From a virus, in IMG/VR virus record IMGVR_UViG_3300010883_027406, positions 21,365-85,364 of that record: 64,000 nucleotides of DNA; one strand, 5' to 3'. Positions 1 through 64,000 of the stretch are shown piece by piece. Position numbers and translations under genes: made by a program. Numbering within the stretch: the first letter of the stretch is position 1; each line of letters starts with the position of its first letter. Below the pieces are notes generated by a model. That model ran no database searches. It was given only the letters and a program-made list of their open reading frames with translations, and was not told the origin of the DNA.

Positions 1-1
1 T

Positions 2-64
2 TCTATAAACGCTTCTGAAATGACTGAAAACTTTATAATAGTTGAAGTAGAAACTGAAAAATAA
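2..64 (+). CDS. C-terminal end of an upstream gene (partial)
   Basis: An open frame enters from the left edge and ends at a TAA at 62-64. Only about 20 residues are visible, ending EVETEK. The gene cannot be identified from this tail. The following gap of about 30 bases carries a TATAAT at 85-90. Confidence 0.5.
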   Translation, partial: SINASEMTENFIIVEVETEK

Positions 65-95
65 GTAAAAATCTAATTGCTTTCTATAATAAGGC

Positions 96-722
96 ATGGT
101 TACTTCGACTGGAAAGGGTTTGAATGTTCTGATTAGGGCTGAATATTCTTTTTCTTCAAATTGGATGTCTTTTGGAAGTTGGTATTCTGTTCAAAAGAAT
201 TTACCTGATGCCAATGTTGCGATTGTTTGCGATGGGGTTTCTGAGTTGAATAATATCAGCGGTTGTTTTGTGTGGACTGGTAAGTTTGGCGTAAATGTTT
301 TTAAGTGTGAGAATTTTGATGATTTTTTTATTAAGTTGTTCGATAGAAAGAATTGTAACTTATTTGATCTTCCTCTTTTGATTTTAGATAAGGGGGTTAT
401 AGTTGTAGACGAACTTTCTAGTTCTGTTTTAGATTGTTTTAATGAGGAAAACATTTTGTCTGATGATTTTGTTATGTTTTTAAAAGATAAAAGTTTGAAA
501 AAAGATTTTTTAAATAGAAAATTTAAAGATTTTAGGTTTTCCGCAGATGTGGAAAGCGATGTGGATTCTTGTTTCGTTTCTTTTGGAGAAAATTTTGTTC
601 CGCACGAATGGATACATAGTAATAAAGTAGGGTTTTATGAAGATGTTTGCCCCAGCAACTTTAATGAAACGAAAGTTTGGGACATTTGGAGCCAAGCAAG
701 AGGGGCCTTCTCGGTTGTTTAG
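96..722 (+). CDS. Unknown 208-residue protein
   Basis: No family is recognised. The protein has no signal peptide and no membrane segment, and mixes hydrophobic strands (near residues 40-46 and 88-100) with acidic stretches. The ATG at 96 lies only five bases after a perfect TATAAT at 85-90, with an AAGG between, so transcription from that box would give almost no leader. The next gene begins six bases after its stop, which suggests co-transcription with the small protein and the zinc ribbon gene that follow. Confidence 0.6.
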   Translation: MVTSTGKGLNVLIRAEYSFSSNWMSFGSWYSVQKNLPDANVAIVCDGVSELNNISGCFVWTGKFGVNVFKCENFDDFFIKLFDRKNCNLFDLPLLILDKGVIVVDELSSSVLDCFNEENILSDDFVMFLKDKSLKKDFLNRKFKDFRFSADVESDVDSCFVSFGENFVPHEWIHSNKVGFYEDVCPSNFNETKVWDIWSQARGAFSVV

Positions 723-727
723 GATAA

Positions 728-1018
728 ATGATGCGTAATTTTTTTAACGATTTTGACAATGATAATGACGAAGATGAATTGGAGTTTTTTATCCCACAAG
801 GAGAAGAAGGCATTCCTTTAGATAGGTTGGTTGTGGACTTGTTTCAAAATGGTTTAGATACTTATAATTTGAAGATGCTGGAGTTATCTGTTGAAATATC
901 CAGCAAGTCGTTTTTCTGGAGATTTAAATCTGTAGAAAAAAAGCTTAAAATGATTATCACGATTTACAAAAGTTTAAGTTTTATCATGAATGAGGATTCT
1001 ATTGAGAATGAGGAGTAA
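728..1018 (+). CDS. Unknown small acidic protein, 96 residues
   Basis: Two ATG codons at 728 and 731 are possible starts. The N-terminus is strongly acidic (DNDNDEDELEFF), followed by a helical, lysine-rich C-terminal half. No family is recognised. It sits between the 208-residue protein and the zinc ribbon gene with very short gaps, and its last codons contain the GAGGAG that can serve as ribosome binding site for the next gene. Confidence 0.55.
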   Translation: MMRNFFNDFDNDNDEDELEFFIPQGEEGIPLDRLVVDLFQNGLDTYNLKMLELSVEISSKSFFWRFKSVEKKLKMIITIYKSLSFIMNEDSIENEE

Positions 1019-1020
1019 TA

Positions 1021-1350
1021 ATGCCACTTTATGAATTTAAGTGTGACAAGTGTGATGTTGTTTATGAAGAGTTGACTAGTTATGATAAAACGGAAAAGTA
1101 TGATGGAATTTCGTGCCCGGATTGTGGTTCTAAAAGTAAAATAAAATTAATTTCTGGTTGCGGAGTCGCTTTTGGCAATCCTAAGGACACCAGCAAGTGG
1201 GATAGTCGTTCTTATCGTGCTGGCCACAATCATGAGCGGGCAAAGGGCGAGCGAAGACACGCAGAGGCTAACTCTCATATGGGCACCAATCCTTATGGAA
1301 AGTCAGGAGATAATCTTAATGTTAGCGGTAGCGAACACATTGATCTTTAA
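1021..1350 (+). CDS. FmdB-type zinc ribbon protein
   Basis: The first 50 residues match the FmdB regulatory zinc ribbon family: it begins MPLYEFKCDKC and has a second CPDC pair about 25 residues on, giving the CxxC...CxxC zinc site. The rest (about residues 55-109) is hydrophilic, rich in Gly, His and Arg, and probably disordered. FmdB-like proteins are small and mostly uncharacterised; regulatory or nucleic-acid-binding roles have been suggested. The start is supported by GAGGAG seven bases upstream. It directly precedes the PrkA gene, although an 87-base gap separates them. Confidence 0.8.
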   Translation: MPLYEFKCDKCDVVYEELTSYDKTEKYDGISCPDCGSKSKIKLISGCGVAFGNPKDTSKWDSRSYRAGHNHERAKGERRHAEANSHMGTNPYGKSGDNLNVSGSEHIDL

Positions 1351-1437
1351 AATGATTGATTTTCAGTATTGATTATTAATTAAATTGAAAATATACTTAT
1401 TAAATTGTCGTGGATTTGTTTTTAAAAGGAACTCCTA

Positions 1438-3534
1438 ATGCCATCGAAAACGGTTAAAAATTCAAAATTGGATAAAGTTGCGAAGAGCTTTGATATAGAA
1501 GAATTTAAGGTTCTTCATGAAGAGATGACTTTTTCTGAATATCTAGAAAAGATACATGAAAATCCACTTCTCATTAGAACAGCATATCAAAGATTGTATG
1601 ATATGATCATGGAGAAGGGATTCACGGAGTTTGAGCGGTATAGAAAAAAGCTTAATCGTTATCATTTTTTTGAAAATGAAAAAATTCCTATTTTTGGGTT
1701 AGAAGAAACACTTGATAACTTTGTTAAATTTGTCAGAGGGGCCGCAGGCGGGTACGGGACTGAAAAACGTGTTTTATTGTTTCATGGGCCTGTGGGATCT
1801 GCTAAGTCTACTATTTGCCGAGCGATAAAAACAGGTTTAGAGGCATACTCCAAAACGGACGCTGGTGCGTGGTATTCATATAAGTGGATTAATTTGCCTA
1901 CTGGACAAGATGGAATTTATACGCATGACGAAGACGACTGTCCGATGCACGAAGATCCCATCAAGCTTATCCCTGATAAAATAAGGTCTAAAGTTGTTGA
2001 AGATCTCAATGTGATTTTAAGAGAAAATTGTCCTGAAGATAAGAGATCGACTTTATATTCTTTAAAATGTGATGGGAATCTTAATCCACGGTGCAAACTG
2101 TTTCTTGCCGAGATGCTGGACAGATATGATGGAGATTGGAAAAAAGTTGTTAACGAACACATTGTTGTCGTTAGAAAAGTATATTCCGAGGCGGATCGTA
2201 TGGGAATTGCAACTTTTCAGCCTAAAGACGAAAAAAATCAGGATGCAACTGAATTGACTGGTGATATTAATTATGCCAAGTTGCCTCACTTCGGATCTGA
2301 TTCTGATCCTAGAGCATTTAATTTTGATGGCGAGTTTTGTGTGGGTAATCGAGGTGTTGTTGAATTTATAGAGATGCTTAAGTTGGCGCAAGAGTTTCTT
2401 TATGATTTGTTGGGGGCATCACAAGAACGTCAGATTAAACCCAAGAAGTTTGCCCAAATATCTGTTGACACGGTTTTAATAGGTCATACTAACAACCCAG
2501 AATACGAGAAGCTTAAGAGCAATCAGTATATGGAAGCTTTGAGAGATAGAACATATAAAATTGATGTGCCTTATCTTCTTAAGTGGTCTGAAGAGGTTAA
2601 GGTTTTAGAGCAGGATTATGGTGAGGGTCAGGTGCAGCAGCATGTTGCTCCTCATACTTTGGAGATTGCGGCTCTTTGGGCAGTTTTGACCAGATTGCAT
2701 GAAGATAAAGATGGAAAATTATCTTTGGTTGATAAAGCTAAACTTTACGATGGCCGAGCTTTGCCAGGGTGGACTGATGATTCTGTTAAAGAGCTTAGAG
2801 ATAAATATCCTGGTGAGGGCATGAGTGGTGGCGTTAGTGCAAGATACGTTCAAGACAAAGTTTCTAATTGCTTGAGTGATAATCATGCCTATATAAATCC
2901 ATTTATGGTTCTTAACGAGCTTAAAGCTGGGCTAGATCATTCTTCCTTGTTTACCAACAAAGAAGATGTTGCAAGGTATTTGAGTGCTGTGGATTTGACG
3001 ATTAAGGAATATGACGAAATTGTTAAATCGGAGGTTCAAAAGGCTTTGGTTGGAGACGAAGATTCAGTTATTAGACTTTGCTCTAATTACATTGATAACG
3101 TGATGGCTTACATCAATAAGTCTAAGGTTAAAAATCCGTATACGGGACAAGACCAAGAGGCAGATGAAAGATTGATGAGAAGTATAGAAGAAAAAATTGA
3201 TGTCCCTGAACAAGCGGCAGATGATTTCAGACGTTCGTTGGCAGCTTTTATTGGCGATTTGGCTCATAAGGGGAAAGAATTCCAATGGGATTCTAATCCT
3301 CAATTAAAGAAGGCTCTTGAGGCCAAATTGTTTGAAGATACTAAAGATCACATTAAGCTTTCTGCTCTTAATGTAAAGGGGGCAACGGTGGTGGATCAAG
3401 ATCTTCAAGATAAGATAGATGCTATTAAGACGAGACTTGTTAAGCAGTGTGGATATAATGATCAATCGGCTACTGATGTGTTAGATTATGTTGGTAGCAT
3501 ATTTGCTCGTGGCGACTTGGCCGGAAACGAATAA
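1438..3534 (+). CDS. prkA: PrkA-family serine protein kinase (AAA plus kinase domain)
   Basis: PrkA (YeaG in E. coli) is a serine protein kinase with an N-terminal AAA-type ATPase domain and a C-terminal kinase domain, linked to stress and sporulation. Here the Walker A motif GPVGSAKST lies near residue 117. The surrounding pattern (FGLEETLDNFV, VLLFHGPVGSAKS, and later GHTNNPEYEKL with EALRDRTYKIDVPY) is typical of the family. At 698 residues it is somewhat longer than bacterial PrkA (about 630-645). It starts the trio prkA-DUF444-spoVR, which has the same order as in bacteria. The start ATG has AAGGAACTCCT upstream. The target in a phage setting is unknown. Confidence 0.93.
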   Translation: MPSKTVKNSKLDKVAKSFDIEEFKVLHEEMTFSEYLEKIHENPLLIRTAYQRLYDMIMEKGFTEFERYRKKLNRYHFFENEKIPIFGLEETLDNFVKFVRGAAGGYGTEKRVLLFHGPVGSAKSTICRAIKTGLEAYSKTDAGAWYSYKWINLPTGQDGIYTHDEDDCPMHEDPIKLIPDKIRSKVVEDLNVILRENCPEDKRSTLYSLKCDGNLNPRCKLFLAEMLDRYDGDWKKVVNEHIVVVRKVYSEADRMGIATFQPKDEKNQDATELTGDINYAKLPHFGSDSDPRAFNFDGEFCVGNRGVVEFIEMLKLAQEFLYDLLGASQERQIKPKKFAQISVDTVLIGHTNNPEYEKLKSNQYMEALRDRTYKIDVPYLLKWSEEVKVLEQDYGEGQVQQHVAPHTLEIAALWAVLTRLHEDKDGKLSLVDKAKLYDGRALPGWTDDSVKELRDKYPGEGMSGGVSARYVQDKVSNCLSDNHAYINPFMVLNELKAGLDHSSLFTNKEDVARYLSAVDLTIKEYDEIVKSEVQKALVGDEDSVIRLCSNYIDNVMAYINKSKVKNPYTGQDQEADERLMRSIEEKIDVPEQAADDFRRSLAAFIGDLAHKGKEFQWDSNPQLKKALEAKLFEDTKDHIKLSALNVKGATVVDQDLQDKIDAIKTRLVKQCGYNDQSATDVLDYVGSIFARGDLAGNE

Positions 3535-3548
3535 AAAGGAGCATTGTC

Positions 3549-4775
3549 ATGCCACGTCGAATCGAATCTGATCATAAAGACTTTAGGGACGTTGTCTCTG
3601 GCCGTATAAGAAAATCTCTTAAAAAGTATATTAATACGGGCAAGGTTTTTAGAAGAAGATCTAAAAACGGAAAAGTAACAATATCCATTCCTAGAATTGA
3701 TATTCCTAGACTTGTTTTTGGAGACAATGGGGATGGGGTAGGTCGTGGCGAAGGAAAGGAAGGGGACGTTGTAGGCAGAGACCCGCAAAAAGGCAAAGGG
3801 AATAAGGCGGGAGATCAAGAAGGAGAAGGGATATTAATTAATTTAGATCTGGAGGATGTCCTTTATTTCTTGCAGGACGAATTAAAGCTTCCTAACATTA
3901 AACCCAAGCCTAATGAAACTTTTCAAGAAGTTAAACTAAAATATAACAATATTGCTTTGACCGGACCTGAGTCTCTTCGTCATAATCGTCGAACTATGTT
4001 GCAGGCGTTAAAGCGAATGGCCGCAGGCGGCGAGTTAGACAAATTGCATTATATACCTGGGTATTCTGACCCGGTGCGATTAATCACTCCAATCAATTCT
4101 GACCGTCGTTATAAGCAATATACTGAGATTAAAGTTCCTGCTAGCAATGCTGTGATTTTCTTTGCTAGAGATGGTTCGGCTTCAATGGATCAATATAAAT
4201 GTGATATTGTTTCTGATATGTCTTGGTGGATTGATGCTTGGATTAGACATTTTTATGAAAGAGTGGAAAGATGTTATATTTGGCATGACACAGTGGCCCA
4301 AGAGGTAGACGAGGAAACATTTTATAGATATCGTTATGGTGGTGGGACAAAGTGTTCTTCTGCCATGAAACTTATTGGTAAGCAATTTGAGAATAGATTT
4401 CCTCCCAACAAATGGAACATCTATGTGATATATTTTACTGACGGAGAAAATTGGCAAGAAGACAATGCTTCGTTTATAAAGTCCATACAGGATTTAACTA
4501 ATGGTGGGGATGTTAATTTTGTGGGAATCTCACAGGTGATGGCTTATAACTATGAACAAAGTTTAAAAAATACCGTAGACGAATCTTTATCAAAAGGCGT
4601 TCTTGATAAAGATCTGGTGAGGACGACAGATATCTCTCCTGCTGATGGGTTATCGGCTCTTAGTGACGATGAGCGAGACGAGGCTATTAAAAATTCTATT
4701 ATAGATTTGCTGGGTGATGCATCGAAACCTGTTGCAAAGCCTGTTGCTGTTGATCCATCTGCTGGGGGAATTTAA
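3549..4775 (+). CDS. yeaH: DUF444 (YeaH/YhbH) von Willebrand A-like protein
   Basis: This is the DUF444 partner of PrkA, 408 residues against about 390-430 in bacteria. A basic, Gly-rich N-terminal part is followed by a VWA-like domain with a MIDAS-type sequence, FFARDGSASM near residue 205, and YFTDGEN about 90 residues later. In bacteria yeaG and yeaH are co-expressed under nitrogen limitation and in stationary phase; YeaH's biochemical role is not settled. An AAGGAG lies upstream of the start. The stop overlaps the SpoVR start in a TAATG, which suggests translational coupling. Confidence 0.93.
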   Translation: MPRRIESDHKDFRDVVSGRIRKSLKKYINTGKVFRRRSKNGKVTISIPRIDIPRLVFGDNGDGVGRGEGKEGDVVGRDPQKGKGNKAGDQEGEGILINLDLEDVLYFLQDELKLPNIKPKPNETFQEVKLKYNNIALTGPESLRHNRRTMLQALKRMAAGGELDKLHYIPGYSDPVRLITPINSDRRYKQYTEIKVPASNAVIFFARDGSASMDQYKCDIVSDMSWWIDAWIRHFYERVERCYIWHDTVAQEVDEETFYRYRYGGGTKCSSAMKLIGKQFENRFPPNKWNIYVIYFTDGENWQEDNASFIKSIQDLTNGGDVNFVGISQVMAYNYEQSLKNTVDESLSKGVLDKDLVRTTDISPADGLSALSDDERDEAIKNSIIDLLGDASKPVAKPVAVDPSAGGI

Positions 4776-6376
4776 TGAGCAAGTTTATGCATGGTTCCTC
4801 GGTTTTATTGGGGAACAATACTATTCCAGGTGTTTCAATACCTGCGGAGTTAGAAGTTCTTATCCCTACGATATTGCAGGAATGTCGAGATTTTGGATTA
4901 GACTTTTATCCTACTGTGGTTCAAATGCTCACTTATGACGAGATGAGCGAAATTGCTAGCTATGGAGGATTTCCTGTTAGGTATCCTCATTGGAAATGGG
5001 GAATGGAATACGAGGAGTTGCAGCGTGGTTATGAATATGGGATGCATCGGATATATGAACTTGTCATTAACACATCTCCATGTTACTTATATTGTTTGAA
5101 TTCCAATACTTTAGTTGACAACATCACTGTTATCGCCCATGCGACTGGGCATAATGACTTTTTTAAGAATAATATATTCTTTGCTCCCACTAGTCAAAAT
5201 ATGATGAATCGTTTGGCAAACAATGGAACACGCATTAGAAGATATATGAATCGTTGGGGGAAAGAAAAAGTTACTGAATTCATTGATCATGTGCTTAGAT
5301 TGGATACGTTGGTCGATCCTGTTAATGCTTGGTCTAAAAAAGAAATTAAAGATCCTGTAATTAGAGATTCAAGAGTATACAATCACCCTAAACGGTTAAA
5401 AGTCGAACATGGTTATATGGAGCCATGGGTTAATACCGAGAAATGGATTTCCCGCCAGCATGAGGATATTCAAAGAGGAGAGACAGCCGCAGAGTTAGGG
5501 CTGTTCACAGAGCCGCAGAGAGACATCTTGGGGTATTTAAGAGATTATGCTCCTTTAAAACCCTGGCAGGCTGATATAGTCGCTATGTTGTATGAGGAAG
5601 CTATGTATTTTGCCCCTCAAAGGGCGACAAAGGTTTTGAATGAAGGTTGGGCGAGTACGATTGATTTTGAAATTATGGCCAAGAGAGGCTTTGTGGGATT
5701 GGGCCAAGCAACTCATGATTGTGGAATTATTGATTATGCTCGGCATAAAACTGGAGTGTTGGGCGGAAAATATAGCATGAACCCTTATAAGTTAGGGTTT
5801 TATCTTTTCATGGATATTGAAGAAAGATGGAATAAGGGGAGATTCGGAGCCGATTACGAAAATTGTCAGAATATGAAGCAAAAGGAAAATTGGGATGAAG
5901 GTGTTGGATTAGGCAAAGACAAAATGTTTGAGGTAAGAAAGTATTATGATGATGTAAATGCTATTATGGAATTTTTTACGGAAGACTTTTGTAATAAATA
6001 TGAGTTTTTTGAATGGGAAAAATTTCCTAATGGGGAATACAAGATAAAGAGTCGTGATCATAAATCTATTAAATCTAAATTAGTTCGCCGCCACTTAAAC
6101 GGCGGATTGCCAGCGATACAATTAGTTGATCCTAATTATCAAAACAAACGACGGTTTTTACTCCAGCATCAGTGGGATGGTCGGGAGCTTTATCTTCCAT
6201 ATGTTAAGGCCACATTAACATCCATTTATGCTTTGTGGCAAAGTGATATATTATTAGCTACTAGGAATCGAGACAACGAGGAGATTGTTTATTTTTGTAA
6301 TGGCGTTAATGAAGAGGATGTTTTTGTGCTTACTAGAGAAGAGTGCGAGGGATTATCGTCTGAGTTGGAAGAATAG
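4775..6376 (+). CDS. spoVR: SpoVR (YcgB) family protein
   Basis: This SpoVR/YcgB family member has 533 residues, close to bacterial YcgB (about 510). Family features read along the protein: the early segment FGLDFYPTVVQMLTYDEMSEIASYGGFPVRYPHW (shown here only by name: residues about 37-70), the NSNTLVDNITVIAHATGHNDFF region, and a middle part with QRDILGYL and LNEGWAS. SpoVR is needed for normal spore cortex formation in Bacillus and co-occurs with PrkA and DUF444 across bacteria. The molecular function is unknown. The gene overlaps the DUF444 stop by TAATG and closes the operon; a 127-base gap follows. Confidence 0.92.
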   Translation: MSKFMHGSSVLLGNNTIPGVSIPAELEVLIPTILQECRDFGLDFYPTVVQMLTYDEMSEIASYGGFPVRYPHWKWGMEYEELQRGYEYGMHRIYELVINTSPCYLYCLNSNTLVDNITVIAHATGHNDFFKNNIFFAPTSQNMMNRLANNGTRIRRYMNRWGKEKVTEFIDHVLRLDTLVDPVNAWSKKEIKDPVIRDSRVYNHPKRLKVEHGYMEPWVNTEKWISRQHEDIQRGETAAELGLFTEPQRDILGYLRDYAPLKPWQADIVAMLYEEAMYFAPQRATKVLNEGWASTIDFEIMAKRGFVGLGQATHDCGIIDYARHKTGVLGGKYSMNPYKLGFYLFMDIEERWNKGRFGADYENCQNMKQKENWDEGVGLGKDKMFEVRKYYDDVNAIMEFFTEDFCNKYEFFEWEKFPNGEYKIKSRDHKSIKSKLVRRHLNGGLPAIQLVDPNYQNKRRFLLQHQWDGRELYLPYVKATLTSIYALWQSDILLATRNRDNEEIVYFCNGVNEEDVFVLTREECEGLSSELEE

Positions 6377-6503
6377 TGTGATTTCATAACTTCTTTCATT
6401 ACTAACGCCTTATAATTGTTTTTTTAATTATTTTTTATTCAATTTTTGATACATTATCGAAAATTAAATTTGGTTATCTAAGGTAATTGAGGATGATTAT
6501 CTG
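6377..6503 (+). promoter_or_regulatory. AT-rich intergenic spacer between spoVR and clpP-like gene
   Basis: This 127-base gap is very AT-rich, with runs of seven and six T near 6419-6437. GAGG at about 6488 is a possible ribosome binding site for the ClpP-like gene. A transcription boundary is plausible here, but I see no clean hairpin terminator or full promoter. Confidence 0.25.
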
Positions 6504-7190
6504 ATGGTCTATAAGAAAGACGACAAGACTAAAAAGCCGGACATAACGCAAACTCTTAGTGATGTTCATGCCCATTGTGTTAATTTGCATAGTAGGGAAA
6601 TATATTTACATCCTAGGTACTCTGACGATGAAGGTGGCATCGAATATAAGATGGCCACAACCTTCATAAAAAATCTTCATTTGTTGAACCATGGAAGTAG
6701 AAAAAATATTTTGGTTCACATGCAAACGGATGGTGGCTCTTGGGCAGATGGAATGGCAATGTTTAATGCCATCAAATTCTCCAAGTCGCCGGTAACAATT
6801 CTTGCCTACGCTCAGGCGTCATCAATGAGCGGAATATTATTACAGGCAGCGGACAAAAGAGTTTTAATGCCTGATTGTTATTATATGATTCATCATGGAT
6901 CAGTTTATATTGATGATAATTCCATGGCTGCAAGTTCGGCGGTCGAGGTTAATAATAGCCAGTGTAAAAGGATGTTGCAAATATTTTCTGAAAGAGCTAT
7001 AAATGGAGAGCATTTTAAGGATTCGTCTGAACCTCAAGTTACAAAATTTATAGATAAAAAAATTAAGGAAAATAGTGATTGGTATTTAGCTCCTGATGAT
7101 GCTGTTTATTATGGTTTTGCTGACGGAGTTTTGGGGGACGATGGAGTGGAAACATTAGAAAAAATAAGGATTGGTAGAAAAATAAAATAA
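6504..7190 (+). CDS. clpP: ClpP-like serine peptidase
   Basis: A 228-residue protein of the ClpP/crotonase fold. The catalytic serine is in QASSMSG (ClpP GxAASMG), the histidine in MIHHGS (ClpP MIHQP), and an aspartate is likely in the C-terminal region around DDAVYYGFADGV. The strand HMQTDGGSWADGMAMFNAI matches the oxyanion-hole region of ClpP. Family members degrade proteins with a Clp ATPase or process phage capsid proteins. No Clp ATPase or portal gene lies nearby, so I cannot tell whether it works with host ClpX/ClpA or in head maturation. The next gene starts directly after its stop. Confidence 0.85.
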   Translation: MVYKKDDKTKKPDITQTLSDVHAHCVNLHSREIYLHPRYSDDEGGIEYKMATTFIKNLHLLNHGSRKNILVHMQTDGGSWADGMAMFNAIKFSKSPVTILAYAQASSMSGILLQAADKRVLMPDCYYMIHHGSVYIDDNSMAASSAVEVNNSQCKRMLQIFSERAINGEHFKDSSEPQVTKFIDKKIKENSDWYLAPDDAVYYGFADGVLGDDGVETLEKIRIGRKIK

Positions 7191-7751
7191 ATGTCAAAAA
7201 CAAAAATTCCTATTAACGAAAAACCTCCCCATGAACGAGTTAAAGTTGGGAAGAAGAATGAAAAGAGAGTTATAAATTGTCTCAACAAGCATCATAATTG
7301 GAATCTTGAGGAGGCAACAAGAGAAGAAGACAGAATAGAAAAAGTGGATTGTTATGAGGTTTCAAAAACGGGCAAGAGATTAGCTGCCCAAGTGAAAACT
7401 CGTGTTAGTGGAGATGATATATTAGTTGATATTTTTGAGCCTTATTACGGTATAGATGATGATAGAACCAAAAAAGGCCGTGATACATGTAGAGATTATG
7501 ATCTTTATATTTGCCTTTCTAAGGACGGCAAAACTATAAGAGTTGTTAATGGGAAGGCTCTTAAAAGAATGCTTAGAAAGTTGGCTAATAAATGGAAGAG
7601 TGAAAACTGCCGACTTCCATTTACGTTTGATAATGATTGTGAATTTAAATGGCACAGAGACAGGTGGAGTGGCGTTCCTAAATTGTTATGCTTCATTCCT
7701 CCTGAAGTTTTTAAAACCGGCACAGAGATTACTTTTTTTGACATGAAGTGA
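7191..7751 (+). CDS. Putative PD-(D/E)XK-like nuclease
   Basis: The 186-residue protein begins with a basic segment, then a helix with KKNEKRVINCLN, an acidic segment EDRIEKVDCYEV and a strand AAQVKTR. The order E...D...QxK fits the core of PD-(D/E)XK endonucleases. The rest (FEPYYGIDDD, YDLYICLSKDG) could complete the fold. A restriction-, resolvase- or repair-type nuclease is possible; the substrate is unknown. It starts immediately after the ClpP-like stop codon and is followed by a tiny gene before dnaE. Confidence 0.5.
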   Translation: MSKTKIPINEKPPHERVKVGKKNEKRVINCLNKHHNWNLEEATREEDRIEKVDCYEVSKTGKRLAAQVKTRVSGDDILVDIFEPYYGIDDDRTKKGRDTCRDYDLYICLSKDGKTIRVVNGKALKRMLRKLANKWKSENCRLPFTFDNDCEFKWHRDRWSGVPKLLCFIPPEVFKTGTEITFFDMK

Positions 7752-7755
7752 AATT

Positions 7756-7911
7756 ATGGATATCAATAAATTTTTGTTCTCTCCTTGGACAATGATTCGG
7801 GTTAACAAGGAAACGTTTTTTAAACAGCACCCAATGAATGATGAGACTAGTTTTGTTTTAATTGAATCTCGTAGTTATATTTACACTCAAAAAGAACAGC
7901 TTTTAAAGTAA
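7756..7911 (+). CDS. Unknown 51-residue protein
   Basis: A short ORF fits neatly between the nuclease-like gene (4-base gap) and dnaE (12-base gap). It begins MDINKFLFSPWTMIRV and ends QKEQLLK. It has no recognisable domain. The support is its position in a tightly packed same-strand run and the lack of any other reading of this interval. Confidence 0.55.
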   Translation: MDINKFLFSPWTMIRVNKETFFKQHPMNDETSFVLIESRSYIYTQKEQLLK

Positions 7912-7923
7912 GAAGTTTGATCT

Positions 7924-9270
7924 ATGAAACACGAAGTTTGTGGATTTGAACATTTGCATTTGCACACGGATTTCAGCCTCCTAGATGGATTTGGGAAAGT
8001 TGAAGAATATGCTGCTCGTGCCCCAGAGATAAATCAGCAATTTCTCTGCGTAACAGATCATGGGATGCTAGGGGCTGTTCCTCGCCAAATAAAATCTTGT
8101 GAAGAAAATGGCATTAAGCCCATATTTGGCTGTGAGCTTTACGTGAACCCCATGCAGCCTGAGGCAAAAGATTTGTCTGAGTTGCATGCTGTCACTTCTG
8201 AATTTGGCCCAGAGGAAAAAGAAAAGCTTAGAAAGTCTTATCATCTTTTAGCCATTGCATATAATGATGTTGGATATAGCAATTTGGTTAATCTTTGTTC
8301 ATGGGCGTGGCTCAATGGGTATTATTACCGGCCCAGAGTTAATCATGAAATGCTGATGAAACATAAAGAAGGTCTTATTTTTACTTCTTGTTGTATCAAC
8401 AGCGAAATCGGGCAGGCGTTTCTTAAGGAAGGGGAAGAATCTGCCTTTGCTATGGTTGAAAAATATATGGCCATGTTTGGTGAAAATTTTTATCTTGAAC
8501 TTATGATGTTAGATTTTGATAAGCAAAAGCCATATGATAAGTTTATTATAAAAGCTCATGATAAGTATGGGATTCCTATAGAACTTACTCAAGATTGTCA
8601 TTATTGTTATAAAGAAGATTCACACTACCAAAGATTGACCCTGATGATACAGGGGAATAAGACAGTTGAGGATGTTCGAAAAGCAGAAGAGCAAGGGACT
8701 GCGGGAGACATGTTTGAGTTGCAAGATAAGAATCTTTGGATGAAATCTGAGGATGAGCTTAATGAAAAATGGGAAAGCGATTATTCAGATGTTATTGATT
8801 ATGATTTGTTCAAACAGGCTAAAAAAACTACTGTAGACGTTTGCAATAAAGCTAAGGGAGTTGAGTTAGATAGGTCTATTAAATTGCCGCAAATACCTGA
8901 CGCAAATGAAAAGCTTATGGAAGCCATCATCGTTGGATTTAAAAGCAGGAACCTTCCTAAGACTAATAAGTATTTAAGTCGCATTAAGGAAGAGTATGAA
9001 TTAATTTCCAAAAAAGAATTTTCTAGTTATTTCCTTATACAAAAGATGATGACGGATGAGGCCCGTAGGGTGTGCCCCAAGCTTTTGGGCTGGGGGGACG
9101 GGTCAGAGGCAGTTGGTGCAGGTAGAGGGAGTGCTGTAGGGAGTTTGATTTGTTATTGTCTTTATATAACGGACGTAGACCCAGTCCACCATGATCTTTT
9201 GTTTTCTAGATTTATGAGTGAGGCTCGTGGCGGTAAATCTATGAAGCTTAGATTTTCTAAGGTCGGCTGA
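7924..9270 (+). CDS. dnaE: DNA polymerase III alpha subunit, N-terminal piece (PHP domain and first palm segment)
   Basis: The first roughly 270 residues are a PHP domain whose metal ligands look intact: HLHLHTDFSLLDG near the start, TDHG, GCELY, YHLLAIAYND and QDCHY. That could mean a working proofreading nuclease, as in some bacterial DnaE proteins, unlike E. coli. A helical linker follows, then GAGRGSAVGSLICYCLYITDVDP and HHDLLFSRF, which in a normal DnaE sit just before the catalytic PDxDxD motif. The frame ends here after GGKSMKLRFSKVG, so the 448-residue protein has no catalytic aspartates. These are in a separate gene about 2.9 kb downstream. The stop overlaps the next start. Confidence 0.92.
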   Translation: MKHEVCGFEHLHLHTDFSLLDGFGKVEEYAARAPEINQQFLCVTDHGMLGAVPRQIKSCEENGIKPIFGCELYVNPMQPEAKDLSELHAVTSEFGPEEKEKLRKSYHLLAIAYNDVGYSNLVNLCSWAWLNGYYYRPRVNHEMLMKHKEGLIFTSCCINSEIGQAFLKEGEESAFAMVEKYMAMFGENFYLELMMLDFDKQKPYDKFIIKAHDKYGIPIELTQDCHYCYKEDSHYQRLTLMIQGNKTVEDVRKAEEQGTAGDMFELQDKNLWMKSEDELNEKWESDYSDVIDYDLFKQAKKTTVDVCNKAKGVELDRSIKLPQIPDANEKLMEAIIVGFKSRNLPKTNKYLSRIKEEYELISKKEFSSYFLIQKMMTDEARRVCPKLLGWGDGSEAVGAGRGSAVGSLICYCLYITDVDPVHHDLLFSRFMSEARGGKSMKLRFSKVG

Positions 9271-9761
9271 TGAAAATAGTGCTAACAGGCGGTACTTTTT
9301 GCAAATCATATTGCCCTCATCAAGGCTCCATGATATTTGATCGTGACAAGGCTCTGGCTGCATTTTATGATATTGTCAAATTTGTTAGATTCATTAATAA
9401 ACCAAAAATTGCTGTATGGGATTTAGTAGATTCTCGTGAAATGCAGACTTCTGATCGAGAAGATCTTTATTGTTTTTGTGAATCATTGGATGATGATAAA
9501 ATTGTTATTGTTCACGGCACAGATATGATGCAATACACGCTGGAACATTTCTCCCAGAAGAAAGATCTGTCAAAAACATTTGTTTTTACAGGATCTTGGG
9601 TTCCTTGGGCACATGACAAATCAGATGCAGTGTTTAATTTGGGCTATGCGATGGCTTGTGCTGATTATAAGAAAAAGGGCGCATACATAGCTATGAATGG
9701 ACATTGTTTTGCTGATGATGTTAAGAAAAATTGGAAAGCACTAAAGTATTATAAGGATTGA
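9270..9761 (+). CDS. Asparaginase-like N-terminal domain protein
   Basis: A 163-residue protein resembling only the N-terminal domain of type I/II L-asparaginases, which are normally about 320-340 residues with two domains. Seen here: TGGTF at the N-terminus (first catalytic Thr motif TGGT), DSREMQTSDR in place of the substrate-binding DSSxM segment, and IVHGTDMMQYT matching HGTDT with its catalytic Thr-Asp. FTGSWVPW matches the following strand. The second domain is absent. Loss of it may leave an amide- or nucleotide-binding role rather than asparagine hydrolysis. It overlaps the dnaE N-piece stop by one base. Confidence 0.75.
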   Translation: MKIVLTGGTFCKSYCPHQGSMIFDRDKALAAFYDIVKFVRFINKPKIAVWDLVDSREMQTSDREDLYCFCESLDDDKIVIVHGTDMMQYTLEHFSQKKDLSKTFVFTGSWVPWAHDKSDAVFNLGYAMACADYKKKGAYIAMNGHCFADDVKKNWKALKYYKD

Positions 9762-9765
9762 AGTT

Positions 9766-9957
9766 ATGAAAATAACAATAGAATCTCGTGGAGAGTTGCC
9801 CAATAACTGTAAGGGTTGGGTTGTTAAGATAGAAGATGGAGAATATGTGCAAGAGACGGCGTTTTCTTTGTTTGAAGAAGTATCTGCTTTTCTTGAAGAT
9901 GGTTTTTGCGTGGACGACCCTGATCGATGGATGGAAGGTTTGGCCGGTAAGCCTTAA
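9766..9957 (+). CDS. Unknown 63-residue protein
   Basis: A small acidic protein, beginning MKITIESRGELPNN and containing WMEGLAGKP at the end. No family is recognised. It follows the asparaginase-like gene after four bases and ends exactly where a converging reverse-strand gene ends, so this is a tail-to-tail junction. Confidence 0.55.
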   Translation: MKITIESRGELPNNCKGWVVKIEDGEYVQETAFSLFEEVSAFLEDGFCVDDPDRWMEGLAGKP

Positions 9958-10101
9958 TTAATTATCTTCTTTTTTAAAAGAGACTGACTCAAGCCTCTGT
10001 TTCTCGGCGTTCCATTTACACTCGTAGATCTTTTGGGGCTTGCGCCCTCCTTCCTCTTCAATCTTATCTTTTTCTTTTTTAAATGATAATATTTTAGTCA
10101 T
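9958..10101 (-). CDS. Unknown 47-residue charged protein
   Basis: A short reverse-strand ORF starting at 10101, overlapping the stop of the preceding reverse gene by eight bases (ATGACTAA). It begins MTKILSFKKEKDK and is almost entirely charged, with one Cys. No SD is visible, so translation would depend on coupling to the upstream gene. The stop abuts the stop of the converging plus-strand gene. Confidence 0.45.
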   Translation of the reverse strand: MTKILSFKKEKDKIEEEGGRKPQKIYECKWNAEKQRLESVSFKKEDN

Positions 10102-11284
10102 CAGATTTTTTAGATTTCTTCCATTCTTCATGAGTTTTGTTTTTGTGAACTGAATTGCAAGATTTGAAAGGGTGATCCTTCATCATGTCAAATTTGGACT
10201 TTCCCTTATCCTTGGATTCTTCCTTATCATCCTTGGATTCTTCCTTATCATCATCCTTGGATTCTTCCTTATCAGATTTTTTAGATTTTTTCCATTCTTC
10301 ATGAGTTTTGCCAGGATGAGCTTTCTTGCATGATTTGCCAGGATGATCCTGCATCATTTTAAAAGCATCTTTTGATTCAACGTATTTTCCGAATGCGCTT
10401 TCGTCCACGCCAGCATCCCAACTGCCAGCTTTTTGTTCGTCTTCATGATCATGATCATGATCATAATCATCATCGTGTCGGTGCCATCGTGGTGAACCAG
10501 ACCCTTGATCAATGTCATGTTTTTTTAACATTTCTACTATTTTGGGGAAATGTTCATCTAAAAGCTCTTCAATATCTTCTCTTTCTACTTCAAGGTCGGA
10601 TGCAACTTGATGAAGTATTTCTTTTGATGATTTGTGTTTGTATTCTGGGCTGTGCATAATTGACATTATTTTAGCATTCACCATGTCCCCGAATTTAGGA
10701 TCGGCAGAATGACCGTGTCCTACTGATTTTTGCTCGATGGCAAACATGCCTTTAGCGTGTTTTGAGTTGACCAGAGGAGCGTCCATGTCGTCTAGACCTG
10801 CATCTTTGTACATTTGAATGATTTGATCTGCGGTTGCCTTATCAACTTCTGAACCTTTGGGATGTTTGGCGTATATTTGTTTATCTAGCTGATTGCTGTC
10901 GTGCAACCCTTTCTCATTCTGTTGGCGTTGCGTCCTGATCAACGTCCTACCACTTCCGTCCGGGGCGGGGTTTTTTCCGCCCTGCGAAAGTTGAGCAAAA
11001 TAATTATCAGTGGAACCAAGCGATTTCGCCTGCTCGTCTAAGACATCAACTATTTTTTTTTTGGAGGAAGGAACTTCAGTATCGGGTTCCCAAACCATGT
11101 TTTTATCGCCAACGTCGCCTAAACCTTGATCACCTTTAACTTTAATTCCTTTGCCCACATAGGGAGCCTTGTGGCCTTTAGGAGCCTTTGGAATGCTGTC
11201 GTGGTAGTCTGCCTTTAGTTCTTCTCTAGGTTTGACTAGTTTGCCTTTTTTATTAACGTATTCTTTGAATGATTTAAATTTCAT
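10094..11284 (-). CDS. Phage MKxF-type protein with duplicated DHPxKSC modules, possible internal head protein
   Basis: A 396-residue hydrophilic protein. The start at 11284 is chosen because its ATG overlaps the previous gene's TGA as ATGA. It opens MKFKSFKEYVNKKG, like the other MKxF proteins here. The middle is Lys/Asp/Gly-rich and includes a His/Asp cluster (RHDDDYDHDHDHEDE) that might bind metal. The C-terminus carries two copies of a module reading MMxDHPxKSC...KTHEEWKKSKK, separated by acidic KEESKDD repeats. No enzyme family is recognised. The N-terminus and late-looking position suggest a structural or packaged protein; this is inference. Confidence 0.75.
   Translation of the reverse strand: MKFKSFKEYVNKKGKLVKPREELKADYHDSIPKAPKGHKAPYVGKGIKVKGDQGLGDVGDKNMVWEPDTEVPSSKKKIVDVLDEQAKSLGSTDNYFAQLSQGGKNPAPDGSGRTLIRTQRQQNEKGLHDSNQLDKQIYAKHPKGSEVDKATADQIIQMYKDAGLDDMDAPLVNSKHAKGMFAIEQKSVGHGHSADPKFGDMVNAKIMSIMHSPEYKHKSSKEILHQVASDLEVEREDIEELLDEHFPKIVEMLKKHDIDQGSGSPRWHRHDDDYDHDHDHEDEQKAGSWDAGVDESAFGKYVESKDAFKMMQDHPGKSCKKAHPGKTHEEWKKSKKSDKEESKDDDKEESKDDKEESKDKGKSKFDMMKDHPFKSCNSVHKNKTHEEWKKSKKSDD
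10209..10274 (-). repeat. Three copies of a 21-base repeat (KEESKDD)
   Basis: Copies at 10209-10229, 10230-10250 and 10254-10274 are identical, with a three-base insertion before the third. They lie inside the C-terminal part of the MKxF protein and encode the acidic linker between its two DHPxKSC modules. In-frame length variation by slippage is likely. Confidence 0.9.
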
Positions 11285-11463
11285 AGTTCTTCCTCTTTGG
11301 GCATTAGTAACCAAAGTAATAAGTAGATAATTGGCCCGACGCCAAAAGCCAAAAAACCTACAACAAATACAAGCCTCATTATTATAGGGTCAATTTCTAA
11401 GGATTTTGCTAGTCCTGAGCATATCCCTGCGATTACTTTATTGTTTGAATCTCTCTTAACCAT
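11281..11463 (-). CDS. PspC-domain small membrane protein
   Basis: The 60-residue protein matches the PspC domain: NKVIAGICSGLAKSLEIDP followed by a membrane segment (about residues 29-53) ending WLLMPKEEEL. PspC proteins sense or protect membrane stress in the phage-shock response; a stand-alone domain in a phage could modulate the host envelope. The stop overlaps the MKxF gene start as ATGA, so the two form an operon. A CATAAATA motif lies 20 bases upstream (11484-11491, reverse strand). Confidence 0.85.
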   Translation of the reverse strand: MVKRDSNNKVIAGICSGLAKSLEIDPIIMRLVFVVGFLAFGVGPIIYLLLWLLMPKEEEL

Positions 11464-11483
11464 ATTGGCCCTTTCGTATATAC

Positions 11484-11491
11484 TATTTATG
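11484..11491 (-). promoter_or_regulatory. CATAAATA motif, possible T4-like late promoter -10
   Basis: The reverse strand reads CATAAATAGTATATACG ahead of the PspC gene. T4-like late promoters use TATAAATA alone, without a -35 box. The spacing would give a leader of about 14 bases carrying GAAAGGG. Similar motifs lie ahead of other reverse-strand genes in this window. In AT-rich DNA such a match can be chance. Confidence 0.35.
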
Positions 11492-11523
11492 TATTAATTT
11501 CTTATTTTAAACTAAATATACAC

Positions 11524-11706
11524 ATGAAAAACATAGAAGGTTTAGACCTTAAAAAGGCTGAGACATTATTAGAAAAAGAAAACAAGGTTATTCGTGTAGC
11601 TAAGTTGGATGGCGAACCGCTCATTTTGACTTGTGACTATATGCTTGGCAGAGTTAATGTTGAAGTTGAAAACGATAAGGTTGTTTCCATAATTGGAGAA
11701 TTTTAG
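11524..11706 (+). CDS. Possible I78-type peptidase inhibitor
   Basis: The 60-residue protein ends DYMLGRVNVEVENDKVVSIIGEF (residues about 38-60), which resembles the I78 inhibitor signature DYRxxRLNVxxDxxxxI. The earlier half (ETLLEKENKVIRVAKLDGEPL) fits the family's first strand and loop. I78 proteins inhibit serine peptidases and are usually secreted, but no signal peptide is seen here. The phage also has a ClpP-like peptidase, a possible but untested target. It ends 41 bases before the tmRNA. Confidence 0.5.
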   Translation: MKNIEGLDLKKAETLLEKENKVIRVAKLDGEPLILTCDYMLGRVNVEVENDKVVSIIGEF

Positions 11707-11740
11707 TTTACAATTTTCTTTTTTGAAGTATAATTATAAT
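11707..11740 (+). promoter_or_regulatory. Promoter of the tmRNA gene
   Basis: TTTACA at 11707-11712 and TATAAT at 11729-11734 are 16 bases apart. A second TATAAT at 11735-11740 would start transcription almost exactly at the mature 5' end (11748). Either arrangement is a good bacterial sigma-70-type promoter, so host RNA polymerase could transcribe the tmRNA. Confidence 0.65.
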
Positions 11741-11747
11741 AGACTTA

Positions 11748-12103
11748 GGGCTGGAAATGGTATCGATTGGCTGTTGAGTTCTTGAGTTGCCTGTAGGAGT
11801 TGATCGGAAGGCTCCTTAAAAATCCGATTAAAAATTTAGTTGACAAAACTAATTTCGCTATGGCTGCTTAATTATAAGCAACCCAAGTTTCAAAGGTCTG
11901 CCAGTGACGTTTGACAACTTGCCGCAATACTGGCTGCGTTCAAAACAAATCAAACTACTTTTGAACTAAGATTCGTTGTTTGATAGTTGATTTAAACCTT
12001 TGTTTGTTGTGGTTTAATGATGCGAAACTCAAACATCAAACTATACAGGTAGACGCTTTTGAATAGGTAGTGCAAGACACGGGTTCGACTCCCGTCCGGT
12101 CCA
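11748..12103 (+). ncRNA. ssrA: Transfer-messenger RNA (tmRNA)
   Basis: tmRNA rescues stalled ribosomes and tags the unfinished protein for degradation. The 5' end GGGCTGG (11748-11754) pairs with CCGGTCC (12096-12102) into a seven-base acceptor stem whose third pair is G-U, the alanyl-tRNA synthetase identity signal. The T arm is ACGGG-TTCGACT-CCCGT (12079-12095). The 5' part has the D-like ATGGTATCGAT, and a tag frame follows UUUAGUU as in known tmRNAs. The length is 356 bases, usual for bacteria. Discriminator A is at 12103 and CCA is not encoded. A strong promoter precedes it and a strong terminator follows. Confidence 0.95.
11842..11871 (+). other. tmRNA tag reading frame (DKTNFAMAA)
   Basis: After UUUAGUU the frame reads GAC AAA ACU AAU UUC GCU AUG GCU GCU UAA. 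With the alanine carried by the tmRNA itself the tag would be A-DKTNFAMAA. The ending AMAA resembles the bacterial consensus ALAA recognised by ClpXP. The resume codon is set by analogy with the E. coli UAGUC-GCA context; GUU one codon earlier is a less likely choice. Confidence 0.85.
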
Positions 12104-12106
12104 CTG

Positions 12107-12140
12107 AAGCTCCCCTCGCATTGCGAGGGGAGCTTTTTTT
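12107..12140 (+). terminator. Intrinsic terminator of the tmRNA
   Basis: AAGCTCCCCTCGC (12107-12119) pairs perfectly with GCGAGGGGAGCTT (12123-12135) around a three-base loop, followed by a T run to 12140. This 13-pair GC-rich stem is the clearest terminator in the window and begins four bases after the tmRNA 3' end. Confidence 0.95.
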
Positions 12141-12186
12141 GTTATGATGTTGTTTTTTCAATTTATATGCATTAAACTTGATTTTC

Positions 12187-14688
12187 ATGGATTCTAAAGA
12201 AAAATTGATTGGTTTGTGCGCTCAATTTCTTAAAAAGAAGGGGCTTGATGATGATGCGCATAAGAACAGATTAAAAGAAGAATTAAAAGAAATTGAGATT
12301 CAAAACGAATACGATTATTTTGTAGATCTTTATGAAGAAGGAATCAAAGCTAGCAATAATGAAAATAATTTGCTTATTCCTTATCTTTTGGGCATGGTAG
12401 ATGAGTTTGATATAAATTCTAGTTATGGTTTTGTTTATGGCGATTTCCCTGATGTCGATATAGATTATCTTCCCACGGTGCGAGATTATTTAAAAAATGA
12501 ATGGGCACCGAAGTTTTTTGGAGAAGACAAGGTTTGTAATATTGGAAATTATACTACTTTTGGAATTAAGAGTGCTTTAATTGACATGGTTCGGGTGCAT
12601 TGTGGCAACAGGGAAGAGATGCTTAATATGACAACCCAGCTTGGGATTAAGGATAGTGCTGGTAATAATTTAACTTGGGAAAAAGCTTTAGAGGAAAATC
12701 CATTATTATTTAAATATTGTGAAGAGAATCCTGATATATCAATTGCCGCACAAAAAATGATTGGAAGAAATCGTGGCATGGGGATGCATGCTGGTGGTTT
12801 AATCGTGTCTAGTTCTCGGATTGACAATCTTGTCCCTCTTGTTAGGGGAAAAGATAAAACTCAAGTTTCTGCGTGGGTAGAGGGGTTGAGCGGTCAGGAC
12901 TTACAGCCTGTTGGGTTGGTGAAGTTTGATCTTTTGGTTATTACAAATAACCTTCAGGTGGCCAAGTGTTGTAAACTAATTAAAGAGCGACACGGTGTTG
13001 AACATATTAATGCCCTGCCAGGTCAGTCAGATTGGTCTGATATAGCTTATTTGAATGATCCCAAAGCGTTGGAAATGGCTAATCGTGGAGATCTTAAATG
13101 TGTTTTTCAATTTGATAGTGATGGAATTCGTCAACTTGCAAAAATGGGAGGCGTAACATCATTTGATGATTTGGTTGCTTATACTTCTCTCTATCGACCT
13201 GGCCCGTTGCAAGAGAAAATGCATGACACTTATACGAATAGGAAAAGAGGAATAGAAGAATATGAAATGAATCCTTTGATAGAGCCTGTTTTGGGTGTTA
13301 CTTATGGCGTAATGGTCTATCAGGAACAGATAATGCAGATGTTAAATGTGGTGGGAAATATTCCGCTTAGAGATTGTGAGATTGTTAGGAAGGCAATCTC
13401 TAAGAAGCAAGTAGAAAAATTTACTAAATATAAGGAAATGTTTGTTGAGAATGGGCAATTTAATTTAGATGAATCTAAAGAGAATGTAGAAGAGTTGTGG
13501 AAGCAAATAGAAGCATTTGCTGGTTATGGTTTTAATAAAAGCCATGCTTGTGCTTATACTTATTTGTCATCTCGTTTGTTGTGGTTAAAGGCTCATTACC
13601 CGATTGAGTTTTTTGCGTCTATTTTAAGCTGTGAGGGAAATTCGGATAAAATTAGAGAATATAAAATTGAATCATCGCAACATGGTGTAGAGGTTTGTCC
13701 TTTGGACATTAATAAGTCTAATGTTGAGTTTAGTATAGTTGATGATAAGATATTTTTTGGGATATCAAATATAAAAGGAATTGGAGAAGTTCCCGCTGCG
13801 AAAATTGCTTCCGGTGGGCCTTATAATTCGTTTAAGGAATTTCTTAATTCCTTTGGCACGGATGCGAATGTGATAAAGCCGTTTGTGTGTTTGAAAGTTT
13901 TTGAAGATGCCGAACCAGTTAAGCTTTATAAGTACTATGAGTTTTATAAGTCCCAAAGAAAGAAGATAGAGGACCGTAGGAAAAGATTTCAAAAGTCAAT
14001 GGAAAAGTATCAAGAAAAATTGCGGGATCTTTTGCCGGGTTTAGAAGAATTTGCTGTTTTCGATGACAGGTATTTTGATAAGTGGGAGGAAAAGTTTAAT
14101 GTTGATCGTTGGAAGGAATTGGACAAATTAAGAAAAAGACGTAATCGTTCTATTGTAAATTTCAATGAAAAGGAAAAGCTGGGATCAGATATTGTGGATG
14201 TTTCTGAGTTTGAAGATGAGGGATATGAAATATATGATGATGATCTTTTGGAATTGTTAAATAATGAACAGTTGGCTGAGTATAAGTTTTATGGATTTGG
14301 CTGGATTCATCCTTTGCAAAATAGTCCTGATTTTGATGGCAACAAAACGTTTGATCATTTTAGAGCGGAACATAATGTTTCTACTTGGGGCGTGGAAGTT
14401 GTAGTTGTTAAAGTAGAGCAAAAACTTTCAAAGAATAAAAAAACCAAGTATTGGTTGATAGAGGTAGAAGATGCAAATTGGGAAAGGAATAGGGTGATTT
14501 TTTGGTCGGATGATTGGGTTCGTTGGAAGGAGGATGTGCAGGTGGGGAATATTTTAAAAATGAGAATGTCAAAACCTGATCCTCCTTTTAAGAGCTACAA
14601 GTTTGACTCTCAGCCGAGACATAAAAGGCATTTAATTCCTAAAGAAAAATCTAATGACTTTAGAATACTAATGATGAACAAAGGATAA
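12187..14688 (+). CDS. dnaE: DNA polymerase III alpha subunit, C-terminal piece (catalytic palm, fingers, OB fold)
   Basis: This 833-residue protein continues the polymerase begun at 7924. FPDVDIDYLP (near residue 92) holds the two catalytic aspartates and GLVKFDLL the third. Fingers and beta-binding regions follow: FQFDSDGIRQLAKMGG, AYTSLYRPGPL, GYGFNKSHACAYTYLS, and a C-terminal OB fold (about residues 735-805). The first 85 residues are a helical segment similar to the linker in the N-piece (RLKEELKEIEIQNEYDYF against RIKEEYELISKKEFSSYF), so this is a gene with its own start and not a frameshift product. ATG 12187 is preferred over TTG 12178. No tau or clamp-loader gene is near. Confidence 0.92.
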   Translation: MDSKEKLIGLCAQFLKKKGLDDDAHKNRLKEELKEIEIQNEYDYFVDLYEEGIKASNNENNLLIPYLLGMVDEFDINSSYGFVYGDFPDVDIDYLPTVRDYLKNEWAPKFFGEDKVCNIGNYTTFGIKSALIDMVRVHCGNREEMLNMTTQLGIKDSAGNNLTWEKALEENPLLFKYCEENPDISIAAQKMIGRNRGMGMHAGGLIVSSSRIDNLVPLVRGKDKTQVSAWVEGLSGQDLQPVGLVKFDLLVITNNLQVAKCCKLIKERHGVEHINALPGQSDWSDIAYLNDPKALEMANRGDLKCVFQFDSDGIRQLAKMGGVTSFDDLVAYTSLYRPGPLQEKMHDTYTNRKRGIEEYEMNPLIEPVLGVTYGVMVYQEQIMQMLNVVGNIPLRDCEIVRKAISKKQVEKFTKYKEMFVENGQFNLDESKENVEELWKQIEAFAGYGFNKSHACAYTYLSSRLLWLKAHYPIEFFASILSCEGNSDKIREYKIESSQHGVEVCPLDINKSNVEFSIVDDKIFFGISNIKGIGEVPAAKIASGGPYNSFKEFLNSFGTDANVIKPFVCLKVFEDAEPVKLYKYYEFYKSQRKKIEDRRKRFQKSMEKYQEKLRDLLPGLEEFAVFDDRYFDKWEEKFNVDRWKELDKLRKRRNRSIVNFNEKEKLGSDIVDVSEFEDEGYEIYDDDLLELLNNEQLAEYKFYGFGWIHPLQNSPDFDGNKTFDHFRAEHNVSTWGVEVVVVKVEQKLSKNKKTKYWLIEVEDANWERNRVIFWSDDWVRWKEDVQVGNILKMRMSKPDPPFKSYKFDSQPRHKRHLIPKEKSNDFRILMMNKG

Positions 14689-14735
14689 ATGTAAACTATA
14701 TTATAAAGTGATCAATACTTATTGAGGTTTAACTT

Positions 14736-15272
14736 ATGATTGATAATGAAACAAAAGAAGAAATTGAAATAACAGAGGATAATTTTGAGGAGTATTTTTT
14801 TGATGTTCGAAAGCATGATCCTGAACGTGGTCAAATTCTAGCTAGGTATATGACCAAAGCTGAATTTATAGATGGTTTCATGAAAAGAAACGTGATTTCG
14901 CTTCTTACGACACATAAAAATGCTGGTAATACTGCGCCTCAGGTCATGAGGAAGTTAGGACTTGCTCAAGAAGAGGACTCTATTAGTATATGTCGAGAAA
15001 TAGCGGAGGATTTAATGAGTGGGATGTCTGAAGATGAGGTGGCTGAGAAGGCATACCCCTTTACGTTGGAATGTTTTTTTTATGCGGAAAAAGAGAATGT
15101 GCCCACAGATGATCCTCATTGGGACATTGTTTCTATAAATAATTTGGATGAATTTTTGGAAGAAAATGAAGTTGAATCTAGCGAAATTGTGGACGATGTG
15201 GAAATTAGAACTAAGATAGTTTTTTCAGAAGATGAGGAAAAAGATAATATCGAGGATGATTCTGATAAGTAG
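14736..15272 (+). CDS. Unknown acidic 178-residue protein
   Basis: A strongly acidic protein, especially at the C-terminus (EDEEKDNIEDDSDK). A central helical part (VMRKLGLAQEEDSISICREIAEDL) could be a small binding domain. No family is recognised. AT-rich sequence with TATTATAAAG upstream may hold a promoter. It follows the polymerase piece after 47 bases. Confidence 0.6.
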   Translation: MIDNETKEEIEITEDNFEEYFFDVRKHDPERGQILARYMTKAEFIDGFMKRNVISLLTTHKNAGNTAPQVMRKLGLAQEEDSISICREIAEDLMSGMSEDEVAEKAYPFTLECFFYAEKENVPTDDPHWDIVSINNLDEFLEENEVESSEIVDDVEIRTKIVFSEDEEKDNIEDDSDK

Positions 15273-15355
15273 TTGTAGGAATACTATAAACAAAAAATAA
15301 GGAAACTGTTGCTTGTGCCTTTGGTAAAAATGGTCTGACAACAATATATAATTAC

Positions 15356-15958
15356 ATGAGTAATGAAAATGAAAACAACCATACGTTCGGCCACGCAGTT
15401 GGCAAATCCTTGTCCGATGAGAATTTTGGAAAGTGGTGTGACCAATGGGACAAAGCGTTAGACGATGGCTTGTTTGATGATGCTCCTAATCCCAACACTC
15501 CGTCATCTCCTCCTGATTTAAGTAGTTATGATGCTGAATCGCTGCCGGATAATAGCAAACCTGCTGATGGAGTGCTGAACGAGTCTGATGCCGAGTATTG
15601 GAAGTCAGTTTATAATCTTTCATCCAATCAAGGTGATGCACCTGATGTGATTAAAGAAGCTTCTCCCAATGCCAAGGACTTGGGCAAAAGAGCCATGGTT
15701 GTGGCTAATGAGCCTAATCCTGTTAGAATTAATACTGTTGGTAAGGATCAAAATGCTCGTTCTGATTCATCCACATCAGACGCATTCCATAAATTAAGTG
15801 AACTTAAAAAGGAACTGCATTCAATTGGCGATCAACTTGCTGAGATGGGAGATTCTAATTTGGATGTAATTTATTCAAAAATTGATAAGATTCAAAGCAA
15901 GATTGATGAGTTGAGTGATTCACTTGTTCCAAATTATGTTTCTGATTCTGAGTCTTAA
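15356..15958 (+). CDS. Unknown 200-residue protein with a coiled-coil C-terminus
   Basis: Acidic, Pro/Ser/Asp-rich and probably disordered up to residue 140, then a likely coiled coil (residues about 140-190: KLSELKKELHSIGDQLAEMG, DKIQSKIDELSDSL). No family is recognised. TATATAAT ends three bases before the ATG, so a transcript from it would have essentially no leader. The stop is followed after three bases by the nuclease-like gene. Confidence 0.6.
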   Translation: MSNENENNHTFGHAVGKSLSDENFGKWCDQWDKALDDGLFDDAPNPNTPSSPPDLSSYDAESLPDNSKPADGVLNESDAEYWKSVYNLSSNQGDAPDVIKEASPNAKDLGKRAMVVANEPNPVRINTVGKDQNARSDSSTSDAFHKLSELKKELHSIGDQLAEMGDSNLDVIYSKIDKIQSKIDELSDSLVPNYVSDSES

Positions 15959-15961
15959 ATT

Positions 15962-16345
15962 ATGAGCCGTAGATTTTTTTTGATAATTGCCAATTTGCTA
16001 TTGGCAATTTTTTTTATATTCGCTATTAATAATAGGTCTGAGGATCTAATTGTTAGCCCTTCTATACCTGAACATTATCCGATTTCTAGAATCAGGGTTA
16101 TACAAGGTCACGATTTTGATATAACTTTAAAAAATGGCGATAGGATCAGGGCCAATCTTCGTTATGCTACTGCTCCTGAGGCACAGCAAGAGGTGGTGGC
16201 ATTTTTCAATAGTTCGTTAAATCCTAATGTTGTTTTGTATGAAAAATTAGATCATATATGGATTGTAGATATTAAAGCTGTACATAGTGGTAAGGAAATG
16301 GAACTGTTAGAATGGCTCAGAGCAAAAAACTTAGTGTGGGACTGA
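15962..16345 (+). CDS. Membrane-anchored protein with a nuclease-like (SNase-type) fold, probably inactive
   Basis: Residues 5-24 are a hydrophobic signal anchor (FFLIIANLLLAIFFIFAI). The remainder (ISRIRVIQGHDFDITLKNGDRIRANLRYATAPEAQ, residues about 41-75, then a strand and a terminal helix WLRAKNLVW) follows the staphylococcal-nuclease pattern VxDGDTxxV...RLxxIDxPE...Lxxx GLV. The catalytic Asp/Arg/Glu set is not clearly kept, so a binding rather than cutting role is likely. The sequence coding its anchor contains a terminator-like hairpin. The 3' end overlaps the DHH gene by 34 bases. Confidence 0.5.
   Translation: MSRRFFLIIANLLLAIFFIFAINNRSEDLIVSPSIPEHYPISRIRVIQGHDFDITLKNGDRIRANLRYATAPEAQQEVVAFFNSSLNPNVVLYEKLDHIWIVDIKAVHSGKEMELLEWLRAKNLVWD
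15985..16015 (+). terminator. Terminator-like hairpin inside the start of the SNase-like gene
   Basis: AATTGCCAA (15985-15993) and TTGGCAATT (16001-16009) form a perfect nine-pair stem with a seven-base loop, followed by a run of T to 16015. It begins 23 bases after the ATG at 15962 and would end transcripts from the upstream gene or act as an attenuator. The same bases also code the hydrophobic anchor. Confidence 0.6.
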
Positions 16346-17496
16346 CAGATGGTAGTGATAAAAAATCTGAAAAAAACAATCCCACGGAAGCTAAAAAAAA
16401 CAATAAGCCTGCGGGCAAAAGAAGTAATGTAGATTCTAATAAAAATAGAATTAATATATCTGATTTCAAAAAGATTATCCTTGATAAAACAAAGGATAAA
16501 TCTAAAGTAGCAATTTTTACCCACGCTAGTCCCGATCCTGATGCCATAGGGTCAATGATGGGGATGGTGTGGTTTCTTAAAAAGGAATTTGGTTTAGACT
16601 CTGATTGCTTTTATGGCGGCGGGATTTCTCATCCTCAAAATATGGCAATGTGCAACTTGCTGGACCCAGGGCTTAGATTGTTTGAGGAATATAAAGAAAA
16701 TGATTATGGCATTAAAGTCCTAGTTGACACAGTTCCTTCAAATGCGGACGTAGGCGATAGCCAAGTAGAATTTGATATAGTTGTCGATCACCACAAAGAG
16801 AACCCAAGCGGAAGTTTTAAAGGTTTATATATAAACTTGGCGGCGGGCAGTGCTTGTGGAACTGTTTTTGAGATAATAAAAGAATTTCAAAATTCATTTG
16901 ATTCAAATAGTGATTATGATACTAGAGTGGCCACTGCTTTGATGGTGGGCATAATCACTGACACGGAAAACATGATGTCTGATGATACAACGGAATATGA
17001 ATTTAATGCTTATTGGAAGTTGTTTGAATTTCGTGATTCCATATCTCTTAAACAAATTGTTAAATTTAAGAGACCCAAAGCATGGATTGACGCTAAGGCC
17101 GCTGCGTCTGCGACTGCAATTGTAGATTCGGATGGGGTTGCTGTTGTTGGCATGGGGGTTATTCCGACCAAACAAAGAGATCTTATATCTGATATGGCAG
17201 ACGAAATGGTGCAATGGTCTAGTGTCGAAACAAGCATTTCATTTGCGTTAATAGATGGGGATAGAATCGAAGGATCTGTTAGGACTAATAATGCATCTAT
17301 ATCGGTTCCAGAATTATGTAAAATTTTAGGTGGGAAATATGGAACTGGTGGGGGGAAGCTGGGTAAGGGAGCTTATAAGTATGATTTGGGCGGGCTGTCT
17401 ATAGAAGAGGATGACGAGGATAATACTAAAATAAAAGCTTGGGAGTTCATTAATGAAAAAGAAACAAAAAGAATTTTTAGAAGTATAAAGAAATAG
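16312..17496 (+). CDS. DHH-family phosphoesterase (RecJ/NrnA-like)
   Basis: A 394-residue DHH/DHHA1 phosphoesterase. Motif I is FTHASPDPDAIGSMM, the DHH motif itself is VVDHHKENPSG, ITDTENM fits a further metal-binding motif, and the DHHA1 domain ends in a glycine-rich KYGTGGGKLGKGAY. The first 60 residues are a lysine/asparagine-rich extension. Family members hydrolyse short oligoribonucleotides (nanoRNase), pAp, cyclic dinucleotides, or single-stranded DNA. A phage version may recycle nucleotides or remove cyclic dinucleotide signals. The specific substrate cannot be read from the sequence. The start lies within the end of the upstream gene. Confidence 0.88.
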   Translation: MAQSKKLSVGLTDGSDKKSEKNNPTEAKKNNKPAGKRSNVDSNKNRINISDFKKIILDKTKDKSKVAIFTHASPDPDAIGSMMGMVWFLKKEFGLDSDCFYGGGISHPQNMAMCNLLDPGLRLFEEYKENDYGIKVLVDTVPSNADVGDSQVEFDIVVDHHKENPSGSFKGLYINLAAGSACGTVFEIIKEFQNSFDSNSDYDTRVATALMVGIITDTENMMSDDTTEYEFNAYWKLFEFRDSISLKQIVKFKRPKAWIDAKAAASATAIVDSDGVAVVGMGVIPTKQRDLISDMADEMVQWSSVETSISFALIDGDRIEGSVRTNNASISVPELCKILGGKYGTGGGKLGKGAYKYDLGGLSIEEDDEDNTKIKAWEFINEKETKRIFRSIKK

Positions 17497-17511
17497 AACT
17501 CTATTTTTAAT

Positions 17512-18666
17512 ATGGTTACAAAGACTTTTATTGGTGTTGAAAATACTTCTAGAGAAATTTTAGAAGAAATAAAGTTTACTATTCATAAGCTTACTAATAG
17601 GCCACGTCCTCAAGACATCAATAGGCGGCTTATAATTTGCTGTTTTAGCGAGTTTGGATGCGAGACAGTAGGAAGCATGTATTGCGTCCCCAAACTCGCC
17701 AGGCAGCACCCTGGGGACTATAAGATCGTTATTGGTTGGTATGGTAGGAAGTATTTATATCAACATTTAGTTGATGAATTTTGGGAGTTGGATGAAGATC
17801 ATCAACACTTGCGAGAATATACTAGGGCTTTTCATCATGAGTCAAAGAATTTATCTCAATTAGAGTCTAGGTTGGCTCAGTATGGCAAAGTAGTTCCTTC
17901 TGATTATTTAGGTAAAATTGTTATAGGTAATATGTGTAGAGATTGCCGTAATTTTTGGGGAGGGTATGAGGATATTGTTTCTTGTCCTAATTGTGAAAGT
18001 CTTAATTTAGATAAATCTTTATTCTCAGACATAAAAACCGCTAGGGAGAAGTCAACCTCGATTCCTAGGCCTTCTGTTGAAAAATTGAAAATTGCTGGCG
18101 GTATTGTAGGCAAAAATGCCGTTGCGATTACAGGGAGGGGCAGGAAGACTTACGGTAGAAATCTCCAGCCAGAATTTTATGTAAAATTAATTTCTATGTT
18201 GAGGGAGAAGGGATATGATCCCATTTGGATTGGAGAAAAGCAGAGCACCCAAGAGTGTCCCGTCAAAGATGTCATAGATTTTTCACGAGATGAAAGATCT
18301 AGAGATTTAGAGCTTACTCTTGCTATTATAAGTAAATGCGAGTTTACGATTCAGTTCTGGACTGCATCTACTCGTTTGGCGGCAATGGTTGGCGTGCCAT
18401 ATGTTTTGGTTGAAAGCCCTGATCAAATAATAGGCAACGGGCAGGAGGGGTATAGGATTGCTTTGATAGGAGGGAAAAGAAAAGTTATTTTTTCTCATTA
18501 TCTTAGTGTTTTTAATAATCATAAAGATTCTATTAAATTAATAGAACAAGCTATGAGTGAAATGAATGAAGATAATTGGGATTGTTTAGTTGGTTTAGTA
18601 GAAGACAAAGAGCATATCGGCAATTTGTCTAATTCTAATTTGAGACGAATTGGGTGGATGGAATGA
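17512..18666 (+). CDS. Glycosyltransferase-like protein with an inserted zinc ribbon
   Basis: A 384-residue protein with a GT-B-like layout reminiscent of heptosyltransferases (GT9): an N-terminal half with CCFSEFGCETVGS, and a C-terminal half with AITGRGRKTYGRNLQPEFYVKLISML, GYDPIWIGEKQ and TRLAAMVGVPYVLVESPD. Between them sits a CxxC...CxxC zinc ribbon (MCRDCRNFWGGYEDIVSCPNC, near residues 140-160). The acceptor is unknown; phage or host surface glycan modification is the natural guess. It overlaps the next, related gene by ATGA. Confidence 0.6.
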   Translation: MVTKTFIGVENTSREILEEIKFTIHKLTNRPRPQDINRRLIICCFSEFGCETVGSMYCVPKLARQHPGDYKIVIGWYGRKYLYQHLVDEFWELDEDHQHLREYTRAFHHESKNLSQLESRLAQYGKVVPSDYLGKIVIGNMCRDCRNFWGGYEDIVSCPNCESLNLDKSLFSDIKTAREKSTSIPRPSVEKLKIAGGIVGKNAVAITGRGRKTYGRNLQPEFYVKLISMLREKGYDPIWIGEKQSTQECPVKDVIDFSRDERSRDLELTLAIISKCEFTIQFWTASTRLAAMVGVPYVLVESPDQIIGNGQEGYRIALIGGKRKVIFSHYLSVFNNHKDSIKLIEQAMSEMNEDNWDCLVGLVEDKEHIGNLSNSNLRRIGWME

Positions 18667-19802
18667 TTGATGTTAATTCTCTTGTAAAGAGGGCAGCGGA
18701 GAAATCTAATTTTAATAGAGTTAGGTTTCAAGAGGCCAATATGCCTACCACAGTTTCTAATATTACGGCGATGCCTTTCTTTGGAGATATTAGATCTATT
18801 TTTATATTGTCGTCTATGCTTCTTCATCGCTATAAAGAAGAAAAGAAAAGTTCTAAGTATTTTATTCTTTGTTCTTGGCCAGGGTTTGAAAGTTTATTTC
18901 CTTATGTAGATGAATATTGGTCTGTTGAAGGAGGGAATGATCTTTCTTTTTATGGGTCTTCTTTAGATTTTTCTAACACCAATAAATTAGCTGTTATGCA
19001 TCATCGTAATTTGAATATGTATTTTGAAGATGTAGTTGATCACAAAGAGTTTGACCCATTTTATTCTTCTGGATTAAAACCAGAATTTTTTGACACATTT
19101 AAAAATTTTAAAAGATTTCTACCTTTAGTTCCATCGTCTGGAATGTTGAGCGCATCTTTTAATAAAGAAATGGTTAGTCGCTCTGGATATAAGGTGTTTG
19201 TTTATCCGTCTGTTTATATCAAAAGATGGAAAGGCGGTAGGTCTGTTAGCCATAAGACTAAAAAGTTGTTTTGGGTTGGCTTTATTAAGAAACTGATTGA
19301 CGCTGGGTATGTTCCTGTCGTGTACAACAGCGTGTGGACTCATAATGTATCAGATGAATTCACAAACGAATGTATCTTTGTAAAGGATGAGGGCGTAGAC
19401 AAGATGATGTCCTGCATGAGGGCGGTTGGTTGTGTTATAGACCTTTTTAGTGACATTTCAATGATGGCGATTGCTGCTAGAACTCCTTATTTGGCTGTTG
19501 ATGAAAGAATGAGGTGTAATAATTGTAATACTAAAGAGATAGAAGGTCTGTGTGCTAATTCGCTTCCTAAGCAGCATATTTATACTTTTGCTACTATAAT
19601 AGATAGTGACGTTAAGGATATACAAGATAAATCTATTTTTGACTTAGTGATAGCCAGGTTGGATTCATTTTTGCCTAGTTTGAATAGAGACTCTTGGCCA
19701 TCTACGTCGGAAACAATTGAAGTAGTTCCTTACAAAACTGTGAGGGCAAAAAAAACAAAACGAATCGGAACAAGGTTCATAAAAATACCTAAGGATTTAT
19801 AA
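18663..19802 (+). CDS. Glycosyltransferase-like protein, companion of the upstream gene
   Basis: A 379-residue protein with a similar overall order: FFGDIRSIFILSSMLLHRY, YFILCSWPGFESLFPYVDEYWSV, and a C-terminal half with VGFIKKLIDAGYVPVVYNS and FSDISMMAIAARTPYLAVDE. It has three Cys near residue 285 (RCNNCNTKEIEGLC), a possible metal site. A GT-B glycosyltransferase is likely but weaker than for its neighbour. ATG 18663 is chosen because it overlaps the upstream TGA as ATGA; a GTG at 18654 is the alternative. The stop overlaps the bS21 start as TAATG. Confidence 0.5.
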   Translation: MIDVNSLVKRAAEKSNFNRVRFQEANMPTTVSNITAMPFFGDIRSIFILSSMLLHRYKEEKKSSKYFILCSWPGFESLFPYVDEYWSVEGGNDLSFYGSSLDFSNTNKLAVMHHRNLNMYFEDVVDHKEFDPFYSSGLKPEFFDTFKNFKRFLPLVPSSGMLSASFNKEMVSRSGYKVFVYPSVYIKRWKGGRSVSHKTKKLFWVGFIKKLIDAGYVPVVYNSVWTHNVSDEFTNECIFVKDEGVDKMMSCMRAVGCVIDLFSDISMMAIAARTPYLAVDERMRCNNCNTKEIEGLCANSLPKQHIYTFATIIDSDVKDIQDKSIFDLVIARLDSFLPSLNRDSWPSTSETIEVVPYKTVRAKKTKRIGTRFIKIPKDL

Positions 19803-20038
19803 TGGCAACGAATGTTAGGGTCACGGCAAGGAAGAATCGCAGCGGCAGGAATGAAGATAAAGATCGGACGTTTAAAACTTTACTTTCAGATTTCAAAAGA
19901 GCTTGCAATGACGCAAATATATTGCAAGAGTTAAAACGAAGACAGTATTTTGAAAGCAAGTCCGATAAAAAAAGAAGAAAAAAACGTGAGGCTATTGCCG
20001 AAGCGAGACGACAGGGAAGAAAAGAATATAGAGGTTAA
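19802..20038 (+). CDS. rpsU: Phage-encoded ribosomal protein bS21
   Basis: The 78-residue protein matches bS21: a first helix FKTLLSDFKRACNDANIL, the characteristic ELKRRQYFESKSDKKRRKKREA, and a basic tail. Bacterial bS21 is about 70 residues and sits next to the anti-Shine-Dalgarno end of 16S rRNA, where it influences start-site selection. Phage bS21 homologues are known from several large environmental phages and are thought to replace host bS21 on ribosomes. The basic N-terminal 20 residues (RVTARKNRSGRNEDK) are an extra. It is followed by a ribbon-helix-helix gene and peptide deformylase. Confidence 0.88.
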   Translation: MATNVRVTARKNRSGRNEDKDRTFKTLLSDFKRACNDANILQELKRRQYFESKSDKKRRKKREAIAEARRQGRKEYRG

Positions 20039-20044
20039 AAACTG

Positions 20045-20299
20045 ATGGCTAAAAATGTGAGTATTGTCAGCCTTTCTCTGAATCCAGAGATGCACCAAAG
20101 GCTCAAGCGTTGCGCTAAACAAAAAGGCGATTCTGTCTCTAAAGTTGTTAGAGACTTAATTGATAAGTATTTGATAAGCGATGACGATGTTATTCCGGTT
20201 ATTTTAAAAATACCTGTGGAATTTAAAGGTGACAGTAAAGAGCTTGAGAAGTGGCTTGACATTAAGGTCAATGCTATTTTGCAGGTGTTGGGTAAATGA
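20045..20299 (+). CDS. Ribbon-helix-helix DNA-binding protein
   Basis: An 84-residue protein with a short beta strand (VSIVSLSLNPEMHQRLKRC) followed by two helices (GDSVSKVVRDLIDKYL), the pattern of CopG/Arc-type repressors that dimerise and read DNA with a beta ribbon. The C-terminal third may be a small oligomerisation or ligand domain. It lies between bS21 and deformylase and overlaps the latter by four bases, so it may regulate this translation-related cluster or be a general phage repressor. Confidence 0.65.
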   Translation: MAKNVSIVSLSLNPEMHQRLKRCAKQKGDSVSKVVRDLIDKYLISDDDVIPVILKIPVEFKGDSKELEKWLDIKVNAILQVLGK

Positions 20300-20790
20300 A
20301 GTTAGTTGAAATTGATGAGATCCCAACCACATGTGATGAAATTCCGCTTGATGATTTGTTAAAAGTTTATGCATCATGTTTAATGATGTTGTCAATCTGC
20401 AAAGAAAGCAACGGGGTTGGTCTTTCTGCTTTTCAAGTTGGAATTCCGTGGAAGTTGTTTGTTGTCAATTATGCTGGACTTGAAGGGTTTTATATTGATT
20501 GTGAGTATGAGGCTCTTGAAGATGAAAAAATAAGCTCTATTGAAGGGTGTCTGTCCCTTCTTAATGAAGATGGTTCTTGTAAGAGATTTAAAGTTGAGCG
20601 GGATCGGCGTGTTAGAATAATTGGTAAAAAATTGGTTTTATCTGATGGATCTGTTGGTTTGGCTGTTCATGATGTTGATATGGACTTGGATGGTGCGATA
20701 AGTATAATATTTCAACATGAGATTGACCATCATCATGGAATATTAATTAGTGATCATGGTGACGAATATTACATTCATGGGGTGAGCTAA
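20296..20790 (+). CDS. def: Peptide deformylase
   Basis: Peptide deformylase removes the formyl group from the N-terminal methionine of new proteins. All three motifs are here: GVGLSAFQVG (motif GxGLAAxQ), EGCLSL with the metal-binding Cys, and HEIDHHHG with the two metal-binding His and catalytic Glu. The 164 residues match the usual length. Phage deformylases are known from marine and large phages. With bS21 two genes upstream this suggests remodelling of host translation during infection. ATGA overlap with the upstream gene. Confidence 0.93.
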   Translation: MKLVEIDEIPTTCDEIPLDDLLKVYASCLMMLSICKESNGVGLSAFQVGIPWKLFVVNYAGLEGFYIDCEYEALEDEKISSIEGCLSLLNEDGSCKRFKVERDRRVRIIGKKLVLSDGSVGLAVHDVDMDLDGAISIIFQHEIDHHHGILISDHGDEYYIHGVS

Positions 20791-20791
20791 T

Positions 20792-21070
20792 ATGCCTTTG
20801 TCTAAAGACCAAGTTTCAGATGTGTGCTTATTAGGTCAAGGAACTCAGCAGTGTAGGTACTTGGCGGAAGATGATGTAGTTAGAAATATGTTTTATTGTT
20901 TGAAAAAGTCAAAAGATAAGAAGGACAAGATAGATGTGGAAGTTTCATCTCTTGTTAAAGATTTGAAAAGAAAAGGCAAAGACATCGACGCCCAGAATAT
21001 TCCGGTAGGAAATAATTGTAGTGGATATATCATATTAAAGCATATAGAACAAGGGTACGATGTTAAATGA
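20792..21070 (+). CDS. Unknown 92-residue protein
   Basis: A soluble protein with four Cys (at VCLLGQGTQQC, FYC and NNCSG) and a lysine-rich middle. No family is recognised. It starts one base after the deformylase stop and its end overlaps the next small membrane gene by 11 bases. A pair of Cys separated by nine residues near the start might bind metal. Confidence 0.6.
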   Translation: MPLSKDQVSDVCLLGQGTQQCRYLAEDDVVRNMFYCLKKSKDKKDKIDVEVSSLVKDLKRKGKDIDAQNIPVGNNCSGYIILKHIEQGYDVK

Positions 21071-21224
21071 AACTTTATTTAATTTAGTCACATTTAATTT
21101 AGCCATGGCTTTTTTAAATGAAATTTTATATAGATTTTTTCATAATAAGATAAATCTTTGGTGTGTGTATTGTTCTTTGGGAACATCTATTATTTGTTTA
21201 ATTTATTTATTTATTTTAGGTTGA
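21060..21224 (+). CDS. Small membrane protein, 54 residues
   Basis: The ORF begins MLNETLFNLVTF within the end of the upstream gene and has one hydrophobic segment near the C-terminus (SLGTSIICLIYLFILG). AAGGG lies just before ATG 21060; an internal ATG at 21105 would give 39 residues and lacks an SD. No homologue is recognised. It could be a holin-like or accessory membrane peptide, but that is a guess. Confidence 0.4.
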   Translation: MLNETLFNLVTFNLAMAFLNEILYRFFHNKINLWCVYCSLGTSIICLIYLFILG

Positions 21225-21229
21225 ATGAA

Positions 21230-21334
21230 ATGGAAAAGTTGACTGTTTTGATGTGTGACATCTATTTGCTTGGCGCCATAATCGGCCTCGCAATCCCGGT
21301 ACTTTTGAGTGTCTTCGGGGAAAAACAAGTTTAG
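21230..21334 (+). CDS. Tiny membrane protein, 34 residues
   Basis: A 34-residue ORF that is one membrane span: MEKLTVLMCDIYLLGAIIGL followed by AIPVLLSVFGEKQV. It starts five bases after the previous small membrane ORF ends. The stop overlaps by four bases the stop of the converging lipoprotein gene. The higher GC of its second half than its surroundings supports real coding. Confidence 0.45.
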   Translation: MEKLTVLMCDIYLLGAIIGLAIPVLLSVFGEKQV

Positions 21335-21837
21335 TTGTCTTTCTTTTGAGCTTTAACCATCAAGTGATATACTTTGGCTTCTACATTGGTATGCCTAGCG
21401 GCCAAGAACACTTTGTCTTCAAGTGCGGGATCTTTTTTTCCGACTATTTCTTGAGCTAGAATTTCGGCAACCTTTTCTGATTTTTTAGCTTTATCTCTAT
21501 AGTGCCAAAGCAACATGCCTACAATGGAAAGGGAAAACACCATTATAAGCGCCCCATCTCCTTGTAGTATTTGAATGCCGGAATTGTTATTAGATGATAA
21601 TCTGGCATTTAAGTTAACCCATCCTTGTTGCAAGGCTTCTAATTCGCTATCAGTGATGGTGTTTTCTGCTCTTAAGTTGCCTAATTCGGTTGATATTCCG
21701 TTTTGAATGCTTCTTATTTCATCTATTTTTCCATTTTGATTATCAATATGTTCTTCCTGTCGAGGGGATAGATTGTTGCATCCGCTCACCGCCACTAGTG
21801 AAATTACAAATATTAATGATAAAATGATTTTTTGCAT
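21331..21837 (-). CDS. Phage lipoprotein with coiled coil and second membrane span
   Basis: The 168-residue protein has a lipoprotein signal (IILSLIFVISLVAVSGC, with lipobox VSGC and Cys 20), then a predicted coiled coil (residues about 30-75), then a membrane segment near residues 97-111 (GALIMVFSLSIVGMLLW) and a basic cytoplasmic-looking tail. A spanin-like or membrane-organising role is possible; the second span is unusual for an outer-membrane spanin. AGGAG lies seven bases upstream of the start. Confidence 0.65.
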   Translation of the reverse strand: MQKIILSLIFVISLVAVSGCNNLSPRQEEHIDNQNGKIDEIRSIQNGISTELGNLRAENTITDSELEALQQGWVNLNARLSSNNNSGIQILQGDGALIMVFSLSIVGMLLWHYRDKAKKSEKVAEILAQEIVGKKDPALEDKVFLAARHTNVEAKVYHLMVKAQKKDN

Positions 21838-21929
21838 GTTTGCTCCTACATTTATGTATTGACTTGAGTCTTAATTTGCATTTTAATTGCAAAATGTTTC
21901 AACAGTGATAAAATTTAGGAGAAGTTTAA

Positions 21930-22319
21930 ATGGATTTGCAACCTGCTGTTTACGAAAGTAGTTTTTTAAAAAATAACGCTCTTGATTTTGCTGAAGACAT
22001 TAGGAATTTGTCTAAAGAGTATATTGCTAATTTCTTCAAGTATGAAGAAATACATTTGGGTGGTAAAATTCCTAATGAAATTATGCATTCTTCTAATTAT
22101 ATTGATCTTGTAATTAATGCCGATATTACTTCTGGGGTAGCTGCGATTTATAAGGCATTAGAGAAATATGAATTAGATGAGGAAGAACAAATTAAATTAG
22201 TTTTAGGCATTTTGAATAAGTGTGCCAGTCGAGGGGTGCCTAAATTTTTTGCCGCAGGGGTAACAATTATGTACATGGAGATTTGTAAGGGTGTTGAAGT
22301 TTCTGAATTAGTAGAATAA
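21930..22319 (+). CDS. Unknown 129-residue protein
   Basis: A mostly helical, slightly acidic protein with no recognised family. An AGGAGAAG precedes the start. It is separated from the next gene by one base and lies at the head of a run leading to the IDO-family gene. Confidence 0.6.
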   Translation: MDLQPAVYESSFLKNNALDFAEDIRNLSKEYIANFFKYEEIHLGGKIPNEIMHSSNYIDLVINADITSGVAAIYKALEKYELDEEEQIKLVLGILNKCASRGVPKFFAAGVTIMYMEICKGVEVSELVE

Positions 22320-22320
22320 A

Positions 22321-22629
22321 ATGAGTTCTGATCATAATTTATTATTTTTGTCTGGTAGGTTTTTAGAGATCAATTTATCAAAAGACAAAATGTATTTATT
22401 TAAATATTTTAAAGCCGATGCGCAAAAGCAGTTTGTGGTTTATTATTTAGAATTTGGAGAATTGACTCATTTTGTTGATCACACTGGTTATAAGATTACA
22501 AAGAGATGGCTGTTTAAATTACAGTCCAAACTTTTGAAGCTTTTAGAAGTTCATAATAAATTTAAACAAGAAATGGACACAGAAAACTTGGCTTTGTTAA
22601 AGATGGGCAAATATGACTTGGGAAATTAA
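22321..22629 (+). CDS. Unknown 102-residue protein
   Basis: No family is recognised. It reads MSSDHNLLFLSGRF then a hydrophobic and lysine-rich helical pattern. Its 3' end overlaps the IDO-family gene by 17 bases, so the two are probably translated together. Confidence 0.55.
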   Translation: MSSDHNLLFLSGRFLEINLSKDKMYLFKYFKADAQKQFVVYYLEFGELTHFVDHTGYKITKRWLFKLQSKLLKLLEVHNKFKQEMDTENLALLKMGKYDLGN

Positions 22630-23704
22630 AAGAGGGTTTCTTCCTGGCAATGATCCTTTAATTAGTTCCGATGATCTTAAAGATTTGGATGAATTGGGGA
22701 AGAACATCCCTGAGTGGATGAGCCAAAGGAGAGTTAGGGAAGAGTTGGTGCATGGGTTAAGAGAAGCGATTGATCTCAGCCGAGGGTCGTGGCGAAGTGG
22801 TGATGAATTAGAACATGCAATGCGACTTTATTCGTATTTTGCTAGTTCTTACGTTTTTGCAACTAATGAAGAACCGGCATCCAGAATCCCTAAGGAGATA
22901 TCAGTTCCTTTGGTCGATCTTGCAGGCGTAGTTGGACGAAAGCCAATTCTTTCTTATGCTTCCTATTGTCTTTATAATTGGAAAAAACTTGATCCCAACA
23001 AAGATATAGTTGTAGATAATTTAGATTTAATTCAATATTTTACACATGGAGATAATTCAAGTCATGAGGCGTGGTTTATATTAGTTCATGTAGATATTGA
23101 GGCTCGTGCGGCTGAAGGCATTGGTGCCATAATAGATTATTTTTCTGATCCCACCGAAGTTCTTTCTGATTGTTTATCTAAGTTGAAATTGAGTTTTCAA
23201 AAAGTAAACGCAACTATGTTGCGGATGGCAGAGGGGTGTTCTCCTGATTTTTATTATAATAAGGTTAGACCTTATATTTTCAGTTTTGAGAATGTAGTTT
23301 ATGAAGATTGCTTTGATAATAAGCCTCAAACATTTCGTGGAGAAACGGGGGCACAAAGTTCTATTGTTCCGGCTGTAATTGCTGCATTAGGAATTAAACA
23401 CAAAGAATCTATTTTGACAAAACATCTTGATGTAATGAGAGATTATATGCCTCCATTTCATCGTAATTTTATTTTAGAGCAAGAAAACGACAGGAATTTA
23501 AGAGATTTTGTAAAAACTGATGAGGAAAAACATCTTTATAATGATTGCGTACAGGAGGTATTAGATTTTAGGAAGACACATTTAGAGTATGCCATAAATT
23601 ATATTCATAAAAAAGTTGATAATCCGAAAGGGACGGGAGGAACTCCTTATATGGAGTGGCTTTCTAAGCTAGTTGATGAGACTGAAAATTTTTTAATTGA
23701 ATAA
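22613..23704 (+). CDS. Indoleamine 2,3-dioxygenase (IDO) family heme protein
   Basis: IDO enzymes use heme to open the indole ring of tryptophan, giving N-formylkynurenine. Many family blocks are present in order: GRKPILSYASYCLYNW, EAWFILVHVDIEARAA, YYNKVRPYIFSF, PQTFRGETGAQSSIVPA, MRDYMPPFHRNFI, FRKTHLEYAINYI and GTGGTPYMEWL. His 323 in the THLEY segment matches the proximal heme ligand (His 346 in human IDO1), and the Arg in KVRPYI matches the substrate-binding Arg 231. At 363 residues it is slightly shorter than cellular IDOs. I read it as a likely active IDO-type dioxygenase, with substrate unproven. Confidence 0.9.
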   Translation: MTWEIKRGFLPGNDPLISSDDLKDLDELGKNIPEWMSQRRVREELVHGLREAIDLSRGSWRSGDELEHAMRLYSYFASSYVFATNEEPASRIPKEISVPLVDLAGVVGRKPILSYASYCLYNWKKLDPNKDIVVDNLDLIQYFTHGDNSSHEAWFILVHVDIEARAAEGIGAIIDYFSDPTEVLSDCLSKLKLSFQKVNATMLRMAEGCSPDFYYNKVRPYIFSFENVVYEDCFDNKPQTFRGETGAQSSIVPAVIAALGIKHKESILTKHLDVMRDYMPPFHRNFILEQENDRNLRDFVKTDEEKHLYNDCVQEVLDFRKTHLEYAINYIHKKVDNPKGTGGTPYMEWLSKLVDETENFLIE

Positions 23705-23718
23705 CAATATATATTTTT

Positions 23719-23928
23719 ATGGATATAATTAGTTTTAAAGATTGGATTTTGGCACAAGAATCCAGTCCTTTCACCAGACGAAGACGTGCAGCGGCTTTGG
23801 GATTGGCTCCGCCAATACCAGCGGCGTCGGTGCATAGTCATGGAACCGCACACCCTTTTGAGGTTGAAATGCTTGTAAAAGCAAATAAAAAGCCAAAGAA
23901 GAAGAGGAACAAAAAAAAGAATAAATAA
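23719..23928 (+). CDS. Small basic protein with MKxF-like N-terminus
   Basis: The 69-residue protein begins MDIISFKDWILAQESSPF, resembling the N-terminal peptides of the other MKxF proteins in this window, and ends in a very basic tail (NKKPKKKRNKKKNK). The middle is Ala/Pro-rich. No domain is recognised. A DNA-binding internal head protein would fit the shape, by analogy with small basic T4 internal proteins; this is inference. Confidence 0.55.
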   Translation: MDIISFKDWILAQESSPFTRRRRAAALGLAPPIPAASVHSHGTAHPFEVEMLVKANKKPKKKRNKKKNK

Positions 23929-23949
23929 GAAGGCTTTCTCTCTTATTGG

Positions 23950-24309
23950 GTGAAAAATATAAAAGGTAAAAATAGTGTTGTGAGCCGTATAGTATTTTAC
24001 ATACAGTTAGTTTTTATTTCCTTGGTTGCATCATATGACTCATATCTTGCCGTCAAGCTTAGAGATACTCTATATAGTGCAGAACTTAACCCGTTAGGTC
24101 GGATGCTTATTAGGATGGACAATGGAGATGTTGCTCTCTTTATGGGGGCAAAGATGTTGGGAACGATTTTTGTCTTGGGTATTCTTCTTTTTTTATATTA
24201 TTATAAAGAAAGTTGGGCTGGCGCACACAAGGTGAGAAATTGGGCCTTGCCAGTCACTGCTTTTGTTACGCTAGTTCAAGTAATGGTTTTATGTTTTTTA
24301 TGTTCTTAA
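23950..24309 (+). CDS. Multi-span membrane protein, 119 residues
   Basis: Three hydrophobic segments near residues 12-28, 55-82 and 96-118 indicate an inner membrane protein. A GTG start at 23950 is used. Acidic-looking NPLGRMLIRMDNGDVALF follows the first span. Family is not recognised; small phage membrane proteins of this kind are often holins or membrane remodelling proteins. Confidence 0.6.
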   Translation: MKNIKGKNSVVSRIVFYIQLVFISLVASYDSYLAVKLRDTLYSAELNPLGRMLIRMDNGDVALFMGAKMLGTIFVLGILLFLYYYKESWAGAHKVRNWALPVTAFVTLVQVMVLCFLCS

Positions 24310-24310
24310 A

Positions 24311-24727
24311 ATGAAATTAAGCGGAAATAACAAAAACGTAAGAGATGTAAAATCTTCTATAGAAGTTTTTCTTGAGGAAGAAGAAACTCTGGTTGTTGCT
24401 GTGGCAGTTAGTGAAAATGAAGACGATAATAAAGTTTGTCGTATAAAGTGCGATGGGATAGCAATTGGGGGATATGCTTATGATTCATCTTCTGATGTGT
24501 GCTATGTGGAAGGTTGCGACCACATATTGTTGGGCTTAATACCTATTTCATTTACTATGAAAATTAAGGGTGTTTCTAGATACCAAATTTCCATTCCTCT
24601 TCCTGAGCCTGTTGTCAAAAGGCATCTTGATGCCGGTCAAAAGAGATTGCTGAAAAACTTTTCTTCTAGATTTAGTCAAGATAAATATAAAATAGATTTT
24701 TTTCAGATGACAGGGGTTAATTCGTGA
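24311..24727 (+). CDS. Unknown 138-residue beta-rich protein
   Basis: The sequence alternates hydrophobic and polar residues as in a beta sandwich or barrel (SIEVFLEEEETLVVAVAV, RYQISIPLPEPV). No family is recognised with confidence. It starts one base after the membrane protein stop and its own stop overlaps the GTG start of the dCMP deaminase. Confidence 0.55.
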   Translation: MKLSGNNKNVRDVKSSIEVFLEEEETLVVAVAVSENEDDNKVCRIKCDGIAIGGYAYDSSSDVCYVEGCDHILLGLIPISFTMKIKGVSRYQISIPLPEPVVKRHLDAGQKRLLKNFSSRFSQDKYKIDFFQMTGVNS

Positions 24728-25296
24728 CAAAAAAAATTGTTCATCCTAGAAATGTCCCCTCGAAGCATGACTACTATATGGGACAGGCTTTTTGGGCTTC
24801 ATCTAGATCAAAAGATCCTCGGACTCAATGTGGGGCGGTAATAGTTAGTGATGAAAATCGTCCTCTGGGTATGGGATATAATGGCCCGCCTAAAAAAATT
24901 GATGATTCTAAAATGGATTGGGGACGAAAAAACGAGACAAAACATACTGCTTTGGATCGTGCGGGAAAGTACCCATTGATTAAGCACGCAGAAGAGAATG
25001 CCATTAAATATTCGTCCGAATGCCTTTCAGGGGCGACGTTATATGTTACTGGTCCACCGTGTTCTAATTGTATGTTAAGTATTGTTGACGAGGAAATTTC
25101 AAAAGTGATTTATTTTCCTTATTTGTCCTCAGATTCGGGTTCTATGTTGGCCGATAGTGATGACTGGGAGATATGTCAAGATATTGCTCGGTTGGGGCAT
25201 GTTGGGATTGTTGCTTTTGAAGGCAATTTAAATTGGATGCGGGATCAAATGGAAATGTTCAACAACATGGGCATATTTAAGAGTCTTAAAAATTAG
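24724..25296 (+). CDS. dCMP deaminase family protein
   Basis: The 190-residue zinc deaminase has HAEENAI (zinc His and catalytic Glu) and PPCSNC (two zinc Cys), plus RSKDPRTQCGAVIV near the N-terminus, as in dCMP deaminases. The enzyme supplies dUMP for thymidylate synthesis and is common in T4-like phages. The GTG start overlaps the upstream TGA. No thymidylate synthase is in the window. Confidence 0.9.
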   Translation: MTKKIVHPRNVPSKHDYYMGQAFWASSRSKDPRTQCGAVIVSDENRPLGMGYNGPPKKIDDSKMDWGRKNETKHTALDRAGKYPLIKHAEENAIKYSSECLSGATLYVTGPPCSNCMLSIVDEEISKVIYFPYLSSDSGSMLADSDDWEICQDIARLGHVGIVAFEGNLNWMRDQMEMFNNMGIFKSLKN

Positions 25297-25323
25297 AAGT
25301 TATTCATTGCTATATATAATAGC

Positions 25324-26688
25324 ATGATTAACTATCCATCGAATACCTCTGGTAGCTGCAATAATAAAACGGGTTGTCCTACAACTTCGTATTGCCCTGA
25401 TTTTCAAATTAAAAGGTTTGATACCAAGCCTTCATTCAAGGTGTCTCTTGTAGACTGTAAAGGCCCTTTGAACATTCATGGGCTTATCGCAGAAGCCAAT
25501 ATGTGGGCTGAGGCCAAGTTAAAGAGCGCACTCACAGCAGGCACCCAAGCGACAGGCACAGTCACTATTGTTGAAGAAGCAAATTTGGTTGCAACCACTC
25601 ATTATATTACCATTACTACGACTGACGGAACTGTAATAACGGCAACAGTTACAGCAAATGGAGGAGCTACCACAACCACTAATACAAATTCTCCAACTTG
25701 GGCAATAGTGGATGCCAGCGAAGCCTCTACTGCTGTTAATTTGGCAACTTGTTTAAATGCCAATTCTAAATTGATTGCTACTGCCAGCAATGGAGTGGTG
25801 ACAATAACACAACTTGCTTCTGGTACTGCTGGAAATGCAGCTATTGCTTTGACCGATCCTGCTGCTGGTATGTCTAAAGTTGATTTTACAGGAGGAGTAG
25901 ATCCTAGTCTTTCTTTAAGTTTGGCTGATAATATTGGTTTTGAACAGGTAATGGTTGGCGATGTCATAATTATGGAACGTGCTCGACGGCCTGAGCACAT
26001 GTTGGTAAAGGCCTTTGATGAAACAAATAGTTTGATTAGCGTCCAAAGGTCTTATAACGACACAGAGGCTTTTGCATGGAAGAAGGGTTCCAAATTAAAA
26101 ATATTTAGAGTTTTAAATTCTTCTGCTGATGTTGAGTTGGTTTTTGAAGATGTTATTCAAGTAGATGGAACTTCAAAAAGCACTCTTGTTGAGGCCGATG
26201 TCCTTTATGATTGGAAAGCCAATGACACTTGCTTGTCTGGTTGCTATTTATTTGAATTTAAATTGATTAAAATGCAGGAGATATTATACTTTTTGCAAGG
26301 AGGAAGTTGGGCGGGAGAAACTCATCAAGTATCCGGTGTATATTATACGGGTACCTCCGCAACAGATAGTTCTGTTCCGTTGTCGTATGATCCTGAAACG
26401 GGAACTTTTTTGCTTCCTTCTACTCAATGGACTGGAAACAATCATGTGGTTGATCCAGATTATAAGACGGGCACATCAGAAAATGATGGATCGGTCGTAT
26501 TAAACACGACTGGAGTTGAATCTGATAATTCTGTAGTATATGGCCAAGCCTTTACTGATTCGTCATTTGCGGTGACTGATTTTGGCTGTGGTCTTTCGGA
26601 TGGGGTAGAATGGGTGCGCAGTTACCCCAAAAATAAGGAAGGTTTTTTTGTTGAAATAACAAGTTCGCCAATTTCGGAGAACTATTAA
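25324..26688 (+). CDS. Putative virion structural protein with GMSKxDFTGG domain
   Basis: A 454-residue beta-rich protein. After a Cys-rich N-terminal segment it carries a Thr/Val-rich domain (residues about 75-197) ending VTITQLASGTAGNAAIALTD and GMSKVDFTGG. The same domain occurs three times in the 1217-residue protein at 41003, which suggests both are parts of the same virion structure (tail or fibre). The second half has repeated YYTGTSATDSSV / YKTGTSENDGSV strands. TATATATAAT ends three bases before the ATG. No assembly role can be assigned. Confidence 0.65.
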   Translation: MINYPSNTSGSCNNKTGCPTTSYCPDFQIKRFDTKPSFKVSLVDCKGPLNIHGLIAEANMWAEAKLKSALTAGTQATGTVTIVEEANLVATTHYITITTTDGTVITATVTANGGATTTTNTNSPTWAIVDASEASTAVNLATCLNANSKLIATASNGVVTITQLASGTAGNAAIALTDPAAGMSKVDFTGGVDPSLSLSLADNIGFEQVMVGDVIIMERARRPEHMLVKAFDETNSLISVQRSYNDTEAFAWKKGSKLKIFRVLNSSADVELVFEDVIQVDGTSKSTLVEADVLYDWKANDTCLSGCYLFEFKLIKMQEILYFLQGGSWAGETHQVSGVYYTGTSATDSSVPLSYDPETGTFLLPSTQWTGNNHVVDPDYKTGTSENDGSVVLNTTGVESDNSVVYGQAFTDSSFAVTDFGCGLSDGVEWVRSYPKNKEGFFVEITSSPISENY

Positions 26689-26706
26689 TATTAACTTGGA
26701 GGATAG

Positions 26707-28332
26707 ATGCCTTCCGTATCTGATTTTTTAATCGAGCGGCTAGAGAACGCTAAGGTCGGGCATGTCTTTGGTCTGCCTGGGGATTATGTATTAAATTTTT
26801 ACAATAAGCTTTCCAAGTCTAAAGATATAAATCTTATAAATACAACCGATGAAAGCCATGCTGGATTTGCTGCTGACGCTTATTCTCGGATTAAAGGAAT
26901 TGGCTGTGTTTGTGTGACTTATAGCGTTGGTGGATTGAAGGTAGTTAACGCCACCGCTTGTGCCTTTGCTGAGAAATCTCCATTGATAGTTATATGTGGG
27001 TCTCCTGGGGTTAAGGAGCGTGAGAGCGGAGTTCTTTTGCATCATATGGTTAGAAGTTTTGAGAGTCAAAAAGAAGTATTTGACAACATAACATGTGCAA
27101 GTGTAGTTCTAGACAATCCTGCGACTGCTGGTTACGAAATTGATAGGGTTTTCGAGGCTCTTCATTATTACAAGCAACCAATATACATTGAGCTTCCACG
27201 AGATATAGCCGACAAGCCAATTGGGTATGATGTCAAGCTTGGAACTCCTAAATCCCCTGAAAGTGATGTTCAGAATTTAAATGAATCTCTTGAGGAGGTT
27301 GTTGATTGGATTGAGGGTGCTGAAAATCCTGTTATTTTAGCCGGTGTTGAACTTGCTCGTTTTGGCCTTGGAAAGGAATTGGTTCGATTCGCAGAGAAGA
27401 CCAATATACCCATCGCAAGCACATTATTGAGCAAGTCAGTAATAAGTGAAACTCACCCTTTGTTTTTAGGAGTTTATGCAGGCAACACTAGTGAACAATT
27501 GGTTAAAGAGTCCGTTGAAAATTCTGATTGTCTTTTAATGTTTGGAGCAATGTTGACTGATATGACGCTTGGTTTTATGCCATCCAAGTTCAAAAAAAGG
27601 AGAACGGTTTCTTGCTCTATTGATTCTTTGAAAGTTAAAAATCATGTTTATACAGATGTTGTTTTTGAGGATTTTGTTTGTGGTTTGTTTAAATCTGAAA
27701 TAACTAAAAAGCCCAACCCTGACGTTCCTAAGATTAAAGTTAAAAAATATAAATCTGTGAAAAACAATGCTTTGACTTCAACTAGAATTTTTGAAAAAAT
27801 AGGTTCTATTCTTGACGAAAACATGGCAATAGTTTGCGATATAGGCAATTCTTTGTTTGGTGCAATTGATTTAAGAGTCCACCACAGCAATCAATTTCTT
27901 TCACCTGCTTTTTATACTTCTATGGGATTTGCCATACCTGGCATTCTTGGACTGGGGATGGCTGCTCCTAATTATAGGGCAATTGCGATATTGGGGGACG
28001 GTGCATTTCAAATGTCATGCACAGAGTTGAGTACTTGTATTGACAATGATCTTAATCCTATTATTATCGTTCTTAATAATGGGGGGTATACAACAGAAAG
28101 ATTTTTGTTGGACGGTCCTTTTAATGACATTAGAAATTGGGAATATCATAAAATAACTGAAATGTTAAATGGTGGCGATGGAGTAAAGATAGAGACGGAA
28201 GGTGACTTGGACAAAGCGTTTGAGCAAGCTTTGGCAAGCAAAGAGCTTTTTATAATTAATGCTATTGTTGACCCTAAAGATATTTCCCCTGCCTTAGAAA
28301 GAATGGCAAAAGGTTTATCTAAGAGGGTGTGA
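26707..28332 (+). CDS. ThDP-dependent decarboxylase of the pyruvate/indolepyruvate decarboxylase family
   Basis: A 541-residue thiamine-diphosphate enzyme. N-terminal features are VFGLPGDYVLNFYNKL, the catalytic Glu in TTDESHAGFAADAYSR, and LLHHMV with the adjacent His pair (112-113) that marks decarboxylases of this family. The C-terminal ThDP motif begins GDGAFQMSCTELST and ends NNGGYTTERF. GLGMAAPNYRAIAILGDG fits too. Family members decarboxylate pyruvate, indolepyruvate, phenylpyruvate or branched 2-oxo acids; the substrate cannot be decided by eye. AGGAGGA-like SD precedes the start. Confidence 0.88.
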   Translation: MPSVSDFLIERLENAKVGHVFGLPGDYVLNFYNKLSKSKDINLINTTDESHAGFAADAYSRIKGIGCVCVTYSVGGLKVVNATACAFAEKSPLIVICGSPGVKERESGVLLHHMVRSFESQKEVFDNITCASVVLDNPATAGYEIDRVFEALHYYKQPIYIELPRDIADKPIGYDVKLGTPKSPESDVQNLNESLEEVVDWIEGAENPVILAGVELARFGLGKELVRFAEKTNIPIASTLLSKSVISETHPLFLGVYAGNTSEQLVKESVENSDCLLMFGAMLTDMTLGFMPSKFKKRRTVSCSIDSLKVKNHVYTDVVFEDFVCGLFKSEITKKPNPDVPKIKVKKYKSVKNNALTSTRIFEKIGSILDENMAIVCDIGNSLFGAIDLRVHHSNQFLSPAFYTSMGFAIPGILGLGMAAPNYRAIAILGDGAFQMSCTELSTCIDNDLNPIIIVLNNGGYTTERFLLDGPFNDIRNWEYHKITEMLNGGDGVKIETEGDLDKAFEQALASKELFIINAIVDPKDISPALERMAKGLSKRV

Positions 28333-28349
28333 ATTAATGGAGATTTACG

Positions 28350-29615
28350 ATGCAGTTTATTAAGCTGTATAATAAAATAACCTCATCAACTAAAAAGTCT
28401 AAGAAAATCAAAAAAAATGTTTTTTTAAATATTTTAGATGATTTTAATTATTCTTTTTATGAGAAGATTTTAAGTAAAGAAGAATTTCTTAGATTTTATA
28501 ATTTTTTTTCTGAAATTGATGTAGATCATCCCCATTTAGAGGAATTGTTCTCACCAGTTTTGGATGATTTAAATCGAATGCACGATCTTTATGTTGCATT
28601 AAACGAACTGAATAAATGTCGCCCAACTGACTTAGATTTGTTTTTTGAATTTTGTCGGTATATTAAAACCAAAAATCGTTGGTTTGAAGTTTTAAAAAAA
28701 ATAGATTCTCCATCTGTTAATCTTCTCAATATGCGATTTGTTTCGTGTAATAAAAAAAGAAATAATCTGAGACAAAATAAAAAGGTTCAAAGCATATCTT
28801 TATCAACATTGCTTTCAAGAGATTTTAGCGAATGGCAGAGTGTCTCCTCTAATTTTGATTTTTTTCATATTAATGGAAAACATTATGAGATGTATTTGTC
28901 TAAAGCCAAATCAAAAGCAAGTGTCTACGACAGGTTGGGATGTCAGTTTCTAGGGGATGAGGTAAGGAAAAATGCTAAAACTTTTGAAAACTTATATGGA
29001 GTTACAAATCATGGTTTTAGAAGAATAACTATGACTTCGGCAGCGGCTATATTGGCAAAAACTCATTCTTATGAATACGCTCCTTTTAAATCGTCAAACA
29101 CAGAGTTGACGAACGCCTTGTCGTCCAGCGAAATGATTGCTTCGATTAATGTATTTAAGTCTAAGCGATTTTTAGAAATCTTAAACAATATAGTTAATTT
29201 ATATTGTTCTCAAGTTGCTGCCAATGACGGAGTGATCGACCATAGCCTATTAAAACCTTTATCTTACTTAGAATCTGAACTCTATACGACAACCTTAGAA
29301 TCTGAACTCTATCCGACAACCGAAAGCTGCGAGTATAGCCCCAGATCGTATCCTTTGCATGATTTTTGGCCGTTGGCTAGCAAGAAAGTTAAAAATATCA
29401 TAAATCTTTTAGAATCTCATCCCGCTACGGGGGGTAGGGCTATTTTTGATAGTTATCGTGTTATAACTCCTAGTTTTTTTTTGAAATTTCCTGGATCGCA
29501 CGCTCAGTTAAGTAAGAAGTTAACGGATTTCGTTTTAACCATAAGTGAAATTATAAATCCTATAATTCTTGGTGAAAAAAATGGGAAATGTTACTTTGTA
29601 AGTTATTGGCATTGA
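28350..29615 (+). CDS. Unknown 421-residue protein
   Basis: No family is recognised. It is Phe/Leu/Asn-rich and looks alpha-helical, with a basic N-terminus (TKKSKKIKKN). A short duplicated stretch LESELYTTT-LESELYPTT (DNA about 29270-29320) marks a recent 27-base tandem duplication. The gene lies between the decarboxylase and the IscA-like gene, without overlap. Confidence 0.6.
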   Translation: MQFIKLYNKITSSTKKSKKIKKNVFLNILDDFNYSFYEKILSKEEFLRFYNFFSEIDVDHPHLEELFSPVLDDLNRMHDLYVALNELNKCRPTDLDLFFEFCRYIKTKNRWFEVLKKIDSPSVNLLNMRFVSCNKKRNNLRQNKKVQSISLSTLLSRDFSEWQSVSSNFDFFHINGKHYEMYLSKAKSKASVYDRLGCQFLGDEVRKNAKTFENLYGVTNHGFRRITMTSAAAILAKTHSYEYAPFKSSNTELTNALSSSEMIASINVFKSKRFLEILNNIVNLYCSQVAANDGVIDHSLLKPLSYLESELYTTTLESELYPTTESCEYSPRSYPLHDFWPLASKKVKNIINLLESHPATGGRAIFDSYRVITPSFFLKFPGSHAQLSKKLTDFVLTISEIINPIILGEKNGKCYFVSYWH

Positions 29616-29634
29616 TAAAAATTAGGGGTTAAAT

Positions 29635-30051
29635 ATGTTTCCTGTAGAAATATCCGAGAAGGCTGCATCTGAAATAAAAAAAGTAATGGAAGAGCAATCT
29701 TTAGAAAATTCTGCCCTTCGTATCGGACTTCAAGGTGGCGGCTGCTCTGGATTTCAGTATCTTCTTAATTTTATAAAAGAAGAAGAGGCGTCTGAGGATG
29801 AAGATTATGTTGATCAACAAGGAGATATTAAAGTTGTTGTCGATAAAAAGAGTGCAACCTATTTGCAAGGGACAGTCATAGACTTTTATAGCGGAATTGA
29901 TAAGCGTGGGTTTGTTTTTAACAATCCAGGCGCTGCCAAGTCTTGCGGATGTGGGTCAAGTTTTTCTCCTAAGGAGTCTGGTGATGGTAGTGATGGTGCT
30001 GAGTCTGGCGGTTGTGGAACCGGCGGTTGTAGCACAGGTGGTTGCGGATGA
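29635..30051 (+). CDS. IscA/HesB-type Fe-S carrier with Gly/Cys tail
   Basis: A-type iron-sulfur carrier with the three conserved Cys: one in GGGCSGFQY and two in SCGCGSSF. The family is about 105-120 residues; here an additional tail of about 25 residues reads GGCGTGGCSTGGCG, giving three more Cys. HesB/IscA-like genes are known in cyanophages and other marine phages. It may deliver Fe-S clusters to phage or host enzymes; the extra Cys tail may bind metal. Confidence 0.87.
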   Translation: MFPVEISEKAASEIKKVMEEQSLENSALRIGLQGGGCSGFQYLLNFIKEEEASEDEDYVDQQGDIKVVVDKKSATYLQGTVIDFYSGIDKRGFVFNNPGAAKSCGCGSSFSPKESGDGSDGAESGGCGTGGCSTGGCG

Positions 30052-30088
30052 TGGTAAAACGAATCGTTTGAATGTTGAGGATTAAAAA

Positions 30089-31612
30089 ATGTATATCGGT
30101 ATGAATTATGTTAATGGCGAATTTTTGCCAAATCGTTCTGACTTTTCTGTCAGTAGCCCAGCCAATGGAAGTCATTTAGGTGAATTTCCTTTAACTAGGA
30201 AAGGTGAAGTTTCTGATGCCGTAGCTGTTGCGAAACAGTCTTTTAAAAGTTGGAAACATGTCAGTAGAGTTAATCGGGCTGATCTTTTTGATAGATTATC
30301 TCAATTGATTAAGAGAGATACTTCTGCGTTGGCGGATGTTATTTCCTATGAAACAGGTAAAAACAGAAATGAATCATATGCCGAAGTGATAGAGTCCTTG
30401 CATATGTGTCAGTATGTTGCGGGATCAGGGAGACTTCCATATGGAAAGTTGGTTGGTTCCGAGTTGGCAAGTAAATCAGCAAGGGTTTTTCGCAAGCCCA
30501 AAGGTGTTGTGGCAGTAATTTCTCCATGGAATTTTCCATTGGCCATTGGTTCTTTTTGGTCTGCGGCACCTGCAATTGCAGAGGGCAATTGTGTGGTACA
30601 CAAGCCTAGCGAATTAACGCCAATGACATCGCAAATGGCGGCCAAATTGTATGGTGAAGCTGGGTTCCCTGATGGGGTTTATAATTTGATACACGGTGCG
30701 GAAGAAACAGGTAAAAATTTAGTTTCTAATCATGATGTCTCTTGCATATTATTCACAGGCAGTGCGGAAGTAGGACAGGAGATAAGAAAACATTGTGCGA
30801 CAACATGGCATAAGACCTGTTCTTGTGAGATGGGCAGCAAATCAGCCACGATGGTTTTTGAAGATGGGAATTTTGATCTTGCCACAGAAGTTTCTGTAGC
30901 CAGTGCATTTAAATTGTCGGGACAAAGATGTGTTTCTTCAAGCAGAATATTAATTCAAAGAAGTATTTATGATAAGTTTTGTTCTGCCTTTGCTAAGGCA
31001 GCATCTCAACTCCGCACAGGAGATGTGTTTTTAGATGATGATGTATATTATGGGCCTTTAATTTCTCATGATGCTTTGGAGAAAGTTGAAAGTTATAATT
31101 CTCAAGTTAGATCTGCAAGTGAATCTAGTGAAGATGTTAATGTTCTTTTGGACAGCCGAGACGGTCACTTTCAAACATCCGATGGTAATTTCTTGTCGCC
31201 ATTCGTTTATCAAGCAGAATGGTGGAATGATGTTGATGAATTAGGATGCAAGGCGTGCACAAGATCTTATTTGAAAGAAGAGGTGTTTGGGCCTCATGTG
31301 GCGTTGGTTCCTTTTGATGATTTGAATGATGCCATTAAAATTTATAATGACACCCCATATGGATTGGCTTTGGGGGCTGTCACCGACGATTTTAGAAAAC
31401 ATCGCATTCTTGAGGAAGAATGTAATACTGGCATGTTGTACATCAATGGTGGTAGCATTGCCGCAGAGAGTCATTTGCCGTTTGGAGGTATTGGAAAAAG
31501 CGGCAATGGCTGGAAGTCTGCCGCAGGTACATATCAGGCGGTCACAGAAGAAATATCTGTTACTACTAACTATGAAAAAGAAGTTGAGTGGGCACAGGGG
31601 ATGAAAAGCTAA
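30089..31612 (+). CDS. NAD(P)-dependent aldehyde dehydrogenase
   Basis: A 507-residue aldehyde dehydrogenase: VISPWNFPLAIG (cofactor-binding), FTGSAEVGQEI, the catalytic Glu 247 in CEMGSKSA, the catalytic Cys 281 in SGQRCVSSSR, EEVFGPHVALVPFDD and PFGGIGKSGNG. The length and catalytic residues are normal. Substrate is not set by sequence; two genes upstream is a ThDP decarboxylase whose aldehyde product could feed it. The stop overlaps the next gene's start as TAATG. Confidence 0.93.
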   Translation: MYIGMNYVNGEFLPNRSDFSVSSPANGSHLGEFPLTRKGEVSDAVAVAKQSFKSWKHVSRVNRADLFDRLSQLIKRDTSALADVISYETGKNRNESYAEVIESLHMCQYVAGSGRLPYGKLVGSELASKSARVFRKPKGVVAVISPWNFPLAIGSFWSAAPAIAEGNCVVHKPSELTPMTSQMAAKLYGEAGFPDGVYNLIHGAEETGKNLVSNHDVSCILFTGSAEVGQEIRKHCATTWHKTCSCEMGSKSATMVFEDGNFDLATEVSVASAFKLSGQRCVSSSRILIQRSIYDKFCSAFAKAASQLRTGDVFLDDDVYYGPLISHDALEKVESYNSQVRSASESSEDVNVLLDSRDGHFQTSDGNFLSPFVYQAEWWNDVDELGCKACTRSYLKEEVFGPHVALVPFDDLNDAIKIYNDTPYGLALGAVTDDFRKHRILEEECNTGMLYINGGSIAAESHLPFGGIGKSGNGWKSAAGTYQAVTEEISVTTNYEKEVEWAQGMKS

Positions 31613-32544
31613 TGAAAAATATTGGTATAATTGGGCAAGGATTTGTTGGCACGGCGATTCGTGATGGATTGGTGCATGCTTTTGATGTAGTGACTTATGA
31701 TAAAAAATATCCTGATCCTACTGTAAGGGTTTGGCCAAAAAAACAGACTGTTGTTCATTATGAAGAAGATGTTGAATCTTATTCGTGTCCAACTAAAGAT
31801 AAAAACCCTATAAAGAAAATCGTTGAAGATGTTGATGGGCCAATTTTCGTTGCGGTACCAACTCCTATGAAGAAGGATGCTACTTGTGACTTAAGCATTG
31901 TTGAATCTGTTGTTTCTGAGTTAGATAGCCTTGGCGAGTCTGTTGGCAAGAAAATTGTTGTTGTAATTAAATCTACGGTCATTCCAGGCACGACCGAGGC
32001 GTTTAATAAAAAATATAAAAATGTTTATGTTTGTTACAACCCAGAGTTCCTAGTTGAAAAAACAGCGTTAGAAGATTTTAAATCACAGGATAGAATCATT
32101 GTCGGTGGGCCTAGGAAGGCAACAAAAGTCATAAAGCAATTGTATGCAACTGCTTATCCCAATGTTCCGGTGACCAAGACTAGTTCCACAATAGCAGAGC
32201 TAGTCAAATATACTACAAATTGTTTTTTAGCAACTAAGGTTTCTTTTGCTAATGAAATTAAGCAAGTTTGTGATTCTTTGGATGTAGATTATGACAAGGT
32301 AGTAGAATATGCAGTCAAAGATAAAAGATTGGGTAGCTCTCATTGGTCTGTGCCTGGTCCTGATGGAAAAATGGGTTTTGGGGGGTCTTGTTTTCCGAAA
32401 GATTTAAATGCCTTATTGTCTAAGGCATATGAACTTGATGTAAAATGCAACACACTTTATGGCGCATGGTTAACTAATTTAGAAGTACGTCCTGAAAAGG
32501 ATTGGGAAAACTTGATTGGCCGTGCAGTTTCAGAAAGAGATTAG
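31612..32544 (+). CDS. UDP-glucose/GDP-mannose dehydrogenase family protein, shortened
   Basis: The N-terminus has a Rossmann motif GIIGQGFVGTAI, then VAVPTPMKKDATCDLS, NPEFLVEKTA and the catalytic GFGGSCFPKDL with its Cys. This fits nucleotide-sugar dehydrogenases (uronic acid formation). At 310 residues it lacks most of the C-terminal nucleotide-sugar domain of the roughly 430-residue family. ATG 31612 overlaps the upstream TAA as TAATG. Confidence 0.87.
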   Translation: MKNIGIIGQGFVGTAIRDGLVHAFDVVTYDKKYPDPTVRVWPKKQTVVHYEEDVESYSCPTKDKNPIKKIVEDVDGPIFVAVPTPMKKDATCDLSIVESVVSELDSLGESVGKKIVVVIKSTVIPGTTEAFNKKYKNVYVCYNPEFLVEKTALEDFKSQDRIIVGGPRKATKVIKQLYATAYPNVPVTKTSSTIAELVKYTTNCFLATKVSFANEIKQVCDSLDVDYDKVVEYAVKDKRLGSSHWSVPGPDGKMGFGGSCFPKDLNALLSKAYELDVKCNTLYGAWLTNLEVRPEKDWENLIGRAVSERD

Positions 32545-32546
32545 TT

Positions 32547-32993
32547 ATGCCTAATAAATTTTATTATTTTGAAGAGAAGGATTTAGTGGATATTCTTGAC
32601 AAGGTTTATGAAGAGGGGTGGAGTGGCTCGTTGGAACTTAAAGAATCTTTTATTTCCGACATATTAAAAGAGCATTGCAAAGAACCAGAGGTTTCTATAA
32701 AATCAAATGTCATCGAGGACGGTGAAACTAGAATTTACGAGACGACTTCGATAACAACTGAATATTTTAATAATCCACAAATGTTACTTAATTTTGAAGA
32801 TGTGGATTATAGAAGTAATGACATTCGAATGGATGCGAAAGACATTAATCAGTTTACCGCCATAGCAGGTTCTTGGCCTACGGATACGTTCTGGACTGAT
32901 ACTAAGACTGATACTATGAAACCGCAGTCTTCTTGGGAAGAGTTTCATTCTGACGGAATTAACAACTTAAACAATCAATGGAGAATAAAATGA
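32547..32993 (+). CDS. Unknown 148-residue protein
   Basis: The start at 32547 (MPNKFYYFEEKDLVD) is two bases after the upstream stop; a start 45 bases earlier would overlap it. The sequence is acidic with many Asp/Thr in the second half (WTDTKTDTMKPQSSWEEF). No family is recognised. The stop overlaps the GroES-like start as ATGA. Confidence 0.6.
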   Translation: MPNKFYYFEEKDLVDILDKVYEEGWSGSLELKESFISDILKEHCKEPEVSIKSNVIEDGETRIYETTSITTEYFNNPQMLLNFEDVDYRSNDIRMDAKDINQFTAIAGSWPTDTFWTDTKTDTMKPQSSWEEFHSDGINNLNNQWRIK

Positions 32994-33325
32994 GTAATCT
33001 GACGGATGCTGAAGGCAATGTGTTGAGTAACGTTCCTTCAATTAAGAATATTGTACCAACGGGGAGAGGCGTTTTAGTGGAGATGCTTACGGCGCAAGAG
33101 GCGTTAGGAACATCTTTGGTTGTTCAAGACGATGTGCAACTGGGCGCTCCTCAGGCGTACATTTTGCATATGGGGCCACATGTTGAAGGTAAAGACTTTG
33201 GCATGAAGGTTGGTGATCGTGTCCTCTTGCAGGGAACTTTTGTGCCTCTTCCTGAGTATGATGATAGTCATCGTCCTAAAGGCATTGTGCAGCCTGAGAA
33301 CATTAAGGCTATTATTGAAGAATAA
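32990..33325 (+). CDS. groES: GroES-like co-chaperonin
   Basis: The 111-residue protein follows GroES: PTGRGVLVEM, then a mobile-loop region LGTSLVVQDDVQLG, AYILHMGPHVEG, MKVGDRVLLQG and PENIKAIIEE. Phage co-chaperonins such as T4 gp31 replace host GroES so that GroEL can fold the large capsid protein. No GroEL lies in the window. The start at 32990 overlaps the upstream stop as ATGA; the stop overlaps the DnaJ start. Confidence 0.85.
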   Translation: MSNLTDAEGNVLSNVPSIKNIVPTGRGVLVEMLTAQEALGTSLVVQDDVQLGAPQAYILHMGPHVEGKDFGMKVGDRVLLQGTFVPLPEYDDSHRPKGIVQPENIKAIIEE

Positions 33326-34272
33326 TGGATCATTATGAAGTTCTTGGGGTTTCAAAAGAAGCAACTTTTGATGAAATCAAGTCTGCGTATCGCACGTTAG
33401 CAAGAAAGTATCATCCTGATACAAATAAAGATTTTGATGCTGTTGATCAATTCAAGCAAGTAAATGAAGCGCATCATGTTTTGGGCGACCCGGACAGGCG
33501 GTTGAAATATGATAAAAGGGGTTCCCATGTTGGGAATCCCTTTTATTCTTCGTGGAGTGATATTAGTGTTCGTGGTAGAGATGTTTCTTCTGAAATCACC
33601 ATTTCTTTAAATGATGTTTTTTTTGGATGTAAAAAAGAAGTAACTTATAAGAGAGCAAATTTTTGTGATAAGTGTAACGGACATGGTGCGGAGGAATGTT
33701 TGGCGTGTTTTTCTTGCAAAGGAAAAGGGCTGGTACAGGTATCGAATCCGCCATTTTTAATGCAGGTTACTTGCCCTGATTGTGTGGGCGTAGGGGTTAT
33801 GAGAAAAGGGGTTTGTTCTAAATGCGACTCTAAAGGTGAATTTTTATTAGATGATCGCTCAATTAGTGTCAGTATCCCTAAAGGAATTCTGGAAGGGTCT
33901 AAACTTAAGGTTAAGGGTCAAGGAAATATTGGGAAAGAAACAAATGGCGATCTCTATTTAACTGTTAATGTAGAAAATCATCCTATTTTTTTTAGAGATA
34001 ATAAGAATTTGATTTTGGATGTACCTGTTTCTTACACTCAATTGGTATTAGGAGACAAATTAGAAATCCCCACATTGAATAGCGGAAAGGTGTCCATCAA
34101 TGTTCCTGCCGGGACTGCGAATAGAACTAAATTTAGACTCAAGGGTCTTGGTTTTCCTGATGCTCGTCATGGGGGAGTGGGAGATCTTATAGTAGACGTT
34201 GTTTTGGAGGTTCCTAAAAAAATAAATGAAAAGTATGAGAAGATTTTGATTGAACTTTCTAAATTAGAATAA
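33325..34272 (+). CDS. dnaJ: DnaJ (Hsp40) co-chaperone
   Basis: A type-I DnaJ, 315 residues. The J domain (residues 1-65) has HPDTNK; a short linker follows. The zinc-binding domain has CDKCNGHGAE, CFSCKGKG, CPDCVGVG and CSKCDSKG, each a CxxCxGxG-type repeat, and the C-terminal substrate domain follows. It activates DnaK ATPase; host DnaK is the presumed partner, as none is seen here. The glycine-rich linker is unusually short, and the DNA coding it contains a long hairpin. TAATG overlap with GroES. Confidence 0.95.
   Translation: MDHYEVLGVSKEATFDEIKSAYRTLARKYHPDTNKDFDAVDQFKQVNEAHHVLGDPDRRLKYDKRGSHVGNPFYSSWSDISVRGRDVSSEITISLNDVFFGCKKEVTYKRANFCDKCNGHGAEECLACFSCKGKGLVQVSNPPFLMQVTCPDCVGVGVMRKGVCSKCDSKGEFLLDDRSISVSIPKGILEGSKLKVKGQGNIGKETNGDLYLTVNVENHPIFFRDNKNLILDVPVSYTQLVLGDKLEIPTLNSGKVSINVPAGTANRTKFRLKGLGFPDARHGGVGDLIVDVVLEVPKKINEKYEKILIELSKLE
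33514..33544 (+). other. 14-pair hairpin inside dnaJ
   Basis: AAAAGGG-G-TTCCCA (33514-33527) pairs with TGGGAA-T-CCCTTTT (33531-33544), only one G-U pair and a three-base loop, followed by a T-rich stretch. The position is just after the J-domain codons. It could weaken transcription or translation midway through the gene, or be a chance result of coding sequence. Confidence 0.5.
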
Positions 34273-34283
34273 AAGGTAAAAAA

Positions 34284-34496
34284 ATGAAGATTTTAAAATT
34301 GAGCGTTGTTTTTCTGTACTTGGTGCTGATATCAGGAGTATTACTTTATCCAAGACTTGTAGATAAAATCCAATCAGATGCTGTTAGAGGGACGATTGAA
34401 GAGATCAAACGAAGTTATTCTCCATCTCCTTATGGCCCAGGACTTGATCCTGATAAAGTTGATGTAATTAGAATCAAAGAAGGGACTGATGATTAA
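34284..34496 (+). CDS. Small signal-anchored protein, 70 residues
   Basis: A hydrophobic N-terminus (residues 4-24: KLSVVFLYLVLISGVLLYP) is followed by a charged C-terminal part with SPSPYGPGLDPDKVD. No family is recognised. It probably sits in the inner membrane facing the periplasm. Stop overlaps the stop of the converging gene. Confidence 0.55.
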   Translation: MKILKLSVVFLYLVLISGVLLYPRLVDKIQSDAVRGTIEEIKRSYSPSPYGPGLDPDKVDVIRIKEGTDD

Positions 34497-35098
34497 TGGT
34501 AGGTTTTTTTAAATATGGCGTTGCCAACAACTCCGTAGTCTCCAACGCCATATTGAACTAGAACGTCATTGATTTTACCTTGCAATAAGTTATTTGACCA
34601 AGAAACTTTAACTTGGAATGGCTCATTCATTATTTTTGCAAAAACAGGAATGTTTTTCTTCGCAGCGATTCCTGTTTTTAAAACATCGTAAGTTTGTTTA
34701 AATCTATCGGCAGGAATTGGCCATTGTTCGCCTTCCGTACCTGTCATGATGGCGTCTCCAACTTTTGAATTAACAGGCCCTTCTTTTGTCTGAATTGTTG
34801 CGTCCGCTTCTGCTGTTCTAAAATTTAATGGAATTGGTTTCTTTGATGTTTTAAAACCATTTGGGTCTTTTGATAGGTCAGGATTTTCATCTAGTCCAAT
34901 TGTTTTGGCTGGCACTGCTGGCTTCGCTCCTGGCACTGCTGGCTTCGCTCCTGGCACTGCTGGCTTCGCTCCTGGCACTGCTGGCTTCACCACTGGCTTC
35001 GCTGCTGTGACTGCTGGCCTTGTCGTTGCTCGACGAATGTCGGCTTGCTCCGACACTTTGCTTTGCTCAATGATTTGATTTAGATTATAAAAGTTCAT
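34493..35098 (-). CDS. Phage protein with Pro/Ala repeats and MKxF-like N-terminus
   Basis: A 201-residue protein; start 35098 is chosen because AAGGA lies seven bases upstream (a longer frame from 35128 lacks this). It opens MNFYNLNQIIEQSKVSE, with IIE matching the (L/I)xE cleavage motif of T4-type prohead protease. Residues about 30-60 are KPAVPGA repeats, followed by a soluble C-terminal domain (about 120-201). It may be an internal virion protein. The next reverse gene lies upstream with a small gap. Confidence 0.6.
   Translation of the reverse strand: MNFYNLNQIIEQSKVSEQADIRRATTRPAVTAAKPVVKPAVPGAKPAVPGAKPAVPGAKPAVPAKTIGLDENPDLSKDPNGFKTSKKPIPLNFRTAEADATIQTKEGPVNSKVGDAIMTGTEGEQWPIPADRFKQTYDVLKTGIAAKKNIPVFAKIMNEPFQVKVSWSNNLLQGKINDVLVQYGVGDYGVVGNAIFKKTYH
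34911..34990 (-). repeat. Tandem repeat coding KPAVPGA
   Basis: A 21-base unit coding K-P-A-V-P-G-A occurs about three to four times in the reverse-strand gene (plus strand reads CTGGCACTGCTGGCTTCGCT repeatedly). Flexible Pro/Ala linker; copy number is likely variable. Confidence 0.8.
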
Positions 35099-35108
35099 AA
35101 ACTTATCC

Positions 35109-35495
35109 TTAAAGGACAGTGATATCAATTATTTTAGATAATGAATCTGTTAGATCATCAGGTCTTCTTTGGAATATTACGTTCATAATTCTTCCCGTTT
35201 GCGGTGTTCTTCCTTTAATTTTTTTGAATTCATCCCAAGATAAATAAAGTTGTGTGCCGTCTTTTAGTTTTATAGATATTGGGGTCTTTTTTTCTTGGAT
35301 GATTATTATTTCACTTGTTTTTACGACAGATGGCAATACTAAGTCTGTACTGGGGAGGTGCAGAGGTCTCCCTGTCATGGAAAAAGTACTGCTTTGTTCA
35401 CTTCCTGACATATCGCTAGAAACGAATGCCCCTCCTGACAAAGATGCGCCAGGGACATTTGTTTCATTAATGAATTCTTTGAAATTTAGTTTCAT
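35109..35495 (-). CDS. MKxF-type phage protein, 128 residues
   Basis: It begins MKLNFKEFINETNVPG; FINE fits the (I/L)xE motif used by T4-like prohead proteases to cut internal proteins. A Ser/Gly-rich segment (SLSGGAFVSSDMSGSEQSSTF) follows, then a compact beta domain (residues about 55-128) with KDGTQLYLSWDEFKKIKGRTPQTG. No family is recognised. CATAAATA on the reverse strand at 35527-35534 lies 31 bases upstream. Confidence 0.65.
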   Translation of the reverse strand: MKLNFKEFINETNVPGASLSGGAFVSSDMSGSEQSSTFSMTGRPLHLPSTDLVLPSVVKTSEIIIIQEKKTPISIKLKDGTQLYLSWDEFKKIKGRTPQTGRIMNVIFQRRPDDLTDSLSKIIDITVL

Positions 35496-35526
35496 TACTC
35501 TACTAACTTATAATTAAACACTAACA

Positions 35527-35534
35527 TATTTATG
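35527..35534 (-). promoter_or_regulatory. CATAAATA motif upstream of reverse-strand genes
   Basis: The reverse strand reads CATAAATATGTTAG here, 31 bases ahead of ATG 35495. It matches seven of eight positions of the T4 late promoter box. Chance is possible in AT-rich DNA. Confidence 0.35.
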
Positions 35535-35539
35535 GTTTC

Positions 35540-36052
35540 ATGGACAATAAAGAAAAAAAAGTTGATAGTAAGGAAGATGTTGATAGTAAGGAAGATGTTG
35601 ATAGTAAGGAAGATGTTGATAGTAAGGAAGATGTTGATAGTAAGGAAGATGTTTGGAAAAATGCTTTTAGATATTCCAGCGAGGTGCATTTGGGCGAGTC
35701 TAGTAAGCCCATAGTTCGTCCTGGAGATTTAAAAATTAAAAAGGTGGATAATGTAATACCTTTATTTATTGAGTGTGAAAAGGATGGTGTGGATTTTACA
35801 GTATTTGCTTATATGGATTATTCTACTAGTACACTAAAAGTTACTGATGAGTCTTTTTTTTCTTCTGAAGAAGAGATTAAGCTTTTTAAAGAAGCTGTGA
35901 TTAGTTATTTAATGAATAGGCAACATGGGTTTGAGTCCCCGCAAGTTCCGCAAGAAATAATTGATGAAGTGAAACAAAGACAAAATGATGTAGAGTCTAG
36001 CATTAATTACACTGATTTTTTTGGGAGTGAAAAAGATGGCGGAAGCAAATAG
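35540..36052 (+). CDS. Unknown protein with five VDSKED repeats
   Basis: A 170-residue protein whose N-terminus is five exact copies of VDSKED (residues 8-37), followed by an acidic, mixed alpha/beta domain (residues about 40-170: EKDGVDFTVFAYMDYSTSTLKV). The repeats may form a charged linker. No family is recognised. Its last 17 bases overlap the next gene. Confidence 0.6.
   Translation: MDNKEKKVDSKEDVDSKEDVDSKEDVDSKEDVDSKEDVWKNAFRYSSEVHLGESSKPIVRPGDLKIKKVDNVIPLFIECEKDGVDFTVFAYMDYSTSTLKVTDESFFSSEEEIKLFKEAVISYLMNRQHGFESPQVPQEIIDEVKQRQNDVESSINYTDFFGSEKDGGSK
35561..35650 (+). repeat. Five exact 18-base tandem repeats
   Basis: GTTGATAGTAAGGAAGAT is repeated five times without a mismatch from 35561 to 35650, coding VDSKED on the plus strand. 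Perfect identity points to recent expansion. The unit contains no stop in several other frames, which is why long spurious ORFs appear there. Confidence 0.98.
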
Positions 36053-36287
36053 AATGAATTTCGGTATGGGGGTTATTGGAGAAGAGGGAAAGTCCCCTTT
36101 TTTTGATAAGCCATTGACACTGGAACGAGTGCATAATTGGATTAGAAAAAATGGAGATATAGAAGAGCCTGTTAAGGAGGAGTTGGTTTTATTGGTCAAT
36201 AAATATCCTAATTCTGCTTTAAGTTCGTTTGTTAAAAACTTTGATACTCATTTAGTCAAAGCACGAGAAAATGCCACAAAGAGATAA
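36036..36287 (+). CDS. Unknown 83-residue protein
   Basis: Start at 36036 (MAEANRMNFGMG) is preferred to the one 15 bases earlier. A small helical protein (LTLERVHNWIRKNGDIEEPVKEELV). No family is recognised. It overlaps both neighbours by 17 bases, typical of this operon. Confidence 0.55.
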   Translation: MAEANRMNFGMGVIGEEGKSPFFDKPLTLERVHNWIRKNGDIEEPVKEELVLLVNKYPNSALSSFVKNFDTHLVKARENATKR

Positions 36288-36753
36288 AGAAGATTCTTTT
36301 GTAACGGCGATTCCCAAAATGCCTAAGTCCCCTATAGCTGACTTCGACATCAATTTTAATTCATTTGTAGATACTGTTTTAAAAGTTGAAAACAAGGAGT
36401 TTGTTCCGTCTTATCAAAATCAAAATTCCGCCGCAGCGGATTTGTTTGCGGATTTGGAAGATGATGTTACCATTGAAGTTGGGAAGGTTTCTTCTATTAA
36501 ATGTGGTTTTTCAATGGACATCCCATTTGGTTATAAAGTAATAATCAATCCAAATGCAGAGTTAGCAAATAAAGGGTTCGTAACTTTGAATGGACCGATA
36601 GGGTCTTCTGAAAATGGAGAGTTAAATGTTATTGTTGGCAATTTAGGAGATGAATCCATTGCGATTTGTCGTGGGGACAAGTTTGCGCAAATGATGATTG
36701 AACCTACTATTTTTTTTAAATTTGTACAAAAAGACGATTATTTGCTTCACTAA
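36271..36753 (+). CDS. dUTPase-fold protein with altered active site
   Basis: The 160-residue protein follows the dUTPase fold: AAADLFADL (motif 1), then a region corresponding to motif 2 with PNAELANKG (normally PRSxLAxK), VTLNGPIGSSENGELNVIVGN in place of motif 3 (normally GxIDxxYxG), and GDKFAQMMIEP (motif 4). The catalytic Asp and Tyr of motif 3 and the Arg-Ser of motif 2 are missing, and motif 5 is absent. It is probably not a standard dUTPase; signalling-type dUTPases of phages offer one precedent. Confidence 0.7.
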   Translation: MPQRDKEDSFVTAIPKMPKSPIADFDINFNSFVDTVLKVENKEFVPSYQNQNSAAADLFADLEDDVTIEVGKVSSIKCGFSMDIPFGYKVIINPNAELANKGFVTLNGPIGSSENGELNVIVGNLGDESIAICRGDKFAQMMIEPTIFFKFVQKDDYLLH

Positions 36754-36769
36754 AATAAGGTGTAATAAA

Positions 36770-36967
36770 ATGAAGATATTTGCTATAATAACAGTAGCCA
36801 GACAGGTTGATGGAGACTATGTTTTTATTAAACCTGAAAAAGCTTTTAAAGAATCAACCGAGGCAGAGTCTTTCGTTAAAACAATTGCCGCACAACGGGC
36901 TGAGACAATATCTGGTGTTGAATGCCTTTGTGAAAGAGGCGTTTTTGAAATAGAAGTTGAAGAATAA
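36770..36967 (+). CDS. Unknown 65-residue protein
   Basis: ATG 36770 has AAGGTG upstream and is preferred to an upstream in-frame start that would overlap the dUTPase-fold gene by about 55 bases. It begins MKIFAIITVARQVDGDYVFI. No family is recognised. A cluster of 7-base repeats begins at its stop codon. Confidence 0.55.
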   Translation: MKIFAIITVARQVDGDYVFIKPEKAFKESTEAESFVKTIAAQRAETISGVECLCERGVFEIEVEE

Positions 36968-36995
36968 AGAATAAAGAATAAAGAATAAAGAATAA
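36961..36995 (+). repeat. Five 7-base AGAATAA repeats spanning a stop codon
   Basis: AGAATAA occurs five times from 36961 to 36995. As the unit is seven bases, a TAA falls in each of the three frames, so reading through any frame would stop. Likely a slippage product; it also separates the small gene from the glycosyltransferase that follows with AAAGG upstream. Confidence 0.9.
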
Positions 36996-37009
36996 AGGAA
37001 AAAGTTATA

Positions 37010-37744
37010 ATGTCAGAAATTACTCCACATAATCCCTTGGAAGGGGAGCGTCCCGAACTAACATTAGATTTAAATGATGGTAGTGAGGAACACATCTCTA
37101 TTGTTATAGTGCATAAAGATCGACCTGAATATTTAAATATTTGTTTGCAATCTATAGCTGTTACTAGTTTCAATAATAATTATGAAATTATTGTTGTAGA
37201 CAATAATTCTGGAAAAGAAAGCCAAGAATTTCTAGATGATATTGAGGACGAGGTAACAGTTGTAAGAAACAAGGAGAATCTGTACTGGGGTCCGGCAGCG
37301 AATAAAGGTTTTAAAGAAATATCTGAGTCTTCTAAGTATGTTGTTTTTATGCACTGTGATGTTGTCATAACTAATCCAGCATGGTTGGATCTTCTTGTCA
37401 ACGTCTCAGAATCTCAGAACGCTGGATTGGTTGGAACAGAACTTCAGTCTTACTATATGCAGAATCAAAAAGTAGATTTTATTCAAGAGTGGTTGGTTTT
37501 GGTAACAAAGGAGTGTTTTGAGGCTTGTGGGCCTTTTGAGGCATCAGTTCCTCAAGTAGGTTGTCCGTTCATACTTACCATGCAGTGCCAACGCAAAGGG
37601 TTTAATCCTCAAGTTATGAGAAATCCCATTGCTCATCATTATCGTATTTTTAGTTTAGATATTAATGATTATGAAAGATTGACTGAACAAGCCACTGTAA
37701 CTTTGCCTAAGTTAATTCAGGACATTCAGAGTGAATCCGTTTAA
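37010..37744 (+). CDS. Family 2 glycosyltransferase
   Basis: A 244-residue GT2 protein: ISIVIVHKDRPEYLNICLQSI, EIIVVDNNSGKES, and YWGPAANKGF, with FMHCDVVIT in the DxD position (HCD, with only the last Asp). A C-terminal part VGCPFILTMQ follows. Such enzymes build surface or virion glycans; acceptor unknown. An AAAGGAAA is located upstream. Confidence 0.82.
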   Translation: MSEITPHNPLEGERPELTLDLNDGSEEHISIVIVHKDRPEYLNICLQSIAVTSFNNNYEIIVVDNNSGKESQEFLDDIEDEVTVVRNKENLYWGPAANKGFKEISESSKYVVFMHCDVVITNPAWLDLLVNVSESQNAGLVGTELQSYYMQNQKVDFIQEWLVLVTKECFEACGPFEASVPQVGCPFILTMQCQRKGFNPQVMRNPIAHHYRIFSLDINDYERLTEQATVTLPKLIQDIQSESV

Positions 37745-37765
37745 ATCGAAGGGTGGCGATTGATC

Positions 37766-38002
37766 ATGAGCTTTGCTGAACAAGAAAATATTGTGGTTTG
37801 GAAAGCATATTACAATAAAGAAGAAGATTTATGTTATCTTCTAAATACTGATTCGGAAGATTGGTTTGAGTGGCAGGACGAGTATGATGAATGGAGTACT
37901 GTTTTTGTTGATTCGATGGACAGGCTTACTTTTGATCACGAATTTTCTGATGACACGGAAGCTGATGGCTGGATTATTCCAGATTCGGGTTGGACTTGTT
38001 GA
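37766..38002 (+). CDS. Unknown small acidic protein, 78 residues
   Basis: Very acidic and Trp-rich (DWFEWQDEYDEW), beginning MSFAEQENIVVWKAYY. ATG 37766 with GGGTGG upstream is preferred over TTG 37760. No family is recognised. Its 3' end overlaps the converging sugar nucleotidyltransferase gene by 29 bases. Confidence 0.55.
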   Translation: MSFAEQENIVVWKAYYNKEEDLCYLLNTDSEDWFEWQDEYDEWSTVFVDSMDRLTFDHEFSDDTEADGWIIPDSGWTC

Positions 38003-38726
38003 GTTCAAATTCTCTCACTTTGATACATGTATCAAGATAGGTGTCAATGCTTTCTCCCGCATCTTGCCACCAACCTTTAACCATATTGGCTTTTAGCTTT
38101 CCTTCTGAAAGATATTGATTGTTAACATCCGTGATTTCAAATTCGCCTCGCCAAGAAGGGGTTAGGGAATCAATATGCTCCCAAATGTATTTGTCATATA
38201 AATAAAGTCCAACCACTGCTAAGTTTGATTTGGGGGATTTTGGTTTTTCCACTATAGAAACAACCTCGTTATTTTCGTTTACCTCTGCTACTCCATAGAA
38301 TTTTGGATTTTTTGTTTTATATGTGAAAACTCGTGCGCCTGTGGGGTCTTTTGCGAAAGATTGGATTCCCTCAGGAACGGGGCATTCGAATATGTTGTCT
38401 CCTAATATCACACAAACGGGGGAATCCCCAGCCCATTCTTTAGCCAAGCTGAGAGCGTCGGCTACCCCATTTGGTTCTTTTTGGTAGGCATAGTTTAGAG
38501 TTCTTAAACCAAGTGCCTTGCCGTCTTCGAGAACGTTTAGGAAACTACCTGCATTATTCCCTCCTGACACTAGCAGGACATCTTTTATGCCGCTTTCTAC
38601 TAGAGTTTTTATAGGCCAATATATCATTGGCTTATTGTAGATGGGCAAGAGGTTTTTATTGGTTACTTTGGTGAGCGGGTGTAGTCGTGTCCCCATTCCT
38701 CCCGCTAATATTATTCCTTTTATCAT
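37974..38726 (-). CDS. rfbA: Glucose-1-phosphate thymidylyltransferase family protein
   Basis: A nucleotidyltransferase with GIILAGGMGTRLHPLTKVTNKNLLPIYNKPMIYWP at the N-terminus (residues 4-38), CVILGDNIFE and VEKPKSPKSNLAVVGLYLYD, typical of RfbA/RmlA. It makes dTDP-glucose, first step of dTDP-rhamnose synthesis. Length 250 is slightly under the usual 290. It is the only rml gene here, so host enzymes would have to finish the pathway. Sole sugar gene on the reverse strand in this part. Confidence 0.92.
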   Translation of the reverse strand: MIKGIILAGGMGTRLHPLTKVTNKNLLPIYNKPMIYWPIKTLVESGIKDVLLVSGGNNAGSFLNVLEDGKALGLRTLNYAYQKEPNGVADALSLAKEWAGDSPVCVILGDNIFECPVPEGIQSFAKDPTGARVFTYKTKNPKFYGVAEVNENNEVVSIVEKPKSPKSNLAVVGLYLYDKYIWEHIDSLTPSWRGEFEITDVNNQYLSEGKLKANMVKGWWQDAGESIDTYLDTCIKVREFELNKSNPNLE

Positions 38727-38766
38727 ATTGTAATTTTAGCGACATGATGGATTAAATCAATGTGTG

Positions 38767-39198
38767 TTAAACACCATGTTCTTCCACTCGCTCTAGTGCT
38801 TCATCGTGTAAATGGGCATCAAAATATTTAAGAAGAACTTCTTTCAAGTTGTCTAGAGTGATATGAAAGGTTTTTAATATTGGATGGTTTTTATCAAGTT
38901 TTTCATGATTAACTTCTATCGGATCATTGTGGGTTATTTCATATTCGTTTGGATCATCGGGAGTCATTTGAACTCCAAAGTCTGCCTTTGATGTATGTCC
39001 TTTCATTCCTGGTGTCATTTCATAACTAAGATCATACACTACTTGATATACTTCCTTGTCCTCTCCTTGAGAGGGCAGACCTATGATTGCTGGTCTATTA
39101 TCGGCATATCCAATTTCTTCAACTTCAAACTTATAAGAACCGCCAGGTATATCATCCCGTGGATCATAATCTTCTAACCAAGTTTTGAATGATTTCAT
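38767..39198 (-). CDS. MKxF-type phage protein, 143 residues
   Basis: Begins MKSFKTWLEDYDPRDD, like other putative internal head proteins here, then a beta-rich domain (residues about 20-100: YKFEVEEIGYADNRPAIIGL, EVYQVVYDLSYEMTPGM) and an acidic C-terminal helix. No family is recognised. It is the second gene of a two-gene reverse operon; ATGA overlap with the zincin gene upstream. Confidence 0.6.
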   Translation of the reverse strand: MKSFKTWLEDYDPRDDIPGGSYKFEVEEIGYADNRPAIIGLPSQGEDKEVYQVVYDLSYEMTPGMKGHTSKADFGVQMTPDDPNEYEITHNDPIEVNHEKLDKNHPILKTFHITLDNLKEVLLKYFDAHLHDEALERVEEHGV

Positions 39199-39620
39199 AG
39201 TTCTTCCTTTATAAATTTATTCCATTCTTCGTGGTCATGAATGGTAATTTTATTTTTTGAATAATAATTTGCGTAGGCCATGCAGAATAGTTCTTCGGAA
39301 TTTTGATTTTGCTTGTTTTTAGTTTTTTTAACTATTTTTTTCCATTTGGCTTTTAGATCTTTATTTAATAATTCGCCCCATATCAAATGACCTATTTCAT
39401 GCAGTATTGTAAATTCTCTTCCATAGTTCCAAGGCGCTGCTATTATTATTTCTTTGTCGTCTATGGAACCAATGTGTTTTGGGTCGTTTTTTAGTGTGCT
39501 CTTAGGAGTGAACTTTATTTTATAGTTTTTCACAAGCTCTTTGTGTGCTTTAGGTAGTTTCCCTAAAGTCTTTTCTACTTGATCTTGTTCTTTTGATTCT
39601 ATAAATGTTTTAAAGTTCAT
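39195..39620 (-). CDS. Putative zincin metallopeptidase with MKxF N-terminus
   Basis: A 141-residue protein: MNFKTFIESKEQD at the start, then a small zincin-like domain with TILHEIGHLIWG (HExxH, His residues bind zinc and Glu is catalytic) and a downstream helix NSEELFCMAYANYYSKN whose Glu could be the third zinc ligand, as in gluzincins. The fold is minimal but plausible. Targets are unknown; with its MKxF start it could be packaged into the head and injected. It ends in ATGA overlapping the next gene. Confidence 0.65.
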   Translation of the reverse strand: MNFKTFIESKEQDQVEKTLGKLPKAHKELVKNYKIKFTPKSTLKNDPKHIGSIDDKEIIIAAPWNYGREFTILHEIGHLIWGELLNKDLKAKWKKIVKKTKNKQNQNSEELFCMAYANYYSKNKITIHDHEEWNKFIKEEL

Positions 39621-39749
39621 AGAGTTATATATTGAAAAAGGTTATCGTTTTTAATAACACAAGCTCTATTTAGAGCCAAAATTTGTGATGTATGGTTTAG
39701 CCTTAATTTATTTGGGGCTAAACTTTTTTATTATATCATATATAACTTG
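39621..39749 (+). promoter_or_regulatory. Structured leader or regulatory region between divergent genes
   Basis: The 129-base gap between the reverse zincin gene and phoH holds three hairpins: GTTAT...ATAAC (about 39640-39658), GCTCTA-TT-TAGAGC (39663-39676), and GTTTAGCC (39695-39702) with GGCTAAAC (39716-39723) followed by six T. The last looks like an intrinsic terminator or attenuator in the direction of phoH. Promoters for both genes must lie here or upstream; none is clear. Confidence 0.5.
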
Positions 39750-40403
39750 ATGGCAAGAAAACCAACTACCAAAAAAAGTCCTCGTAAAACTTTTCATATA
39801 GACTTCCTTAATCCTGCACAAAAGGAAGCTTATGATTGTTTTTGCGAGAATGATGTTACATTTTTATTAGGACCCGCAGGAGTGGGTAAGTCATATTTGG
39901 CAACAGCTTTTGCTATAAACGAAGTTCTTTCTAAGAGAAAAAAAAGAATTATATTGACTCGCCCTATAGTTGAGGCTGGTGAAAGCTTAGGATTTTTGCC
40001 TGGCACTTTTGATGAAAAAGTCAATCCATATATGCTTCCTTTATTTGACGCAATAACCAAATTGACTGGTTCTGAATCCCAAAAAGAGGCTATAGAGAAA
40101 GCTATTGAAGTAGCTCCTTTAGCATATATGAGGGGAAGGTCTTTTGATGATTCTGTTTGTATATTTGATGAAGCTCAGAACGCTACTAAACAACAATTGA
40201 AGCTTTTTTTAAGTCGTTTTAATGATAATAGTAAAGTAATTGTTACTGGCGATCCACGACAAAGTGATTTGTTGGGCGATGTAGCATTAACATATGTTGT
40301 TTCTAGACTAGAGAGTATCGACGGCATTGGCGTTATTGAATTTGGCTCAGATTCTATTGTTCGGCATCCTTTAGTCTCTGCAATTCTTGAAAGACTAGAG
40401 TAA
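39750..40403 (+). CDS. phoH: PhoH-like ATPase
   Basis: A 217-residue PhoH-like protein with LLGPAGVGKSYLA (Walker A, near residue 40), VCIFDEAQNAT (Walker B) and VIVTGDPRQSDLL. The RPIVEAGESLGFLPG segment is family typical. PhoH-like genes are very common in marine phages; the function (RNA-helicase-like ATPase) is unclear. ATG 39750 is used rather than TTG 39747. Confidence 0.93.
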   Translation: MARKPTTKKSPRKTFHIDFLNPAQKEAYDCFCENDVTFLLGPAGVGKSYLATAFAINEVLSKRKKRIILTRPIVEAGESLGFLPGTFDEKVNPYMLPLFDAITKLTGSESQKEAIEKAIEVAPLAYMRGRSFDDSVCIFDEAQNATKQQLKLFLSRFNDNSKVIVTGDPRQSDLLGDVALTYVVSRLESIDGIGVIEFGSDSIVRHPLVSAILERLE

Positions 40404-40442
40404 ATAATACATACTATTAGTCTTTTTTTATGGAGTTGTTTG

Positions 40443-41003
40443 ATGGCAGTGGTTAGCGAACTTTCCTTGAAGTGGAATGTAGGTAAACTTCCCCTTAAGA
40501 ATTATCGTGTTGAGGGGTGTTGTATTGTGCCCGGCCAGAATACTACTGGATTTGACACTGGTCAAACCACTCCTGACACAGGAGCGCCCAATCCTAATGC
40601 TGGCCTTAAGTGCGAGTCTAGATTTGTTGTTAATATATTAGCAAGAGATCTGGGTGATTTGTGCCTTCAGTTAAGAAAGAGGGAATTTTATTGGCCTATC
40701 TGCAAAATACAGGTTTTTAACCAACCGGCACAGGGGGCAAACCTTAAAGGATTTGGTAATCCATTGGGACCACCCAACACCGATTGCTGTTCTGACATAT
40801 ATGGAGACCCCACAGAAGCAGCGCCATCTGGTCCTAATGTGCCTAATGCAAATGAAGTGGAATTTCAAACTTTAACTGACATTCCACATGTCGTATGGGC
40901 TAATGTTCCTGAATGTATAGACTATAATGTTACCCATATATACAAAAAGTTAAATTTTTCAATTGCAGTTGAAAGGGTGTTTGTTTTTGGGGGCGGTGAA
41001 TAA
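40443..41003 (+). CDS. Unknown protein, possibly structural, 186 residues
   Basis: No family is recognised. The protein is rich in Pro, Gly, Asn and Cys (CCIVPGQNTTGFDTG, GPPNTDCCSDIYGDPTEAAP), beta-rich, and ends exactly at the start of the large structural gene (TAATG overlap). Its position suggests a virion partner of that protein. Preferred start ATG 40443 over TTG 40440. Confidence 0.5.
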   Translation: MAVVSELSLKWNVGKLPLKNYRVEGCCIVPGQNTTGFDTGQTTPDTGAPNPNAGLKCESRFVVNILARDLGDLCLQLRKREFYWPICKIQVFNQPAQGANLKGFGNPLGPPNTDCCSDIYGDPTEAAPSGPNVPNANEVEFQTLTDIPHVVWANVPECIDYNVTHIYKKLNFSIAVERVFVFGGGE

Positions 41004-44000
41004 TGGCGCATATGAATTTAGGAGGCAGCGCCGTTGCTGTAATTGCCCGTCCTCATGGTAACTATGTTGGGATTGATGGAGTTGTTGTAGAAGGACAGGC
41101 GACAATAGTTTCGTCGGCACAATCGTACCAGGGCACTGCGTCTCCGGTTATTTCTGGGGAATCCATCGTAGTATCCAGTTTTACTCCAAGATATTATTCT
41201 CCACGCCCAGCAACCACCACAGTTACTATAATTGATAAGATTGAACTTGGCACTGGAGATAAGGTCACTTTACGATCAGCAAGTGCCCCAAGTATAGATA
41301 TTGATTTTGCTGTAGATCTCGATACCTCAGCCACATCCACAGTCACTATAACTGACTATGCCGAACTGAATGATGGAGATAAGGTCGCTTTACGATCAAC
41401 AAGTGCTCCGAGCACAGACATTGATTTTGCTGTAGATTCTGATGTTGCTGCAACCGCCACAGTCACAATAACCGATTATGCTGAACTTAATGCTGGAGAC
41501 AAGGTGACTTTGCGAGCGACAAACGCTCCAAGCGTAGATATTGATTTTGATATTGCCTGGGGCACACATGCTGAGAGCTACATCGCTTCTGCGTTGGCAA
41601 ATCTTATTAATGCAAATTCTAATTTCTCAGCTTCAGCAAATAATACGGTTGTAACAATCACGCAATCTATTGAAGGAGCAGCGGGGAACACTACGGTTGT
41701 TTTAACAGATAGTGGTAACTCTGGTATGTCTAAAACGGACTTTACTGGTGGTGTTGACGGGGACTGGGATGTTGGTAGTTCAAACGCTGATGCCGCTGCT
41801 GCTTTAGCGATCTTTATTAATGCAAATTCTAATTTCTCAGCTTCAGCAAATAATGCGGTCGTAACAATCACACAATCTATTGGCAGCGTAGCGGGGAACA
41901 CTACTGTTTCTTTGACAGACAGTGGTGACGCTGGTATGTCTAAAACAGATTTTACTGGTGGTTCTGATGGAAGTTGGGATTTAGGTGCTTCAAATAATGA
42001 AGCTGCTTCTGCTTTGGCAATTTTTATTAATGCAAACGCCAATTTTTCAGCGGCAGCAAATAATGCCGTTGTAACAATCACACAATCTACTAAAGGAACA
42101 GTGGGCAACACTACTGTTTCTTTGACAGATAGTGGTGACGTTGGTATGTCGAAAACAGATTTTAGTGGTGGTGTAGACAACCCAATTGAAGGAGGTATGG
42201 CACTAGGAGGGGTGTATGATGTGGTATCTACTGCATATTCTTTTTCTGGTTCGGGCGGCATTCAGTCTTCTGGGTCGCTTGATGAACATTGGACTGCCAA
42301 TCCTCGCATTTTGCTTCGTATCATACCAAGTGGAGGAATTAGTCTTGGCGGCTTGGCCGGTGCTTTTATATCAAATTATGTTGGCCTTGTGCCACTAGAG
42401 TTGGGAGGCACTTCTCTTCCATTTAATTCAACTGTTTATTTATATGCGGGAGTTGGCGGACCCGTTATGTCGGGAGAAGTATACGTAGCCTCGCCATCAT
42501 GGACATATTCCGCCACTGGCGGGATTTCTTTAGGGGGAGAGTATTATCCAAGGTTTAATGTTATAGGAAATGATGTTACTACATCTGTTGAATCTGCTTC
42601 TACATTTGTTAGTGACGCAACTGTGGGAACCGTTGATTGGACTTCTCCTTCCTCAGCCTCATCAAATGATGGACAGGATGCTTCTGTTGTTTTGTCGGCA
42701 GGAGTTATTTCTAAATACTTAAAATCTACTAATTTTGGTTTTAGTATTCCATCTGTTGATACGATTATGGGCGTGAGAGTTCTTGTTGATAAACACCAGA
42801 CAGGTGGCGATAGTATTAAAGATGAATCAATTAAGTTGGTTAAAGATGGTACTGTTCAAGGAGATGATAAAATTCTCCCTGCTGCTAATAACTGGCTGTA
42901 TTCTCCGCCACCGTGGGGAGTGATTACATCTATTGATGAAAGTGTTTCCAATTATCAAAATGATGGATCGGTAAAATTACTTGCTAATGGCTCGTATGCG
43001 TTCAACAGTACGAACACAACGCATTCGGTGTCGCACACTGCTGCCTACGATAGCCAAAGCTTCATGAGATTTGTGGATGTCAATATTCCTAGTGATGCTA
43101 AAATTACTTCTGCTAAGATAACACTTCTAGTTGATGGGAATACCAATGCAAATGGGCAAACTGCGAAAATTTGTGCCAACGCTTCTGATGACGCCGGTCT
43201 GCCCCTGACTGCACATGCAGTTACGGGGGCCGTTCCCACTACATCTAATGTGACTTGGACATTTGATAATACTCAAAGTGGAAATTTCATAGAGACTCCC
43301 GATATTTCTAGTGTAATTCAAGAGATAGTGGATCGTGATGGGTGGACGCATCCTGACTCCGCAATGGTGGTTTATTTTAGAGACCCATCAAGTGCTGGAA
43401 GTGATTGGGAAATTCAATTTCGTGCTTTTGGACAAAATCAGTCTGGAACTGGGTCAGCTTTTCTAGAAATAACTTATTATGATCCTGCTTTTGTAGAATA
43501 TGGTTTTGATGATAACGACACGCCGGTACCCGGTATCGATTGGCCTCCGTTTGACACTTGGGGTCTTGATTTAACTTATGACGATATAAATGATTCTACT
43601 TTTGGAGTAGTTCTTTCTGCAAAGAATGACTTGCCTTCTTCTGCTGCCGGGTCGGTTTCTGCTCTTATAGATTATGTTGAAATGTCTATTTATCATTTGA
43701 AGATAGGTGCGACAATAGGCGGCTCTGCAATTGCCGGTGTTCCTTTTAGGAACTATGTTAGTTCGGGAGGGATTACTATTTCTGGGGAGGCCATACTCGG
43801 AGAATCTTCTTCTTATAGTTATGTTGGTTCTGGTGGTGCGACATTGTCAGGAACCTCCCACATTGATACTACTGGCGGAGTGTCTGGGTATTTTGAGGAT
43901 TTGACCACGTCAGTTAAATATGATGTTACTTATTCTGGTTTTGATGTATTTTTTGGTACAGGCGAGGCCCCGGAACATGTTGTCGATCTTCCTGATGTGG

Positions 44001-44656
44001 TTAATTTGTGTGGATGCGACCCTGTTAATGCTATGGTTAATTTAAAACATAATTTATTGCATGCCTCTAAACTTGGGAAGTTTATACAAAGGAATGCTTT
44101 TACCCTTCCAGTCGATATTAAATTGATTTATAATTCTATTACGGGTTCTTGGAGAAATAATTTTCACTATGAAAGTATTTCTGGTGAAGAAATTTTTGAT
44201 GTTCTTTTTGAATGGTCTTGCATTCCTGAGATAGGATCTAATGATCTTGGCTATGATGCGTGGAAGTTTTCTCTTCTAGTTCACTATCACCATGAGCCGG
44301 AAGTAGATAAAGATACTAGAGTCGTTTTGGTGTTTCCAAAAGGTCATTTTTGTAGTAGAGGACAAAGACTTGATGCATCATTTGAAATTGATACACAAAG
44401 TAAAATAACCACGGTGACAGCCTCGTCAGCGGCTTCTAGTAGTTTTGTTGTTGATACTATAATAAATGATGATATTCGGTTATTTGTCGGAAATTATTGG
44501 AAGGAACATCCTTTAGAGTTAAAAATAGAAGAGAAAGTTACGACTTCAACTGCGTTTATTGAAGTGGATCTGGGACATATACTTCCTCCAGAAGATTCCC
44601 AAACCGGGGAGGTAGCAACGGCGGAGTCATCTGCCTTGCTTGATACATATTTGTAA
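41003..44656 (+). CDS. Large repeat-rich virion protein, probably tail or fibre
   Basis: A 1217-residue beta-rich protein without signal peptide. Residues about 70-190 hold three 40-residue repeats ending APSxDIDFAVD; residues about 195-395 hold three 70-residue repeats with FINANSNFSASANNAVVTITQS and GMSKTDFTGG. Further on are Gly-rich SGGISLGG strands and a region about 675-830 resembling a carbohydrate-binding beta sandwich (IQEIVDRDGWTHPDSAMVVYF). A Cys-containing C-terminal domain (about 980-1217: VVNLCGCDPVNAMVNLKHNLL) closes it. The 25324 protein shares the GMSK domain. Tail or fibre function is inferred. Confidence 0.7.
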   Translation: MAHMNLGGSAVAVIARPHGNYVGIDGVVVEGQATIVSSAQSYQGTASPVISGESIVVSSFTPRYYSPRPATTTVTIIDKIELGTGDKVTLRSASAPSIDIDFAVDLDTSATSTVTITDYAELNDGDKVALRSTSAPSTDIDFAVDSDVAATATVTITDYAELNAGDKVTLRATNAPSVDIDFDIAWGTHAESYIASALANLINANSNFSASANNTVVTITQSIEGAAGNTTVVLTDSGNSGMSKTDFTGGVDGDWDVGSSNADAAAALAIFINANSNFSASANNAVVTITQSIGSVAGNTTVSLTDSGDAGMSKTDFTGGSDGSWDLGASNNEAASALAIFINANANFSAAANNAVVTITQSTKGTVGNTTVSLTDSGDVGMSKTDFSGGVDNPIEGGMALGGVYDVVSTAYSFSGSGGIQSSGSLDEHWTANPRILLRIIPSGGISLGGLAGAFISNYVGLVPLELGGTSLPFNSTVYLYAGVGGPVMSGEVYVASPSWTYSATGGISLGGEYYPRFNVIGNDVTTSVESASTFVSDATVGTVDWTSPSSASSNDGQDASVVLSAGVISKYLKSTNFGFSIPSVDTIMGVRVLVDKHQTGGDSIKDESIKLVKDGTVQGDDKILPAANNWLYSPPPWGVITSIDESVSNYQNDGSVKLLANGSYAFNSTNTTHSVSHTAAYDSQSFMRFVDVNIPSDAKITSAKITLLVDGNTNANGQTAKICANASDDAGLPLTAHAVTGAVPTTSNVTWTFDNTQSGNFIETPDISSVIQEIVDRDGWTHPDSAMVVYFRDPSSAGSDWEIQFRAFGQNQSGTGSAFLEITYYDPAFVEYGFDDNDTPVPGIDWPPFDTWGLDLTYDDINDSTFGVVLSAKNDLPSSAAGSVSALIDYVEMSIYHLKIGATIGGSAIAGVPFRNYVSSGGITISGEAILGESSSYSYVGSGGATLSGTSHIDTTGGVSGYFEDLTTSVKYDVTYSGFDVFFGTGEAPEHVVDLPDVVNLCGCDPVNAMVNLKHNLLHASKLGKFIQRNAFTLPVDIKLIYNSITGSWRNNFHYESISGEEIFDVLFEWSCIPEIGSNDLGYDAWKFSLLVHYHHEPEVDKDTRVVLVFPKGHFCSRGQRLDASFEIDTQSKITTVTASSAASSSFVVDTIINDDIRLFVGNYWKEHPLELKIEEKVTTSTAFIEVDLGHILPPEDSQTGEVATAESSALLDTYL
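41221..42175 (+). repeat. Two nested tandem repeat arrays (120 and 210 base periods)
   Basis: The motif AGTCACTATAACTGACTATG recurs at 41221, 41341 and 41461, an exact 120-base period. TGCAAATTCTAATTTCTCAG then recurs at 41611, 41821 and (diverged) 42031, an exact 210-base period. Both are in frame (40 and 70 residues), indicating tandem domain duplication in the structural gene. Confidence 0.95.
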
Positions 44657-44667
44657 GGATATAATTT

Positions 44668-44916
44668 ATGGTTGTTTTGATTTGTATTTTATTGGTGTTG
44701 GTTTTAATTAATTTGATTTTTTCTATATTCATTGGCATTATTCTTGTTAGAGTTCTTGAATCCGTCATGCGTTTTGGGCGAGTTAAACCTGCACCGAAGC
44801 CGGACCCTAGAACCAGCAGCGGCCTGCCACCTGGCTTAGTTGATGTTCCGCCATTATATGATGTTCATGGCAATGTTGGTGATACACATGGTATGCAAGA
44901 TCAAACTGTTAAGTAG
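44668..44916 (+). CDS. Small membrane protein, 82 residues
   Basis: Residues 1-30 are one hydrophobic span (VVLICILLVLVLINLIFSIF), then a Pro-rich tail (KPAPKPDPRTSSGLPPGL). No family is recognised. It follows the structural gene by 11 bases and its 3' end overlaps the aldolase gene on the other strand by eight bases. Confidence 0.55.
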   Translation: MVVLICILLVLVLINLIFSIFIGIILVRVLESVMRFGRVKPAPKPDPRTSSGLPPGLVDVPPLYDVHGNVGDTHGMQDQTVK

Positions 44917-45937
44917 ATCGATAGACTCCCATTGCGGCTTCTGAATTGCATTTGGCTCTGTGGAGCAAGGCAGCCTGTGCTTTTTTAACAGTTCTTAACT
45001 CCATGTCTCCGCCCCACGCTTGTAACGCAGGTTGTTGCAGGGCACGTCCATAAGAAAATGATAATCGCCAAGGCCATTTCCCTATGCCTGGAATGATTAA
45101 CTTGTTTAAGAGATTAAGATGTTTTGTGGCGTCTTCGAAGCTTTGTCCGCCTGATAAAAAGGCTATGCCTGGTACGGCTGGGGGGACGGTTCTAGATATA
45201 CATTTTAAAGTTTTTTCTGCAACTTCTCTTCCTGTAATGTCAGCATTGAGACTGTTGTATCCTTCTAGAACCATGTTGCATTTTAAAATCATTCCTTCTA
45301 AAAACACATTTAAAAAGTGTAGTTCTGAAAACGTGTTTTTTAATACTTTTTCTGTTATTTCAAGAGATTGGTCAACATTTTGATTGCCGTCCATGAGAAC
45401 TTCTGGTTCGACAATTGGCACTAATCCACATTCTTGGGACATTGCTGCAAAACGAGCTAAATTTATGGCGTTTTCACGAATACAGGTGTAAGACGGGATT
45501 TCTTTTCCTACGGAGATAACTGCTCTCCATTTGGTGAATGAGGCGCCAAGTCTTTTGTATTCTTTTAACCTTTCTCTTAATCCGTCTAAGCCTTCTGTTA
45601 ATGTTTCTCTTTCGTGTTGGGCCATTTCTTTTGCGCCTTTGTCTACTTTTATTCCGGTCAAGATTCCTTTATTTGATAGATATTTAGGAAATGGAGTTCC
45701 GTCAAATGTTTTCTGATTTATAGTTTCATCATACATGATGACGCCACTGATGTACTGCTCTAGCCCTTCTGTTGTAAAAAGAATATTTCTATAGGCCCTT
45801 CTTAATTCATGCGTTGATCCGGTATTAATGGACTTAAATCTTTTGGTTATGGTCGGGGTGCTTTCGTCTGCCGCAAGGATTCCTTTTCCTAGAGACACCA
45901 ATTGCTGCGCAGTTTTAGATAATTTGGTTTTTTCCAT
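44909..45937 (-). CDS. fba: Class I fructose-bisphosphate aldolase
   Basis: A 342-residue class I aldolase, which uses a lysine Schiff base to cleave fructose-1,6-bisphosphate. Seen: GKGILAADESTPTITKRF, LEGMILKCNMVLEG with the Schiff-base Lys, and FLSGGQSFEDATKHLN plus WRLSFSYGRALQ (phosphate binding). Length matches the animal/plant-type enzyme (about 360), with a shortened C-terminal tail (ends GVYRST). It may help redirect host carbon. It is a single gene on the reverse strand. Confidence 0.95.
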   Translation of the reverse strand: MEKTKLSKTAQQLVSLGKGILAADESTPTITKRFKSINTGSTHELRRAYRNILFTTEGLEQYISGVIMYDETINQKTFDGTPFPKYLSNKGILTGIKVDKGAKEMAQHERETLTEGLDGLRERLKEYKRLGASFTKWRAVISVGKEIPSYTCIRENAINLARFAAMSQECGLVPIVEPEVLMDGNQNVDQSLEITEKVLKNTFSELHFLNVFLEGMILKCNMVLEGYNSLNADITGREVAEKTLKCISRTVPPAVPGIAFLSGGQSFEDATKHLNLLNKLIIPGIGKWPWRLSFSYGRALQQPALQAWGGDMELRTVKKAQAALLHRAKCNSEAAMGVYRST

Positions 45938-46042
45938 TTTTAGTTTCCTTTTGAATAGTAAAGCACATTGACCTTGTGACGTTTTTTAATTACTTTATCA
46001 TAAGATTTCAGGCAGCCCATCCGTAGAGAGAAGCGGCAGATT

Positions 46043-46984
46043 ATGACTAAGGAAGTTGAATTTGTTAGATTTAATTCCTATAGGAATTTTGGAGTTGAGA
46101 TCGAGGTCGGGAGTGAAGTTTGCCCAGATTCGATAGCTCACTCTATTATAAAAAGTTCTCATTGTAAAGATGTGAAAATTTTTGATTGGAATCAGTCAAT
46201 TAACAATAGTGATTGGCATGTTAAGAGTGATGCGAGTTGCGGAATAGGAGAGGATGCTGGTTGGGAGATAGCATCATATGTTGGTTCTGGATATTTGGAT
46301 GCATTAGATATTTCTAAAACAGCATCTGCCCTGAAAGTGACAACTGGGGCAAAAATTAATAGAAATTGTGGTTTGCATGTTCATGTCAATGTAGAAGATT
46401 TTAGCGTGAGAGATATGGCTATTTTATTGGCATATTGGATTAAAATAGAAAATACACTTTCCTTCGCAGTACCTTCGTGGCGTGTTGATGGGGTATTTTG
46501 CCAATTAATTAACAAATTGCAAGCACATTATAAAAGAAACGAATATTCTCCTGATTATTTCTGGACTATCAATAAACCAAGAAACTTATCTGCTCATGAT
46601 AATTTCTATAAGATGTTTACTCTTAATTTAGTGAACTACGAATCGTCTTTGCAAGGTCTAATTGACAGGAAGACTGTTGAATTCCGCATGCCGGAAGGCA
46701 CATTGAATGAAAGCGATATTATTAATTGGATAAGACTTTTTGTTACTTTTGTTGATAATTGTAAAAAAAAGTTGCATATGCCATCGAATACGGTTTCTGT
46801 TTCTTTGTCGGAAACTCTTAATATCCTTGGACTGAGTCATAAAGAAAAGTTTTATATTTTAAGTAAGGGTATGTTTAAAACTAAAAGTTGGCTTCTTAAA
46901 AGGATAATGCAACAGGCTGTAAAAAGAAAAAGTGATCGACTCTACAGGTCTTCTTTTAAATTTCTTAATTTTATGGAACATTAA
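46043..46984 (+). CDS. Amidoligase-family protein (COOH-NH2 ligase)
   Basis: A 313-residue protein of the amidoligase family, related to glutamine synthetase-type carboxylate-amine ligases: NFGVEIEVG, a middle GWEIASY, CGLHVHVNVED and, later, KTVEFRMPEGTLNESDI. These enzymes join amino groups to carboxylates, in peptidoglycan or protein modification. Phage members are known in comparative studies, often with peptidase partners; here no obvious partner is adjacent. A 105-base gap precedes it. Confidence 0.87.
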   Translation: MTKEVEFVRFNSYRNFGVEIEVGSEVCPDSIAHSIIKSSHCKDVKIFDWNQSINNSDWHVKSDASCGIGEDAGWEIASYVGSGYLDALDISKTASALKVTTGAKINRNCGLHVHVNVEDFSVRDMAILLAYWIKIENTLSFAVPSWRVDGVFCQLINKLQAHYKRNEYSPDYFWTINKPRNLSAHDNFYKMFTLNLVNYESSLQGLIDRKTVEFRMPEGTLNESDIINWIRLFVTFVDNCKKKLHMPSNTVSVSLSETLNILGLSHKEKFYILSKGMFKTKSWLLKRIMQQAVKRKSDRLYRSSFKFLNFMEH

Positions 46985-46986
46985 TT

Positions 46987-47838
46987 ATGAAAAACTTTAT
47001 ATTTGTTTTTGCTTTTCTCTTTGCCATCGCTGGCGTTTGCGATTCCTCTTTTGCTCAATCTCCTGATTCCGATTTAAAGTGGAATCGTTGGACGACTAAT
47101 AACTTTGTCATATTAAGTATTGACAAAGATCAGGGAGATTATTTGTTTAACAATATTGAGAACATCAAAGAAGCGGCAGTTTCTAAGTGGGGTATAAAAA
47201 ACTCAGCATTCGAGAATAGGTGCAAAATTATGGTGGTTAAAGACAAGGGCCTGTTTGAAAGGATGTTTAGAATTGATGAAACACGAGTAGAGATTAGAAA
47301 AAATGGTGATGGAAGCACACAGGCGATAATTTGGTGTTTGATAGACGGCAGTTCTATTGATGTTCCTATTTCTGTGGCAGTTTCCGAGGCTCATTTTTAT
47401 TCCAAAAAAGATTATGGATGTTTTTGGGCCAGCAAGGGGATGTCGCTGCTTGCTCAGTCATTGCCTGATATCAGAGCAGGAGCAAAGAGAGTCAATGGTT
47501 TCATAGTAGAAGATAAACCAATGTATTTTGGAAAATCTATTTTCAACATTAATAGGTCGCAATATAAGAAATTGAGTGTGGAACACAAGCAATTGTTTGA
47601 TGATGAAAGTGTTTTGCTTTGTTTGATGTTAAGAAAAGAATTTGGACAAGTTAAATTTCTTTCTTTTATTGAAGAAGCAGGTCGTGGCGATATTGAAAAA
47701 TCTCTTAAAGTGTTTGGATTTGATGGTTTTAGTGATTTTGATGTTTCTTTTAAAACTTATATGAATGATGTCTCTAGAGACGTTTTTGATGATAAGACTC
47801 CTGATTCTTATCTCGGCATAAAAGCTGTTTCCCAATAA
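46987..47838 (+). CDS. Secreted protein, possible degenerate MA-type peptidase
   Basis: A signal peptide (residues 1-23, cut near SSFAQS) followed by about 255 residues. AVSEAHFYSKKDYGCFWASKGMSLLAQS looks like a gluzincin helix pair (HExxH followed by P.WlsEG) in which the HExxH has lost its histidines, so a non-catalytic relative is possible. I am not sure of the family. It starts two bases after the amidoligase stop, so the two may form an envelope-directed pair. Confidence 0.5.
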   Translation: MKNFIFVFAFLFAIAGVCDSSFAQSPDSDLKWNRWTTNNFVILSIDKDQGDYLFNNIENIKEAAVSKWGIKNSAFENRCKIMVVKDKGLFERMFRIDETRVEIRKNGDGSTQAIIWCLIDGSSIDVPISVAVSEAHFYSKKDYGCFWASKGMSLLAQSLPDIRAGAKRVNGFIVEDKPMYFGKSIFNINRSQYKKLSVEHKQLFDDESVLLCLMLRKEFGQVKFLSFIEEAGRGDIEKSLKVFGFDGFSDFDVSFKTYMNDVSRDVFDDKTPDSYLGIKAVSQ

Positions 47839-47899
47839 TGTATTTGTATGGATGTGTGATATATAAATTATAGAATTTAATATTTACTGGAGGTTCAAA

Positions 47900-48151
47900 A
47901 TGCTTTCTATATTGGGATGGGTCATATACGGCCTTATTGTTGGTCTTGTTGCTAAGTCGTTGCATCCAGGGGAAGATCCGGTTGGGTTTTTGCCTACCGT
48001 AGGGATTGGCATCGCTGGAAGTTATGTCGGTGGTCTTGTTAATTGGTCCATTGGACACGGAGATCCTTTTCAGCCTTCTGGCATTATAATGGGTGTAGTT
48101 GGCGGCGTTCTATTTTGTTGGTTATATAGAAAATGGAAAATGAATCAGTAA
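47900..48151 (+). CDS. GlsB/YeaQ/YmgE-family membrane protein
   Basis: The 83-residue protein matches the transglycosylase-associated/YeaQ family: LGWVIYGLIVGLVAKSLHPGEDP, VGIGIAGSYVGGLVNW and IIMGVVGGVLFCWLYRK, three hydrophobic segments with Gly-rich packing. Stress-linked in bacteria, function unknown. ACTGGAGG provides a ribosome binding site. The stop overlaps the next start as TAATG. Confidence 0.88.
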   Translation: MLSILGWVIYGLIVGLVAKSLHPGEDPVGFLPTVGIGIAGSYVGGLVNWSIGHGDPFQPSGIIMGVVGGVLFCWLYRKWKMNQ

Positions 48152-48387
48152 TGATTTTAAAAGATGATGATAGTGATCTTTTAAATGGTTTTAAAAAAAG
48201 ATATGATGGTGTTCATCCATTAATGTTTTTAAGATCCTTGGAGAGGTCTAAATCTCCGGGCGATTTATTTGATATTTTAGAAACGGTGCCCAATGATTTT
48301 CCAATTGCTTGGCATGAGGACAAGTGTAGGTGGGTGCATGTGTCTGATTTTATGCAATCTATTTTTCCCAAGGGCTGGCTGGAGTGA
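48151..48387 (+). CDS. Unknown 78-residue protein
   Basis: Start 48151 overlaps the upstream TAA as TAATG; an earlier in-frame ATG at 48133 is less likely. The sequence MILKDDDSDLLNGFKKRYDG has no recognised family. It is acidic and soluble. Its TGA overlaps the GTG start of the next gene. Confidence 0.55.
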   Translation: MILKDDDSDLLNGFKKRYDGVHPLMFLRSLERSKSPGDLFDILETVPNDFPIAWHEDKCRWVHVSDFMQSIFPKGWLE

Positions 48388-48572
48388 AAGTTCTAATTTT
48401 TTTTATAGTTTCAATCATTTTAAGTCCTCCATCTTTTTCTTCTGATAAAAAAATGGAGGGCTACCATAAGATGCAGAGGCCTTCGCAAATAGAATCCGAC
48501 AATGGTTTGACTCGTCCTTCTCATATTTTTTCTAGGGGAATCTATAAACCTAGAATTTTCCCTACCTATTAA
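48384..48572 (+). CDS. Small secreted protein, 62 residues
   Basis: GTG start overlapping the upstream TGA. A signal peptide (VLIFFIVSIILSPPSFSSD) is followed by a 42-residue basic, His-containing mature part. No family is recognised. A periplasmic peptide is likely. Confidence 0.5.
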   Translation: MKVLIFFIVSIILSPPSFSSDKKMEGYHKMQRPSQIESDNGLTRPSHIFSRGIYKPRIFPTY

Positions 48573-48577
48573 ATAAA

Positions 48578-49162
48578 ATGTGGCTTCAAGAAGAATATTT
48601 TAATAGACACGGCATTGATGCGTTGCTTCCTTTACACGCTAAGAAAGGATGCATATTTTTGGGGCCAACGGATAATTTTTCTCCGAATAAAGTTTTCTTT
48701 ATTTCTTTTGAATGGATAGAAGGGAAGTTTCATCCGGGCAGGTATGTTTTTAATTACTTTAGACCTATTCACAACGGCTGCCGAGCGCATAGATTTTTCG
48801 AGTCAATAAAAATATTTAATTTGCATAGTGACGAATATGAAGATTATTGGGTCAAATTAAATAAAGGCAATAGATTTTTTCCTATAACTTCTAGTCAGCA
48901 GGTTCAACTTATGGCATGGAGTATTTTTCTTTTTTGTTATGATGAGTGGGCATCTAAAAATGGTTTGCATGATTTGTTTTTTGAGACAATAAATCCATTG
49001 GTTAGCGAAGAAAAAAGGATGAGGCTTTATAAAAAGTCGCTTCTTTATTTGAGGAATCATTACCCCTCAGTTCATTCTAATTATGATAATCAGGTGTTGA
49101 GTAAAGTGAGGCACTATTCTTATTGGGCGGCTAAGTTAATCGGTACCACCACAGGAGCGTGA
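48578..49162 (+). CDS. Unknown 194-residue protein
   Basis: An aromatic-rich soluble protein (FRPIHNGCRAHRFFESIKIFN, WSIFLFCYDEWASKNG). No family is recognised. It ends one base before the following small gene. Confidence 0.55.
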   Translation: MWLQEEYFNRHGIDALLPLHAKKGCIFLGPTDNFSPNKVFFISFEWIEGKFHPGRYVFNYFRPIHNGCRAHRFFESIKIFNLHSDEYEDYWVKLNKGNRFFPITSSQQVQLMAWSIFLFCYDEWASKNGLHDLFFETINPLVSEEKRMRLYKKSLLYLRNHYPSVHSNYDNQVLSKVRHYSYWAAKLIGTTTGA

Positions 49163-49163
49163 G

Positions 49164-49376
49164 ATGATAGACGACAATTTTATTGAATATAAGGAGCTTA
49201 AATATGGTTTTAAGTATGGGGCCGCAAAAGTAACACGGCTGTTTTCTGATGAAAAGAAGGGTTGGGTGACTTTGGGTGTTGAAACTCCTAAATCTGTGAT
49301 TCAAGTATATGTAACTAAAACGGGCAAAATAAGAATACATTCCAGTGACGGCGGCGAGTGGCTTGAGTCAAAATGA
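49164..49376 (+). CDS. Unknown 70-residue protein
   Basis: Small beta-rich protein (YKELKYGFKYGAAKVTRLFS, VIQVYVTKTGKIRIHSSDG), consistent with a small barrel fold. No family is recognised. Confidence 0.55.
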   Translation: MIDDNFIEYKELKYGFKYGAAKVTRLFSDEKKGWVTLGVETPKSVIQVYVTKTGKIRIHSSDGGEWLESK

Positions 49377-49426
49377 TGAATTATATTCGCATTGATTTGT
49401 TTTTGTTTTTTTTATAATCTTATATT

Positions 49427-50083
49427 ATGTTGATTAACTTTGGTAGAAAAAAAGAATTCGATCCCTCTCATTCGCCATATGCGTCCCTAACGGCGGGGGC
49501 ATATGCGGTTGACGGAGAAAAGATCTCTTGGGTTAAGTGCCGTGAACAGTTTGCTGTTAAATTTTCTCATAGTGTAGATGGGATATATTTTGTGCATAAA
49601 AAAGGGCAAGGCGAATCTGTTGCTGCATTCATACTTCAGGCTGAGAAGGTGTTGGGGATTCATTATAAGGAAAGATCAATTTTTAGCAAAACTAACAAGG
49701 ATAGTGTAATTTGGGTAAGCGTTTCTTGTTTTTGGAAAGAATGTGAATTGAGAAGATCTTTATTTACAATTTTACTTCGGGCTGGGATGGATTATTCTAT
49801 AGAAAAAAATAATTTTTCTAAAACTCTTTTTTCCAACTTATATGTTAGGCAAACAGAAGTAGCTATTAAAAGGTTTTTTTTTGGTTTTGTTGATTTTAGA
49901 ATACAAATGGTTACAACTCATTATGCTGGCGACCACCGTATGGCTCCGTCGCAAATTTCTCGCAAGGGATGGGTGAATACATTTAAAGATGCTGGGTTTA
50001 AGGATGTTAAAAAGATATTAGTTAAACCGGCCAAAAAGAATCCTGAAGATAATTTTTTGGCTGTGGGAACATTGTGGGCTTAA
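49427..50083 (+). CDS. Unknown 218-residue protein
   Basis: Mixed alpha/beta with a basic, Phe-rich second half (EVAIKRFFFGFVDFRIQMV). No family is recognised. TATAAT at 49413-49418 ends eight bases before the ATG, predicting a leader of about two bases. Confidence 0.55.
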   Translation: MLINFGRKKEFDPSHSPYASLTAGAYAVDGEKISWVKCREQFAVKFSHSVDGIYFVHKKGQGESVAAFILQAEKVLGIHYKERSIFSKTNKDSVIWVSVSCFWKECELRRSLFTILLRAGMDYSIEKNNFSKTLFSNLYVRQTEVAIKRFFFGFVDFRIQMVTTHYAGDHRMAPSQISRKGWVNTFKDAGFKDVKKILVKPAKKNPEDNFLAVGTLWA

Positions 50084-50085
50084 AA

Positions 50086-50586
50086 ATGAACAAATTAGGT
50101 GCAACAAAAGAAAAGGATTCATGGAACGGTCGTGATGATCGGATAAGATGGTGCGTCAAAACTGATCTAGATTCCATAGCACGTCTGGAGCTTCATGACG
50201 GCCAGTCGATGTGGAATAGGGGAGATATATTGGATTCATTGCGACAACGTCATGTAATTGGAAATGTTTTTGAGAAAGAAGGCAAGGTTGTAGCTTTTAT
50301 TGCTTATAAGCTATCTGAAAATTGCTATGATATTTTAACGCTAGTCACAGATCCTTTGTATAGAAAAATGGGGATTGCCACTAAGTTGGTTGAGAGGATG
50401 GAAGAAAAAATTGCACATCTCGGCAAAAGAAAGTTTATAGAAATTAGATTAAGGGATATCAATCTTCACGCACAAAATTTTCTTAAAAAGTTAGGTTTTT
50501 CGGCTGTGGAAGTTTTTCCAAAGTATTACGAAGATTATTCACAGGATTGTTATTTGTTTAGAAAAGAAATAATTAAGGATGCATGA
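50086..50586 (+). CDS. GNAT-family N-acetyltransferase
   Basis: A 166-residue acetyltransferase with the GNAT signature ILTLVTDPLYRKMGIATKLVERM (acetyl-CoA pyrophosphate loop RxxGxA) and a C-terminal KFIEIRLRDINLHAQNFLKKLGFSAVEVFPKYYED, as in RimI-type proteins. It might acetylate ribosomal protein N-termini or small molecules; substrate unknown. ATG 50086 preferred over GTG 50074. Confidence 0.85.
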   Translation: MNKLGATKEKDSWNGRDDRIRWCVKTDLDSIARLELHDGQSMWNRGDILDSLRQRHVIGNVFEKEGKVVAFIAYKLSENCYDILTLVTDPLYRKMGIATKLVERMEEKIAHLGKRKFIEIRLRDINLHAQNFLKKLGFSAVEVFPKYYEDYSQDCYLFRKEIIKDA

Positions 50587-51248
50587 TGGCTTATGTTTTG
50601 CATGAACGTTTTGATTCTTGGGCGGATACTTACGATCAGTCCCTAATTGTTAAGTGGAATAGATACATTCAGAGGAAGGTTTTGTCGGAGGTTTTGTTGG
50701 ATGATGAATTTAATCGAGTAAACGTTGCGGGCGGCAGCATTTTAGATCTTGCTTGTGGCACTGGGCATTTTATTCAATTAATGTCACGTTCGATTCCCTT
50801 CAATAAAATTCGTAAGGTTTTTGGAGATGATGAGAGGGATATTGAATTATATGGTATAGATGCTTCTAAAGAGATGGTTAAGCAGGCCAAGGCTAAGTTC
50901 GGAGACAGATTTGACATTCGCCATGCCTATGCTGATGATACAACATTTGAAGATGATAAATTTGACTATATTGTTTGCACAACTGCTTTTCACCATTTCC
51001 CTGATCCGTTGGCCGCAGTTAGGGAGATGAAAAGGGTATTAAAGGTTGGAGGTAAAATTATAATTTCTGATCTTAATATTTTACCTTTATTTGTTTTTAA
51101 TAGAATTATGAAAAAGATAGAAGAAGATTTTGTTTCAATGTATAGTCGGTCTGAGTTTAGGGGATTTGCTTATGACTCTGGGTTAAAGGTTATGAAGCAA
51201 AAGATAGTTGGGGCTTTTGGGTTGATGAGTGTTTTTGAGAAGATATAA
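50583..51248 (+). CDS. Class I SAM-dependent methyltransferase
   Basis: A 221-residue methyltransferase: GGSILDLACGTGHFIQLM (SAM-binding motif I), GIDASKEMVKQAKAKF, FDYIVCTTAFHHFPDPLAAVREMKRVLKVGGKIIISD. It resembles small-molecule or lipid methyltransferases of the UbiE type; substrate unknown. ATGA overlap with GNAT gene. Its 3' end overlaps the converging secreted protein gene by 59 bases. Confidence 0.9.
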   Translation: MMAYVLHERFDSWADTYDQSLIVKWNRYIQRKVLSEVLLDDEFNRVNVAGGSILDLACGTGHFIQLMSRSIPFNKIRKVFGDDERDIELYGIDASKEMVKQAKAKFGDRFDIRHAYADDTTFEDDKFDYIVCTTAFHHFPDPLAAVREMKRVLKVGGKIIISDLNILPLFVFNRIMKKIEEDFVSMYSRSEFRGFAYDSGLKVMKQKIVGAFGLMSVFEKI

Positions 51249-51771
51249 CTTTTTTGCTTCTTAGAAGTAGCTTGATTTTGTTTATTGCTTCTTTTATAGA
51301 TTTCAAATTATCTGCTTTAACTTTTTTGTTAGTTGCAAATCTACTGTTTACATAAGTTTCAAGATATACAGATATTTTAGATCCATTTTTGTTTGGAGAT
51401 ATAGTTATCTTTGTTAATTGTTTTTCTATAGGACATTGAGTATCCGATAATTCAAGAGAATATATTACTGTTCCATTTTTTTTAATCTCTGTATGTTCTT
51501 TAAGAGTGAAGTTCCATTTAAGACTAAAGGTGAAAATTTTCTTTATTTTTTGAACATGGATTTTATCTTTTTTATGCCATAAAATCTTTACACCGTTGCT
51601 TTGAATGATATGCAGTCGGTTTTTTTCGAGGATCTTATGTATTTTTGCCACGCTGTCAGGGACCTCAATATGATCTTCTACTATTGCTTCGCCTGCGATT
51701 GATTCCGTAATGAATAGTAGGAAATAGATTATAACAGATAGGTATAAATGTTTTATTTTATATTGTTGCAT
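51190..51771 (-). CDS. Secreted protein with SRPBCC-like fold
   Basis: A signal peptide (YLSVIIYFLLFITESIAG, ending near residue 27) is followed by a beta-rich domain with HIEVPDSVAKIHKIL and IKVLHKK-like strands, a pattern seen in START/SRPBCC-type proteins, then a long C-terminal helix (DNLKSIKEAINKIKLLLRSKK). The family call is weak. CATAAATA lies seven bases upstream on the reverse strand (51779-51786). The C-terminal part overlaps the methyltransferase gene. Confidence 0.5.
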   Translation of the reverse strand: MQQYKIKHLYLSVIIYFLLFITESIAGEAIVEDHIEVPDSVAKIHKILEKNRLHIIQSNGVKILWHKKDKIHVQKIKKIFTFSLKWNFTLKEHTEIKKNGTVIYSLELSDTQCPIEKQLTKITISPNKNGSKISVYLETYVNSRFATNKKVKADNLKSIKEAINKIKLLLRSKKVISSQKHSSTQKPQLSFAS

Positions 51772-51806
51772 GGTAGATTATTTATGTGTTATTAGGATAA
51801 AAATGC

Positions 51807-51879
51807 GGCCCCATCGTCTAGCGGCCTAGGACACCGGCCTTTCACGCCGGTAACACGGGTTCGAGTCCCGTTGGGGTCA
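51807..51879 (+). tRNA. trnE: tRNA-Glu (anticodon UUC)
   Basis: A 73-base cloverleaf: acceptor GGCCCCA (51807-51813) with TGGGGTC (51872-51878, one G-U), anticodon stem CCGGC/GCCGG around loop CTTTCAC giving anticodon UUC, and T arm ACGGG-TTCGAGT-CCCGT. Discriminator A at 51879; CCA is not encoded. GAA and GAG codons are very frequent in this phage, so the gene fits codon use. Confidence 0.97.
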
Positions 51880-51881
51880 TA

Positions 51882-51913
51882 ATCCCCCGTCAGTTGGCGG
51901 GGGATTTTTTTTT
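51882..51913 (+). terminator. Intrinsic terminator after tRNA-Glu
   Basis: ATCCCCCGTC (51882-51891) pairs with GGCGGGGGAT (51896-51905) around AGTT, a ten-pair stem with one G-U, followed by a run of T. It starts three bases after the tRNA 3' end. Confidence 0.93.
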
Positions 51914-52125
51914 ATTTACAACACGATATTATTAAGTATCATTTAATTGTCTGAAAAACTTTGTTTTCAAGATGCCAGCGGAGGACTGCTGGATTCGTTT
52001 TGAAGAGATCGATGAGCATGGTGGCGGATTTGTCTCGATGAAGGCGTGATTTCCTTAAAAGGATTTCGAAAGAAGCACAGGACGGCACTTTCGCCGCCTT
52101 GTACTTTTGCGCAGAGAGCGATTGC
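51914..52125 (+). other. Intergenic region upstream of the sigma gene
   Basis: About 210 bases with somewhat higher GC than its surroundings. The sigma frame stays open upstream of ATG 52126 to 52039 with only a TTG (52099) as an alternative start. A 25-residue plus ORF beginning MPAEDCWIRF occurs at about 51972, and an 81-residue reverse ORF overlaps it; neither is convincing. It may hold a promoter or leader for the sigma gene. Confidence 0.3.
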
Positions 52126-52686
52126 ATGATATTACCCGCCGAAAACAACATTGGTGTTGAGTCTAATTTGAAATTAGCTCTCAAGGTGGCCTATGGGTAT
52201 GTAAAGAACGGCCAGCCAGTTAAAGATAGTGATGAATTTTCCGATGCTTGTATAGGACTTATACAGGCCAACGAAAATTACAATCCTGATTTAGGAGCTA
52301 AGTTTTCCACATATGCTTATCGTTGCATGAACAATGCTATCATTAATGGCATCAGGAAAAGAAATAGAATCAATCAACATTTTTTAGTTATAGATGAAAT
52401 TAATGATTTAGAAGGAAAAGTTATTAAAGAGGACAATGTTGATATTAAGAAATTGCTTTCTGGTTTAGAAGGAAGAAACAAAGATGTGATTGTTAGTCAT
52501 TATCTTGAGGGGGAGACGTTTGCGTCGATTGGTCGTCGGTTGGGAGTAACCAGAGCCGCAATTAGTCAAACGTGTGGTAAAGCTTTAAGTAAATTAAGGA
52601 AAAGTTTCAAAAGTGCGCCTGATGATTTTTCCATTAAGCATGTTGGGCGACAAAGACTGAATGGCGACAAGCGTTTCCATTTTTAG
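52126..52686 (+). CDS. Sigma-70-family RNA polymerase sigma factor
   Basis: The protein has a region 2-like segment (FSDACIGLIQANENYNPDLGAKFSTYAYRCMNNAIINGI, residues about 37-75) matching sigma region 2 (core binding and -10 recognition), and a region 4-like C-terminus (VIVSHYLEGETFASIGRRLGVTRAAISQTCGKALSKLRK) with a helix-turn-helix. Region 3 is short and region 1.1 absent, a small (186-residue) sigma. It could direct phage transcription, for example the ATAAATA-type late promoters. ATG 52126 is used; TTG 52099 (195 residues) is the alternative. Confidence 0.9.
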   Translation: MILPAENNIGVESNLKLALKVAYGYVKNGQPVKDSDEFSDACIGLIQANENYNPDLGAKFSTYAYRCMNNAIINGIRKRNRINQHFLVIDEINDLEGKVIKEDNVDIKKLLSGLEGRNKDVIVSHYLEGETFASIGRRLGVTRAAISQTCGKALSKLRKSFKSAPDDFSIKHVGRQRLNGDKRFHF

Positions 52687-52739
52687 CTGAAGGAGATGAA
52701 TAAGATGTCGAGAACATCATTGGAATAAAGGAAATTGAT

Positions 52740-53270
52740 ATGCGAAGATTGCTAATTGTTTGGGTCATTCTTTTTTTTGCTTCTGTGTCGCAAGCGCAGG
52801 ATGTTAGCAATGCGACAATATCTCAGATCAACAGTTATCGCAACAGATCTAATCTTTCTGCCTTTGTTCCCAATAGCAAGTTGTCGCACGCCGCCCAGCA
52901 TCATGCGAATTGGATGGCAAATAATTATCGGATGGTTCATCTTGAGGGACAAAAGCCAAAAATTAATACACGGGAAGTGTGGAGTAAGTCTACTTGGCAT
53001 CCAATTAATCGGGCTGTTAAGTATGGTTATTTACAAGTAGATGTTTTAGCGAATCCCAAGGCCAACGATTATGTTGGCGAGATAATAGCTCATGGCGCAC
53101 CACGTTCTGGTCCGGGTCGTTTTAATTCTGTTATTATTGTTAGGGGGTGGATGAACAGCACCGGACATAGGAAGACTATTTTAGGAAACTACAAAGAAAT
53201 TGGTGTGGGATTTGCCAAGACCAGACAGGGAGACGCCTTTTGGTGTGTCGTGGTTGGTAAAACTAAATGA
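52740..53270 (+). CDS. Secreted CAP/SCP-domain protein
   Basis: A signal peptide (LLIVWVILFFASVSQAQ) is followed by a CAP domain (ISQINSYRNRSNLSAFVPNSKLSHAAQHHANWM, then GEIIAHGA, GWMNSTGHRKTILGNYKEIGVGF). His 59/60 and the His of STGH fit the CAP cleft. Bacterial CAP (YkwD/SCP) proteins are extracellular, often with unknown activity. It sits after the sigma gene with an AAAGGAA ribosome site. Confidence 0.87.
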   Translation: MRRLLIVWVILFFASVSQAQDVSNATISQINSYRNRSNLSAFVPNSKLSHAAQHHANWMANNYRMVHLEGQKPKINTREVWSKSTWHPINRAVKYGYLQVDVLANPKANDYVGEIIAHGAPRSGPGRFNSVIIVRGWMNSTGHRKTILGNYKEIGVGFAKTRQGDAFWCVVVGKTK

Positions 53271-53334
53271 TTGATTCCGAATAAAGCATTATTTGTGATC
53301 ATTGCAAAAGTCGAGAAATGCGGTGTCAAACCCA

Positions 53335-53371
53335 ATAATACGTTATTAAGTTGGATAATACATTATTAAGT
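53335..53371 (+). promoter_or_regulatory. Pair of 17-base direct repeats, possible operator
   Basis: ATAATACGTTATTAAGT (53335-53351) and ATAATACATTATTAAGT (53355-53371) differ at one base and are spaced 20 bases apart, two turns of the helix. Each is nearly palindromic. They lie about 80 bases upstream of the 53450 gene, where an operator for a dimeric repressor would be expected. Confidence 0.5.
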
Positions 53372-53449
53372 CCACATTGAACTTTGATAAGCGGATATAT
53401 TGTGTTGAGTTTATTGAAACGACTGGCTTAAAATCAAGGAAGAATTTTA

Positions 53450-53992
53450 ATGAATATTTTAGATAAAGATGAAGCGTGGACAATGTACAATGAGTTCTTC
53501 TTACGATCAGCATTTCTTGGTACCTTGTCGAAGCCGTGTGTCTCGTCGGCATATGATGAGGAAGCTCAGAACACTGTTTGGAACGAATTCGGCAAAGCGC
53601 TGGGCAGCCTGAACGACAAAGGATTTTGCAGATGGGAAGCTGCCTCCGCTATTGATGCCTCTTATGAAGCGTCTAAATATCTTAATGAGTTTAATAACTT
53701 ATACAGATTATTGATGGATATTGCACTTGAGTGTGAGCCGTGGATATCGTCGGACGACGAGATCGAGTGTAAGGCAAGCTACTTTTCACAAATGGCCGGT
53801 ATGTATGATGATATTAGTCCAGAAGAATTGAGATTGAGTTACGCCGAAGGAAAATGCTATGAGGAGTCGTCGAACCGCTTTGTAGAACTAACAGTTGAAC
53901 AAACAAAATTCATAGTTTTGATGGGGTCAACAATCATCGAAAATTGTTGGTTGGAACTCCGCTCACACAATGAAGGCAAGGAGGAATTATAA
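53450..53992 (+). CDS. Unknown 180-residue protein
   Basis: An acidic, Trp/Glu/Ser-rich, helical protein without a known family. Base use is less AT-biased than in neighbouring genes (for example GTCGTCGGCATATGATGAGG), as in the next gene. AAGGAAGAA lies upstream. Stop is one base before the start of the 724-residue orphan. Confidence 0.55.
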   Translation: MNILDKDEAWTMYNEFFLRSAFLGTLSKPCVSSAYDEEAQNTVWNEFGKALGSLNDKGFCRWEAASAIDASYEASKYLNEFNNLYRLLMDIALECEPWISSDDEIECKASYFSQMAGMYDDISPEELRLSYAEGKCYEESSNRFVELTVEQTKFIVLMGSTIIENCWLELRSHNEGKEEL

Positions 53993-53993
53993 A

Positions 53994-56168
53994 ATGAGCG
54001 ATCAATATTCAGGCAATACTATTGGCGGCACTTACAGGTCTAAACGTTCCAATGTTTTAATCGACATACGTCAAGCACTCAGAGAATTGGACACACTGGG
54101 AACAACTATCGACCAACTTGAGGAGTCCAAAGAAGTTTTTTCAAAAATAATTTCCTTAAATCGTCGGCATGACTCAACAATTCCCAGCCCAGCGAATCTT
54201 GATGTTGTCAGAAAACAGTTTGATGTTGTCAGAAAAAAAATGATAGCTTCAGAAAAAACTTGTAGTGAATTGGGCGAGCATTTCACAGTCCACAACGGTT
54301 CGGCTAATGATGGCTTAATCACGATGAAAAAAAACATCGATAAGCAGGATGTTATTGAGGAAGCTATTGAGGCGATTGAGTTTTCTGAAGATCCAATAGA
54401 GATTTTGACTCAGGATTATAGTTCCGAAGAAAAGAAGGAGTCTAGGAGTTATGCTTATCACAGGCTTGACGCCAATGGCAAACCGATAACTAAAGCCATT
54501 AACGCTGGCTTGTTCATAGTTCACGACAAGTTAATGGACATAGTTCAGGCTTGGAATGAGGGTTTAATTGATAAACACACTCAGTTGGTTCTTGTGTCAG
54601 TCGGTAGTGTTGAAGAAAATGGCGAAAAAATAAAGGTAGTGGACATCCTGTCCTCTAACTTTGACTTAATTCTTGAGAACACGACTAAGGAAATGGGCTA
54701 CGACAGTGTCCCTAGTTTCGACAAGTCACCGAGGTTTTGGCACAAGTCTATCCACACACTGAAAGAAAACAGCAAATGTGATTACAACGAAAATGGTTTT
54801 GTATGGTCTGACCTAAAGGGGAAAATTCAATACGCTTTTTTAGACTATTGCGGCAACAATAATTTTAAGTATATGAATTGGTACGAACAAGTATTGTACC
54901 CAATGATGAGCAACACGGCTCATGTTGCTATCAATCATTTTTCCTATGTTCGAGGCAATAGTTCATGGAGGGATATATGCAAAAAGTTTTTAGATGCCTG
55001 CTATGAAACTACCAATGCCATTGGTTGCTACAGATGGTTACAAAAGAATGGCAAAATGGATGATTTTAAGTCTAGGTACGAAGATGGTCTATATGCAATT
55101 AACGAAGCGTATGGCCATGATGATATAGAACACAGCGTGATTCAATTGCTAGGTTTTCATTCTATTGAATTAGGAACTCGTTGCACGCATGAGATTATCG
55201 ACAGAGTGTGTAAAAAAAATCCAAACTTGATGATGGATGGATCAGGGCCTGCAATCGACCGACTTGACGATGATGCGTGGTCTACATACCTCTCAACAAC
55301 TAGTGACAACGAAGTTGCCCAGCTTCACGCATTGAATTCCGCCTATGGGAGTTTGTCGTTGGAAGCGAGCCATAAGACTGAGCACGCAATAGAACATTTT
55401 GATTCCGCATTGATAGCCTCTGCCTTCTGGAAAGCTACATATCTTGACCACAAAAATCCACAAGCATTTGTTACAACGCCCCAAGCCGCCGAAGCGGTTC
55501 GGGAGATTACTAAAAACATAAAAAACAATAAACCAAGATTCTCCAATAGTTGGAAAGATGTACAAGACACACACGATAATATGCACCCATATGATATGGA
55601 TAGGTATGAATATCAGGGTTCGCAGGGTTCGAGTAAAATGGTAATCCACAAGTTCATTGTTTTCAAACAAGCGCCAAAGTTCAAACATAAACCCAATTTA
55701 TCGCTGGATCACCCCCGACAGACATCAACATTAAAGGGCATGCTTGAATACTCAACGATTTATGAACGATTTAGTCCACATTCAATGATGCTTCTGAATA
55801 TTGAAGAAACAGCAGCCGATGAAGCAGGAACGGCAACGAATTTTATTTTTGACGAAGATGGCTCAATAATGTTTGAGGGATTGAACCTGCATCAATCAAA
55901 TAGATTTAGTGATGAATATTGTGTAAAGGACGCCGCAAGGAGGATGAGCCACGCAAGTTCTTTGTCAGGATGCGTTAGAGGAATAGTTCAATGTTTTGAT
56001 ATCGACTTATTTAGCGAAGAAATGGATGAACACATGAACAACTGGAAACACATCCCTGCACTGCAAGGACTTACGTCGTCTGGGCTTGCCACGCCGACAA
56101 TGGAGTGCTTTGCCGATGTGTTAGCATTGCCAACATGCACAGAAGTGTTGCATGACGGGGAATCGTAG
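53994..56168 (+). CDS. Large orphan protein, 724 residues
   Basis: No domain is recognised. The N-terminal 120 residues look coiled or disordered; there follows YAYHRLDANGKPITKAINAGLFIVHDKL, and later sections rich in His, Asp and Cys (HTLKENSKCDYNENG, EHSVIQLLGFHSIELGTRCTHEIIDRVCKKN). Repeated DVVRKQFDVVRKK suggests a small duplication. A strong SD (AAGGAGG) with ATG 53994 decides the start. Base composition resembles the 53450 gene. It may belong with the 53450 gene as a two-gene module. Confidence 0.6.
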   Translation: MSDQYSGNTIGGTYRSKRSNVLIDIRQALRELDTLGTTIDQLEESKEVFSKIISLNRRHDSTIPSPANLDVVRKQFDVVRKKMIASEKTCSELGEHFTVHNGSANDGLITMKKNIDKQDVIEEAIEAIEFSEDPIEILTQDYSSEEKKESRSYAYHRLDANGKPITKAINAGLFIVHDKLMDIVQAWNEGLIDKHTQLVLVSVGSVEENGEKIKVVDILSSNFDLILENTTKEMGYDSVPSFDKSPRFWHKSIHTLKENSKCDYNENGFVWSDLKGKIQYAFLDYCGNNNFKYMNWYEQVLYPMMSNTAHVAINHFSYVRGNSSWRDICKKFLDACYETTNAIGCYRWLQKNGKMDDFKSRYEDGLYAINEAYGHDDIEHSVIQLLGFHSIELGTRCTHEIIDRVCKKNPNLMMDGSGPAIDRLDDDAWSTYLSTTSDNEVAQLHALNSAYGSLSLEASHKTEHAIEHFDSALIASAFWKATYLDHKNPQAFVTTPQAAEAVREITKNIKNNKPRFSNSWKDVQDTHDNMHPYDMDRYEYQGSQGSSKMVIHKFIVFKQAPKFKHKPNLSLDHPRQTSTLKGMLEYSTIYERFSPHSMMLLNIEETAADEAGTATNFIFDEDGSIMFEGLNLHQSNRFSDEYCVKDAARRMSHASSLSGCVRGIVQCFDIDLFSEEMDEHMNNWKHIPALQGLTSSGLATPTMECFADVLALPTCTEVLHDGES

Positions 56169-56170
56169 TT

Positions 56171-56608
56171 ATGAAAATCATTTTCCTTGATATCGATGGT
56201 GTATTAAACACCATACGAACTGCCAAAATTTTAGGAGATCATTTCATTGACGAGTCCTGTGTTGCTCTTGTGGCTCATATCGTTAAAGAAGCAAATGCAA
56301 AAATAGTCCTTTCTTCTAATTGGAGAATTGACGAGGACGATAAAAAAATAGTAGAAAAGGCACTATCCCCTCATGATCTTGAAATTTTTGACTGTACCCC
56401 TGTAATTGAGCATCCGCCTAATGAGTCTTTTGTATTCCGAAGTAAGGAAATACAATCATGGCTCGATAACAACGCAGTTCAAAAGTTTGTTGTTCTTGAT
56501 GATGATCCAAGAGCAGACTTACAAGAAGGGTCTTTTTTCCAAGTCGATGAAACAATTGGTTTAACTATGGAAATAACCGAAAGGGCGATTGCTCATCTGA
56601 ACGCATAG
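56171..56608 (+). CDS. HAD-like domain protein (RNA-repair type)
   Basis: A 145-residue HAD-like phosphatase: FLDIDGVLNTIRT (catalytic Asp pair DxDGVLN), VLSSNWR (motif II) and VVLDDDPRADL (motif IV). It matches the small HAD domain found in 'Swiss Army Knife' RNA-repair fusions. Alone it might act as a 5' nucleotidase or a repair phosphatase. It follows the orphan gene after two bases. Confidence 0.82.
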   Translation: MKIIFLDIDGVLNTIRTAKILGDHFIDESCVALVAHIVKEANAKIVLSSNWRIDEDDKKIVEKALSPHDLEIFDCTPVIEHPPNESFVFRSKEIQSWLDNNAVQKFVVLDDDPRADLQEGSFFQVDETIGLTMEITERAIAHLNA

Positions 56609-56616
56609 ATAATACC

Positions 56617-57180
56617 ATGAAAACTTTCTTTGAATGGTTATTATCTGAAAATGAGGAACTCCAAGGACTTGTGCCTCAAGAAGAAATTGGAAGTGGTCAT
56701 TTTGCTACGGTGTATGCTACACAAAATCCCGACATCGTTATGCGTATGGAAAAAAGGAATGATCCAAATTCCTGCGAAAAATTCATGTCTGACCCGGCAG
56801 TTCAAGCTACCGGCGGGGTTGCAAAAATTTTTGGCACAAAAAATCAGATTACATACAAAGAAAGAGTTGATATAAATTGGTCCCAATATTTGGCTGCCAA
56901 ATACAAAGAAGTTTTAGAAAGCAAGTATGATATTGCAAAACTTCTTCGAATCATGCCTTATGGATTGGAAACTGCAAAAAAACATGGAGAAACTGCTGCC
57001 TTTTTGCAACTAGCCCTAGAAGCTTTTCGGCAGAAAGATGTTATAATTGATTTTTTACAAATCTTTAATGAAGCCGCAGGGCTTATCGAAGCCATTAACA
57101 TGGGGTTGCCATTTGATGATTTGCATTCAGATAACTTGGGGATCAATAGAAGTGGCAAACTCGTTGTAATCGATTGTTAA
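56617..57180 (+). CDS. Minimal protein kinase-like protein with MKxF N-terminus
   Basis: A 187-residue protein: an MKxF-type N-terminus (MKTFFEWLLSENEE), then EEIGSGHFATVYATQ (Gly-rich loop) with VMRMEKR, and at the end LPFDDLHSDNLGINRSGKLVVIDC, a match to the catalytic loop HxDxN and a DFG-like VID. It stops directly after the DFG equivalent, so the C-lobe is short, as in RIO/APH-like or truncated kinases. Activity is possible but not certain. The N-terminus suggests packaging into the head. Confidence 0.6.
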   Translation: MKTFFEWLLSENEELQGLVPQEEIGSGHFATVYATQNPDIVMRMEKRNDPNSCEKFMSDPAVQATGGVAKIFGTKNQITYKERVDINWSQYLAAKYKEVLESKYDIAKLLRIMPYGLETAKKHGETAAFLQLALEAFRQKDVIIDFLQIFNEAAGLIEAINMGLPFDDLHSDNLGINRSGKLVVIDC

Positions 57181-57199
57181 GCGTGCCGACGAAATAGGG

Positions 57200-57373
57200 C
57201 TATTTTTTATCATTCCCTATATTGTTTGGCAGCCAAAGACCCTTTGATGCTTTGCTTTTTTTCTTATAAACCGAATGCCAAAGGATGTTGCCTAGTTGTG
57301 TTCTTTTTTTTTCGTTATCTTCTGATTCTTCTTTTTCTTTTTCTTTTAACTTGTTTAGCCAGTAGTTCTTCAT
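57200..57373 (-). CDS. Unknown 57-residue basic protein
   Basis: A small ORF with AAGGATAATATG as ribosome binding site and start. It begins MKNYWLNKLKEKEKEE, very Lys/Glu-rich, then a C-terminal part (LWHSVYKKKSKASKGL). GATAAATA lies about 33 bases upstream (57407-57414). It starts 45 bases after the stop of the AlgH-family gene on the same strand. No family recognised. Confidence 0.5.
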   Translation of the reverse strand: MKNYWLNKLKEKEKEESEDNEKKRTQLGNILWHSVYKKKSKASKGLWLPNNIGNDKK

Positions 57374-57406
57374 ATTATCCTTAATAGCTATAGGTTGTTC
57401 TGTATG

Positions 57407-57414
57407 TATTTATC
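57407..57414 (-). promoter_or_regulatory. GATAAATA motif upstream of reverse-strand small gene
   Basis: The reverse strand reads GATAAATACATAC at this position, 33 bases ahead of ATG 57373. It shares ATAAATA with the boxes near 11484, 35527 and 57993. Confidence 0.3.
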
Positions 57415-57418
57415 TTTA

Positions 57419-57964
57419 TTAATTCAAGGAAGGATCTAAAGGTATGTTTTTTATTGATGCTTTTAATATCTCTAGGTATTCTGTGTTTAATATTTCGTTC
57501 CATAAACTGTCTTTTAAGTTAAAAACATATTCTAATTTTGATTCAAATATAAACCAAGAACCTGATTCAATTTCTTGTTCTATTTGACCAGTTTTCCATC
57601 GGCAATAACCTGCGAAAACTTTTAGTGTTTTTTCTTTTTTTATTATTTTATTTATTGTTTTCTTTGTTACTGTAAAATATACTTTATTTGTAATATATTC
57701 TTCTCCTAATTTTTTGTTTGTATGAATGGATATGATCGGTCCATCTATTGGCCCTCCTATATTGATTAATTGATTTGATTTTTGTTTGTAGCCAGTTGAT
57801 TCTTCCCATATTTTTTCTATTGTTGCGCTTTTTAAATACTTATCTATTATTATTCCGTATGCGCCTTTGTGGCTATGTTCTAATATTAATATTGTGCTTT
57901 TTTCGAAAATGGAATCTTTAATTTCAGGCGAAGCAACCAGTAAATACCCTCTAAGTGATTTCAT
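57419..57964 (-). CDS. algH: AlgH/YqgE (UPF0301) family protein
   Basis: A 181-residue AlgH-family protein: LRGYLLVASPEIKDSIFEKSTILILEHSHKGAYGIIIDK (residues about 4-42), then NIGGPIDGPIISIHTNK, FAGYCRWKTGQIEQEIESGSWF. Family length and motifs are complete. The bacterial function is not established. A phage copy is unusual. AATAAATA precedes on the reverse strand at 57993-58000. Confidence 0.92.
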   Translation of the reverse strand: MKSLRGYLLVASPEIKDSIFEKSTILILEHSHKGAYGIIIDKYLKSATIEKIWEESTGYKQKSNQLINIGGPIDGPIISIHTNKKLGEEYITNKVYFTVTKKTINKIIKKEKTLKVFAGYCRWKTGQIEQEIESGSWFIFESKLEYVFNLKDSLWNEILNTEYLEILKASIKNIPLDPSLN

Positions 57965-57992
57965 TTTTTATACTATTCTAAATTGTGAATAC

Positions 57993-58000
57993 TATTTATT
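57993..58000 (-). promoter_or_regulatory. AATAAATA motif upstream of the algH-like gene
   Basis: Reverse strand AATAAATAGTATT, 28 bases ahead of ATG 57964. The following ATAGTAT is shared with the PspC gene's motif at 11484 (AATAGTAT), strengthening the similarity between the two sites. Confidence 0.35.
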
Positions 58001-58036
58001 TTATCGATTTAAAGATTTCATTGGAAGAGGTATTAT

Positions 58037-58843
58037 ATGACTGGCGACGTAACTGTGGTTATAAGTTGTTGCGGCAGACCTCATAATTTAAAGGGTATTT
58101 GCCAATCCATAAGGTCACAAACGATAAAGCCAAAAGAAATATGGCTTCATTACAATGGTGATCCGGGGTCTTTATATCCGGCAAGGGGAAATCTTTTTGA
58201 TGAAGTTGTTTGTTCGACTGGGGACTTCAAATCAAGATTTGCGACTTCTCTTTGTGCCGACACTTACTATTCTCTAGTTTGTGATGATGATTGTTTTTTA
58301 GGAAATAAGTGGATTGAAAATTGTCTAAAAACAATAGAGAGATCCCCAGGAATTATTGGGCCTGTTGGAAGCGTGCTGTCGGAAAGCACCCGTATTGAAG
58401 AAGGAGTTGAAATTGTTTGTGGCAAGGATGACGTTAAGAAGATAACAGAAGTTGATTTTGTCAGTGGATCTTATTTTTTAAAGACTGAGTGGGCACGTCA
58501 TTTGTTTAGAGCAAAGACGATAGGTCGCAGTTGGGGATGTGATGGTTTCCAATTGGCGGCACGAGCGTGGTGTGCGGAGGGGGTTAGATGTTTTATGCCG
58601 CCACAACCCGCAGACAAGGAAGGCCATGGTTGTTGTTACTTCGGAATGTCGCAGCAAGATCGGCACAATCGTAAAAAATACAAAATGAAAGAATCTAAAC
58701 AAAAAAAACTTGACGCTGCTGGCTGGAAAGTTGGTTCGGCGGAAGAGTTTTTAGGAGGCCAATTGTTTGTTGATCATGAAATGGAATTAGGCTGGATGCC
58801 ACTGTGTCTTAGGAGTAGGATGTCAGATAATAATTCTATATAA
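58037..58843 (+). CDS. Family 2 glycosyltransferase-like protein
   Basis: A 268-residue GT2-type protein: VTVVISCCGRPHNLKGICQSIRSQT, LVCDDDCFLGNKWIEN (DxD), and FVSGSYFLKTEWARHLF. A C-terminal part is His/Cys-rich. First of a cluster of glycan genes (58037-64000). GGAAGAGGTATTAT gives a ribosome site. Confidence 0.8.
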   Translation: MTGDVTVVISCCGRPHNLKGICQSIRSQTIKPKEIWLHYNGDPGSLYPARGNLFDEVVCSTGDFKSRFATSLCADTYYSLVCDDDCFLGNKWIENCLKTIERSPGIIGPVGSVLSESTRIEEGVEIVCGKDDVKKITEVDFVSGSYFLKTEWARHLFRAKTIGRSWGCDGFQLAARAWCAEGVRCFMPPQPADKEGHGCCYFGMSQQDRHNRKKYKMKESKQKKLDAAGWKVGSAEEFLGGQLFVDHEMELGWMPLCLRSRMSDNNSI

Positions 58844-58857
58844 TATAGGAGGATTAT

Positions 58858-59463
58858 ATGTCAGCGACACTTCAGAAGAAGGTTTTGGTTCTTAATAAGT
58901 CATGGGTTGCGGTTGGTTCAGTTTCTCTCAAACGAGCCATAACACTTGTGTTTTCTGCTTATAAAGATGGTGAATCAAAGGCGAAAATAGTAGACCCTGT
59001 TAATGACTTTCAATTGTTTACTTGGAAAGATTGGTCCCAGTTTGTTCCAAGTGATGGGGAAGATTCAATAAGTAGTTCTAATTTAGTTTTTAGAGTGCCA
59101 GAAATTATTGTGTTAGGAAGGTATAATAAACTTCCTAATAGGAAGGTTTATTTTAATAGGAGGAATCTTTATCGTAGAGATAATTTTACTTGCCAGTATT
59201 GTGAGCGTAAGCTTGATTCCTCAGAGCTAACTATAGATCATATTGTTCCTAGGTCTCGTGGCGGAAAGTCTAATTGGGCCAATTGCGTTCTTGCTTGCAA
59301 TAAATGCAATGCAAAAAAAGGAAGTAGCTTTCTTTCGGAAATTGGTTTAAGTCTTATGAGAAAACCATTTAAGCCCAAATTTAACATGTTAGACATTGAC
59401 GTGAAAATTAAATCTTGGGAACATTTTCTTGGAGAAGCATATTGGAATGTTGAGCTAAAGTGA
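58858..59463 (+). CDS. HNH endonuclease
   Basis: A 201-residue HNH nuclease: VLVLNKSWVAVGSVSLKRA at the N-terminus (typical of this HNH family), CQYCERKLDSSELTIDHIVPRSRGGKSNWANCVLACNKCNAKKG, with the CxxC...DHIxPxxxGG...N...CxxCN zinc-finger HNH core. It may nick or cut DNA; phage copies include homing and packaging nucleases. AGGAGG ribosome binding site. Confidence 0.92.
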   Translation: MSATLQKKVLVLNKSWVAVGSVSLKRAITLVFSAYKDGESKAKIVDPVNDFQLFTWKDWSQFVPSDGEDSISSSNLVFRVPEIIVLGRYNKLPNRKVYFNRRNLYRRDNFTCQYCERKLDSSELTIDHIVPRSRGGKSNWANCVLACNKCNAKKGSSFLSEIGLSLMRKPFKPKFNMLDIDVKIKSWEHFLGEAYWNVELK

Positions 59464-59476
59464 CTCTCATAGTTCC

Positions 59477-60301
59477 ATGAGAGCTTGCGTATATTTTTCT
59501 AATCCTCATCCATTTTATATGTTCATGGTTATGAACAGTATAAAGATGCTTCGTAATTACAATCAGTCTATTCCCATCTACCTTTACCTCATTGACACTC
59601 CTGTTACCATTTTTAATAGTGAAGGCATCAATACTGGCAAATCCTTCAATGGGGTTCATTATAATTTTGATAAGTATGACAAAGGCAAAGAGTTCTTTAC
59701 AGATTTCTGCAATTTGTTTAATGTTAAGGTTGTTTACAAACCTTGGAAAAAAGATTATTTGGAATATTTTCTAATTAATAAGATTTATTTGTGTGAGTGC
59801 GAGGCTGAGTCGGTTGCTTTTTTAGATGCGGATACTTTTATTTTTAGAGATATAGAAGAATTATTTGATGCAAATCAAAAAAATGATTTTATTGCTTGTG
59901 AGAGCCATATGCCTTCTGATTGGAGTGGTGACTTTTTAGGAAGTACTGTACCATTTAACAGTGGGGTCATGTTGTTTAATAATAGTTCGCATAAAAGAAT
60001 CGGCCCTTTGTGGGCTAATCAATGTGAGGAAATTTTGCGTGGCGACACGGAGTTGTCTAGTTGGATAAAAAACGGGAACAAATGGAGGACAGAAGAGGTA
60101 TCCATTTCTAAAGTTGTTTTAGATAATGACATTGATTTTTCTTATTTTCCTAGGAGTCAAGTTTTTTTTCCCAAAATGCAAGGTGATGTAAAACTTTATT
60201 CTACAATTGTGTATCATTCTTTTACGCAAAACTGGAGGAAGATGTACAATTTATGTCAGGGAAGTTCACGTAAACTCAAAAATAGGTTTATTAAAAAATG
60301 A
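59477..60301 (+). CDS. Glycosyltransferase with GT-A fold (GT8-like)
   Basis: A 274-residue protein with VAFLDADTFIFRDIEELF (DxD) and PFNSGVMLFNNS, common in GT8 and related families. VYFSNPHPFYMFMVMNSIKM starts it. Acceptor unknown. Its end overlaps the flavoprotein gene by ATGA. Confidence 0.78.
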   Translation: MRACVYFSNPHPFYMFMVMNSIKMLRNYNQSIPIYLYLIDTPVTIFNSEGINTGKSFNGVHYNFDKYDKGKEFFTDFCNLFNVKVVYKPWKKDYLEYFLINKIYLCECEAESVAFLDADTFIFRDIEELFDANQKNDFIACESHMPSDWSGDFLGSTVPFNSGVMLFNNSSHKRIGPLWANQCEEILRGDTELSSWIKNGNKWRTEEVSISKVVLDNDIDFSYFPRSQVFFPKMQGDVKLYSTIVYHSFTQNWRKMYNLCQGSSRKLKNRFIKK

Positions 60302-61884
60302 AATACGATGTAATCATAATTGGTGGTGGTCACAATGGTTTGGTTGCTGCGGCGTTTTTAGCAAAGAAGAAACTCAAAGTATGTGTCATTGAAAAAAGCG
60401 ACGTGTTGGGAGGGTGCTGTTCTACTGAAGAACTTTGGCCTGGATTCAAGGTGTCGCCCGCTGCCTATGTCATTAGTTTATTTTCTTCGAAAATAATTAA
60501 GAGTTTGGATTTAAAGAAATATGGCTTTAAAATTCTTCCTCGCAATCCTTCTTCTTTTACGCCTTTGTCGAATGGGAAGTCTTTGGTCTTAGGGCATGAT
60601 GAAAAAGGGAATATAGAAGAGATAGGGTCATTTAGTGTCAAAGATGCAATAAGATATAAAGAATATGAAAAATATCTTACGGATGTGGCAAAGGTTCTTG
60701 AGCCTCTTATGGAGAAATCCCCTCCGGTGCTTCCTTCTCCGTGGAGAAAGCTTAGTGTAAAAAATAAAATTAGAAATATAGTTAGGTTATCTAGATCTGC
60801 TCGTGCGGTCAAAAAACTTGCTTCACTAGATGCTATTAGACTGATGAACGGTAGCGCAATGGATCTTTTGGACGAATGGTTTGAAAGCGATGTTCTTAAA
60901 GCTACGCTGGCCACAGACGCCGTCATAGGCGCCCACATGTCCCCCTCAGACGCAGGAAGTGCATATGTTCTTCTACACCATGTTATGGGCAATGCAGGCG
61001 GTCAGAGAGGCGTCTGGGGCTATGTAGAGGGAGGAATGGGAGGATTAGCGGATTCTTTGGAAAGGTGTTGTATTAATTACGGAGTAGAATTCGTAAAAGA
61101 GACCGAAGTTAGACAAATAGTAGTTAAAAATTCAAAAGTAGAGGCGGTTTTGACAGACAATGGTTATTTTGAGACCAATGTAGTTGCTTCTTCTGTCGAT
61201 GCAAATTTAACTTTTAACAAATTAATAGATGCTCCCTTGCCGGATGGGTTTTTTAATGCTGTCAATAGAATTGATTATTCGTCAGCGTCAGCTAAAGTGA
61301 ATTTGGCTTTAAGTGGGGTGCCGGAGTTCACAGCCGGAAAAAGTAGAGATATTAGTTGTTTAAATGGAACAATTCATATATCCCCATCTGTTTCTTATAT
61401 TGAAGATGCTTTTTCGGATTCAAAACAAGGAAAATTCAGTCGAAAACCTGTGTTGGAAATAACCATTCCTTCTATGGTAGATAAAACTATTGCCCCTGAG
61501 GGCAAGCATATTATGTCGATTTTTATTCAATATGCTCCTTATAAATTGTCGGGAGGATGGAATAATAAGAACAAAGATGCTTTGTTTAATACTTGTATTG
61601 AAACTGTTGGAGATTATGCTCCTAACATTAAGGACTTGATTCTTCATAAACAAGTTTTAACCCCTGTAGATTTAGAAAAAAAATATGGTCTGACGGGGGG
61701 GAATATTTTTCAGGGTGCTATGTCGGCCAATCAAATTTATTGTTTTAGACCTGTGTCTGGTTATTGTGATTATAGAACTCCTATTGAGGGCTTGTATATG
61801 TGCGGAGCGGCTACTCACCCTGGCGGAGGAGTCACAGGTCTAAGTGGAAGAAATGGTGCTTATTCTATTTTAGAGGATTATTAA
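60298..61884 (+). CDS. PYROXD2-like/phytoene desaturase-family flavoprotein
   Basis: A 528-residue FAD-dependent oxidoreductase: YDVIIIGGGHNGLVAAAFLAKKKLKVCVIEKSDVLGGCCSTEELWPGF (residues 3-50; dinucleotide-binding motif and following), VSPAAYVISLFS, and a C-terminal MCGAATHPGGGVTGLSGRNGAY. It is closest to PYROXD2/COG1233 proteins, whose substrates are largely unknown; carotenoid desaturases are relatives. In the glycan cluster it may oxidise an isoprenoid or sugar-linked compound; this is a guess. Confidence 0.88.
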   Translation: MKYDVIIIGGGHNGLVAAAFLAKKKLKVCVIEKSDVLGGCCSTEELWPGFKVSPAAYVISLFSSKIIKSLDLKKYGFKILPRNPSSFTPLSNGKSLVLGHDEKGNIEEIGSFSVKDAIRYKEYEKYLTDVAKVLEPLMEKSPPVLPSPWRKLSVKNKIRNIVRLSRSARAVKKLASLDAIRLMNGSAMDLLDEWFESDVLKATLATDAVIGAHMSPSDAGSAYVLLHHVMGNAGGQRGVWGYVEGGMGGLADSLERCCINYGVEFVKETEVRQIVVKNSKVEAVLTDNGYFETNVVASSVDANLTFNKLIDAPLPDGFFNAVNRIDYSSASAKVNLALSGVPEFTAGKSRDISCLNGTIHISPSVSYIEDAFSDSKQGKFSRKPVLEITIPSMVDKTIAPEGKHIMSIFIQYAPYKLSGGWNNKNKDALFNTCIETVGDYAPNIKDLILHKQVLTPVDLEKKYGLTGGNIFQGAMSANQIYCFRPVSGYCDYRTPIEGLYMCGAATHPGGGVTGLSGRNGAYSILEDY

Positions 61885-62292
61885 ATGCACCCGTATAAAG
61901 GCGTTCCTGTAAAGTTTGTTTCCAAGACATGGGGCTGGGAATCTTGGATAGTCAATAAAGATGAGTATTGCGGAAAGTTACTCTTTTTTAAGAAGGGGAA
62001 GAAGTGTAGTTTCCATTACCATCAAAAGGATGAAACTTTTTATATTCAAGAGGGGAAACTAAAAGTTTGGTACTCCTTTGATGATGATTTTCCCGAAGAA
62101 AGTGGTTGTGCAATTTGGGATAATCGTGACCCCACGCAGAGAGGAATTATTGTTTTGGATGAAGGGGACACTTTTTATGTCAAGCCCCCAATGCGACATA
62201 GAATGATGGGTCTAAAAGATACGCTTGTTCTTGAATTCTCTACTAAACACTCAGATTCAGATACGGTAAGGATAATAAAAAGTGAAAATTAA
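61885..62292 (+). CDS. Cupin-fold protein
   Basis: A 135-residue cupin: CSFHYHQKDETFYIQEGKLKVWYSF (metal ligands His-His-Glu) and DTFYVKPPMRHRMM (second His). The pattern resembles sugar-isomerase-type cupins. It starts directly after the flavoprotein stop and overlaps the next gene by 11 bases. Confidence 0.82.
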   Translation: MHPYKGVPVKFVSKTWGWESWIVNKDEYCGKLLFFKKGKKCSFHYHQKDETFYIQEGKLKVWYSFDDDFPEESGCAIWDNRDPTQRGIIVLDEGDTFYVKPPMRHRMMGLKDTLVLEFSTKHSDSDTVRIIKSEN

Positions 62293-63346
62293 ACCTGTAA
62301 TTGGAATTGCACTGGATTTAAATTTAGAATCTGTCAGTGGGATCAGAATTGACGATTTAATTAAGAGGTCGCTTAGGAAGCTTTATAGGGAATTGAAACA
62401 GGATTTTATATTTCATTTACATAATCCTAAATCTGATTTGTATGATGTTGAATCGAATGAAATCAATGAAAATTATTTTTCTGCCGAATTAAATGATTTT
62501 ACTCTTCCTTGCCCATTTAAATTTCAGACAGTATTGACTGGTTTGTTGGATCGTGTGGCAAATGATTGCGATAGTCCAGTTTTGGTCATTATAACAAACA
62601 GATACTTTGAAGAACAAAAATCTTGTTATGAATTAATGTTGCGTAATAATTTAAAAAAGGATTTGAATTGCAATTTTGTATTGGTGGGTGTTGGCGATAA
62701 TTATGATAAAGATTCATTTTCTAGTTTAAGTAGTTTATCGTCGCTCTGTGATTTTGTTCATTTAGAGTTAGATGAATTGGAAGAATTAAATGATACATTA
62801 TTATCATCCTTTATTCTCCATCTCACACATTGCGACCAGTTTAAACCGAGCAATGCTACATTGGTGGCACTACTTGACTCAAATAAAAAAAATATGGACA
62901 AGAACGTGCCGACACTGGATACCGCACACTATTGTGCCACGTTTGATTCTTCAGGGGGTTTTAATATTAGCGGCGATGTTGAAGTTAATGCGGATGATGA
63001 TTTGTGCGAACAAGACAAAGTTCATTGTGAAGTTGGCGGAGTTTCTTTAAAGGCTAAAGGTTGTGCGGAAGTGGATGTTGAAGTTAATGCGGATGATGAT
63101 TTGTGCGGCAAAGAAGGCATCGTCCACTCCAAAGGCGAAATGACCTTGAAAACCCACGATGCTACTGACAAAGTTCATTGTGAAGTTGGCGAAGTTTCTT
63201 TAAAGGCTAAAGGTTGTGCGGAAGTGGATGTGGTTGCTAAAAAATCAGTCAAGTCAATGAAGCGAACAACAAAGAAGCCAACAAAGAAGCCAACAAAGAA
63301 AAAAGTAAATAAAAAATCAAATAATACAAGTGAAGAGGATAAGTGA
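62282..63346 (+). CDS. Unknown protein with VWA-like N-terminal part and internal repeats
   Basis: A 354-residue protein with GTG start 62282. The N-terminal 200 residues look alpha/beta (PVIGIALDLNLESVSGIRIDDL; VLVIITNRYFEEQKSC; NFVLVGVGDNYDKDSF), compatible with a VWA/Rossmann-like fold lacking a clear MIDAS. Residues about 230-320 contain repeated EVNADDDLC and DKVHCEVGGVSLKAKGCAEVDV segments, and the C-terminus is basic (MKRTTKKPTKKPTKKK). Function unknown. The stop overlaps the next gene as GTGA. Confidence 0.6.
   Translation: MKIKPVIGIALDLNLESVSGIRIDDLIKRSLRKLYRELKQDFIFHLHNPKSDLYDVESNEINENYFSAELNDFTLPCPFKFQTVLTGLLDRVANDCDSPVLVIITNRYFEEQKSCYELMLRNNLKKDLNCNFVLVGVGDNYDKDSFSSLSSLSSLCDFVHLELDELEELNDTLLSSFILHLTHCDQFKPSNATLVALLDSNKKNMDKNVPTLDTAHYCATFDSSGGFNISGDVEVNADDDLCEQDKVHCEVGGVSLKAKGCAEVDVEVNADDDLCGKEGIVHSKGEMTLKTHDATDKVHCEVGEVSLKAKGCAEVDVVAKKSVKSMKRTTKKPTKKPTKKKVNKKSNNTSEEDK
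62975..63232 (+). repeat. Nested tandem duplication in the VWA-like gene
   Basis: GATGTTGAAGTTAATGCGGATGATGA (25+ bases, named by position) occurs at 62975 and 63074. A 66-base unit starting GACAAAGTTCATTG occurs at 63014-63079 and 63167-63232 with one mismatch. The second half of this stretch appears to be a recent duplication. Confidence 0.9.
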
Positions 63347-64000
63347 AAACTTCAAAGCCAAACCCTGTAAAGCACTATGCGTTTTTCAATTCTAATGTAG
63401 ATATAATAATACCTTTCCATAATCAACAAAGCAAAGTTGCTCGTTTAGTCGATAGTATAATTGTAAATGTTAAAAGCAACCGAATTAGGTTCATATTGGT
63501 AGATGACGCATCTGCTGATAAGAATTTTGTTTCAGATTTTAATCCCGTTCCGTACATCACAGCGGTCAGGACGGATGAGCGAGTTGGATTTGGTGGCGCA
63601 TTAAAAATTGGTTTTGAAAATAGTAAATCTCCGTGGCTGTGTTTTGTCCATTCAGATTGTGTTGTTGAAAATTCACAATGGTTAATTGCTTTAATGCAGA
63701 CAATGTCTAATCTTAAAGACGAAGGAGTCAAATTGGTTTCTTCTAGGTCTAACAATCCTCAAATTGGCGACAAAAGGCTTGAGGGGAAAATAGATGATCA
63801 TGTTGAAGATGTTATTTTAGATGATACTTTTGTTCCTTTATATTCTGCCTTGTGTCATAGAGAATTGTTTTCTAATGTTAATGGGTTTATAAAATCATAT
63901 CCTTATGCCGGATACGAGGATGAGGAGTTTTATTATAGGATGAAAAGATATGGATTTAAGCAAGCCATATGTGCAAAGAGTTGGATTTGGCATGAGGGAA
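63343..64000 (+). CDS. Family 2 glycosyltransferase (partial, runs off the window)
   Basis: A GT2-type domain starting at GTG 63343: VDIIIPFHNQQSKVARLVDSI, FILVDDASADKN, VGFGGALKIGFENSKSPWLCFVHSDC (DxD-like HSD). The frame remains open to the window edge (219 codons). The visible part includes PYAGYEDEEFYYRMKRYGF, typical of rhamnosyl/galactosyl transferases of this type. Confidence 0.85.
   Translation, partial: MKTSKPNPVKHYAFFNSNVDIIIPFHNQQSKVARLVDSIIVNVKSNRIRFILVDDASADKNFVSDFNPVPYITAVRTDERVGFGGALKIGFENSKSPWLCFVHSDCVVENSQWLIALMQTMSNLKDEGVKLVSSRSNNPQIGDKRLEGKIDDHVEDVILDDTFVPLYSALCHRELFSNVNGFIKSYPYAGYEDEEFYYRMKRYGFKQAICAKSWIWHEG

Follow-up and report, generated by a model that had tools for sequence, protein, structure and literature searches.

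A C-lobe-less, T7 gp0.7-type kinase-fold protein behind a T4-like capsid-targeting leader: a candidate packaged phage effector and possible pseudokinase

Does a phage protein that carries kinase motifs, ends almost without a C-lobe and begins like a T4 internal protein represent a kinase-type effector that is packaged and injected? A first-pass annotation raised this question for one gene in a 64-kb stretch of viral DNA (the window), which is the final part of an 85,364-base viral record. The 187-residue ORF that it described is present at 56617-57180 with an ATG start, and it follows two genes on the same strand:

53970-56168, plus strand: gene for a 732-aa protein, 2 bp upstream of the HAD-family gene
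56171-56608, plus strand: HAD-family gene (PF18143 HAD_SAK_2, phrog_1818, from Pfam and PHROGs), ending 8 bp before the next gene
56617-57180, plus strand: gene for the 187-aa, C-lobe-less kinase-fold protein of the T7 gp0.7 type (motifs, PHROG, profile, AF2 and coding bias)

Scored against the codon usage of the window itself, this frame obtained 0.294 bits per codon, compared with -0.27 to -0.03 for the other five frames and a range of -0.06 to 0.49 for the other window ORFs of at least 150 aa. The stop-free frame at the locus extends over 209 codons, for which the chance probability is ~4e-7 per position. Given its coding bias and its tight spacing after two same-strand genes, the ORF is a real gene, and the HAD-family gene is likely co-transcribed with it. 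Pfam and PHROGs searches with the 732-aa neighbour gave no significant family match. The kinase-fold gene is immediately followed by an AlgH-like (DUF179) gene in the opposite orientation (57419-57964, minus strand), which has no PHROGs match.

Pfam and NCBIfam searches with the 187-aa protein returned nothing significant. The sole significant family matches were phrog_18305, annotated 'kinase' (1.6e-6), and phrog_3809, function not known (7.6e-5); both alignments span nearly the whole protein, and both profiles continue 50-100 positions past its end. A close homologue was found neither in phages (tblastn) nor in viral contigs nor among 50 kin records. The lone protein match in the kin, in L103, was an unrelated ORF that we judged spurious, and no homologue of phrog_3809 or phrog_18305 was seen in the kin except for a weak fragment match in G037 (0.016). 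Distant relatives were collected by scanning 2.9 million viral contigs with the back-translated motif D-h-H-x-x-N-h-G-x4-G-x3-h-h-D, which yielded 96 stretches, 80 readable loci and about 68 distinct relatives. Nearly all of the ORFs at the readable loci were 170-270 aa long, with the motif close to the C-terminus. A family profile built from 43 relatives, with the 187-aa protein left out, matched this protein at 1.7e-12 in a single-sequence search, and the same profile matched T7 gp0.7 at 2.2e-10. Because the motif had served for selecting the relatives, residues 1-164, which do not contain it, were scored separately; they reached 9.1 bits, above all of 1000 shuffles (maximum, 7.7). In addition, 8 of 44 relatives matched phrog_15752, the PHROG of T7 gp0.7.

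T7 gp0.7, an early, soluble protein with proven Ser/Thr kinase activity and an N-terminal kinase domain of ~30 kDa (PMC4858673), is the closest biochemically characterised relative of the 187-aa protein. Besides the family profile, the two share a GxGHFxxxY loop (GNGHFSAAY in T7), a D-h-H-S-x-N loop and a metal-binding Asp that is not followed by a kinase C-lobe, the T7 tail being charged and non-kinase-like. However, T7 gp0.7 has a beta-3 Lys and an extra C-terminal host-shutoff domain, and it does not carry a capsid leader (PMC4858673).

The following elements were located within the gene:

56617-56649, plus strand: putative capsid-targeting leader MKTFFEWLLSE with a predicted prohead-protease site LSE/N (L9-S10-E11), from the sequence, the T4 ip starts, clade enrichment and cyanophage kinase leaders
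56689-56715, plus strand: glycine-rich loop GSGHFATVY, residues 25-33, from alignment columns (G27 in 41 of 44 rows)
56743-56745, plus strand: Arg43 (CGT) at the position of the beta-3 'VAIK' lysine, from the alignment and an AF2 strand at residues 40-45
56875-57099, plus strand: run of helices, residues 87-161, forming a reduced C-lobe in the AF2 model (low to moderate confidence)
57118-57141, plus strand: catalytic loop D168-L-H-S-D-N173-L-G175, from the invariant columns D168, H170, N173 and G175
57172-57177, plus strand: metal-binding Asp186 (DFG position) and the terminal Cys187, followed by the stop, from sequence and alignment

The glycine-rich loop is thus where the first-pass annotation had placed one (G25-S-G27-H-F-A-T-V-Y33). 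Its HxDN/DFG-like endpoints held in part, with a D-L-H-x-x-N loop and D186 present but the canonical His replaced: Phe166 occupies the HRD-type His position, two residues before the catalytic Asp. The invariance of D168, H170, N173 and G175 in the alignment concerns residues that belonged to the scan motif used for selection. The activation segment, the APE motif and helices F-I of a canonical Hanks-type kinase are absent.

The annotation had also proposed structure prediction and a comparison with RIO and APH kinases. With the family alignment, AF2 produced a kinase-type model (pLDDT 77, pTM 0.69) that is confident mainly in the N-lobe, most of which exceeds 85, while the middle helices lie at 53-70. 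These helices are uncertain because the family alignment is so divergent (14-24% identity to the 187-aa protein). A single-sequence AF2 model (pLDDT 40) was set aside. Almost all Foldseek matches of the AF2 model in the PDB were kinases, Rio2 among them, and the best matches among viral models were phage proteins, several of them annotated protein kinase; global TM-scores were low, at 0.29-0.46 to the PDB and up to 0.52 to viral models. The model and the order of the glycine-rich loop, catalytic Asp/Asn loop and metal Asp therefore point to a protein-kinase-like fold.

As to the type of kinase, Foldseek also gave weak matches to methylthioribose kinase, and the virion kinase of cyanophage S-CREM2 is annotated APH/ChoK-like (PMC10665884), both of which would fit a small-molecule kinase of the APH/choline type acting in phage or host metabolism. 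The 187-aa protein, however, is without the substrate-binding APH C-lobe, and the sequence profile indicates T7 gp0.7 rather than APH, and a small-molecule kinase is therefore improbable. HopBF1-type minimal kinases have a reduced kinase fold and act as injected effectors. Together with the SteC/NleH kinases they resemble the 187-aa protein in this reduction and serve as effectors, but they are delivered by bacterial secretion systems, act on eukaryotes and have no phage leader. The matches of the 187-aa protein to SteC/NleH were partial, mainly in the N-lobe.

The C-terminus is VVI-D186-C187-stop, where the chain ends one residue after the metal Asp. Gene decay or a broken frame, with loss of the kinase C-lobe and the catalytic lysine, could produce such an end; the two PHROG profiles do run 50-100 positions further, and the catalytic lysine is indeed gone. 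Nevertheless, 60 of 68 distinct viral motif ORFs have a tail of at most 20 residues past the metal Asp (median, 7), and in twelve viral ORFs, the 187-aa protein included, the tail is exactly one residue. In a scan of 84,980 genomes from bacteria and archaea, the same motif was matched 41 times; the tails of these ORFs had a median of 104, and just 10 of the 41 had tails of at most 20 (Fisher p=1.5e-11 versus the viral ORFs), and some of the 10 are probably phage-derived or chance ORFs. Within 240 bp downstream of 57180, no frame encodes the missing C-lobe, and coding bias is normal. From the frame analysis and the tail distribution of the relatives we rejected a frame-shifted or truncated gene, and decay in general is very improbable. 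The near-absence of a C-lobe, to which the first-pass annotation had drawn attention, is normal for a C-lobe-less phage kinase family and not damage. The profile match and the early chain end place the 187-aa protein, as judged from sequence, in this T7 gp0.7-like family.

Whether the protein is an active kinase is a separate matter. The first-pass annotation was borne out on the kinase-type fold by PHROG (1.6e-6), family profile (1.7e-12) and AF2/Foldseek, but it had overlooked the beta-3 position. In the 44-row alignment, all 43 other rows have Lys in this column, which was not included in the scan motif, and only the 187-aa protein has Arg (Arg43); the lysine expected of an active protein kinase is therefore missing. 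Lys-to-Arg at beta-3 is the standard kinase-dead mutation, and KSR proteins are a natural example of it. In addition, CGT is not a single-base reading error from AAA or AAG. These observations favour a pseudokinase, packaged or not, that would have the fold and perhaps bind nucleotide, transfer no phosphate, and work through binding to a protein of the host or the phage. On the other hand, Arg preserves the positive charge, and D168, N173 and D186, which pseudokinases often lose, are all kept; the scan required them, yet they are the protein's own residues. We give the pseudokinase a little less than an even chance. Because the catalytic Asp, the Asn and the metal Asp are retained, the 187-aa protein may be able to bind nucleotide, but because Arg43 replaces the ATP-anchoring lysine, catalysis is doubtful, with the odds about equal for and against.

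At the other end of the protein, the start MKTFFEWLLSE fits the pattern MK-x-[FY]-x-x-[FW]-[LI]. (L/I)-x-E is the cleavage rule of the T4 prohead protease, and a site of this form lies inside the leader at L9-S10-E11, just as the first-pass annotation had pointed out. The leader aligns with the starts of T4 ipII and ipIII (MKTYQEFIAE) and of ipI (MKTFKEF). In T4, the ip leaders are conserved capsid-targeting sequences on otherwise diverse injected internal proteins (PMC3012670). IPI, IPII and IPIII share the MKTF/Y-x-E-F/W-I/L start with the 187-aa protein, but they are small and have unrelated folds, and IPI* is a restriction enzyme inhibitor, not a kinase.

Leaders of this kind were counted with simple regular expressions in records that are related to one another. 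Four ORFs in the window have one at the first Met, compared with 0 of 297 internal Met positions; among the kin loci, leaders stood at the first Met of 26 of 423 and 29 of 363 ORFs versus 5 of 1963 and 3 of 1677 internal Mets (about 0.2%). Within the kinase family, 19 of 77 members (a redundant count) carry a leader, which was more frequent in records with a gp21 protease (7/12) than in those without (3/30; p=0.002, with no correction for shared ancestry).

These data bear on whether the protein is instead a kinase that, like T7 gp0.7, is expressed early and serves host takeover without being packaged; its likeness to the leader would then be coincidental. T7 gp0.7, early and soluble, matches the same family profile (PMC4858673), and about three quarters of family members are missing the leader. 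However, the leader of the 187-aa protein matches position by position, no chance match occurs at the internal Mets of the window, the L-x-E site is present and the clade is full of such leaders; we therefore regard a non-packaged early kinase as unlikely, though deserving of consideration.

Cyanophage virions have been reported to contain protein kinases (PMC10665884). The S-CREM2 virion kinase (gp14) starts V(M)KRFDAFLTEE, and the S-CREM2 virion SAM hydrolase starts MKDFDSFLEE. The S-CRM01 kinase SCRM01_130c, with the start MISFDQFLSE and a match of 3.8e-10 to the family profile, is probably the virion-detected kinase of that phage, judging from PMC10665884. Both kinases thus have, like the 187-aa protein, a kinase domain behind a leader of the MKxFxxFLxE type, but they are 755-821 aa long, having an extended N-terminal region as well as a long stretch beyond the metal Asp. 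Packaging of the 187-aa protein is plausible by analogy, because its leader matches those of the T4 internal proteins, such leaders are enriched in the clade and related cyanophage kinases are linked to virions. A search by Pfam for a gp21 or gp23 gene found none in the 85-kb record or its sister record, both of which are fragments, and Peptidase_S78 was absent from the 15 records tested. Two large records from kin genomes, G027 and G035, each have a T4-type gp23 and a gp21-type protease.

Taken together, we favour, with somewhat better than even confidence, a C-lobe-less, T7 gp0.7-type kinase-fold effector that has a T4-type capsid-targeting leader, is packaged and is possibly a pseudokinase. 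The gene, its family membership and architecture, and the match and enrichment of its leader are demonstrated; from these we infer packaging, cleavage, injection, a target and any catalysis. The leader would put the protein into the prohead core, where a gp21-type protease would cut after LSE to leave a mature protein of ~176 aa. This protein would enter the host together with the DNA and engage a host target at once. It would phosphorylate that target or, given that Arg43 stands in for the ATP-anchoring lysine, act as a pseudokinase that binds nucleotide or protein.

If packaged, the 187-aa protein would act on the host ahead of any phage gene expression, and virion-borne kinases would be a general tool rather than a cyanophage curiosity. 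A broader proposal is that T4-type leaders allow phages to carry an entire class of C-lobe-less T7 gp0.7-type kinases in the capsid and inject them, the Arg43 member being a pseudokinase packaged in this way; it is tentative, and we consider it rather less probable than not. The C-lobe-less family offers natural kinases without anything past the metal Asp, which bears on the minimal fold for phosphotransfer, and the Arg43 member provides a built-in test for pseudokinases within the family.

Several other leader-like starts were observed. In the window, three minus-strand genes begin in the T4 manner, namely 35109-35495 (MKLNFKEFINE), 38767-39198 (MKSFKTWLED) and 39195-39620 (MNFKTFIES), the last with a weak match to a metalloprotease PHROG. 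In many kin (e.g., L002, L004, L008, L010, L014 and L015), opposite-strand ORFs with leaders are again found immediately upstream of phoH. The 72-kb phage contig IMGVR_UViG_3300046534_001281 (L107, L135) has three C-lobe-less kinase-like genes with leader-like starts and ends of the form FDP[LI][NS], which suggests an expansion resembling the T4 internal proteins. In S-CREM2, the Cas9-like virion protein gp12 (L209:7704-10313) has a leader-like LRFASFMAEAA soon after its annotated start, and S-CRM01_128c has a similar segment, LSLDSFIKEAA.

Elsewhere, the window is rich, for a phage, in metabolic genes of cellular type (26707-31612, 33325-34272 and 44909-45937), among them genes for a thiamine-pyrophosphate enzyme, an Fe-S assembly protein, an aldehyde dehydrogenase, DnaJ and a class I fructose-bisphosphate aldolase. 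A prkA-yeaH (DUF444)-spoVR/ycgB operon lies at 1438-6376. PrkA, too, is a protein kinase, albeit an unusual bacterial one; the window copy is 64-74% identical to those of about 43 further viral contigs and 100% identical in one sister contig, and it therefore marks a phage clade.
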